The position numbers were made by a program, and so were the translations under genes. A stretch of DNA of 21,941 bases, from positions 1 through 21,941 of the IMG/VR virus record IMGVR_UViG_3300032285_001251. One strand, written 5' to 3'. The stretch's first letter is position 1, and each line of letters starts with the position of its first letter. Below are positions 1 to 21,941 of this stretch, piece after piece. The notes under the pieces are model-generated. The model made no database searches. It was not told where the DNA came from and saw only the letters and a list, made by a program, of their open reading frames with translations. Source of the DNA: a virus.

Positions 1-83
1 CACTACAAGAGAATGAATCAACTAATTACGTATTAGGTGTTATGAGTGAAGCACTTGATTACGATCAATTACCAAGTTTATAA
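1..83 (+). CDS. C-terminal end of an upstream gene (partial)
   Basis: An open frame enters from the left edge (first full codon at base 3) and ends at TAA 81-83. It encodes about 26 residues ending in DYDQLPSL. The next gene starts 15 nt downstream, as expected inside a compact operon. Too little remains to assign a function. Confidence 0.55.
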   Translation, partial: LQENESTNYVLGVMSEALDYDQLPSL

Positions 84-97
84 GAAAAGAACATTTT

Positions 98-712
98 ATG
101 AAACTTAAAGAATTACAATCAGTAGAGCCTAAAGACTCTTTAGGAATGTTAGGTAATAAAGATGCCAAACTAAAACAACTTGAGGGCAATATTAATCCAT
201 TGCCTAACAGCAATTATTTTTATGCGATAGTTCCTAGCATGAGTTATGGATCCGCTGGAACTGATGACGATGTTTGCTTGTTAAGCCCGGATAAAAAACT
301 TATCGGTATATTAACTGTACAAATAGCAGAAGATAAAGCCTATGTTAAGGGTTTAGAAATAGACAAAGAGTGGAGAAATAAAGGATTGGCAACAAGTTTA
401 TATGGAATATTGTTATCAATTGAACACCTTGCCGTTGTGTCAGATTCTAGTCAAACACCAGGTGGTGCAAGAACTTGGGTAAGTTTAAGCAAGATACCGG
501 GGGTAGAAGTTAGAGGTTTAGTTTATAATCCTACCCCAGAGCAAATAGAAATGTTAGGGGCATCAAAATTTGGAGGCACCTCATACACATTTCCAGTAAC
601 ACTAGAAAACAATCAACTAGTCCCTGCAACCTCAGCTAAAACAGATTTATATTCATCAACCACAAGAAATCAATATAAATTAATAGCACTATATAACACG
701 AAAGGAAAATAA
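98..712 (+). CDS. GNAT-family N-acetyltransferase (putative)
   Basis: This 204-aa protein has a GNAT-like core. A beta strand (AYVKGLEIDKEW, about 81-92) leads into R93-N-K-G-L-A98, which fits the family acetyl-CoA pyrophosphate loop (R/QxxGxG/A), followed by the alpha helix SLYGILL. A second conserved-looking patch (SDSSQTPGGARTWVSL, about 115-130) and a longer C-terminal tail follow. The substrate cannot be predicted; phage GNATs may modify virion proteins or small molecules. An A-rich purine tract (AAGAAAAGAA) precedes the ATG. The stop overlaps the next start by one base (TAATG), so the genes are probably co-translated. Confidence 0.6.
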   Translation: MKLKELQSVEPKDSLGMLGNKDAKLKQLEGNINPLPNSNYFYAIVPSMSYGSAGTDDDVCLLSPDKKLIGILTVQIAEDKAYVKGLEIDKEWRNKGLATSLYGILLSIEHLAVVSDSSQTPGGARTWVSLSKIPGVEVRGLVYNPTPEQIEMLGASKFGGTSYTFPVTLENNQLVPATSAKTDLYSSTTRNQYKLIALYNTKGK

Positions 713-1488
713 TGAGTATAGGATTATACGGCGATAGTTTTGGTTCGTGTAGCTTACCTAGAAAACCCAACGGTGAAGATAGTGATGGAATGAAATATCA
801 TTGGTCTACAAAATTACAAACTTATTTTAATTGTGATTTGGTAAATTATGCAGATAGCGGATCTTCTGTTTATTATTCATACAGTAATTTTTTAAAAACT
901 CATCACTTGCATGAAAAAATTATATTTTTAATTACGGGTCCAGGAAGATATACACAGCACCTCCAACTTTCTGATAAGGGCGGTGGAAAAAGATATTATG
1001 TTGGGTTGGGACAAGTTGAATGGGAATTTGAATATAGAAAAAGATTTTTAAATGATGATGATTTGGAAAAATTAAATGATTTAAAGGGCTGGTTTAAAAG
1101 TTTATGTTCAGATTATGATTTAGAGATGATTAGTTTAATGTTAGATAGAATCGCAGAAGTAAGACCTGATGTAATTTTTATCCCATGCGGAGCAACCTCA
1201 CTTACAGAAGCACAGCGAAAAAAATTTAATTTTGAAGCGAATGAGAATTTATTTGAGATTTACACTCATCAGATAAACACATTAAAAATTGACAACATGA
1301 AGATGTTAATAGATTGGACTGAAAATTCAAATTTTATATCGGGGCACTTAGTTCCTGAATACAATGAGATAGCTTATAAAGCTATATTAGGTAAAATAAA
1401 CACTGGAAAATGGAATGTAGAATACCCAGAAGCTATGACATTTGGACCAAATGTCAAAAATTATTATATAAAAGTTATAAAGGATTAA
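712..1488 (+). CDS. SGNH/GDSL-like hydrolase-fold protein
   Basis: This 258-aa protein starts with MSIGLYGDSFGSC, matching block I (GDS) of SGNH hydrolases with Ser9 as candidate nucleophile. A glycine block (YADSGSS) follows. Near the C terminus SGHLVPEYNEIAY (His about 212) resembles the catalytic-His block, although the usual Asp three residues before the His is not evident. The FLITGPGR segment sits where the block III Asn would be and lacks a clear Asn. It could be an esterase or a degenerate relative. It follows the GNAT gene with a 1-nt overlap and precedes a glutaredoxin. A clearer SGNH gene lies at 18259-18948. Confidence 0.55.
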   Translation: MSIGLYGDSFGSCSLPRKPNGEDSDGMKYHWSTKLQTYFNCDLVNYADSGSSVYYSYSNFLKTHHLHEKIIFLITGPGRYTQHLQLSDKGGGKRYYVGLGQVEWEFEYRKRFLNDDDLEKLNDLKGWFKSLCSDYDLEMISLMLDRIAEVRPDVIFIPCGATSLTEAQRKKFNFEANENLFEIYTHQINTLKIDNMKMLIDWTENSNFISGHLVPEYNEIAYKAILGKINTGKWNVEYPEAMTFGPNVKNYYIKVIKD

Positions 1489-1491
1489 AAT

Positions 1492-1722
1492 ATGAAAGCA
1501 ATAGTATGGAGTAAGTATCACTGTCCTTATTGTGACCAAGCAAAAGCATTGTTAACAAGCAAGGGAATACAGTTTGAAGAAAAGAAAATTGGTGATGGTT
1601 ACACTAAAGAAGAATTATTAGAGGCAGTTCCAAATGCCCGTACGGTTCCACAAATCTTCCTAGACGGAGAACTTGTGGGTGGGTTTACAGAACTCAAACA
1701 AAAATTAACAGAAAGCACATAA
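1492..1722 (+). CDS. glutaredoxin
   Basis: This 76-aa protein is a full-length small glutaredoxin. It has the dithiol active site C11-P-Y-C14 after a first beta strand, the cis-proline motif T51-V-P53, and G63-G64 for glutathione binding. Phage glutaredoxins such as T4 NrdC reduce ribonucleotide reductase and other disulfides in the cytoplasm. No reductase gene is seen here, but AhpC/AhpD and IscU lie downstream, giving the window a redox theme. The start lies 3 nt after the previous stop, and the TAATG at its end overlaps the next gene. Confidence 0.9.
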   Translation: MKAIVWSKYHCPYCDQAKALLTSKGIQFEEKKIGDGYTKEELLEAVPNARTVPQIFLDGELVGGFTELKQKLTEST

Positions 1723-2015
1723 TGCAAGTAGGAAAAGTATATACATTTAAATTAAATAGCGGTGAAGAATTGATTACTAAAATAGTTGAAATCACCAGAG
1801 ATAATATCATTATTGAAGAACCCGTGAGCATTGCACCTAGTCAACAGGGTATGGGATTAGTTCCTAGTATGTTTACCGCAGATCCGAAGGGTAAATTTAC
1901 ACTAAATACTAGTAGCGTTAGTCTTTACGCAGAGACAGAAGATAACGTAAGAATGAAGTATTTAGAAGCAACCACTGGTATTAAAGTACCAGATAAGAAA
2001 ATCTTAGTAGGATAA
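1722..2015 (+). CDS. Sm-like (LSm-fold) small protein, tentative
   Basis: This 97-aa protein begins with VGKVYTFKLNSGEELITKIVEI, a beta-rich run with the Sm1-like pattern of hydrophobics then N-S-G-E, followed by IIIEEPVSIAP. Small one-domain Sm-like proteins of this type are frequent in marine and freshwater T4-type phages. RNA binding in the manner of Hfq is only inference. It overlaps the glutaredoxin stop by one base and is followed 1 nt later by the PAAR gene. Confidence 0.45.
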   Translation: MQVGKVYTFKLNSGEELITKIVEITRDNIIIEEPVSIAPSQQGMGLVPSMFTADPKGKFTLNTSSVSLYAETEDNVRMKYLEATTGIKVPDKKILVG

Positions 2016-2016
2016 T

Positions 2017-2304
2017 ATGGCAGGAATAAGTAGGAAGGGAGATGCAAATCAAGAGGGCGGCACGATTATTCGTGGCGCCCAAACAGTATTTGCCAACGGT
2101 ATTCAAGTCGGCTTACACGTAAGTAGCATAACGCCGCATGCTCCTTGGAAAAGAACGTATCCGCATTTACCGCACGATGCTCCTACTACAACTGAGGGAA
2201 GCCCTACTGTATTTGCAGAAGGTGATCCAGTATTAAGAATAGGGTCAGGAAACACTTGCGGTCATAGTATCGTTCAAGGTAGCACTGATGTATTTGTACC
2301 ATGA
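2017..2304 (+). CDS. PAAR-domain tail spike-tip protein
   Basis: This 95-aa protein has PAAR-family features: an N-terminal GISRKGD, repeated short beta segments GAQTVFANGIQV and GSPTVFAEGDPV, and a C-terminal NTCGHSIVQGSTDVFV. His41/His53, Cys81 and His83 are candidate ligands for the single metal ion that sharpens the spike. In T4 the equivalent (gp5.4) caps the gp5 needle at the baseplate centre and pierces the outer membrane. The ATGA overlap with the next structural gene supports tail assembly. Confidence 0.85.
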   Translation: MAGISRKGDANQEGGTIIRGAQTVFANGIQVGLHVSSITPHAPWKRTYPHLPHDAPTTTEGSPTVFAEGDPVLRIGSGNTCGHSIVQGSTDVFVP

Positions 2305-3575
2305 GTGATACTGGTAAACAAAGCCCGTTAGGCGTAAACGTAATGAGTGGTTTACTCCAAGGCAAAGGATTTTGGGTTAATAATCCAACGGCAGGTTATG
2401 TAGGGTCTAGTACCAGTTCTACTGATTATACTCCAGGAACAATAGTAAACAATAGTTGTTTGTATTGGCTTACGCATTCAATTAATTTATCATATGGTAA
2501 TGTAAGCGCAGGAACATATGCTAATATCACAACAATAGGTAGTAGTACAATTCCTGCATTGGGTAATAGCCCTCCACCTACATATACTTATACTAGTAGT
2601 CCAAGTTGGGCCGGTGCAGGATACACCGGCGCAGTTGCTAGCTGGGGATACATAAGATTATTCCCATGGCAAGGATATAATGAATTCAATTACAATAATA
2701 CATTAGCATTAAGCAATATGTACAATGATTTTTGCGGATCATTTATTGCTAGTGGCTCATTTATACAACAATCAAATTCATCTATATTGACAATGTATAA
2801 TGCATTGGGGTTCATGGAAGGTACTTATAGTAACATGAATGACCTAATCACGGCTGATGTAACTAACGTAAGTTTATCAACTCCTGCGTTTGGTAGAGAT
2901 TTAATAAATTTAGGCAAAGCATTAGATTTATCTACTATCTGGACATTTGGATATCCTTCTAATTTATTAGCAACACTAAAGAAGAACAACGCTTTAACTG
3001 CTTCATTATCAGTGGCATTATTAGCTACTGGATTATCTAGTAGTGAGATAGATCAAATTGCCAACAACACTAACGTAACTAAAAATCAACAACAACTAGT
3101 ATATTCTGCTTTTTTAATAATTGCAGGAGTAGATTTAGCTGAAATATTAGTAGCGTTAAACTGTAACACAGCTGGATTAATTACGTTGGCAGATTTGCTT
3201 AATCCAAAAAAAATGTTTCCCAATAGTTATTTGACATTAACTGTACCTATATATAATTCAGTTCCTGGTCCAACTAATAGTAAAACATATTATCCAATCT
3301 ATGCAGTAAACACAGTTGCCCCAAGTAATCCTATACCAGATGCCGGTGGTATTAATTCAGCGTTGTCTGCTCCTGAGATAGTAGCATCGGTTGGTACAAT
3401 TATTCCACCGTTACCCCCTCCCCCACCGGCAGCAATTCTTAAACAAAGTCGCGGCGCCGACTGGTGGGTTGATCCGGTTACCGGTATACCAGTTGATGAT
3501 CAACTTGGAGCAGAAAGAGCAGCCGCAGCTGCCGCGGGTGTTGTCCCCGTCGTAACAAGAACTTTTAGGGGTTAA
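2301..3575 (+). CDS. virion structural protein (tail/baseplate-associated, putative)
   Basis: This 424-aa protein directly follows, and is ATGA-coupled to, the PAAR tip gene. It is rich in Ser, Thr, Asn, Gly and Tyr, with a beta-rich N-terminal half and a helical middle (about 200-310). A proline run (about 370-377) and an alanine run (about 409-415) sit near the C terminus. This composition and position fit a secreted-type tail or baseplate component; I recognise no enzymatic motif. It may share ancestry with the similarly built gene that follows. Confidence 0.6.
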   Translation: MSDTGKQSPLGVNVMSGLLQGKGFWVNNPTAGYVGSSTSSTDYTPGTIVNNSCLYWLTHSINLSYGNVSAGTYANITTIGSSTIPALGNSPPPTYTYTSSPSWAGAGYTGAVASWGYIRLFPWQGYNEFNYNNTLALSNMYNDFCGSFIASGSFIQQSNSSILTMYNALGFMEGTYSNMNDLITADVTNVSLSTPAFGRDLINLGKALDLSTIWTFGYPSNLLATLKKNNALTASLSVALLATGLSSSEIDQIANNTNVTKNQQQLVYSAFLIIAGVDLAEILVALNCNTAGLITLADLLNPKKMFPNSYLTLTVPIYNSVPGPTNSKTYYPIYAVNTVAPSNPIPDAGGINSALSAPEIVASVGTIIPPLPPPPPAAILKQSRGADWWVDPVTGIPVDDQLGAERAAAAAAGVVPVVTRTFRG

Positions 3576-3598
3576 CATATGATAAAGGGTAACAAATA

Positions 3599-5497
3599 AT
3601 GACGTTTAAAGTACAAGACTTTTTAGAATTGTTAGCCAATGATGGTGGTGGTGGCGGAGGTGGCAATGCTAGTTTACCAACGGCGGTTTTAAATTCAATA
3701 GATCCCGGTTCAGCCACACTTGTGGCGCCGGCGATAGCACCTACTATAGTAACCCCGGCTGAGTCGCTAGTACCCTCAACTTCTACAATATCAACTGGTA
3801 GTACAACAATTGAAGTTAATTTTCAAATAATGCCAGAAGGATTTGGATCATATCTACAAGATATTTTACCTAGTGATATAGCAACAGCAGCAGGTGCATT
3901 TAGTGCAACAATGCAGCAAATTAAAAATATACGAAAAATAAATATTGAAAAATTTGCTCAAGTAGTTGCTAGTTTAGAAACTACTGCAAATTTACCGTTA
4001 GTTAATGGTACTAATGTTCCAGCAGATACCACCGAAGCAAAAGCAGCACTTGCTTTAGTAGCATTGGGTAGCGGCCCACACGGCACATATACTTTCTCTG
4101 ATTTCTTTGGTTGTATGTCCGGATTGCCCTATCCATGGAAAGATATACAGCCAGCAATTATAGGATTGCAATCTAATACATTAGCAACCATATATCAAAA
4201 TCTTTATTTAGCACTGTCTTGGAAACAAGCAACAGCTACAGTTACAATGACTAGTTCTAATTATACATTGTCATCGGTGCTTGTTAGTCCCGGCATATAC
4301 AACTATTATTATCAAATAGACTCTATCGGGGGTGTAGGTTCATTTGATCATGGCGGAGGATACGGAAGAGATGGTGCAGTAGCACCTACTGCAACAATAG
4401 ACGGGGGTTCAGGCGCTACACTAATAACCACAATTGATACTACACCTGCGGTAAATAATGGAACTACTACATTTGGCACAGTACTTAGTGCTTTGTTAGG
4501 ATCACATGGAACAACTGTAAACTATGATACAGGTTCAAGTCCTACTCCATCTACTCCTCCTGCTACATTAACAGTAACTATAGACCCCCCTCCTGCATTG
4601 ACCCCAGACTTAAATACAGTGGTTCAAGCATATATTGATGCAGCTAATGCTGAGATAGCTATAATAAGAACTACTCATCCCGGACAATCAGTAGATTTAA
4701 ATGATATGTGGGATAATTTGGGCACCCAGTTAGGTATTGAACAAGCTGCTAGAAATTTAGGATTATCTCCTTTACCTGCTCCAAGAGTTGGGGATTTATT
4801 CCCTTACCCAACCATGTTATATAGTTTTACTGATTTATTACCTAACTATTCAAAACTAACAGAACCAAATTTATCTGCACAAACGTTAGAAGCTATATCT
4901 AATTTAACATTAGTTGCCGGTCAAAGTATTGTTGCGGCAATGCGTTCTGATAGAAATAAAGCAAGATTAATTGAAGCCGGCATAACGCAAGATGACAATA
5001 TCCCTGATACTCTTCCTGAAGGAGAAACTATAGAATTAATAACTAATGGTGCTGTTGGAAACTCTGCGCCAGCATACCCGTTTGATGTTACGCCAGTCGG
5101 AACATACAATCCTGTAACTGAAAATTATGTAACTCCTGCAGGAGTTATTATTGGAGCGCCAGAGACTAGTGTGGCAGCAGTATTGGGTATAGGGACACCA
5201 GATAATTTACCAATTCCTAGTCCTGATATAGGTATAGGAACACCTGGTATAAGCGCAGTGGCAATTCCTGAAGGAGAAGCACCGTTCTTTACAGGGCCCG
5301 GAGCAGGTGGTGGCGCAGGAAGTCAAGGTGGTGGCCCCATTGTTCCCGGCAGTCTTGCAGGATCACCATTTACGAAATTAATACCACCTGCATTAAATCC
5401 CGTCTACACATCGGGAACATTATTGCCAGCAGCATTAACCGTTGCTCAAGCAATAGAACAAGTAATCACTTGTAACTGTGATTGCTGGGTACAATAA
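3599..5497 (+). CDS. large low-complexity virion structural protein
   Basis: This 632-aa protein has a 7-glycine run at residues 16-22, long Thr/Ser/Pro/Ala-rich stretches, a helical middle, glycine-rich segments near 590 (GAGGGAGSQGGG) and a cysteine-rich C terminus (CNCDCW). It lies 23 nt after the previous structural gene, with AAGGG upstream of the ATG as ribosome site. The setting behind PAAR suggests a tail or baseplate component. The stop codon lies inside a hairpin (5493-5515). No catalytic motif is visible. Confidence 0.6.
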   Translation: MTFKVQDFLELLANDGGGGGGGNASLPTAVLNSIDPGSATLVAPAIAPTIVTPAESLVPSTSTISTGSTTIEVNFQIMPEGFGSYLQDILPSDIATAAGAFSATMQQIKNIRKINIEKFAQVVASLETTANLPLVNGTNVPADTTEAKAALALVALGSGPHGTYTFSDFFGCMSGLPYPWKDIQPAIIGLQSNTLATIYQNLYLALSWKQATATVTMTSSNYTLSSVLVSPGIYNYYYQIDSIGGVGSFDHGGGYGRDGAVAPTATIDGGSGATLITTIDTTPAVNNGTTTFGTVLSALLGSHGTTVNYDTGSSPTPSTPPATLTVTIDPPPALTPDLNTVVQAYIDAANAEIAIIRTTHPGQSVDLNDMWDNLGTQLGIEQAARNLGLSPLPAPRVGDLFPYPTMLYSFTDLLPNYSKLTEPNLSAQTLEAISNLTLVAGQSIVAAMRSDRNKARLIEAGITQDDNIPDTLPEGETIELITNGAVGNSAPAYPFDVTPVGTYNPVTENYVTPAGVIIGAPETSVAAVLGIGTPDNLPIPSPDIGIGTPGISAVAIPEGEAPFFTGPGAGGGAGSQGGGPIVPGSLAGSPFTKLIPPALNPVYTSGTLLPAALTVAQAIEQVITCNCDCWVQ

Positions 5498-5515
5498 CCA
5501 AAACATTTGGTTATT
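5493..5515 (+). terminator. hairpin overlapping the stop codon of the structural gene
   Basis: AATAACCAAA (5493-5502) pairs perfectly with TTTGGTTATT (5506-5515) across a 3-nt loop. The TAA stop (5495-5497) lies in the left arm. No U-tract follows, so it may protect the transcript end or weakly terminate rather than being a classical intrinsic terminator. Confidence 0.4.
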
Positions 5516-5523
5516 CAACAAAA

Positions 5524-5539
5524 CTGTAGTATACTACAG
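5524..5539. promoter_or_regulatory. 16-bp perfect palindrome upstream of the hydrolase gene
   Basis: CTGTAGTATACTACAG is a perfect inverted repeat ending 12 nt before the hydrolase ATG and just upstream of its GAAAGGAAA ribosome site. It could be a protein operator or an RNA hairpin that occludes translation. Function is inferred from placement only. Confidence 0.4.
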
Positions 5540-5551
5540 TGAAAGGAAATC

Positions 5552-6091
5552 ATGTTATTAACAATTAAAAATAAATTAGTAATAATGACCATGATGTTTT
5601 TATCTATCATGGCTGTTCCTTCGCCAACTCAAATTGCTATTGATATGCCAACTATCAATCTAAAGAAAATTGATATGAAGCAAATAGCATGTATGGCAAG
5701 AAATATTTATTATGAAGCAGGGGCAGAAGCAATGCCCGGACAAGCAGCAATCGCCAGAGTTGTATTGAATCGTGTTAATCATGGGTTTGCAGAGACACCT
5801 TGTAAAGTTATCTATCAAAAAACATTAATCAACGAAAATGTAGTATGTCAGTTTAGTTGGGTATGTGCAGACAAAACTGATCCAAATAAATCAAACCCAA
5901 AATACAAACGAGCATTACAAGTTGCATATGATGTAATGGTCTACGATATGTATAAGAATGTTGTTCCAAAAACAGCATTGTTCTTTCACGCAAATACAAT
6001 TGATCCATTATGGCCCTATAAACAAGTAGCAATAATTGGTAATCATATTTTCTATAGTAAGCAAAAAGTCAAAAAGACAGATGGAAAATGA
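5552..6091 (+). CDS. SleB/CwlJ-type cell wall hydrolase
   Basis: This 179-aa protein starts with a hydrophobic segment (about residues 8-24) that could be a signal peptide or signal anchor. The Hydrolase_2 (SleB/CwlJ) domain follows. The pattern ArnIYYEAGAEa (Glu55 and Glu59), PGQAAIARVVLNRV, PCKVIYQ and CQFSWVC matches the family, in which the first Glu is the likely catalytic residue. The enzyme would cleave peptidoglycan, probably during lysis with export through its N-terminal segment. The start is supported by AAAGGAAA. Downstream coding follows at once. Confidence 0.8.
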   Translation: MLLTIKNKLVIMTMMFLSIMAVPSPTQIAIDMPTINLKKIDMKQIACMARNIYYEAGAEAMPGQAAIARVVLNRVNHGFAETPCKVIYQKTLINENVVCQFSWVCADKTDPNKSNPKYKRALQVAYDVMVYDMYKNVVPKTALFFHANTIDPLWPYKQVAIIGNHIFYSKQKVKKTDGK

Positions 6092-6092
6092 T

Positions 6093-6542
6093 ATGATAGA
6101 CTGGGATAGGGATGAGGATATCATCTTCCCCAAAGAAGATAATTTAGAATATGATTTGCGTAGCGCTGAGTGGATTGTAGAGAAAGCTAAAAGTGATAAG
6201 GCATATGCTCAACATTTATACGCAGCAATGTGTAACAATGAATTTCAACGAAATGAAGTATGGCCTATATTAAGTGGGAAAAAATGGAGTTGTAGTTGGA
6301 GACACGCAGGGGCAATTGTTAGTAATATACGTGAAGAAGGTGATTACATGGATTGGTACTGTAGTGGAATACAGAATGATGATCCAATTGATGAAGAAGT
6401 ATTTCAGAATATGGATGATCATCAAAGACAAGAGTTTTATGAAGTTAAAGCATATGTTAGTGAAAGTATAGTGACGGAAGAAATCCGTGAAGATTTGTTG
6501 AAATTAGGATGGATCATTTTAGAAGATAATTATACTGACTAA
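6093..6542 (+). CDS. conserved phage-type hypothetical protein
   Basis: This acidic 149-aa protein has a central W-rich motif (WSCSWRHAGAIVSNIR) and a short DYMDWYCSG segment. I do not recognise a catalytic family. Two starts are possible: ATG 6081 overlaps the hydrolase by 11 nt, and ATG 6093 lies one base after its stop with GGAA in front. I prefer 6093. Its stop is followed at 6538-6545 by a weak TATAAATA-like box and then iscU. Confidence 0.6.
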   Translation: MIDWDRDEDIIFPKEDNLEYDLRSAEWIVEKAKSDKAYAQHLYAAMCNNEFQRNEVWPILSGKKWSCSWRHAGAIVSNIREEGDYMDWYCSGIQNDDPIDEEVFQNMDDHQRQEFYEVKAYVSESIVTEEIREDLLKLGWIILEDNYTD

Positions 6543-6563
6543 ATACTGTACAGGAGATTATAT

Positions 6564-6938
6564 ATGGCTTACAGCGAAAAAGTTATTGACCACTACGAGA
6601 ACCCTAGAAACGTAGGTAGTTTTAGTAAAGATGACCTAGATGTAGGCACAGGTATGGTTGGGGCCCCGGCATGCGGGGACGTAATGAAGTTACAAATTAA
6701 AGTAGAAAACGGGGTAATCACAGATGCCAAATTTAAGACATATGGGTGTGGGTCGGCAATTGCTAGTTCAAGCCTTGTCACAGAGTGGGTCAAGGGTAAA
6801 ACATTGGATGAAGCTGGAGCCCTCAAGAACTCAGTTATTGCCGAGGAACTCTGCCTCCCCCCAGTTAAAATCCACTGCTCAATCCTTGCCGAAGACGCCA
6901 TCAAAGCCGCAGTAGAAGATTACAGAAAGAGGCACTAA
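6564..6938 (+). CDS. iscU: IscU iron-sulfur cluster scaffold protein
   Basis: This 124-aa full-length IscU builds [2Fe-2S] clusters with a cysteine desulfurase. All ligands are present: C37 in GAPACGDV with D39, C62 in YGCGSA, H104 and C105, plus the L98-P-P-V-K102 motif recognised by the HscA chaperone. The sequence is very close to proteobacterial IscU; an extra Cys97 is unusual. No iscS or hsc genes are nearby, so it would plug into the host machinery. The ribosome site is AGGAG. Its base composition is visibly richer in G+C, with CTC, CCC and GCC codons rare in neighbours, suggesting recent transfer from a host. Confidence 0.95.
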   Translation: MAYSEKVIDHYENPRNVGSFSKDDLDVGTGMVGAPACGDVMKLQIKVENGVITDAKFKTYGCGSAIASSSLVTEWVKGKTLDEAGALKNSVIAEELCLPPVKIHCSILAEDAIKAAVEDYRKRH

Positions 6939-6939
6939 T

Positions 6940-7209
6940 ATGAGTACAGAAGCTGATAAACTTAAGCATAGCAGACGCTTGCTTAAGGATGATAATGCCA
7001 TCCATAAACAATTGAGAATTGCTAAACAACATGGTTCTGAATTTAATGACAGAATAATCAAAGAACCACACAGATTAGCAAAACATCATGCGTTAGATTG
7101 TGGTAATCCTAAATGTTTATTATGTCATCGTGAAAAAGTATTTGGTGAACGTACTATACAGGAAAGAAGATTTGATCAAACATCTAAATGGTTAGAAAGT
7201 GACGATTAA
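6940..7209 (+). CDS. small basic protein with zinc-knuckle-like Cys motif
   Basis: This 89-aa, charge-rich protein begins 1 nt after iscU. A C54-x4-C59-x2-C62-H63 cluster (DCGNPKCLLCHREK), preceded by His49-His50, looks like a small metal site. Similar short proteins with a CGNPKC motif are common in T4-type environmental phages. Function is unknown. Its AT-rich codon use resembles the phage background, unlike iscU. Confidence 0.6.
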   Translation: MSTEADKLKHSRRLLKDDNAIHKQLRIAKQHGSEFNDRIIKEPHRLAKHHALDCGNPKCLLCHREKVFGERTIQERRFDQTSKWLESDD

Positions 7210-7233
7210 AACTTTAAACTAGTGATTGTACTA

Positions 7234-7241
7234 GATAAATA
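7234..7241 (+). promoter_or_regulatory. T4-type late promoter box for ahpC
   Basis: GATAAATA matches the TATAAATA late box at 7 of 8 positions. It lies 25 nt before the ahpC ATG, leaving a normal leader that contains AAGGAG. Confidence 0.5.
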
Positions 7242-7266
7242 TTTCACTACACACAAGGAGATATTT

Positions 7267-7851
7267 ATGAAAACAATCGGAGACAAACTAACAAAATTTG
7301 GTGTTACTGGTATTAAACCCGGCGCACTAACCCCTGACAACAATTTTGAAACTATCACAGAAAGTAGTTTTGGTGGCAAATGGAAAGTAATTGTATTTTA
7401 TCCAAAAGACTTTACATTTGTGTGCCCAACTGAAATTGTTGCATATGACAAGCTAAACAAAAACTTTGCAGACCGTGACGCTGTGTTATTAATCGGTAGC
7501 ACAGATAACGAATTCTGTAAGCTAGCATGGAAGAATGCACACGAAGGCTTGAAAGCAACTACATCGTGGTTCTTTGCAGACACACTGCGCCGTCAAAAAC
7601 CTGTATTGGGTGAAGATTGGGAAATCTCAAACATCGGTGGATTAGCTGATCAATTAGGTATTTTCTATGCACCAGCAGGCGCAGCATTACGTGCAACATT
7701 CATTGTTGACCCACAAAATGTTATTCAGCATGTTACAGTAAATAACTTAGATGTTGGCCGTAATCCAGATGAAACATTGCGGGTATTGGATGCATTGCAA
7801 ACAGGTGAGTTATGTCCCTGCAATCGTACTATAGGTGGTGAGACACTATGA
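7267..7851 (+). CDS. ahpC: AhpC-type peroxiredoxin
   Basis: This 194-aa 2-Cys peroxiredoxin reduces hydrogen peroxide and organic peroxides. The peroxidatic Cys53 lies in YPKDFTFVCPTE. The C terminus has GELCPCN, with Cys183 and Cys185 as candidate resolving cysteines, as in the mycobacterial AhpC branch (which has CxC) that is recycled by AhpD rather than AhpF. A conserved Arg lies in LRATFIVDP. ATG 7267 is chosen because AAGGAG lies 6 nt upstream; an in-frame GTG-like start at 7222 has no ribosome site. The ATGA overlap with ahpD indicates a coupled pair. Confidence 0.92.
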   Translation: MKTIGDKLTKFGVTGIKPGALTPDNNFETITESSFGGKWKVIVFYPKDFTFVCPTEIVAYDKLNKNFADRDAVLLIGSTDNEFCKLAWKNAHEGLKATTSWFFADTLRRQKPVLGEDWEISNIGGLADQLGIFYAPAGAALRATFIVDPQNVIQHVTVNNLDVGRNPDETLRVLDALQTGELCPCNRTIGGETL

Positions 7852-8405
7852 ATCCAGAAAATCAACTACCACCAATCACAGTAAATGGTAACTGGGTTCA
7901 AACTGTATTAGACAGTATACCTGATCATGCTAAAGATATCAAATTAAATTTAGAAAACGTTATGAAGAATCACGGGCTAGAGCCGGTTGACGCTCATGCG
8001 TGTGCATATGCTGCTGCAATTGCGGCAAGTAACGGCGGATTAGCATTTGAAATTGAAATGAATAGTCCATTATTTCTTAATGATGCTGAACGTGAAGCAA
8101 CTAAAGCTGCGTCTGCACTTATGGGTATGAATAACATTTGGTATCCTTTTGTACAAATGGTCAATGATCCTGAATTAAAAGGGTTACCACCTGGATTACG
8201 AATGAATGTCTATGCCAATCACGGTGGAGTTTCAAAACAAAAATTTGAAATGTATGCATTGGCAGCAAGCATTGTGGGCAAGTGTGAGCATTGCGTAAAA
8301 AGTCATTATGATATATTGAAGGCAGGTGGGATGACCGTGCAACAATTGCAAGCTATAGGAAAAATTGCAGCCATAGTTAATGCCATAGGAAAAATAGCTA
8401 TTTAA
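7848..8405 (+). CDS. ahpD: AhpD-type alkylhydroperoxidase / AhpC reductant
   Basis: This 185-aa protein matches AhpD: HAKDIKLNLENV near residue 30, MGMNNIWYP, GLRMNVYAN, and the active site E134-x11-C146-E-H-C149-x3-H153, with the same Glu-to-Cys spacing as in mycobacterial AhpD. AhpD passes electrons from lipoylated proteins to oxidised AhpC and has weak peroxidase activity itself. It overlaps ahpC by ATGA. The extreme C terminus repeats IGKIA twice because ATAGGAAAAAT is duplicated (8356-8366, 8386-8396). Confidence 0.88.
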   Translation: MNPENQLPPITVNGNWVQTVLDSIPDHAKDIKLNLENVMKNHGLEPVDAHACAYAAAIAASNGGLAFEIEMNSPLFLNDAEREATKAASALMGMNNIWYPFVQMVNDPELKGLPPGLRMNVYANHGGVSKQKFEMYALAASIVGKCEHCVKSHYDILKAGGMTVQQLQAIGKIAAIVNAIGKIAI

Positions 8406-8411
8406 TAAATA
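8404..8411 (+). promoter_or_regulatory. T4-type late promoter box, 5 nt from ATG
   Basis: AATAAATA matches TATAAATA at 7 of 8 positions and overlaps the ahpD stop. The gap to ATG 8417 is CGTGT and no Shine-Dalgarno is present, so transcription would start at or next to the A of ATG. Confidence 0.55.
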
Positions 8412-8416
8412 CGTGT

Positions 8417-8905
8417 ATGATACGTACCCTTGATACTATAGATATTGAGCCAATATTAAATTCTTATCACGCATTAGAAGAAAATATTCAATGGCATGAA
8501 TCTGGAAAAAAGGGCCGGCAAGCCGCACTACAATATAAAATTGGTGATGATATTTGGTTTGGTGCGACTGGAGTTAACAGGGGACAAGAGTTAAAATACA
8601 CAGAAATTAACCCCTTTTTTAAAGATACTATTTTTGAAGAACTAATCAAAAAATATAACTTAAAAAGATCAAGGTTCATGTGGTTGGGTCCTATGTCTTG
8701 CTATAGTATGCATAGAGATTCAACCCCAAGGTTGCATATACCATTAATCACCAATCCGCAGTGTTTTTTTGTTTTTAAACAAGGCATAGTACAACATATG
8801 CCCGCTGGATTTGTGTATAAAGTTAATACAATGGAACAGCACACTGCTATGAATTGTTCAGATGACCTAAGATTACATTTTATTGGCGTGCTTGATAGAG
8901 ATTGA
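8417..8905 (+). CDS. aspartyl/asparaginyl beta-hydroxylase-like 2OG oxygenase
   Basis: This 162-aa protein has a C-terminal double-stranded beta-helix with H99-R-D101 and H142 as the Fe(II) triad and R152 as the 2-oxoglutarate-binding Arg. The order HRD, RLHIPL, EQHTAMN, LRLHFIG follows the Asp_Arg_Hydrox family pattern. It would hydroxylate an unknown peptide or small molecule. It is the first of three such proteins in the window and appears to open the enzyme cluster. It lacks a ribosome site and begins 5 nt after a late promoter box. Confidence 0.7.
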   Translation: MIRTLDTIDIEPILNSYHALEENIQWHESGKKGRQAALQYKIGDDIWFGATGVNRGQELKYTEINPFFKDTIFEELIKKYNLKRSRFMWLGPMSCYSMHRDSTPRLHIPLITNPQCFFVFKQGIVQHMPAGFVYKVNTMEQHTAMNCSDDLRLHFIGVLDRD

Positions 8906-8906
8906 T

Positions 8907-9692
8907 ATGATTAGTTCTGACAAAATCATAGGACCTGCTAAACCTATAATTACTGAAAATGTTAATATGGGTGATTATATTAAATTTAAAAATAAATTTA
9001 ATACTTGGATTCATTCCTCTGTGCAATCTGTAATTGGATTGCCTAAAAAATATTATATTGTGTCAGGACTAACTGATGCATTTAATCAAACATATGCATT
9101 GTATAATAAGATAGGAATATTTGAAGGAGAATATGGCTATCATAAATTAGCAATGAAAGATAGAGTTACTACAGATTTATCTCAAGCTGATATTATTATC
9201 ATTAGTCATCCATTCAGTGGTGACGGAATGAGTTCACACGATAAGATTAAGATAGCAGATACTTACAATAAACCAATCTTTATTGATTGTGCTTTTTTTG
9301 GTATATGTAGAAATATAAACTTTGACTTCACCCCCTATAAAAATATACACAGTGTGGGGTTTTCACTATCTAAAACATTTGGATCAGGTTTACATAGGGT
9401 TGGGTTATTGTATACAAGTGATTCTTACCCAGTTGAAGTATATGAAAAATCTATGTATCCTTTTGTAGCCGGCGCCGAACATCATTACGATTTACTTGAT
9501 AAAATGTCCCCCGACTCAATGGTAGAAAAATACGGTGAGATTCAAAAAACAATTTGTAAAGAATTAAATATAGTACCATCTGATACAATACTGTTTGGAT
9601 TGGATAACTCTATAGAATATTCAAGGTACAAACGCGGGGATACTAATAGGTTATGTATCAGTTATCTTATAGCTAGTTATAATAATGTTTGA
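8907..9692 (+). CDS. short PLP-dependent aminotransferase-like enzyme (fold type I)
   Basis: This 261-aa protein carries the central features of a fold-type I PLP enzyme: IFID127CAF (Asp to the pyridine nitrogen), GFS153LSK156TFG with the Schiff-base lysine, and R164 in GLHRVG (phosphate/PLP binding region). SGLTDAFNQTYAL (about 53-65) matches the cofactor phosphate loop. It is about 100 residues shorter than usual aminotransferases, mostly lacking a C-terminal domain. ATG 8907 follows the upstream stop by one base, and the last bases overlap the next gene by 8 nt. Confidence 0.7.
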   Translation: MISSDKIIGPAKPIITENVNMGDYIKFKNKFNTWIHSSVQSVIGLPKKYYIVSGLTDAFNQTYALYNKIGIFEGEYGYHKLAMKDRVTTDLSQADIIIISHPFSGDGMSSHDKIKIADTYNKPIFIDCAFFGICRNINFDFTPYKNIHSVGFSLSKTFGSGLHRVGLLYTSDSYPVEVYEKSMYPFVAGAEHHYDLLDKMSPDSMVEKYGEIQKTICKELNIVPSDTILFGLDNSIEYSRYKRGDTNRLCISYLIASYNNV

Positions 9693-10245
9693 AAAATATG
9701 TTCCTGAGTTAGGGTCTAGAGGATCATTAGGTGAAATTTGGATAGACAAAGAAGCCAAACTAGTTAAAAAAATATTTAAACCTAACGCAATTTCTATTAA
9801 AAATAGACCTACCTTTCATCGCAAGATAGAAGAAATTGCTAAACTCTACAACAATGAAATACATTGGACTACTAAACTAAAGTCTAAGTTTCTAGTAGAA
9901 ACATATGAATACGGGGAATTAAAGAATGAAGAAGGATTTTACCTGTTACAAGAATATGTAGGTCCTGATTTGTTAAACAATCAATTAAAACACGAACATA
10001 AATTAATAGCAGACCAGCTAGATGATATGTTTAAATTCTTTAAAGAAAATGAAGTATATAAAATTAATAACGCTAAATGTAATTTAACTATGAATAATGA
10101 TGGGCAACTTAAATGTTTTGATTTTAAATATGCAGTACCGCGGGATCCTAAAAAAACTATGTTAGAACTCTTATCTGTTAAAAGATGGCTATCTAATATA
10201 GATGAGTCAGTTTTGCCAAGATTATCCAAACATATATCATTCTAA
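9685..10245 (+). CDS. small protein-kinase-fold-like protein
   Basis: This 186-aa protein has kinase-like landmarks: VKKIFKPN with K28/K29, LLQE90YVGPDL resembling the hinge, NAKCN133LTMNNDG where the catalytic loop would be, and CFD146FKYA in place of DFG. The usual HRD catalytic Asp is not seen, so it may be a pseudokinase or an unusual small-molecule kinase. It is translationally coupled to the PLP gene and converges on the minus-strand gene, overlapping it by 9 nt. Confidence 0.5.
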   Translation: MFEKYVPELGSRGSLGEIWIDKEAKLVKKIFKPNAISIKNRPTFHRKIEEIAKLYNNEIHWTTKLKSKFLVETYEYGELKNEEGFYLLQEYVGPDLLNNQLKHEHKLIADQLDDMFKFFKENEVYKINNAKCNLTMNNDGQLKCFDFKYAVPRDPKKTMLELLSVKRWLSNIDESVLPRLSKHISF

Positions 10246-10980
10246 ATTATCAACAATTTCAGCATAATAAATATCTAATATCTCATTAACCCTTGTTACT
10301 TTTTCTGTGCGAAATTCTTTACCTAATTTACTAGACAACCATTCAATTATTTTTACTGAATCTTTGTTAGCAAGTAATGTACAGAAATCAAATCTTTCTA
10401 CACCCTCATTTTTTTTGTTGTTATAGATAGGCAATATGTTTTTCCAAAAATTGTTAGATTGTGGATAACAAATCTCACACCTTTCTTTTTGGAATTTTCT
10501 ACCAATGTCAGTATCAGCTACAACTGATATACATTTAATGTTGTATCCCAAATCTTGCATCTGTTTAAATGGTATAGATTTATGCCAAGTATGTATCCCG
10601 TATAGTATTCTATAGTCTTTCATTTGATATTTTTGATTCTCATAAAATCTAGTAGAAACTTTATCCGCCCAATTCCAGCGTTGAGTAGTTGACAATATGA
10701 ATGTACCTAAGAATTCAAAATATTGAATATAATCATTAATTTCTTTCGGATCACATTTATCTAGAAACCAATTAGTAATGCGTTTAGGAACTTCAATGGC
10801 ATAATCAATTTCTCTAGTAGATAAATGAGAATGTATAGTTAAGTCGGACAATATCTTTTCATTATCGTAATTTAATCTACTATCTAATTCAGACCAAAGT
10901 CTCATTAAAAGTTGTCCAGATGAACCTGGTAAAAAATCTACTAATAATAATTCGTTATCAGTTAAGAATGGATATTTCAT
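10237..10980 (-). CDS. unknown protein with P-loop/sulfotransferase-like N terminus
   Basis: This 247-aa protein starts with LLLVDFLPGSSGQLLMRLW (about 11-29), in which PGSSGQ follows a beta strand and precedes a helix, reminiscent of nucleotide- or PAPS-binding loops of sulfotransferases. A CEICYP motif lies around residue 170. No firm family call is possible. It is the longest of the window's few minus-strand genes and starts 4 nt after a perfect late promoter box without a Shine-Dalgarno. Its 3' end overlaps the convergent kinase-like gene. Confidence 0.55.
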   Translation of the reverse strand: MKYPFLTDNELLLVDFLPGSSGQLLMRLWSELDSRLNYDNEKILSDLTIHSHLSTREIDYAIEVPKRITNWFLDKCDPKEINDYIQYFEFLGTFILSTTQRWNWADKVSTRFYENQKYQMKDYRILYGIHTWHKSIPFKQMQDLGYNIKCISVVADTDIGRKFQKERCEICYPQSNNFWKNILPIYNNKKNEGVERFDFCTLLANKDSVKIIEWLSSKLGKEFRTEKVTRVNEILDIYYAEIVDNLE

Positions 10981-10984
10981 TAGA

Positions 10985-10992
10985 TATTTATA
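10985..10992 (-). promoter_or_regulatory. perfect T4-type late promoter box, 4 nt from ATG (minus strand)
   Basis: On the minus strand TATAAATA is followed by TCTA and then the ATG at 10980. No ribosome site is present. Confidence 0.65.
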
Positions 10993-11007
10993 GAGTCAAC
11001 AAATGTA

Positions 11008-11015
11008 CATAAATA
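11008..11015 (+). promoter_or_regulatory. T4-type late promoter box, 6 nt from ATG
   Basis: CATAAATA matches 7 of 8 positions of TATAAATA. AAACAA separates it from ATG 11022, and no Shine-Dalgarno is visible. Confidence 0.5.
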
Positions 11016-11021
11016 AAACAA

Positions 11022-11915
11022 ATGGCTATCATCTACGACAACTATATCTATGGTACAGGTAACGGACCTACTTGGCATGTAAAAATTCGTCCACCTAACA
11101 GACCTGTAAAAAGCTATTATGAGGAAACAGTAATTGCTGCTGAAATGTTATGGGAACAGAAGCGCGGCAAAATATATGTTTGCTTAAGCGGTGGTATGGA
11201 TAGTGAGTATGCATTAGCAGTATTAAATTCATTGGGTATGGACCCAATACCTGTGATATTGCGAACAAAGTACAATGCACATGATGTGTTGTATGCGTTT
11301 ACTTACTGTTTAGATCATAACTTAACTCCAGTGGTAATTGATTTAGATTTAGATAAATTTGTAGAGTCTGGTCAATTTTTAGAAATAGCAACTAGTACAA
11401 ACTGTGCAGCATATCAATATATAGCCACAATGTGGTTGACTAGTCAAATAGACGGGACAGTTATTACAGGTGAAACAGACCCTCATATGTATTTGCGTGA
11501 TGGCAAGTGGTATATAGATGAAATAGAGCCAGTGTTCAATCATTTAACTTATTATGAGATGCACGATATACACACCATGCCATACTTCATTAGACACACC
11601 CCTGAACAGTTTCTAGCATTCTTAACTGATCCAATCATGCAAAAACTAGCAAACAACCAGATACCGGGCAAGACGGGCTCATACTCAAGCAAGATACATG
11701 TTTACAACAACCAAGCTGTGTTTAAATTAGAACAACGCAAGAAACAAAATGGATATGAGTTCGTAGAAACTAGCCCAATATTCCAACATCCTGATATGCA
11801 ATTAGTAAAAAGTTGGAAAGATAAATTTTGGGGGTCAAGTGATTTTGAATATAATTATCTAGTCAATACACTAAGTTCAGGCCAAATAGCAGAGGGTACA
11901 AATGGACAAAATTGA
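11022..11915 (+). CDS. PP-loop ATPase (adenylating/ammonia-transfer-like enzyme)
   Basis: This 297-aa protein carries the PP-loop motif S56-G-G-M-D-S61 after the strand KIYVCL. This is the ATP-pyrophosphate-binding loop shared by asparagine synthetase, NAD synthetase, QueC and PAPS reductase families, which activate a carbonyl or sulfate by adenylation. A TGETDPH segment (about 149-155) may be a second nucleotide-contact region. I cannot name the substrate; QueC-type zinc cysteines are absent. It overlaps the next gene by 14 nt. A second PP-loop protein lies at 14445. Confidence 0.7.
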   Translation: MAIIYDNYIYGTGNGPTWHVKIRPPNRPVKSYYEETVIAAEMLWEQKRGKIYVCLSGGMDSEYALAVLNSLGMDPIPVILRTKYNAHDVLYAFTYCLDHNLTPVVIDLDLDKFVESGQFLEIATSTNCAAYQYIATMWLTSQIDGTVITGETDPHMYLRDGKWYIDEIEPVFNHLTYYEMHDIHTMPYFIRHTPEQFLAFLTDPIMQKLANNQIPGKTGSYSSKIHVYNNQAVFKLEQRKKQNGYEFVETSPIFQHPDMQLVKSWKDKFWGSSDFEYNYLVNTLSSGQIAEGTNGQN

Positions 11916-12456
11916 TATGCTATCTTTGACCGATGAAAACAAATACTTTTTTGTAAATGAGTTGAAGAAAGAATTGTGTGAGAGATTTAAAACATCAGTA
12001 GAAGAATTACCGGAGTTATATGGTTATGCTAAACCGTGGAGTTTACTTAATTTAGTAGAAAATGGTAGCATAGATTCTTATCACTTGTTATATGTTAATG
12101 ACAAAATTTGGACGGGCAGTGGCGGAATGATTAGAGAATTTTGCGGAGAAAAAGTATACCAATCAGGGTTCCGTGCATTTTCAGTGCAAGAACATCGTCA
12201 TACTGGATTGGGTGTAAATGCATATATGCACCAACATAGTTCTACACTTCATATTACTAGAGCCAAATTGCTTGAATGTACTAAAGTATTATGGTCTTTT
12301 GATCCGCATAACTATAGACTATTTCAAGTAAATCACAGATACTTAATTCCAAAAGCATTTCCAAACTATAAGTTTATAATACATGAGGAGTTAACTGAGT
12401 TCAATTATTCTCCTCAACACTTGATAATTCTAGACTTGATGGAAAATTCTGTATAA
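11902..12456 (+). CDS. GNAT-like acetyltransferase (tentative)
   Basis: This 184-aa protein has a central segment QSGFRAFSVQEHRHTGLGV (about 88-106). The strand, EHRHTGLG turn and following helix resemble the acetyl-CoA loop of GNATs, and the later FQVNHRYLIP resembles the family's C-terminal strand. The match is looser than in the 98-712 gene. The start could also be ATG 11917, which lies just after the upstream stop. A perfect late promoter box lies at its end, overlapping nothing essential. Confidence 0.4.
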   Translation: MDKIDMLSLTDENKYFFVNELKKELCERFKTSVEELPELYGYAKPWSLLNLVENGSIDSYHLLYVNDKIWTGSGGMIREFCGEKVYQSGFRAFSVQEHRHTGLGVNAYMHQHSSTLHITRAKLLECTKVLWSFDPHNYRLFQVNHRYLIPKAFPNYKFIIHEELTEFNYSPQHLIILDLMENSV

Positions 12457-12459
12457 ATA
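12452..12459 (+). promoter_or_regulatory. perfect T4-type late promoter box, 4 nt from ATG
   Basis: TATAAATA is followed by CAGA and ATG 12464. The box overlaps the stop codon of the upstream gene. There is no Shine-Dalgarno for the desaturase gene. Confidence 0.65.
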
Positions 12460-12463
12460 CAGA

Positions 12464-13165
12464 ATGACATACAAGCAAAAACTCCTAACCACTCAAGTAT
12501 ACATTCACATTCTGTTCATCGCGGGATTGATAATGTTCCCATGGTATATAACTATACCCACAATTATACTGAGTCAAGTTGTATATTCGGGTCTTTGCGG
12601 AACAGTATTATTTCATAGAGTAGCAACACACAAAAACGCTATTAACCCGATTGCTGAAAAGGTATTAATTTTACTATCTTGGTTGGGGGCAACCTCATCC
12701 GCCCTTGCTTGGGCAGGCGCGCATAGAAAACATCATAGATATAGCGATACTGATAAAGACCCGCATAGCCCTATTAAAATGGGTAAATTTAGAGCGTATT
12801 GGCAACTATCAAAAAACGACACTGATATAATTCGTTATGTTCCTGATTTGTTAAGAAAACCATGGTACTTGTTTCAACATAAACATTATTTTGTTGTATT
12901 GTATGTGATACATATATTGGGATTTGTTTTACTCCCGTTACAAGTATACTGGATGTTGTTAATTGTCCCAGGATTCTTAATGTGGTTTACTGGAAGCATG
13001 GTTAATTGTTTATGCCACAGTGATGCTGGTCCAATCAACAATGCTATATTGAGTGTGTTATTAGTGGGCGAAGGAATGCACCTTAATCACCATGAAGAAC
13101 CTGCTAACCCTGACTTCAGAGATGGAACTGATTGGGGATACAAACTCTATACCTTAGTAAAATGA
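12464..13165 (+). CDS. membrane fatty-acid desaturase
   Basis: This 233-aa integral membrane protein has the three histidine boxes of acyl desaturases: H51-RVAT-H56, H87-RK-H90-H91 and H206-LN-H209-H210, which bind the di-iron centre. Hydrophobic pairs at about 10-50 and 140-180 are likely membrane segments. It would introduce a double bond (delta-9-type fold) into host membrane lipids, perhaps adjusting fluidity during infection. Typical bacterial homologues are longer. Its stop overlaps the next start (ATGA), linking it to two oxygenase-like genes. Confidence 0.85.
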   Translation: MTYKQKLLTTQVYIHILFIAGLIMFPWYITIPTIILSQVVYSGLCGTVLFHRVATHKNAINPIAEKVLILLSWLGATSSALAWAGAHRKHHRYSDTDKDPHSPIKMGKFRAYWQLSKNDTDIIRYVPDLLRKPWYLFQHKHYFVVLYVIHILGFVLLPLQVYWMLLIVPGFLMWFTGSMVNCLCHSDAGPINNAILSVLLVGEGMHLNHHEEPANPDFRDGTDWGYKLYTLVK

Positions 13166-13875
13166 AACTAAAACATCGCCTTCCCAGTTATTCTATAATT
13201 GACCACTTATCATTGACTCAAACTCAACTAGAAAGTTTAGTACAATGTGTTAATGAGTTGGAATACGAATTCAAATCTGTATTAGAAGTTAACAAAGAGT
13301 TATGTGGGATACACCACGACCTTGCTAGCAAAGTGTATGAAAACTTCTTTCAAATAAGTTTGACTGACAGCACCGTAGAAAATAAACCAATCACACTAGA
13401 AGAATGTGAAATGGTTGATGAAACACTACATAGTAACAGCATAGTAAAAAATTATAGAAAACGTATTGAATTAACTACGAGTGAATCTAGTCCAATGAAT
13501 GAGTCTACTTATACAGCCAAAACTAAAGTTTATGATAAGTACGCAGAAATTTTTGACAGTATCTTTTCAAAAATCAAAGGTGTATCTACCCGCGCACGAT
13601 TAGTTAAGTTAGGTTCTGGTAGCAATGTCACCCCACACATAGACTATGATCCTAGTTATGCGGTGCGTATAATCATACCTATCATTGCTGATAATGAATG
13701 TCTTAATGTATTCTGGGTCAAGAACAATATAGAAACTGTTGCATTTACTCCCGGTAAAGCATACTTTTTAAATACTGGATACAAACATGCAGTTATGAAT
13801 TTTAGTAAGCATGATAGATATACATTGCTTATATCTGTTAACGGTACACAAGACATAGACCATCTACTAGTTTAA
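13162..13875 (+). CDS. 2OG-Fe(II) oxygenase-like protein (second of three)
   Basis: This 237-aa protein has a helical N-terminal half and a C-terminal double-stranded beta-helix with H159-I-D161, H209 (GYKHAVMN) and R219 (DRYTLLISV). The spacing and N-x-S pattern resemble aspartyl beta-hydroxylase-type oxygenases. ATG 13162 is chosen because it overlaps the desaturase stop as ATGA; the alternative TTG upstream is within the desaturase. The substrate is unknown. Confidence 0.65.
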   Translation: MKLKHRLPSYSIIDHLSLTQTQLESLVQCVNELEYEFKSVLEVNKELCGIHHDLASKVYENFFQISLTDSTVENKPITLEECEMVDETLHSNSIVKNYRKRIELTTSESSPMNESTYTAKTKVYDKYAEIFDSIFSKIKGVSTRARLVKLGSGSNVTPHIDYDPSYAVRIIIPIIADNECLNVFWVKNNIETVAFTPGKAYFLNTGYKHAVMNFSKHDRYTLLISVNGTQDIDHLLV

Positions 13876-13876
13876 A

Positions 13877-14455
13877 ATGCCATTTGTTTATAAAAACGTA
13901 GTCATTAACAAAATAAATGTAATGACTTATGAATTGAGGAAGTTTGCATTACCTTATGCAGAAAATAAACCTACGGGACTATGGGCATTAGATTTAGAAG
14001 AATTTAAAAATACTTGCCCACATTGTGTTTGGTATTTTGAACACATTGGTCAATTAGACAATCTATACAAAGCCTGCATTGTAGTTGTACATCCAAAAAC
14101 TACAGGTAAAGACGCACATGTTGATAATAACATAGAGCCGCCGGCAGAAGGTGGCAACACAAAGGGCTGCATTAGTCTTAACTTTGATATTGAAAACGGT
14201 AAAAATACGAGTGTTATTTTTTACAAATATTTGAGTGGAGACAAAAAGATAGTGCCATTACATGACCCTACACAGGGGTCCTATATATATTATAGTGGTT
14301 GTGAGATGGAAGAAATAGGAAGATATTCACTTAGTACACCTGCTATGATGAACAATACTGTTCCTCACGCTATATTGAATGACACAGAAGAAACACGCAT
14401 AACACTTAGCTTTAGGTTTGTAGTTGACCCGTGGGATTTTGCTAATGGACTATAA
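13877..14455 (+). CDS. 2OG-oxygenase/cupin-like protein (third of three)
   Basis: This 192-aa protein has H81-V-D83, H164 (NNTVPHAILN) and R174 (TRITLSFRF), the order expected for an Fe(II)/2-oxoglutarate double-stranded beta-helix. The intervening CISLNFDIENG strand fits the fold. It starts 1 nt after the previous oxygenase-like gene and its end overlaps the second PP-loop gene by 11 nt. The N-terminal part shows no known motif. Confidence 0.6.
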   Translation: MPFVYKNVVINKINVMTYELRKFALPYAENKPTGLWALDLEEFKNTCPHCVWYFEHIGQLDNLYKACIVVVHPKTTGKDAHVDNNIEPPAEGGNTKGCISLNFDIENGKNTSVIFYKYLSGDKKIVPLHDPTQGSYIYYSGCEMEEIGRYSLSTPAMMNNTVPHAILNDTEETRITLSFRFVVDPWDFANGL

Positions 14456-15587
14456 GTACGGATATTGGGAAGCAAATGGTTCTAAGTTTAAGAATAAACT
14501 ACAGGCCATGTTTCATGCAACTGAACATAATACTGAGGTATATTACAAATACCACAATGATGTATGGGCTAACTTTGATAAAACAACGTTAGGAAAAGTC
14601 TCATTAGACTCATTATACAAAGAACGGGCGCAGCAATTAAGAGATACTTATGATTACTTAATCATATACTATTCGGGCGGTTCCGATAGCCATAACATAT
14701 TGCGTACATTCATTGACAATGATATTAAAATTGATGAGATATGTGTCAAGTGGCCTAAACCATTGATTGATGGTAAACTATATGATCCAGACGTAACAAA
14801 CACAGAAGCTACAAACTATTGGAGTGAATGGAATTATTCAGTCAAGCCCACATTAGATTGGGTAGCAAGAAATAAGCCAGAAATACTTATCACAGTTAAA
14901 GACTTTATGGAAGATAGTGACAAGATTAGTATGGAATCGTTGTTCACTTATGCTGCCGAAATGCGTTCTGGTTCAATGAATCTCAATAGATTATTGACCG
15001 GTGTAGTATCAGACAATGATTTGATATTGAGTGACAAAGGAGTTACTGTAGGACATGTATACGGGATAGACAAACCTTTACTTACATATAATGAAGAAAC
15101 AAAACTGTTGAGTATGTTTTTTACAGACTTTGCAGTATCATGTGTTTGTCCAGGACAAGACCCCAATAGTGCTGAATGCTTTTATTGGACTCCAAATATG
15201 CCTCAAATACCATTTGAAATGGCATACGCTATGGGTGATTACTTTATTGCATTTCCGCAACATAAACATTTTTTATTTCGTAGCAACGGTAAGCATTTAG
15301 TGCCCGCGGGTGATATAGCAGACTTTCAGCATAAACTAGCAAGAAAGATGTGTTATACTAATTGGGACAACAGATTTCAAACAGAAAAAGCAAGACGTAA
15401 CGATAAGAACGACAAGTATTACTTTTTGTTTAATGATACAGAATTTGAGAACATTAAGAAAGACTATTTAGGTGGAATGAAATCGTTTACTGAAAAGTTA
15501 AACAGTAGTTTCCTTACTGACCCTGACGATTACTATGCTGGTACTAGAGTAATGAGTACCAGGTCATTTCCAGTTAGAACTCTTTAA
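14445..15587 (+). CDS. PP-loop ATPase (second of two)
   Basis: This 380-aa protein has the PP-loop S77-G-G-S-D-S82 after the strand YLIIYY. SGGSDS followed by a helix is the ATP pyrophosphatase signature. A cysteine pair (SCVCPG, near residues 231-233) could have a redox or metal role. It is longer than the 11022 protein and only loosely similar by eye, so the two are not simple duplicates. The ATG at 14445 overlaps the previous gene; an upstream ATG at 14424 would add seven residues. Its stop shares TTAA with the convergent minus-strand gene. Confidence 0.7.
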   Translation: MDYKYGYWEANGSKFKNKLQAMFHATEHNTEVYYKYHNDVWANFDKTTLGKVSLDSLYKERAQQLRDTYDYLIIYYSGGSDSHNILRTFIDNDIKIDEICVKWPKPLIDGKLYDPDVTNTEATNYWSEWNYSVKPTLDWVARNKPEILITVKDFMEDSDKISMESLFTYAAEMRSGSMNLNRLLTGVVSDNDLILSDKGVTVGHVYGIDKPLLTYNEETKLLSMFFTDFAVSCVCPGQDPNSAECFYWTPNMPQIPFEMAYAMGDYFIAFPQHKHFLFRSNGKHLVPAGDIADFQHKLARKMCYTNWDNRFQTEKARRNDKNDKYYFLFNDTEFENIKKDYLGGMKSFTEKLNSSFLTDPDDYYAGTRVMSTRSFPVRTL

Positions 15588-15889
15588 GTATCTAATTCTT
15601 CTCTATATGCTGTGATGTTGTTGTCGGACTCATACAAATCACGCTCATTCCAAACATCAAAGCAGGTTAAGTCTTCACAAAATTCAATCCAGTCTAAGAA
15701 ACTATTCCATACTGAGTGTCTAGTTTCAGTCAATCCATCTTCTGAATATGATATATCAAACGATATTCGTTTTCCTGTATCTATGAAATTTGTTTTAACA
15801 TATTCTTCAAACGCATCTGTCCATTTGTAAAAACCCACTTCAGTTGACGGCCTGATAGTGATTCTGTTATATTCGTATTTGTCTGACAT
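15584..15889 (-). CDS. small acidic protein, function unknown
   Basis: This 101-aa minus-strand protein begins MSDKYEYNRITI and is acidic and aromatic-rich, with no recognised motif. ATG 15889 is chosen because AGGAG lies 7 nt upstream; an earlier in-frame ATG at 15922 would overlap the late promoter box. Its TAA and the TAA of the convergent PP-loop gene are read from the same TTAA (15584-15587). Confidence 0.6.
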   Translation of the reverse strand: MSDKYEYNRITIRPSTEVGFYKWTDAFEEYVKTNFIDTGKRISFDISYSEDGLTETRHSVWNSFLDWIEFCEDLTCFDVWNERDLYESDNNITAYREELDT

Positions 15890-15906
15890 AGTTTGCTCCT
15901 GTAAAC

Positions 15907-15914
15907 TATTTATA
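15907..15914 (-). promoter_or_regulatory. perfect T4-type late promoter box with normal leader (minus strand)
   Basis: TATAAATA on the minus strand lies 17 nt before ATG 15889, with AGGAG in the leader. This gives a leadered contrast to the boxes that lie 4-6 nt from their ATG. Confidence 0.6.
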
Positions 15915-15956
15915 GACAACAAAAAGTGAGTATTTATATTTTGGGTAAATTAGTTG

Positions 15957-15985
15957 TTGACTTCTAATCAAAACTACTATATAAT
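15957..15985 (+). promoter_or_regulatory. sigma-70-type promoter
   Basis: TTGACT (15957-15962) and TATAAT (15980-15985) are separated by exactly 17 nt. Transcription should start near 15992 and run toward the terminator at 16217-16255. Confidence 0.75.
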
Positions 15986-16053
15986 ACACACATAAACAGC
16001 AAAAAACACTATGTTATTTGCAGTTATTTTAAACCAGGACTAAATAAAAGACT

Positions 16054-16188
16054 ATGATGAATAAAACTTGTTACATGCCGAAACATACGGGGCTATGGTC
16101 TATAGAGGCCTTAGCGACCTTTGCGGCATCATATCCTACAAGTATTCGCGGCAATGATAACCAAAGAGGTGCCCGGGGAACGGATTAA
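16054..16188 (+). CDS. possible 44-aa ORF, or structured RNA on the same transcript
   Basis: An ORF beginning MMNKTCYMPKHTGLW and ending GARGTD lies between a sigma-70 promoter and a strong terminator. A weak late-type box, ACTAAATA, lies 7 nt upstream, and there is no well-placed ribosome site. The DNA is GC-rich for this genome and can pair extensively, for example ATGCCG (16075-16080) with CGGCAT (16124-16129), so it may instead be a small non-coding RNA. The two readings are not exclusive. Confidence 0.35.
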   Translation: MMNKTCYMPKHTGLWSIEALATFAASYPTSIRGNDNQRGARGTD

Positions 16189-16216
16189 TAAGTTACATCA
16201 TAACAAATTTATTCAA

Positions 16217-16255
16217 CCCCTGGGATACGAAAGTACTCAGGGGTTTTTGTTTTTG
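16217..16255 (+). terminator. intrinsic terminator
   Basis: CCCCTG (16217-16222) pairs with CAGGGG (16238-16243). An inner TAC/GTA pair and a GAAA loop are followed by a T-rich tract (TTTTTGTTTTT). This ends the first RNA unit before the next promoter at 16283. Confidence 0.85.
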
Positions 16256-16282
16256 TGTTGTATAAAAACAACATAACAGAGT

Positions 16283-16311
16283 TTGACAGTAAATGGATAC
16301 TCTGTTATAGT
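16283..16311 (+). promoter_or_regulatory. sigma-70-type promoter of the main tRNA operon
   Basis: TTGACA (16283-16288), a 17-nt spacer and TATAGT (16306-16311). It is the only strong promoter seen before the first tRNA and should drive the structured RNA at 16318 and the tRNA array behind it. Confidence 0.85.
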
Positions 16312-16317
16312 ATGGGT

Positions 16318-16520
16318 TAGTTAAGAAGATAGTGTGTTATAGGAAACGAGATCCTAGTCTGCACTTTAAACATGGACGAATGGGCGGCCTAGAGGATGAA
16401 GTCTCTTTTGTGAGATGAAAAATTCTAGCGTATTAAAGCATTCTCTAGCCGAAAGGTGACAAGTGGGTACGCACCCATGTAGTGTGCTTTAATACACGCA
16501 TTAGAAATAGTGCGTTAATA
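16318..16520 (+). ncRNA. structured leader RNA of the tRNA operon (novel candidate)
   Basis: About 200 nt without a convincing ORF lie between the promoter and the first tRNA. Clear helices are TAGGA/TCCTA near 16340-16356, CTAGA/TCTAG with inner TCTC/GAGA, a 10-bp stem TATTAAAGCA (16432-16441)/TGCTTTAATA (16485-16494) enclosing TGGGT/ACCCA and a CC-GAAA-GG hairpin, and ACGCATTA-GAAA-TAGTGCGT (16496-16515). Two GAAA tetraloops and compensating wobble pairs argue for a folded RNA. T4 carries unexplained stable RNAs (species 1 and 2) in its tRNA cluster, and this may be an analogue. No known family is recognised. Confidence 0.6.
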
Positions 16521-16526
16521 ATTTAT

Positions 16527-16600
16527 TGGGGCATTGTGTAATGGTAGCACAACAGACTTTGACTCTGTTAGCCTAGGTTCAATCCCTAGTGCCCCTGCCA
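16527..16600 (+). tRNA. tRNA-Gln (anticodon TTG)
   Basis: Cloverleaf with acceptor GGGGCA/TGCCCC and an unpaired U1-U72, like the weak first pair of bacterial tRNA-Gln. The anticodon loop is CTTTGAC, the T arm CTAGG-TTCAATC-CCTAG, discriminator G, and CCA is encoded. Confidence 0.92.
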
Positions 16601-16605
16601 GTTTT

Positions 16606-16661
16606 AGGATACTTTCAGCAAAATTAAAAACTTTTCGTATGGTGAAAAAAAAGCGTATCCT
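16606..16661 (+). ncRNA. hairpin element between tRNA-Gln and tRNA-Arg
   Basis: AGGATAC (16606-16612) pairs perfectly with GTATCCT (16655-16661) around an A-rich 42-nt interior. It fills almost the whole 71-nt gap between two tRNA genes. It may guide RNase processing or be a small stable RNA. Confidence 0.45.
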
Positions 16662-16671
16662 GTTTTATTAT

Positions 16672-16748
16672 GCGACCGTAACTCAGTTGGATAGAGTACT
16701 AGGCTACGAACTTAGGAGTCGGGAGTTCGAATCTCTCCGGTCGCACCA
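16672..16748 (+). tRNA. tRNA-Arg (anticodon ACG)
   Basis: Acceptor GCGACCG/CGGTCGC, D arm CTCAGTTGGATAGAG, anticodon loop CTACGAA, T arm with TTCGAAT, discriminator A, encoded CCA. A34 is likely inosine after host TadA editing. Confidence 0.93.
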
Positions 16749-16752
16749 ATTT

Positions 16753-16826
16753 GCTCTTTTAGTATAAAGGTATTATAATACATTGGTAATGTATAGACAC
16801 TGGATCGTTACCAGTAAGGAGCACCA
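16753..16826 (+). tRNA. tRNA-Thr (anticodon GGT)
   Basis: Acceptor GCTCTTT/AAGGAGC, anticodon stem ATACA/TGTAT with loop TTGGTAA, T arm ACTGG-ATCGTTA-CCAGT, encoded CCA. The D stem is weak. Its CCA bases also form the start of the outer stem of the next structured RNA. Confidence 0.88.
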
Positions 16827-16928
16827 TATAAAAACACATTCTGAAACCTGTAGAGTCGTACAGCGGAATGCATAGTCAGGGTATGAGCTGGTATCTGGGA
16901 GATACGACCTGAATGTGTTTCTATATGG
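16824..16928 (+). ncRNA. structured RNA cassette 1 between tRNA-Thr and tRNA-Met
   Basis: An outer stem pairs 16824-16830 with 16922-16928 (7 bp) and 16832-16841 with 16911-16920 (10 bp) around one A-C mismatch. The 69-nt core holds CTGTA/TACAG and GTATC/GATAC hairpins. Its outer stem is nearly identical to that of the next element, while the core differs completely. No known family is recognised. Confidence 0.6.
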
Positions 16929-16933
16929 TAATT

Positions 16934-17010
16934 ATATAAAAACACATTGTCCTAGGCTGTGACCTAGTCCATCAGAAGTCCTTAGAGACAGAAGCAATGT
17001 GTTTCTATAT
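16934..17010 (+). ncRNA. structured RNA cassette 2, twin of cassette 1
   Basis: ATATA (16934-16938) pairs with 17006-17010, and AAACACATTG (16940-16949) pairs with 16995-17004, with the same A-C mismatch as in cassette 1. The 45-nt core contains the hairpin CTAGG-CTGTGA-CCTAG. The stem ends exactly at the first base of tRNA-Met, suggesting that processing of the tRNA and of this RNA are linked. Confidence 0.6.
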
Positions 17011-17086
17011 GGTAATATAGCATAGTGGCTAATGCAACTGCTTCATACGCAGTCTATCGTTGGTTCGAGTCCAACTATTACCACCA
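17011..17086 (+). tRNA. tRNA-Met (anticodon CAT)
   Basis: Acceptor GGTAATA/TATTACC, anticodon ACTGC-TTCATAC-GCAGT, T arm GTTGG-TTCGAGT-CCAAC, encoded CCA. The paired 1-72 end argues for an elongator (or lysidine-modified Ile2) rather than an initiator tRNA. Confidence 0.92.
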
Positions 17087-17087
17087 A

Positions 17088-17249
17088 TTAAAGATTATTG
17101 ATAAAGCGTAATGCTTTGTTGATATTAGTAAAATATTGTATCTGATACTCACAAAAGTATCTGTCATACACAATCATACAACAAACACCATCAATCAATG
17201 ATAGGTGAAAGTTTAAGCCTCCAGGAGTAACATTCTTGTAGGTTTTCAT
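17088..17249 (-). CDS. 53-aa small protein inside the tRNA array (minus strand)
   Basis: A minus-strand ORF begins MKTYKNVTPGGLNFHLSLID and ends ALRFINNL. It exactly fills the 176-nt gap between tRNA-Met and tRNA-Ile and opposes them. The box AATAAATA lies 5 nt before its ATG with no Shine-Dalgarno, the same arrangement as four larger genes and the 18259 gene here. That makes a real late gene plausible despite its size. It has two adjacent Cys (GVCCMIVYDRYFCEYQ) and no known motif. Confidence 0.5.
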   Translation of the reverse strand: MKTYKNVTPGGLNFHLSLIDGVCCMIVYDRYFCEYQIQYFTNINKALRFINNL

Positions 17250-17254
17250 AATAG

Positions 17255-17262
17255 TATTTATT
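17255..17262 (-). promoter_or_regulatory. T4-type late promoter box, 5 nt from ATG (minus strand)
   Basis: AATAAATA on the minus strand, matching 7 of 8 positions, abuts the first base of tRNA-Ile on the other strand and precedes ATG 17249 by CTATT. Confidence 0.45.
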
Positions 17263-17337
17263 GCCCAGTAGACCGAATGGTGAGGTACCGTCTTGATAAG
17301 GCGGCTGTAGTTGGATCGTAACCAACACTGGGTACCA
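17263..17337 (+). tRNA. tRNA-Ile (anticodon GAT)
   Basis: Acceptor GCCCAGT/ACTGGGT, anticodon CCGTC-TTGATAA-GGCGG, T arm GTTGG-ATCGTAA-CCAAC, encoded CCA. Confidence 0.92.
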
Positions 17338-17346
17338 ATTTTTTAT

Positions 17347-17420
17347 GGGCTGCTAGTATAATGGGATTACCCTAGCCTTGCACGTTAGTTATCGGGGTTC
17401 GATTCCCCGGCGGTCCACCA
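17347..17420 (+). tRNA. tRNA-Ala (anticodon TGC)
   Basis: Acceptor GGGCTGC/GCGGTCC with two G-U pairs, anticodon CTAGC-CTTGCAC-GTTAG, T arm CGGGG-TTCGATT-CCCCG, encoded CCA. Confidence 0.93.
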
Positions 17421-17426
17421 AGTTTA

Positions 17427-17485
17427 TAGGGAGTCACGCAGATGTCCTGCGTTACTTAAACGACCAAGCTGAGCCGGCGTCCCTA
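17427..17485 (+). ncRNA. 59-nt structured RNA between tRNA-Ala and tRNA-Pro
   Basis: TAGGGA (17427-17432) pairs with TCCCTA (17480-17485) like a short acceptor stem, enclosing the perfect hairpin ACGCAG-ATGTC-CTGCGT and a GC-rich segment (CGACCAAGCTGAGCCGGCG). It is too short for a tRNA and has no CCA. Confidence 0.5.
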
Positions 17486-17497
17486 AGAAAGTTTTAT

Positions 17498-17576
17498 CTG
17501 TGTGTGAGAAAGTCTGGTTTAATCTACTCGCCTTGGAAGTGAGAAATCGCAGGTTCAAATCCTGCCGCACAGACCA
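17498..17576 (+). tRNA. tRNA-Pro (anticodon TGG)
   Basis: Acceptor CTGTGTG/CGCACAG (C1-G72, typical of bacterial Pro), anticodon CTCGC-CTTGGAA-GTGAG, T arm GCAGG-TTCAAAT-CCTGC, encoded CCA. The D loop is long and its stem short. Confidence 0.9.
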
Positions 17577-17582
17577 GTTACT

Positions 17583-17677
17583 GGGGAATACGCTTCAAGG
17601 TGAAGCACCTGTATTCTGTATTAGAATATGTACTGCAAAATCAAACTTGATTGGTTCGATTCCAATATTCCCCGCCA
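17583..17677 (+). tRNA. tRNA-like gene with aberrant anticodon region
   Basis: Acceptor GGGGAAT/ATTCCCC, D arm GCTT-CAAGGTG-AAGC, T arm ATTGG-TTCGATT-CCAAT, discriminator G and encoded CCA are all good. The region between D and T arms is 43 nt and does not give a standard anticodon arm. The best stem, TATTC/GAATA, encloses TGTATTA, which lacks U33 (reading TAT). A shifted arm gives loop CTGTATT (GTA, Tyr) but a mismatched stem. It may be a type II tRNA, an interrupted tRNA or a tRNA-derived RNA. Confidence 0.6.
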
Positions 17678-17683
17678 AATTAT

Positions 17684-17760
17684 GGTGACCATAGTGTAAA
17701 GGTTTAGCACCTCACTCTGTGAAAGTGATAGAATGGGATCGTTCCCCATTGGTTACCCCA
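17684..17760 (+). tRNA. tRNA-His (anticodon GTG)
   Basis: G-1 opposite C73 (the His identity pair), acceptor GTGACCA/TGGTTAC, anticodon TCACT-CTGTGAA-AGTGA, T arm ATGGG-ATCGTTC-CCCAT, encoded CCA. Confidence 0.93.
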
Positions 17761-17765
17761 AACAT

Positions 17766-17842
17766 GCCCTGGTGGTGAAATTGGTAAACACAGCGGTCTA
17801 AGAAGCCGTAAGCTGCGAGTTCGAGTCTCGCCCAGGGCACCA
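17766..17842 (+). tRNA. tRNA-Leu (anticodon AAG) with short variable loop
   Basis: Acceptor GCCCTGG/CCAGGGC and a Leu-like D arm (GGTGAAATTGGTAAACAC). The anticodon loop CTAAGAA reads AAG, with stem GCGGT/GCCGT. T arm GCGAG-TTCGAGT-CTCGC, encoded CCA. The variable region is only about 5 nt, whereas bacterial Leu tRNAs have a long arm. The isotype is assigned from the anticodon. Confidence 0.75.
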
Positions 17843-17853
17843 AACAAATTTAC

Positions 17854-17932
17854 GCCCCGCTGGACAAAGGTGGTAAAGTCGCTTCTCTCAAAAGGAAGAG
17901 TGTTCTCGGTTCAAATCCGAGGCGGGGTACCA
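17854..17932 (+). tRNA. tRNA-Leu (anticodon CAA) with short variable loop
   Basis: Acceptor GCCCCGC/GCGGGGT, anticodon CTTCT-CTCAAAA-GGAAG, T arm CTCGG-TTCAAAT-CCGAG, encoded CCA. As in the previous tRNA-Leu, the long variable arm is missing (about 6 nt). Confidence 0.82.
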
Positions 17933-17938
17933 AGTTAC

Positions 17939-17989
17939 GGTCGGCATTGTAGAGTGCTATGCGATACAGGCTCTATGGGTTGACCACCA
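17939..17989 (+). ncRNA. 51-nt mini-tRNA-like RNA ending in ACCA
   Basis: GGTCGGC (17939-17945) pairs over 7 bp with GTTGACC (17979-17985), followed by A and CCA exactly as in a tRNA acceptor end. Inside is a single hairpin, TGTAGAG/CTCTATG, with a 16-nt loop. D and T arms are absent. It could be a remnant of a tRNA or a functional tRNA mimic. Confidence 0.5.
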
Positions 17990-17991
17990 AA

Positions 17992-18137
17992 TTTCAAGCT
18001 AGACGATAAGATTGAGTCCCAAATAATCTAGCACAGTTCGGGTTGGCTGTGTGACACCGCACACGATTATAAGGTAGTATAAACTCTCTTATACGAGACA
18101 ACCCAATGAGTCCGAAAGGATAGTTGGACGCTTGAAA
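17992..18137 (+). ncRNA. 146-nt pseudoknotted structured RNA before tRNA-Phe
   Basis: The closing stem is TTTCAAGC (17992-17999)/GCTTGAAA (18130-18137). Inside are CACAG/CTGTG (18032-18036/18047-18051), GTATAA/TTATAC (18077-18082/18089-18094) and TCC-GAAA-GGA (18111-18120). The loop of the CACAG hairpin contains GGGTTG (18040-18045), complementary to CAACCC (18099-18104), giving a pseudoknot. No known family is recognised. Confidence 0.6.
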
Positions 18138-18145
18138 ACCTATTT

Positions 18146-18222
18146 GCCATAGTAGCTCCAATCGGTAGAGCAGCGGACTGAAAATTCGTGTGTTGCTGGT
18201 TCAAATCCAGCCTATGGCACCA
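18146..18222 (+). tRNA. tRNA-Phe (anticodon GAA)
   Basis: Acceptor GCCATAG/CTATGGC, D stem GCTC/GAGC, anticodon GCGGA-CTGAAAA-TTCGT, T arm GCTGG-TTCAAAT-CCAGC, encoded CCA. Confidence 0.95.
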
Positions 18223-18245
18223 AATATTACTGTAACATTTCAGCA

Positions 18246-18253
18246 TATAAATA
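18246..18253 (+). promoter_or_regulatory. perfect T4-type late promoter box, 5 nt from ATG
   Basis: TATAAATA is followed by TATGT and ATG 18259. There is no ribosome site upstream of the SGNH gene. Confidence 0.65.
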
Positions 18254-18258
18254 TATGT

Positions 18259-18948
18259 ATGAAAAAGATTATAGCGTGTGGATGCAGTTGGACATATGGT
18301 GCTGAATGGAATATGCTAACTGACGAAATAGACAAGTTTGATGACTATGTTACTATATTAGGTAACAAGTTAGGTTGTGAAACAATCAACTTGTCAAAGC
18401 CTGGTTCAAGTAATTATGTTATTGCAAAACAAATTGAACATGCAATAACACTTAACCCAGATTTAATAGTATTCAATGTTACTACTCCTGAACGCATTGA
18501 TGTAATGCAAACAAATAAAAAACTTACAGGTAAAGTAACTATTAATAATTTTGATTATTCGTTATATCCAAATAAACATATAGGTGAAACTACTGATGAA
18601 ATAGATAGTGGCCCTCATCTACGCACGTTTATGCGGGCACAAGCCGGCGAAAAAGAATTTCAAGGAGTAGCTGATTTTTTATTAAAATATCATAGCTACT
18701 ATATAAAAGAAGACCAAGATAGATTATTAGTATTAGGAACAATTAGACTTTTAGAAAAAAGTAAAATTCCATTTGTATGTGTGAATTTCTCACCAATGTT
18801 TCAGAACAATGAATTGCCCAATTCTTTTACTATATCCTGGCAAAAGATGTGCGAATCATATCCTTTAGTTAAAGACCAATATCATTTTTCAATTAAGGGA
18901 CATGAATATTTGGCTGATAGGATATATGAAAACTTTACTTTTGGTTGA
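18259..18948 (+). CDS. SGNH/GDSL-type hydrolase
   Basis: This 229-aa protein has all four SGNH blocks in a recognisable form: S10 in ACGCSWTYG, G49 in KPGSSN, N73 in VFNVTT, and D206-Q-Y-H209 near the C terminus (the catalytic Asp-His pair) followed by SIKGHEYLADRI. It probably hydrolyses an ester or removes acetyl groups from a glycan. ATG 18259 is chosen because the upstream in-frame start lies inside tRNA-Phe and the late box precedes 18259. Its stop TGA forms part of the next promoter's -35 box. Confidence 0.75.
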   Translation: MKKIIACGCSWTYGAEWNMLTDEIDKFDDYVTILGNKLGCETINLSKPGSSNYVIAKQIEHAITLNPDLIVFNVTTPERIDVMQTNKKLTGKVTINNFDYSLYPNKHIGETTDEIDSGPHLRTFMRAQAGEKEFQGVADFLLKYHSYYIKEDQDRLLVLGTIRLLEKSKIPFVCVNFSPMFQNNELPNSFTISWQKMCESYPLVKDQYHFSIKGHEYLADRIYENFTFG

Positions 18949-18973
18949 CAATAATTCAATTATGTGTTATAGT
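18945..18973 (+). promoter_or_regulatory. sigma-70-type promoter of tRNA-Arg(CCG)
   Basis: TTGACA (18945-18950), 17-nt spacer, TATAGT (18968-18973). The upstream gene's TGA stop lies inside the -35 box. Confidence 0.85.
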
Positions 18974-18980
18974 TATACAT

Positions 18981-19055
18981 GGGTCGTTAGTGCAATGGAT
19001 AGCATACAAGTTTCCGATACTTGAGATGCAAGTTCGATTCTTGCACGACCTACCA
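18981..19055 (+). tRNA. tRNA-Arg (anticodon CCG)
   Basis: Acceptor GGGTCGT/ACGACCT, anticodon CAAGT-TTCCGAT-ACTTG, T arm GCAAG-TTCGATT-CTTGC, encoded CCA. It starts about 7 nt after its own -10 box, so the primary transcript needs almost no 5' trimming. Confidence 0.92.
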
Positions 19056-19098
19056 AGAGTAAATACAATTAGTGATAATAGCAGAAAAGGAGTACAAT

Positions 19099-19659
19099 AT
19101 GGCTGTTCTAGCACTAGATATTTCAGGAGTTCCAAGACAATGGATCTCACACGATGATGCAATTACATACCACGCCAAAGATGCGGTAGCATGGAGCATG
19201 GGTGAAATTGTAGCAAAGTATCGCGGTGGTTTACAAAACTCCGGAGATCAAAGTTATCTTGAAACTTCTAGTATTATCGCTGTGAAAGGTCACGGGTTCA
19301 ACCCTTACAAACATGCTAATGTAGCATTGACTAACAGAACATTGTTTGGACGGGACCGGCAAGTGTGTGCGTATTGTGGTAAACATCACGCTAACTACCA
19401 TCACTTAAGCAGGGACCATATTGTCCCTAAATTTTTAGGTGGCGAAAACACTTGGATGAATGTTGTTACTGCTTGTAAAGAATGTAACAGTAAGAAGGGT
19501 CATAAGACATTGAAGGAAGCCCGCATGGAACTTCTATACACTCCTTATGTACCTAATCATTACGAAAATATGATTTTACAACATCGTAACATTCTAGCTG
19601 ACCAAATGGATTACTTGTTAGCAGGTGTTCCAAAGCATAGCAGAATTTTACTTAATTGA
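19099..19659 (+). CDS. HNH endonuclease
   Basis: This 186-aa protein has a C-terminal HNH nuclease with C90-x2-C93 and C126-x2-C129 zinc knuckles, catalytic-site D106-H107 (SRDHIVPKFLGG), N121 and N130. It cleaves DNA and may act as a free-standing homing or packaging-type nuclease. ATG 19099 is chosen because AAAAGGAG precedes it; a weak late-type box, AGTAAATA, lies at 19058-19065. The stop overlaps the next ATG (TGATG). Confidence 0.85.
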   Translation: MAVLALDISGVPRQWISHDDAITYHAKDAVAWSMGEIVAKYRGGLQNSGDQSYLETSSIIAVKGHGFNPYKHANVALTNRTLFGRDRQVCAYCGKHHANYHHLSRDHIVPKFLGGENTWMNVVTACKECNSKKGHKTLKEARMELLYTPYVPNHYENMILQHRNILADQMDYLLAGVPKHSRILLN

Positions 19660-20513
19660 TGAGTTATACACATTATCATGTAACCTTGTCTAATGCGGCT
19701 GATTCATATACTTTTACATATGAATTAGCCGCACATAGACCGGCTCAGGAATGGGCTAGACAAATGACTAATGTAAATGTAAACTCATTGAGGCAAGGAT
19801 TTGATCCATGGCTAGGAATACATAATCTACCCGAAGATAAAATCAATAGATTGAATCAACTAATTGATTTGTTAAATGAATGGATTCCTAATAAGATACT
19901 TGATAAGTGGAATTTTAGAAATCCACATACAAGTTTGAACAAGTTGCACATTCATTTTCCTGAACAAGAAAAAACTGAAACTGATCCAAGTAGATTAAAT
20001 CAGTTGTCAGAGTACAATGATATAATTCATGCATTGGAGTACTTAGTAAGAAAAATCTCATATAAGGACACGTTATGTTTGATAGTGATTCCGGAATCAG
20101 ACTGTCAAGCAGTGTTGAATATTGATGATTATCAATACTTTAAGGCTAGCAGAGAATTTGGTGAATTGTGTTTACATTACCCACATGTAGGTAGGCATCC
20201 TTTAGAGTTATTAAAATCAAGAGATATAGTTTGTCCTGTTGATCAAATAGTAACACAAAAGTTAATAACACCATATCACTCATTGCGGTTTTCAAAAGAT
20301 CCTTATAGTGAACAACAATATAATAATGCATTTGATAAATTTTATAAGATTAGTAAGATAAATCAAATAGTTGATAGGAATGATCCTAAGTTAGCGTTTG
20401 GATATATTCCTATAGGAAAGTTAATATCTGTAAATGATAGTTTAGTAACTAAAGAAGCAATTACAGATATTGTTAGGAACACAAATAAAATTTTAAGTTG
20501 GAAAATTGCTTGA
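19659..20513 (+). CDS. unknown protein coupled to the HNH gene
   Basis: This 284-aa protein starts MSYTHYHVTLSNAADSYTF and shares one base with the HNH stop. It is rich in charged and aromatic residues, with a likely coiled or helical part (about 50-90), and ends ILSWKIA. A CPVDQIVTQKL segment and many His/Tyr residues stand out, but no catalytic motif is certain. Its TGA stop lies inside the -35 box of the next promoter. It could be a partner of the HNH enzyme, by position only. Confidence 0.55.
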   Translation: MSYTHYHVTLSNAADSYTFTYELAAHRPAQEWARQMTNVNVNSLRQGFDPWLGIHNLPEDKINRLNQLIDLLNEWIPNKILDKWNFRNPHTSLNKLHIHFPEQEKTETDPSRLNQLSEYNDIIHALEYLVRKISYKDTLCLIVIPESDCQAVLNIDDYQYFKASREFGELCLHYPHVGRHPLELLKSRDIVCPVDQIVTQKLITPYHSLRFSKDPYSEQQYNNAFDKFYKISKINQIVDRNDPKLAFGYIPIGKLISVNDSLVTKEAITDIVRNTNKILSWKIA

Positions 20514-20538
20514 CAATAAATTTGTTCTAGTGTATAAT
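20510..20538 (+). promoter_or_regulatory. sigma-70-type promoter of tRNA-Thr(TGT)/tRNA-Asn
   Basis: TTGACA (20510-20515), 17-nt spacer, TATAAT (20533-20538): a perfect consensus promoter. The upstream stop codon lies in the -35 box. Confidence 0.9.
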
Positions 20539-20553
20539 TCATATTAAATAAAC

Positions 20554-20579
20554 ATAGTAGTGAGTAACATCACTACTAT
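20554..20579 (+). other. 5' hairpin of the tRNA-Thr(TGT) transcript
   Basis: ATAGTAGTGA (20554-20563) pairs perfectly with TCACTACTAT (20570-20579) around GTAACA, shortly after the expected start site. It may stabilise the transcript or direct RNase cleavage before the tRNA at 20588. Confidence 0.5.
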
Positions 20580-20587
20580 TAAAAATT

Positions 20588-20662
20588 GCCCGATTGGCTC
20601 AGGGGTAGAGCAACCGCCTTGTAAGCGGTAGGTCGTCTGTTCGAATCAGACATTGGGCACCA
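20588..20662 (+). tRNA. tRNA-Thr (anticodon TGT)
   Basis: Acceptor GCCCGAT/ATTGGGC, anticodon ACCGC-CTTGTAA-GCGGT, T arm GTCTG-TTCGAAT-CAGAC, encoded CCA. Confidence 0.95.
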
Positions 20663-20669
20663 ATTTTAT

Positions 20670-20745
20670 TCCCCAGTAGCACAGCGGTAGTTGCAGTTGA
20701 CTGTTAATCAACGTGTCGGTGGTTCGATCCCATCCTGGGGAGCCA
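20670..20745 (+). tRNA. tRNA-Asn (anticodon GTT)
   Basis: Acceptor TCCCCAG/CTGGGGA, anticodon GTTGA-CTGTTAA-TCAAC, T arm GGTGG-TTCGATC-CCATC, discriminator G, encoded CCA. Confidence 0.95.
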
Positions 20746-20766
20746 AATTTTTTAATGGAGACATTT

Positions 20767-20961
20767 ATGTTAGTTAGTAATTCAGCAGGTTATAAAGTAT
20801 TTTGTGAAACTAAACCCGTAGATGTCCTTCCAGGTCATTATCATATTCGTGTTTATTCAACATATGAACATTCTAAAGAACCTGATTATCAACAAACAAA
20901 ACTTGATATGGTTCTATCACAAACTGAATTAGAACAATTCAGGCAATCACTAACTGCCTAA
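20767..20961 (+). CDS. 64-aa small protein, function unknown
   Basis: A small ORF begins MLVSNSAGYKVFCETKPVDV and ends QFRQSLTA. ATG 20767 has GGAG 6 nt upstream; an in-frame ATG at 20755 would add four residues. It follows tRNA-Asn by 21 nt and so may be read from the same sigma-70 promoter, an unusual protein gene in an RNA unit. A mixed beta/helix pattern (GHYHIRVYST, then SQTELEQFRQSL) suggests a folded domain. Confidence 0.65.
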   Translation: MLVSNSAGYKVFCETKPVDVLPGHYHIRVYSTYEHSKEPDYQQTKLDMVLSQTELEQFRQSLTA

Positions 20962-20964
20962 CAC

Positions 20965-20993
20965 TTGACAATAAATCACTTAGGTGATATACT
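20965..20993 (+). promoter_or_regulatory. sigma-70-type promoter of tRNA-Arg(TCT)
   Basis: TTGACA (20965-20970), 17-nt spacer beginning ATAAAT, TATACT (20988-20993). It starts 3 nt after the upstream stop codon. Confidence 0.85.
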
Positions 20994-21012
20994 GTCAGCA
21001 AGTGAAAAATAT

Positions 21013-21087
21013 CCGGCGTTAGTATAATGGATAATACAGCGGTCTTCTACACCGTGAATGTGGGTTCGATTCCTGCACGCCGGACCA
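21013..21087 (+). tRNA. tRNA-Arg (anticodon TCT)
   Basis: Acceptor CCGGCGT/ACGCCGG, anticodon GCGGT-CTTCTAC-ACCGT, T arm GTGGG-TTCGATT-CCTGC with two G-U pairs, encoded CCA. AGA is a favoured codon in AT-rich phages. Confidence 0.92.
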
Positions 21088-21095
21088 AAGATTAG

Positions 21096-21119
21096 TGTTG
21101 TTGTAAAAATACAACAACA
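21096..21119 (+). terminator. hairpin after tRNA-Arg(TCT)
   Basis: TGTTGTTGTA (21096-21105) pairs perfectly with TACAACAACA (21110-21119) around AAAA. It separates tRNA-Arg from the next promoter. The lack of a U-tract makes it a processing or stability hairpin as likely as a terminator. Confidence 0.45.
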
Positions 21120-21125
21120 AAGTAT

Positions 21126-21154
21126 TTGACAATAAATGGTGCTTATGATACAAT
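21126..21154 (+). promoter_or_regulatory. sigma-70-type promoter of the tRNA-like RNA unit
   Basis: TTGACA (21126-21131), 17-nt spacer beginning ATAAAT, TACAAT (21149-21154). Confidence 0.8.
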
Positions 21155-21226
21155 CATAGCATGAGTTGAGAAAAGTGATCGTACTACTCAACAAGGTTCA
21201 TTAAAAAGCTGTCAGACTGTTTCTAA

Positions 21227-21334
21227 GTGTATTATAGTATAATGGCTAGTACGCAAGGGCCCACACAATGAACTCATAGTAATTGTATGGTGGGAATCGC
21301 CAGTGAAAAGATGGTTCGAATCCATCTAGTACAC
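21227..21334 (+). tRNA. tRNA-like RNA with expanded anticodon region and no CCA
   Basis: Acceptor TGTATTA (21228-21234)/TAGTACA, extended by a G/C pair at 21227/21334, T8-A9, a D arm GTA-TAATGGCTAG-TAC and a good T arm GATGG-TTCGAAT-CCATC are present. About 56 nt lie between D and T arms, folding as CCCAC/GTGGG plus ACAAT/ATTGT with a 12-nt loop rather than a normal anticodon arm. CCA is not encoded. It may be an interrupted tRNA or a tRNA mimic. Confidence 0.55.
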
Positions 21335-21345
21335 TTAAAAATAGT

Positions 21346-21374
21346 TTGACAATAAATGGATGTTGTGTTATACT
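21346..21374 (+). promoter_or_regulatory. sigma-70-type promoter of the large 3' RNA
   Basis: TTGACA (21346-21351), 17-nt spacer beginning ATAAAT, TATACT (21369-21374). Expected start is near 21381. Confidence 0.85.
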
Positions 21375-21380
21375 ACATTC

Positions 21381-21915
21381 ATTAGTTAAGAGGTTGTTTC
21401 AAAAAGCGAGACACGCTAGCAATAGCAAAAAGTCAAGCAGGAAACATTAAATGAGCAGGTCTCAGCCAAATGTTCTTTAAAATTTAAGAATCATATATCC
21501 CTGTTTAAGTTACAGGGCTCTATATGTAAATGTATTAACAGGGTTACCCACTCCGTTAGGCTGAACGTGATTGTCTTTGGATTAATTTTCGGGTCACTAG
21601 TAGGCATGAAGCAGGGATCTAGAGGATAGGTTGAGGCGACACCAAAGCCAACAGTACTGAAGGGATAGGCATCTCCCGGTTAGCGACGGATTAAACAGTG
21701 GGCTGTAATAAGAGTAAGTCAATTGTAAGCAAGTGGTGTTGCTAATTGCGGTTCTTCCCAGTTAATATGTTTTCATATAGTGATAGTATGCATAAAGCGT
21801 GGGTTCTCAACGAACCTCTGTGCAGAGAACATCTGTCCCGACAGCTCCTGGCGCGGAGTGGACACAGTCGGGGAATAACAGGTCCACCAGGAGGTTCACG
21901 CTTTATGTATATTAT
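21381..21915 (+). ncRNA. large pseudoknotted structured RNA (about 535 nt), novel or GOLLD-like candidate
   Basis: More than 500 nt without a plausible gene follow a strong promoter. The 5' domain has TCAGCC (21462-21467)/GGCTGA (21559-21564) enclosing CATATA-CCCTG/CAGGG-TATATG (21492-21526). The middle has CTTTGG (21575-21580)/CCAAAG (21642-21647). The 3' domain closes with a 13-bp stem, 21789-21801/21897-21909. Inside are GTTCTC/GAGAAC, CTCCTG/CAGGAG and GTGGAC/GTCCAC, with CCCGAC (21837-21842) pairing into the loop at GTCGGG (21867-21872) as a pseudoknot. Size, tRNA neighbours and phage setting recall GOLLD RNA, but I cannot confirm homology. Confidence 0.65.
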
Positions 21916-21941
21916 GCTCGGTTCGTCTATCGGTCAGGACG
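21916..21941 (+). tRNA. 5' end of a tRNA, probably tRNA-Glu (cut by window edge)
   Basis: GCTCGGT fits an acceptor strand, followed by TC and the D arm GTC-TATCGGTCAG-GAC, which is the pattern of bacterial tRNA-Glu. The anticodon lies beyond the window, so the isotype is inferred. It directly follows the large RNA. Confidence 0.55.

Follow-up and report, generated by a model that had tools for sequence, protein, structure and literature searches.

Many of the T4-type late boxes in the viral DNA described here stand only a few nucleotides before an ATG, and they are very probably leaderless late promoters, a variant of the T4 late promoter; this conclusion is inferred from spacing, no transcript 5′ ends being available. 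In jumbo phages and SAR11 phages the leaderless late class seems to recur systematically, and it seems not to have been described before. Three points are inferences, namely promoter activity of the boxes, a transcription start at the T4 distance of 6 nt past the box, and translation of the mRNAs as leaderless messages. The computed support consists of the boxes, their bimodal spacing, the absence of Shine–Dalgarno (SD) sequences, conservation, class switching, the presence of gp55 and gp23, divergent promoters and weak 5′ structure.

The whole stretch analysed (the window) is a fragment of 21,941 nt, and its record holds this fragment alone. The degenerate box NATAAATA occurs 13 times in it, six times at 4–7 nt before an ATG-started open reading frame (ORF), never at 8–16 nt and twice at 17–25 nt (Table 1). 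An earlier, sequence-only reading had placed six such boxes 5, 4, 6, 4, 5 and 5 nt from an ATG without SD, and had assigned longer leaders with an SD to the genes starting at 7267 and 15889; all six are confirmed, and so are the two leadered genes, with spacings of 25 nt (AAGGAG) and 17 nt (AGGAG), respectively. Matches to TATAAATA with one mismatch are not above chance in the window alone (79 found, 83 expected), so the signal is the position of the boxes, not their number. The box at 8404 overlaps the stop codon of an ahpD-like gene upstream, and the gene before the box at 12452 ends with the box's own TAA as stop codon. The 297-aa protein has no match in Pfam or PHROG, and searches of INPHARED with the unknown window proteins (tblastn) and with the whole window (megablast) gave no matches.

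Table 1. Late boxes in the window and the genes behind them; the leaderless and leadered classes are assigned from box-to-ATG spacing.
Feature	Position	Strand	Spacing to ATG	Remarks
Late box AATAAATA	8404..8411	+	5 nt (ATG 8417)	putative leaderless class
162-aa gene	8417..8905	+		Asp/Arg beta-hydroxylase-like (PF05118); behind 8404 box
Late box TATAAATA	10985..10992	-	4 nt (ATG 10980)	
247-aa gene	10237..10980	-		function unknown; behind 10985 box
Divergent promoter region	10981..11021			41 nt; two putative leaderless late boxes, one per diverging gene
Late box CATAAATA	11008..11015	+	6 nt (ATG 11022)	
297-aa gene	11022..11915	+		behind 11008 box
Late box TATAAATA	12452..12459	+	4 nt (ATG 12464)	
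233-aa gene	12464..13165	+		fatty-acid desaturase-like (PF00487); behind 12452 box
Late box AATAAATA	17255..17262	-	5 nt (ATG 17249)	within tRNA array
53-aa gene	17088..17249	-		antisense to tRNA array; behind 17255 box
Late box TATAAATA	18246..18253	+	5 nt (ATG 18259)	
229-aa gene	18259..18948	+		function unknown; behind 18246 box
Leadered-class box GATAAATA	7234..7241	+	25 nt (ATG 7267)	peroxiredoxin gene; AAGGAG 7255-7260
Leadered-class box TATAAATA	15907..15914	-	17 nt (ATG 15889)	AGGAG 15900-15896
Leadered variant box ACTAAATA	6538..6545	+	18 nt (ATG 6564)	iscU; AGGAG 6552-6556

The window was pooled with 15 related contigs (about 1.8 Mb of phage DNA, 384 boxes). In this set 96 boxes precede an ATG-started ORF by 4–7 nt, against 7.5 expected (Poisson, about 1e-69), the expectation being derived from permutations of the box without TAAATA, 2.0% of which fall at 4–7 nt. 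By single spacing, ATG-started ORFs number 23 at 4 nt, 52 at 5 nt (the mode), 15 at 6 nt, 6 at 7 nt and 3 at 8 nt; there is 1 in all at 9–13 nt and there are 10 at 14–16 nt, and a second peak, accompanied by SDs, begins at 17 nt (22, with 16 at 18 nt). The sequence-only reading had foreseen a peak at 4–6 nt without a ribosome site; in the scan, made over many relatives, this peak was found, with a nearly empty interval at 9–13 nt. The large contigs G001, G003, G004 and G005 each show this pattern by themselves. GTG and TTG starts, with 3 cases each at 4–7 nt in the pooled set, form no peak there. ORFs beginning with MWEQ (spacing 7) are false cases, which align inside a longer protein.

The two classes differ in what lies between box and gene. 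SD 4-mers precede 2/111 leaderless-class starts, 89/134 leadered starts and 11% of internal ATGs, the absence in the leaderless class being partly forced because the box fills the SD position. Of the 87 leadered genes with an SD 4-mer between box and ATG, 84 have the first such 4-mer no earlier than 5 nt past the box; this onset is an independent, though indirect, estimate of the same transcription start, made without RNA data. Predicted folding of the first 40 nt is weakest in the leaderless class (-2.1, compared with -3.0 for leadered and -4.3 for internal starts). Late structural genes are found behind leaderless boxes, as judged by PHROG matches (portal, 1e-90; baseplate wedge, tail tube and a structural protein) and by the annotation of the cultured SAR11 phage HTVC008M, whose leaderless-class genes include gp2, tape measure, a gp25-type wedge and a neck protein. 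In addition, 12 divergent gene pairs carry both boxes within ATG-to-ATG gaps of 26–47 nt, and the gap between gp2 and gp4 of HTVC008M is 26 nt, that is, 5 + 8 + 8 + 5.

The near-ATG boxes could instead be A/U-rich, SD-independent ribosome (S1) sites on transcripts that start further upstream. The box sits where an SD would, and 29/111 boxes overlap an upstream stop codon on the same strand, so read-through transcripts exist. However, this explanation is improbable, since the identical 8-mer also occurs at 17–28 nt together with an SD, beyond the reach of the ribosome, and permuted A/T 8-mers are not so placed. Moreover, a divergent gene starts nearby in 28/111 cases and leaves little upstream transcript, two boxes are shared between divergent pairs 26–31 nt apart, and the phages encode gp55.

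The leaderless reading of the near-ATG boxes is also supported by their conservation. Absence of the boxes from close relatives with conserved genes would have counted against the leaderless class, but five of the six boxes and their spacings are kept in a close relative (L001/G012), at 77–100% protein identity. The box at 8404 is identical there with the same spacing, its 162-aa product being aligned with its orthologue from residue 1 (77% identity); that at 11008 reads TATAAATA with a different spacer and retains the 6-nt spacing before a gene whose product is 80% identical, again from residue 1; that at 12452 is identical, and a distant homologue of the desaturase-like gene in contig G011 (32% identity) has the box at 5 nt; that at 17255 is retained with its spacing in G012, G011 and G001 (41–100% protein identity); and that at 18246 is the same in G012. 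The minus-strand box at 10985 is missing, and a same-strand gene lies directly upstream there, so the counterpart needs no promoter, because the stop codon of that upstream gene overlaps its start codon. As for the leadered boxes, those at 7234 (with its SD) and 15907 are present in L001 too, and the 15889 gene has a further box upstream (15931, minus strand), which is not conserved in L001. Both classes occur within one family in 14 of 137 families; iscU, leadered in the window, has a leaderless box at 4 nt in three relatives (L034, L035 and L060).

These comparisons also bear on whether the boxes are real promoters with wrongly annotated ATGs, translation beginning at a downstream SD-led codon behind a normal leader. 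An SD-preceded in-frame start does lie within 40 codons in 6/111 leaderless-class genes (about 5%), but the rate is no lower in the leadered class (11/134), and many orthologues, including leaderless against SD-led ones, align from residue 1 in BLAST families, which were used because global alignment was uninformative for distant orthologues. The spacing is fixed to the ATG at single-base precision and the depositors of HTVC008M chose the same ATGs (12/12 leaderless-class starts). Misannotated starts are very improbable as an explanation. Chance or the base composition of A/T-rich intergenic DNA, to which only the ordinary number of TATAAATA-like matches in the window points, can practically be set aside in view of the excess over expectation, the single-base mode, the near-empty gap, the conservation, and the absence of the arrangement in A/T-rich T4 and in KVP40.

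A T4-type late promoter calls for a gp55-type late sigma factor, and gp55 (phrog_234) and gp23 are both encoded in five of the contigs (G001–G005). A gp55-type sigma is found in HTVC008M and others too, and the annotation of HTVC008M includes the coactivator gp33 and the clamp gp45; the window, being a fragment, lacks gp55. In T4 the first T of the late box is at -13, so +1 is the sixth base after the box (PMC2988020). Under this geometry the modal spacing of 5 puts the A of AUG at +1, a spacing of 4 puts the start on the U, and spacings of 6–8 give a leader of 1–3 nt. Both departures weigh against the leaderless reading: the former is accommodated only if the start site is flexible or the geometry differs a little from that of T4, and leaderless initiation is known to dislike 5′ extensions such as the latter.

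In the proposed mechanism, a gp55-type late sigma with the host RNA polymerase would read the boxes as T4-type late promoters. A box 17–28 nt from the ATG would yield a leader of about 12–23 nt starting at or just before the SD, and a box 4–7 nt away a transcript starting at the AUG or within 1–2 bases of it, which would be translated through recognition of the AUG at the 5′ end. The likely advantage, by inference, is that the full late expression signal takes up only 13 nt and may share bases with the stop codon of the gene before it or with a promoter facing the other way.

It is doubtful, and at best suggested, that the leaderless late class is tied to a ribosome altered by the phage, in which bS21, a ribosomal protein that these phages encode and would make late, biases initiation in favour of leaderless phage mRNAs, phylogeny being uncontrolled. 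A bS21 gene (PF01165) turned up in HTVC008M, Mosig, Melnitz and the contigs G003, G004, G005, G008 and G009, each of which has leaderless-class genes; none turned up in T4, KVP40, Syn9, S-PM2, P-SSM2, phiM12 and C48C1, where such genes number none or one. Against the link, G001 has many leaderless genes and no bS21 was found in it, Melnitz has only 3 such genes, and P-SSM4 has 3 without bS21. That bS21 is a necessary partner had been set as a prediction beforehand; Mosig fitted, Melnitz fitted weakly and P-SSM4 was a weak miss, and only a lead remains.

If leaderless late promoters are real, whole sets of virion genes in jumbo and SAR11 phages would use a different route of translation initiation, and a second class would contrast with the leadered, SD-led mRNAs of T4 late transcription, a textbook system. 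Gene callers could place start codons exactly (box + 5 nt), the class may be relevant to the presence of phage-encoded bS21 in many of these phages, and the cultured phages HTVC008M and Mosig allow direct testing. Promoter prediction for pelagimyophages was reported to be unsuccessful (PMC7029224), for which the leaderless class offers a reason, and because of this the arrangement appears to be undescribed; no prior report of leaderless T4-like late genes was found in the open-access literature.

T4 shares with the phages described here the box, the leadered SD class and the late structural genes, and the relatives here encode a gp55-type sigma. However, none of 65 T4 boxes lies at 4–7 nt, or even within 11 nt of an ATG-started ORF, while about a quarter lie at 4–7 nt here; with no leaderless class in T4, the arrangement does not belong to T4-type late transcription in general. 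The spacing scan did not find it in KVP40, Syn9 or phiM12 either, and it is weak in Melnitz (3 cases) and P-SSM4. Late promoters of the cyanophages S-PM2, Syn9, P-SSM2 and P-SSM4 (Kyanoviridae) have the same degenerate box NATAAATA (PMC2984593), but near-ATG cases are rare there (0–1 in Syn9, S-PM2 and P-SSM2, 3 in P-SSM4) and systematic here. The cultured Pelagibacter phages HTVC008M and Mosig have the architecture seen here, with box-to-ATG spacings that peak at 5 nt precisely (9 and 6 cases, respectively) in much smaller genomes, and in HTVC008M TAAATA at a gap of 5 is the top positional 6-mer de novo. The AR9 paper describes phage transcripts as often leaderless, yet gives leader lengths of at least 26 nt for AR9 itself. 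The leaderless late class and known leaderless phage mRNAs have in common the translation of a 5′-terminal AUG without an SD. The mRNA of lambda cI is such a leaderless phage mRNA; cases of this type are single genes, whereas here a whole promoter-defined late class under a phage sigma is inferred.

The late boxes of T4 type (8-mers) are no more frequent in the window than chance would give, as judged by TATAAATA-like matches, and therefore the question is whether their position is special. The sequence-only reading had placed six boxes 5, 4, 6, 4, 5 and 5 nt before an ATG and had set against them two leadered genes with boxes 17-25 nt away and an AGGAG; the six positions are exact, and the leadered genes have their boxes at 25 and 17 nt and the ribosome sites AAGGAG and AGGAG. 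It had also asked for a box-to-ATG peak at 4-6 nt without a ribosome site, and the scan of relatives gave such a peak, with a mode of 5 nt. The boxes are best explained as a second class of T4-type late promoters whose mRNAs lack a leader, although promoter activity, the exact +1 and leaderless translation are all inferred, no 5' ends having been mapped.

The window is an IMG/VR fragment of 21.9 kb, and its syntenic relative is one contig (L001, the same record as G012; 36.6 kb, about 80% protein identity to the window). The window's IscU as a query gave 80 more loci, including contigs of 147-374 kb, and the spacing histogram was bimodal already in the first scan of 82 loci. The large contigs G001 (260 kb), G003 (252 kb), G004 (300 kb) and G005 (374 kb) were covered almost whole in the scan and others in part. 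Each of G001-G005 has genes for a late sigma factor of gp55 type (phrog_234, E ~1e-22 to 1e-24) and for the major capsid protein of T4 (phrog_138, E ~1e-100), so they are T4-like phages with a late-transcription sigma. ATGs opening ORFs of at least 50 codons were counted downstream of 384 NATAAATA sites in 15 contigs and the window, homologues not being removed. They numbered 23, 52, 15, 6 and 3 at 4, 5, 6, 7 and 8 nt, one in total at 9-13 nt and ten at 14-16 nt, followed by a second peak (22 at 17 nt, 16 at 18 nt) and a long tail, while GTG and TTG starts gave no peak in the same scan. Spacings of 4-7 nt made up 25% of the sites for TATAAATA versus 2.0% for its permutations without TAAATA (96 observed, 7.5 expected). 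A leaderless member occurs in 77 of 137 protein families, 63 being leaderless only and 14 holding both classes.

The first T of the T4 late box is at -13 (PMC2988020), which places +1 on the sixth base downstream of the box; with a spacing of 5 nt that base is the A of the AUG. Among the leadered genes, 87 have a Shine-Dalgarno (SD) 4-mer downstream of the box and upstream of the ATG, and in 84 of them it starts 5 nt or more past the box, as expected if RNA starts there; these positions would be an independent, sequence-based estimate of the start site. Boxes in the near-empty 9-13 nt interval would give leaders of about 4-8 nt, in which an SD does not fit and which are already too long for leaderless initiation. 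SD 4-mers precede 2 of 111 leaderless-class genes versus 89 of 134 leadered ones (background: 11% at internal ATGs, 40% at first ATGs of ORFs of at least 150 aa), an absence that is partly forced because the box itself fills the SD position. The first 40 nt are also less structured in the leaderless class than in the leadered class or internal sequence. Twelve diverging ORF pairs have leaderless-class boxes on both genes with 26-47 nt between ATGs; in the shortest, gp2/gp4 of the SAR11 phage HTVC008M, the boxes stand back to back (5+8+8+5 nt), and the shortest pairs leave no room for an SD beside two boxes.

Loss of the boxes in close relatives was to refute the proposal; L001 keeps five of the six with their spacings and lacks that of the 10980 gene, into which a same-strand gene runs straight. 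Before the 11022 gene the spacer differs between the window and the relative (AAACAA against CTGCAA), box and spacer length being unchanged. The desaturase box lies at 4 nt in the window, whereas the G011 homologue, with 32% identity, has it at 5 nt. Class switching is seen in a 160-aa family aligning from residue 1 (leaderless in G004, G005 and G006, leadered in G001 and G015) and in IscU, which has an SD in the window but belongs to the leaderless class in loci L034, L035 and L060.

Features of the window and of P-SSM4
Position	Strand	Feature	Reading
6564-8405		Consecutive genes for IscU, peroxiredoxin and an AhpD-like CMD-family protein, all host-like and metabolic	
10980/11022	divergent	41 nt between ATGs, leaderless-class box on each side	
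16321-16500; 21480-21930		Long non-coding stretches around tRNA array; no Rfam match above gathering score	Look like structured RNA
16828-17010		Inside tRNA array, two adjoining units TATAAAAACACATT...AATGTGTTTCTATATGGTAAT	Appear to repeat a hairpin-bordered element, or to be degenerate tRNA-like genes
17088-17249	minus	53-aa gene antisense to tRNA array; 100% identical in G012; homologues in G001, G011 (41-57% protein identity among them); box at 5 nt in all	Leaderless class
17418-17500; 17577-17680		tRNA-like, not called by ARAGORN	Possibly degenerate or unusual tRNAs
17582-17674		tRNA-Sec model match below cut-off (25.7 bits)	
P-SSM4 (AY940168) 107316		TATAAATA exactly 5 nt upstream of the start of the gene annotated as plastoquinol terminal oxidase	Possible isolated leaderless case among cyanophages

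It was predicted beforehand that phages with their own ribosomal protein bS21 have the leaderless class and those without it do not. Both occur together in G003, G004, G005, G008, G009, HTVC008M, Melnitz and the Pelagibacter phage Mosig. Mosig fits the prediction (six boxes at exactly 5 nt), Melnitz only weakly (three cases), the cyanophage P-SSM4 has three cases without bS21, and G001 has many leaderless-class genes with no bS21 detected, so that co-occurrence in most but not all cases is a lead, not a finding.

No earlier description of a leaderless T4-type late class was found among the open-access papers covered, subscription papers being outside the search. Late-promoter prediction in pelagimyophages was reported to have failed (PMC7029224), and we infer that boxes so close to the ATG may be the cause. 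In HTVC008M 10 of 45 boxes lie at 4-7 nt, nine of them at exactly 5, and all 12 cases at 5-8 nt match deposited start codons, including those of gp2, tape measure, tail-tube-associated baseplate, base plate wedge and neck proteins. In contrast, such boxes at 4-7 nt are lacking in T4 (0/65), KVP40 (0/35), Syn9 (0/38) and phiM12 (0/24) and are single in S-PM2 (1/59), P-SSM2 (1/66) and C48C1 (1/34). The leaderless class is thus best read as a prominent feature of the window's jumbo-phage group and of SAR11 phages that is rare among cyanophages and that T4 lacks.

What the first reader, a model, noticed from the sequence alone, without database searches (positions are those of the whole stretch)
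16318..18137. tRNA array interleaved with a family of structured non-tRNA RNAs
Most sizeable gaps between tRNAs in the first operon fold into closed, stem-bounded RNAs: the leader at 16318-16520, the hairpin at 16606-16661, the twins at 16824-17010, 17427-17485, the mini-tRNA at 17939-17989 and the pseudoknotted RNA at 17992-18137. They carry GAAA tetraloops, G-U pairs and outer stems that touch tRNA ends. T4 has two unexplained stable RNAs in its tRNA cluster; this window suggests a much larger set of such 'passenger' RNAs, released by the same processing enzymes.
Basis: partly seen in the sequence, partly recalled or inferred. Interest (0 to 1): 0.85.

Follow-up and report, generated by a model that had tools for sequence, protein, structure and literature searches.

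The report
Phage tRNA array with tRNA-mimic RNAs
Between the tRNA genes of a large bacterial virus sit several undescribed structured RNAs, one of which recurs in many viruses and displays a copy of a tRNA's anticodon arm, so it may be a decoy for host enzymes that attack tRNAs.

Summary
A scan with the neighbouring HNH gene found 80 related jumbo-phage-like contigs with tRNA arrays. Three listed RNAs are real, covarying families absent from Rfam: the leader (core 16328-16432, 45 loci), the pseudoknotted RNA (17992-18137, 29 loci) and the hairpin (16606-16662, 83 copies). The twins are two copies of a repeated stem scaffold with unconserved inserts; the 'mini-tRNA' is a conserved hairpin; 17427-17485 is unsupported.

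The hairpin is the surprise. Its family has a freely replaced but always paired closing stem, a fixed CAGCAA motif and an insert. In short copies the insert is an anticodon arm: 23 of 44 distinct copies carry a loop identical to a real tRNA anticodon loop (shuffled mean 0.25), mostly Lys-UUU. In long copies it is a tRNA body without anticodon, like the module of bacterial Y RNA. The same RNA lies in tRNA regions of isolated phages (GAP32, BF, XaC1, Astolliot, BUCT-ZZ01). The scaffold resembles Dictyostelium Class I RNA.

Best mechanism: decoys, or tethers, for enzymes acting on tRNAs. Expression and function are untested. T4 rnaC/rnaD are not matched.

The parts
16283..16311 (+). promoter-like site TTGACA (16283-16288), 17 nt, TATAGT (16306-16311) ahead of the leader
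   Evidence: read from the sequence; identical apart from one base in L003
16328..16432 (+). leader RNA core, covarying family with an H-type pseudoknot
   Evidence: (E=1e-29, 45 copies)
16430..16495 (+). leader 3' part: 11-bp stem GTATTAAAGCA/TGCTTTAATAC with variable interior
   Evidence: conserved stem with different interior in L012, L029, L035
16496..16515 (+). 8-bp hairpin before tRNA-Gln, compensatory changes against L003
16606..16662 (+). CAGCAA cassette (hairpin of the finding): 7-bp closing stem, CAGCAA motif, anticodon-arm-like hairpin TTTTC-GTATGGT-GAAAA at 16632-16648
   Evidence: E=3.7e-8
16824..16928 (+). twin 1: scaffold CCATATA..AAACACATT / AATGTGTTT..TATATGG with unconserved insert
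16934..17010 (+). twin 2: second copy of the same scaffold, different insert
17088..17249 (-). antisense 53-codon gene in the Met-Ile gap (not an RNA of the set)
   Evidence: open in 9 relatives, changes mostly at third codon positions
17581..17675 (+). degenerate tRNA-like RNA (7-bp acceptor, T arm, CCA; anticodon loop without U33), absent in L003
17938..17989 (+). 'mini-tRNA': hairpin ending in ACCACCA; relatives have a plain 16-bp hairpin
17992..18137 (+). pseudoknotted RNA, covarying single-copy family of the array
   Evidence: (E=5e-46, 29 copies)

Best explanation
The region is a tRNA operon of a jumbo-type phage that also encodes several structured RNAs, made together with the tRNAs from one promoter and probably freed by the cuts that release the tRNAs. 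Shown here: the leader, 17992-18137 and the CAGCAA cassette are covarying RNA families on the tRNA strand. Shown for the cassette family as a whole: a variable closing stem plus CAGCAA carries parts of a tRNA, either an anticodon arm (most often Lys-UUU; also Thr-UGU, Arg-UCU, Tyr-GUA, Asn-GUU, Ser-GCU) or a tRNA body without anticodon. Inferred: the cassettes work as tRNA mimics that occupy enzymes acting on tRNAs, most simply host anticodon nucleases and other tRNA-cutting defences, so that working tRNAs survive. The leader, 17992-18137 and the twins may do related work, but nothing here says what.
For: Covariation of all three families. Anticodon-arm statistics: 39 of 44 short cassettes have a 5-bp/7-nt hairpin (shuffled mean 7.4, max 14), 34 with U33 (2.0, max 7), 23 with a loop identical to a tRNA anticodon loop (0.25, max 2). 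Out-of-sample: a pattern without the closing stem found 36 viral contigs; 23 of 27 distinct cassettes have a 7-bp or longer Watson-Crick closing stem against 2.6% at random places, and 33 stretches hold tRNAs; a scrambled loop gave one hit. Same RNA in tRNA regions of seven isolated phages. tRNA-body modules. Known defences cut the mimicked tRNAs: PrrC and PARIS AriB tRNA-Lys, Cas13a U-rich anticodons, PtuAB tRNA-Tyr.
Against: No expression, binding or phenotype data. The window's own copy has a loop (GTATGGT) identical to no tRNA loop. Thr and Arg loops have no single obvious nuclease here. Many copies are orthologous, so the independent count is smaller: four exact loops among about 20 different ones in that set. 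No decoy of this form is described in the papers searched. Most gaps (371 of 440) hold none of these families.
Confidence: 0.45

Rival explanations
1. Protein tether or chaperone RNA: closing stem plus CAGCAA is the binding site of a host or phage protein, and the variable module brings in a partner (a tRNA enzyme or an RNase), as bacterial Y RNA links Rsr to PNPase.
For: Constant scaffold with exchangeable modules; the tRNA-body module matches YrlA at 29-44 bits with the same arm order; YrlA joins Rsr and PNPase (PMC8394870); the similar Dictyostelium Class I RNAs bind Rnp1A.
Against: YrlA scores stay below the curated 69 bits, and YrlA's base stem has no CAGCAA. No protein partner is known.
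Confidence: 0.22
2. Spacer or processing signals: the elements keep neighbouring pre-tRNAs apart or stop exonucleases in a long polycistronic transcript; resemblance to tRNA arms is a relic of decayed tRNA copies.
For: Fixed register to tRNA ends; twins, 17427-17485 and the tRNA-like RNA come and go between relatives; degenerate tRNAs occur in the same array.
Against: Relics would not keep exact anticodon loops while both stems are replaced with compensation; most inter-tRNA gaps need no such element; cassettes also occur away from a tRNA end.
Confidence: 0.2
3. Mimics aimed at tRNA-modifying enzymes or at the ribosome: the arms compete for anticodon-loop modification (for example t6A37) or enter the ribosomal A site and slow host translation.
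For: Six of seven canonical loops seen (CTTTTAA, CTTTTAC, CTTGTAA, CTTCTAA, CTGTTAA, CTGCTAA; not CTGTAAA) end in U36-A37, the type that receives t6A37 in real tRNAs (the t6A link is established knowledge, the pattern was noticed after the fact).
Against: The Tyr-type loop does not fit; no binding or modification data.
Confidence: 0.13

Closest known systems
Dictyostelium Class I RNA (Rfam RF01414)
   Same: about 60 nt, AT-rich; stem joining the ends with free but paired sequence; CAGCAA motif beside the 5' strand; CUG(U) end; variable interior
   Different: social amoebas, DUSE promoter, Rnp1A partner; phage copies score 29-33 bits against the cut-off 41.5 and carry tRNA parts as interior
YrlA, bacterial Y RNA (Rfam RF02553)
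   Same: modular RNA whose effector is a tRNA body with T arm first, closed acceptor and D arm
   Different: no CAGCAA scaffold; single host gene near rsr, not repeated in phage tRNA arrays; phage modules stay below its cut-off
GOLLD and ROOL RNAs
   Same: structured RNAs of phages near tRNA islands (PMC12286853)
   Different: several hundred nt; no Rfam match to them here
T4 rnaC and rnaD (species 1 and 2 RNA)
   Same: stable RNAs of 139 and 119 nt in a phage tRNA cluster
   Different: at the end of the cluster; not matched by models R1-R3
Phage tRNAs that evade anticodon nucleases (T5, SP15, T6)
   Same: same genomic setting and plausibly the same pressure; intact phage tRNA-Tyr was suggested as decoy or supplement (PMC13096335)
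   Different: those are whole working tRNAs; these are isolated tRNA parts on a scaffold

Membership tests
Dictyostelium Class I RNA (RF01414) | short stem joining 5' and 3' ends, pairing kept while sequence changes | tested here: met
   98% of closing-stem cells paired with changes on both sides; 23 of 27 in the out-of-sample set
Dictyostelium Class I RNA (RF01414) | 11-nt motif CCUUACAGCAA next to the 5' strand | tested here: inconclusive
   CAGCAA at the right place, but it was part of the search; at least 8 of 11 letters in 54 of 71 distinct copies
Dictyostelium Class I RNA (RF01414) | score above Rfam's curated cut-off (41.5 bits) | tested here: not met
   29.3-33.1 bits, full-length matches
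Dictyostelium Class I RNA (RF01414) | dictyostelid origin with DUSE promoter | tested here: not met
   phage tRNA arrays; described as unique to dictyostelids (PMC7919456)
YrlA / bacterial Y RNA (RF02553) | tRNA-like module with T arm, closed acceptor, D arm | tested here: met
   only in long cassettes of relatives and isolates, not in the window
YrlA / bacterial Y RNA (RF02553) | score above the curated cut-off (69 bits) | tested here: not met
   28.9-43.7 bits
YrlA / bacterial Y RNA (RF02553) | base stem binds Rsr/Ro60 | not testable with these tools
   needs a binding assay
GOLLD / ROOL | match to the Rfam models | tested here: not met
T4 rnaC / rnaD type | common descent with T4 species 1 and 2 RNA | tested here: not met
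   no match of R1-R3 in T4; weak test, as R1 had no positive control in that search
RNA decoy of anticodon nucleases | displays the target anticodon loop | tested here: met
   exact Lys, Thr, Arg, Tyr loops in 23 of 44 copies; not met by the window's own copy
RNA decoy of anticodon nucleases | binds or is cut by such an enzyme and spares tRNAs | not testable with these tools
   needs biochemistry or infection assays

The most novel reading that the evidence does not exclude
Large phages of many hosts carry a so far undescribed class of modular RNA that displays isolated tRNA parts, above all the Lys-UUU anticodon arm, on a freely replaceable scaffold inside tRNA arrays, as an RNA-based counter-defence against tRNA-cutting immunity; the same scaffold may underlie the Class I RNAs of social amoebas.
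Probability: 0.35. Interest if true: 0.95.

Novelty: new variant of a known kind. Interest (0 to 1): 0.85.

Why it matters
It has long been unclear why phages keep long tRNA arrays and what the stable RNAs between the tRNAs do. Here are three covarying families that can be searched for in any phage, and one of them mimics the tRNA part that host defence nucleases cut. Because that RNA also sits in culturable phages (GAP32, BF, Astolliot, BUCT-ZZ01), the idea can be tested directly.

Tried and rejected
Reading the near-identity between the window and L003 as constraint: dropped, because linkers are identical too, so exchange of array segments is likely; covariation in more distant relatives was used instead. 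An RNA gene at 15995-16255: it is a 44-codon gene with a terminator. A hammerhead-like core in the leader and in 17992-18137: the letters do not fit and Rfam has no match. Finding relatives with the PP-loop protein or an RNA 20-mer: only the one known contig. Blast of the gaps against isolated phages gave only tRNA-like or borderline hits; following up the weak ones led to the isolates. The Asn-loop pattern scan gave one distinct cassette, the rest real tRNAs or chance. A stem test that allowed G-U was replaced by a Watson-Crick test after its null proved high, 12%. The inserts of the twins, the third cassette class and 17427-17485 gave no reading. Only 69 of 440 inter-tRNA gaps of 40-260 nt hold a named family, so most gaps stay unexplained.
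Full report
Setting. The window is a 21,941-base IMG/VR virus fragment. Fifteen tRNA genes lie on the + strand, eleven of them at 16527-18222. Among isolated phages the neighbouring HNH protein is closest to one of the 440-kb Salicola phage SCTP-2, 42% identical. The nearest relative, contig 3300032246_000935 (L003), is syntenic, with coding DNA mostly 82-90% identical, but lacks the twins, 17427-17485, the tRNA-like RNA at 17581-17675 and one tRNA-Leu, and has a gene inserted in the leader. Some array segments are up to 100% identical including linkers, which points to exchange as well as constraint. A protein-alignment scan with the HNH gene gave 80 related loci, many with arrays of more than 20 tRNAs.

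Which gaps hold real RNAs. 17992-18137: a 17-sequence alignment with a hand-made structure including a pseudoknot gives 25 of 40 pairs with changes on both sides and a covariation score of 0.386 against 0.187 in 500 shuffles, none reaching it; slid structures reach 0.11 at most. A covariance model (R1) finds 29 copies, one per array, all on the tRNA strand, E 5e-46 to 6e-13; the aligned set scores 0.476 against 0.186. Leader 16328-16432: 16 of 22 pairs with double changes, 0.497 against 0.172, including the crossing helix; model R3 finds 45 copies, once per array except L057 with two, and their set scores 0.598 against 0.158. Neither has an Rfam match.

The twins and the rest. 25 copies of the scaffold CCATAT..AAACAYATT [insert] ARTGTGTTT..ATATGG were found. 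The stem is mostly conserved and covaries more than shuffles (18 double changes against 7.8, maximum 15), but the inserts share no general family. 17427-17485 is unsupported. The 'mini-tRNA' is a hairpin family. The Met-Ile gap holds an antisense gene.

The hairpin at 16606-16662. A search for AGGAT..CAGCAA closed by ATCCT, which does not use the inner hairpin, gave 60 distinct cassettes. In the 44 short ones the inner hairpin is an anticodon arm: 39 have a 5-bp stem and a 7-nt loop (shuffled inserts mean 7.4, max 14), 34 have U33 (2.0, max 7) and 23 have a loop letter-for-letter equal to a tRNA anticodon loop of the set (0.25, max 2): Lys CTTTTAA 12, Thr CTTGTAA 6, Arg CTTCTAA 3, Tyr CTGTAAA 2. 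Many copies are orthologs, so the independent number is smaller. Both stems covary while motif and loop stay. Model R2 finds 83 copies in 1.2 Mb, all on the + strand; the window copy has E=3.7e-8. Of 43 copies with an adjacent upstream tRNA, 37 start exactly 5 nt after it and the rest 4 or 6 nt. The window copy has loop GTATGGT, with U33 but unlike any tRNA loop, so it is a divergent member.

Long cassettes. Several hold a tRNA body in permuted order: T arm, acceptor closed by a short loop, D arm, joined to the scaffold where the anticodon stem would be. Most hits of that scan were simply neighbouring tRNAs; the permuted ones are those with short loops and no CCA. Shuffled controls gave 0, 0 and 1 hits. 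Rfam's YrlA model matches these modules at 29-44 bits, below its cut-off of 69, and the alignment shows the same arm order. YrlA is known to mimic tRNA and to join Rsr with PNPase (PMC8394870).

Isolated phages and an out-of-sample test. Weak blast hits led to copies in tRNA regions of GAP32, BF, XaC1, Astolliot, Kaldavass and BUCT-ZZ01 (four each) and CBB (five at E up to 0.05), mostly without annotation in the records; none in T4, T5, RaK2, SCTP-2 or Atu_ph07. A pattern of CAGCA plus the Lys arm hit 36 viral contigs. Although the closing stem was not in the pattern, 23 of 27 distinct cassettes have a Watson-Crick stem of at least 7 bp, with many different sequences, almost all starting 10 nt before CAGCA; random places give 2.6%. 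33 of the 36 stretches contain tRNAs and 22 cassettes lie within 25-30 nt of one. A loop of equal composition in scrambled order gave one hit, without a tRNA. In 257 Gb of prokaryote genomes a sister pattern gave three hits without tRNAs.

Scaffold. The only Rfam family that resembles it is Dictyostelium Class I RNA: 29.3 bits over the full model for the window copy, cut-off 41.5. Class I RNAs are about 60 nt, with an end-joining stem of variable sequence, an 11-nt motif next to it, a CUGU end and a variable interior, and bind Rnp1A (PMC7919456). 55 of 71 distinct cassettes end in CUGU. Common descent or convergence is open.

Mechanism. Shown: covarying families, register to tRNAs, exact anticodon loops in the family, tRNA-body modules. 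Inferred: transcription with the tRNAs and release by tRNA processing. Proposed, about 45%: decoys for tRNA-targeting enzymes. PrrC and PARIS AriB cut tRNA-Lys (PMC10264068, PMC11455837), Cas13a cuts U-rich anticodons (PMC11042736), and retron PtuAB depletes tRNA-Tyr (PMC11555353), which fits the Lys and Tyr loops. A tether role like that of Y RNA is the main rival. I found no report of such RNAs in the open-access library; subscription papers could not be searched.

Novelty. The leader and 17992-18137 are new RNA families of a known kind, structured RNAs of phage tRNA arrays. The cassette combines a Class I-like scaffold with Y-RNA-like and anticodon-arm modules, which makes it at least a new variant of tRNA-mimicking RNA; if the decoy function holds, it would be a new kind of counter-defence.

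Noticed in passing
window 16054-16188 (+): Conserved 44-codon gene MMNKTCYMPKHTGLWSIEALATFAASYPTSIRGNDNQRGARGTD with its own promoter-like site and terminator, just upstream of the array; homologs in about 25 relatives.
   Followed up: partly
window 21340-21941: Probable large structured RNA with its own promoter-like site, cut off by the end of the window; its ends are about 100% identical in L003 while some 230 nt of the middle are replaced. No Rfam match.
   Followed up: partly
window 21216-21335: tRNA-like RNA with a good T arm and acceptor but a very long anticodon arm, absent in L003.
   Followed up: no
window 20510-21400: Each RNA unit of the second part starts with the same promoter-like module TTGACAATAAAT..; units behind it are exchanged between relatives.
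   Followed up: no
L052:2085-2367: Match to tmRNA_permuted (RF04321, 97 bits) inside a phage tRNA array.
   Followed up: no
L057:16779-16977: Group I intron (RF00028) in the tRNA array region.
   Followed up: no
L013:11587-11755, L026:16790-16953, L030:17351-17520: Third insert class of the CAGCAA cassette, 164-170 nt, found near the end of arrays; structure and identity unknown.
   Followed up: no
L015:14130-14299 (also L017, L018): A twin scaffold whose insert contains a T arm followed by a D arm, so the second scaffold may also carry tRNA parts.
   Followed up: no
window 7222-7851, 12464-13165, 13132-13875: Metabolic-type genes in the phage: AhpC/TSA, fatty acid desaturase and aspartyl/asparaginyl beta-hydroxylase matches.
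   Followed up: no

Follow-up and report, generated by a model that had tools for sequence, protein, structure and literature searches.

The analysed stretch of DNA (hereafter the window) is an entire IMG/VR virus record, IMGVR_UViG_3300032285_001251, with a length of 21,941 bases. It contains 15 tRNA genes and encodes an endolysin-like protein. An HNH endonuclease gene (PHROG match, 19072-19659) lies within the tRNA array and is a candidate recombination helper there. Two adjoining RNA cassettes with the same outer arms, referred to as twins, are located between the tRNA-Thr(GGT) and tRNA-Met(CAT) genes, and a third cassette was found near the end of the window. The features considered are as follows:

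16753..16826, + strand: tRNA-Thr(GGT), the upstream neighbour, with its CCA end inside the stem of cassette 1
16824..16928, + strand: cassette 1 (copy 1), with left arm 16824-16840, core 1 16841-16911, and right arm 16912-16928
16929..16931, + strand: linker TAA of 3 nt between the twins
16932..17012, + strand: cassette 2 (copy 2), with left arm 16932-16948, core 2 16949-16995, and right arm 16996-17012
17011..17086, + strand: tRNA-Met(CAT), the downstream neighbour
21520..21780, + strand: cassette 3, with outer stem CTATATGTAAA/TTTTCATATAG and a core of more than 200 nt

The left arm (ATATAAAAACACATT) and the right arm (AATGTGTTTCTATATGGTAAT) are identical in copies 1 and 2 and carry the same A-C mismatch, as had been noticed in the sequence-only reading. 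The core lengths given there (69 and 45 nt) were corrected to 71 nt (16841-16911) and 47 nt (16949-16995) between the exact arms, and the two cores were placed in different sequence clusters, in line with the proposal that they are unrelated. The CC of the left arm of cassette 1 is part of the tRNA-Thr CCA, and the GG of the right arm of cassette 2 is the start of tRNA-Met. The right arm followed by GGTAAT has two exact occurrences in the window (0 expected from 100 shuffles), and the one further partial reverse-complement match is the left arm itself. GGTAAT had been read as the start of tRNA-Met after both copies; it is indeed present twice and begins tRNA-Met after copy 2, but after copy 1 it belongs to the linker. 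Since the junction GGTAATTATAT between the twins was also found between tandem cassettes in other contigs, GGTAAT after copy 1 is no proof of a duplicated tRNA-Met start. Both copies fold as closed stems, copy 1 with a z of -2.99 and copy 2 with z values of -3.76 and -3.57 in two cuts; in a 123-nt cut that takes in the copy 2 left arm, this arm becomes the pairing partner of the copy 1 right arm instead (z -2.55). No Rfam 15 model matched over the twin cassettes, even at E up to 5, no GOLLD (RF02032) match was obtained in the window, and no tRNA cloverleaf was detected over core 1 or core 2 by ARAGORN or RF00005.

A near relative, contig IMGVR_UViG_3300032246_000935 (L121), was located via a window protein and shares 82-99% identity with the window across most of the tRNA array. 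In L121, the tRNA-Thr and tRNA-Met genes are both retained without any cassette and lie only five bases apart (GGAGCACCA-ATCAA-GGTAATATAG), and the stretch from tRNA-Met onward (17011-17425) is 99.8% identical to that of the window. From this empty site, it follows that both twins were gained or lost between otherwise near-identical neighbours. At the cassette 3 site, L121 has the same outer stem around a 72-nt core of unlike sequence, with the preceding 100 nt identical and the following sequence almost identical; the same flanks and outer stem thus hold an unrelated core in another genome. The empty site, together with this exchange of a core with the flanks kept, bears out the suggestion that the twins are a duplicated scaffold with exchangeable inserts.

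Several other elements were also observed. The cores of about 200 nt (GGGTTACC...CATGAAGC...) found in L048, L072, L074, and the window (21520-21780) appear to form a larger RNA family of their own; no Rfam match was obtained for the copy in the window. Directly 3' of cassette 3, a conserved structured stretch closed by AAAGCGTG/CACGCTTT (21786-21912) is near-identical in L121. At 16440-16510, the stem GTATTAAAGCA/TGCTTTAATAC surrounds a short core in the window and a whole open reading frame in L121. The tRNA-Ala/tRNA-Pro spacer (17426-17488) holds an insert of 60-70 nt with the closing stem TAGGGA/TCCCTA, which is another cassette type and is not present in L121. A tRNA-like mini-element of about 50 nt, GGTC...GACC-ACCA (17935-17990), occurs in L121 with some changes and was not called by ARAGORN, and a degenerate tRNA-like element with a GCCA end and a weak tRNA-Sec match (17582-17674, E 0.31) is not in L121.

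The search of phage contigs for further copies, which the sequence-only reading had called for, yielded many cassettes with differing cores, mostly beside tRNAs. The first scan, with the 15-base left arm in viral contigs, gave at least 144 cassettes in at least 80 of 124 loci, most of them next to tRNAs among the matches listed. Further scans extended the set to at least 623 cassettes from at least 338 loci of IMG/VR phage contigs, including at least 539 non-redundant ones from at least 292 loci. At least 485 distinct cores of 20 nt or longer were obtained, forming at least 275 clusters; 178 of the 485 were singletons among the matches listed, which indicates that sampling is far from saturation. 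As the scans were seeded, all totals are lower bounds, and the cluster numbers depend on the clustering rule.

The cassettes are built from three parts. The outer stem is characteristic of the site. Within it lies a largely shared connector helix, most commonly AAACACATT/ARTGTGTTT, which is usually set off from the outer stem by a mismatched position. The core, drawn from hundreds of families, is about 30-120 nt long, with some examples near 200 nt. The outer stems include CCATAT/ATATGG at many tRNA ends, CTATTCT/AGAATAG behind GOLLD, and CCACCAT/ATAATGG in permuted tmRNA. Among the matches listed, the first bases are the CC of a tRNA CCA in 244 of 539 cassettes, and 79 of 539 are abutted by tRNAs on both sides. 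The alternative proposal of a tRNA-end duplication holds at most in part. The upstream tRNA does contribute its CCA to the stem, which in some cases closes at the GG of the tRNA that follows, but the GGTAAT behind copy 1 is linker sequence that recurs in other tandem arrays.

The exact asymmetrical connector (AAACACATT...AGTGTGTTT), searched without an outer-arm filter, had at least 304 occurrences in viral loci. Among the matches listed, 279 of these 304 were within 1.5 kb of a tRNA, all 279 were on the same strand as the tRNA, and 275 of the 279 had an outer stem with at least 6/8 pairs. In cassettes with arms other than CCATAT, the outer stem pairs in 70 of 73 cases (0.96, vs 0.32 with right arms re-dealt to other left arms; among the matches listed). 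Among the 325 cassettes listed for per-position pairing, the position between the connector and the outer stem is paired in only 0.32 (A-C, C-A, T-T, and others), and the next position outward in 0.99 vs 0.48 expected. Because extraction required at least 6/8 outer pairs, the per-position values are biased towards pairing, and because the scans were seeded, the conservation of the connector sequence is partly by construction. A BLAST search with the cores revealed 155 more places outside the seeded arms, many with other inner stems; these places were not sorted, and some look protein-coding. Cores found in other stems indicate that the connector sequence is the commonest, not the sole one.

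Among the 32 large cassette contigs, 25 have at least one exact connector pair, and 21 gave a match to Gp23, the T4-type major capsid protein, at E up to 0.001 (20 above the cut-off). The Gp23 scores form two main bands (about 470 and 330 bits), an indication that T4-like phages of more than one lineage are represented. A bacterial origin was considered and rejected: a scan of genome_contigs for the symmetrical arm pattern gave at least 118 stretches, in which there were 16 loose candidates, 0 of them near a tRNA, and the single exact asymmetrical connector match among those listed had no tRNA nearby. These few candidates were treated as chance.

To compare cassettes at the same place, 551 cassettes with flanks of 120 nt on both sides were paired at a flank identity of at least 90% on both sides. 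The resulting 119 allelic pairs among the cassettes listed comprised 94 identical duplicates, 18 pairs with the same core, and 7 with unrelated cores. Unrelated cores were thus found in 7 of 25 non-identical pairs, 6 of which are independent (two share a partner and a core); in the best of them (L091/L339), the flanks are 100% and 99.2% identical. A looser pairing (675 'other' and 76 'empty') mixes in paralogous tRNA neighbours and was excluded from the counts. Conversely, among the matches listed, each of the 57 core families represented by three or more cassettes occurred at two or more different flanks, and 55 of the 57 in two or more outer stems.

Both cores of the window were found in other stems and other neighbourhoods, as expected for exchangeable inserts. 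Core 2, searched with an 18-base probe, is present in 12 other contigs, where it lies behind tRNA-Lys, tRNA-Glu, tRNA-Arg, and tRNA-Gln, inside a permuted tmRNA (L517, RF04321 at 12326-12601), and, in the stem CTATTCT/AGAATAG, downstream of a GOLLD-type end (L512, where the locus breaks off and GOLLD was not called by Rfam). In its alignment (A1), the core is near-invariant and the outer stem varies by place; 99.2% of 260 cells are paired, and six pairs are changed on both sides, a result equalled in 0 of 500 shuffles. Five of these six pairs are in the outer stem part, and one (G-C to A-U) is within the core hairpin. Core 1 was found in one other contig (L395), with one difference, in the unrelated stem CCATATTGAAGTGTATT...AGTATACTTCAATATGG after tRNA-Glu. 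Tandem neighbours within 60 nt had different cores in all 15 non-redundant pairs among the matches listed, and L399 contains a row of at least four cassettes with the same linker, GGTAATTATAT, as between the window twins. A single larger conserved fold without swapping of cores, which had been named as the observation that would refute modularity, is excluded by L121, the allelic pairs, and the cores in other stems. As far as comparison of sequences can decide, modular exchange of the cores appears close to certain.

The cores themselves have properties of structured RNA. Of 444 cores with a same-strand tRNA, 333 folded better in the sense orientation and 107 in the antisense orientation (Wilcoxon p 2e-33). 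In 46 families of at least three cores each, 109 core pairs were changed on both sides, compared with 23.6 in column-shuffled controls; 16 families exceeded their column-shuffle maximum, and the 30 that did not were mostly small or near-identical. The free energy of the cores barely exceeds that of shuffles (mean z -0.54, with 36 of 444 below -2 and 21 above +1), which counts against strong claims on single families and may reflect pseudoknots or small cores. T-arm-like hairpins were found in 33 of 444 cores vs 0.45 in shuffles and 1 in reverse complements; this excess indicates that some cores derive from or mimic tRNA. Mimicry of the anticodon arm was rejected as a weak signal (22 of 444 cores vs 13 in reverse complements). 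The evidence that these hairpins offer on a decoy role is thin. That the cores are functional RNA is considered highly probable.

The same data bear on the possibility that the cassettes are processing spacers, in which the stems merely separate and mature the neighbouring tRNAs and the cores are drifting filler swapped by chance. The near-shuffle free energies, the very many core clusters, the use of the upstream CCA, and the cassettes abutted by tRNAs on both sides are all compatible with such spacers. Drifting filler would not, however, leave core 2 invariant at most positions across 13 contigs with many different flanks, produce compensatory changes in core families, or keep core 1 with one change in an unrelated stem, and L121 keeps the neighbouring tRNA genes without a cassette. 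The spacer explanation is therefore judged unlikely, though it retains some weight.

It was also considered whether the cassettes are miniature mobile DNA elements, whose inverted repeats would be transposon-like ends served in trans by a transposase, an integrase, or a single-stranded-DNA transposase. Terminal inverted repeats, an empty site at a CCA, and the presence of one core at many places would fit such elements. They would not account for hundreds of unrelated cores in one stem, the survival of the outer stem through allelic replacement, the common strand with the tRNA (279 of 279 among the matches listed), or outer stems that vary by site and covary, and the single empty site has no target duplication. 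In addition, searches for the Y1 transposase (PF01797) and the tyrosine integrase (PF00589) were each positive in 0 of 32 large cassette contigs, with control genomes positive for both; neither the transposase of an IS200/IS605-type non-autonomous element nor the integrase of integron cassettes was thus encountered in these contigs, the completeness of which is not known. A mobile-element origin is regarded as very improbable.

Besides tRNA genes, cassettes occupy sites in permuted tmRNAs and behind GOLLD. In the permuted tmRNAs of L060 and L517, and by flanks only in L086, cassettes are located between the CCA piece and the coding piece, and the tmRNA matches span the cassettes inside them. 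Phage-encoded permuted tmRNAs were observed in the arrays at L060:812-1112, L431:4209-4458, L510:8946-9183, and L517:12326-12601. Only tRNA, tmRNA, and GOLLD models were represented among the Rfam matches listed in the cassette loci. In 18 cassette-rich loci, all five GOLLD genes were followed by a cassette within 4-6 nt, and the same was found in L043. GOLLD genes with a tRNA inside were noted in L508, L060, L413, L186, L492, and L043, with a cassette 4-6 nt behind in each. The GOLLD-type end TATTCTCAG was counted by its exact motif, as a one-mismatch version admits tRNA-Lys ends, and lies just upstream of 18 of 539 cassettes among the matches listed. The idea that the cassettes serve the GOLLD nanocage as tails or cargo is suggested by this adjacency and by the report in PMC12286853 that GOLLD cages may contain tRNAs, but it has only a slight chance of being correct, since the loci examined for GOLLD and tmRNA had been chosen for cassettes, 521 of 539 cassettes had no GOLLD-type end upstream (exact motif, among the matches listed), and the window has no GOLLD match.

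Taken on its sequence evidence, the comparison establishes modularity, core exchange at fixed places, gain or loss, and re-use of cores at many places, together with conservation of core structure within families and a fixed tRNA sense strand. The twins probably belong to a large class of portable modules of structured RNA that are carried in the tRNA arrays of aquatic, often T4-like, phages. In the proposed mechanism, the site would supply the outer stem and the connector would bear the core. The modules may be co-transcribed with the tRNAs and released through tRNA processing, with the CCA end on the left and an RNase P site on the right, and the stem would shield the module ends. Liberation by tRNA processing is suggested by the position of the modules, which have a CCA end before them and the 5' end of the next RNA behind them; in the absence of expression or processing data, such release is inferred and only somewhat favoured. 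Cores could be moved by short recombination in the arms, perhaps aided by nucleases of the array. As reported in PMC13096335, a T6 homing endonuclease drives short-homology recombination in a tRNA region as a response to a defence that cuts tRNAs; by this analogy alone, the recombination mechanism and an anti-defence setting are both plausible. At E up to 0.001, GIY-YIG nuclease matches were obtained in 8 of 32 cassette contigs, and in 4 of 32 they were above the cut-off; these nucleases would therefore be helpers in some phages at most.

Most speculatively, the released RNAs might target host factors in trans, serving as decoys or inhibitors, e.g., against RNA- or tRNA-directed defence. Such a role would account for the diversity of the cassettes, their rapid exchange, and their location within tRNA arrays. 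In the absence of activity data, an effector or decoy role of the modules is the favoured reading of their function but is unproven, and falls short of an even chance. Marginally more tentative is the wider proposal that the arrays hold a shared, open repertoire of plug-in RNA effectors, processed with tRNAs, arranged in tandem, traded between phages, and each directed against a different host factor or defence. Such a repertoire, comprising hundreds of core families and still far from saturation, would amount to the RNA equivalent of anti-CRISPR or polymorphic-toxin loci.

The cassettes were compared with known systems. Like GOLLD, they are structured phage RNAs of unknown function in or beside tRNA arrays, and in the loci described above, GOLLD lies directly 5' of a cassette; unlike GOLLD, which is one large conserved family, they are short and have many unrelated cores in a common stem. 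The T4 tRNA cluster yields stable non-tRNA RNAs (species 1 and 2, RNA C and D), which are likewise processed from a phage tRNA cluster and are two fixed RNAs of one phage group; we know of no core exchange in a shared stem among them. Y RNAs, defined by their Ro/TROVE partner, have a terminal stem as a handle and variable loop domains, some tRNA-like. They resemble the cassettes in this handle with variable domains and differ in the partner: TROVE/Ro60 (PF05731) was detected in 0 of 32 cassette contigs, so that these contigs gave no sign of a phage-encoded Y RNA partner. Integron gene cassettes are modular cargo swapped at short shared sites in tandem arrays, but the present cassettes carry RNA cores rather than genes, and their large contigs had no integrase (0 of 32). 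Anti-defence phage tRNAs occupy the same genomic place, tRNA arrays being counter-defence loci, and T6 tRNA amplification by a homing endonuclease and microhomology is described in PMC13096335; the cassettes differ in not being tRNAs, although a T-arm-like hairpin is present in 33 of 444 cores.

In a search of named phages (50,697 records), the arms gave weak, chance-like matches in 8 records, and core 1 and core 2 gave none at the sensitivity used. With the whole array as the query, short matches of at most 10% of its length were obtained, mostly to tRNA genes or unannotated sequence, and none of the matches listed lay over the cassettes. The literature search, restricted to open PMC, returned papers on GOLLD and phage tRNAs and no account of exchangeable cores in a shared stem. 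The cassette organisation is apparently a new, undescribed set of small structured RNAs, and we know of no other form of RNA modularity in which unrelated cores are exchanged within a common stem at tRNA, tmRNA, and GOLLD sites. If the cores act in trans, environmental phages would offer a large natural library of compact structured RNAs, pre-sorted by a common handle, whose targets could be determined individually. Even while their function is not known, the cassettes offer a concrete explanation for non-tRNA sequence within the tRNA arrays of phages, and the spacers of these arrays provide a simple route to more of them.

A further spacer type, beginning with GTTTTAGGAT..., is common and was observed in the window (16600-16662) and in tRNA spacers of many loci; TTTAGGAT occurs near the spacer start 72 times among 1186 spacers. 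The stem ends of the GTTTTAGGAT-type spacer change together between the window and L121.
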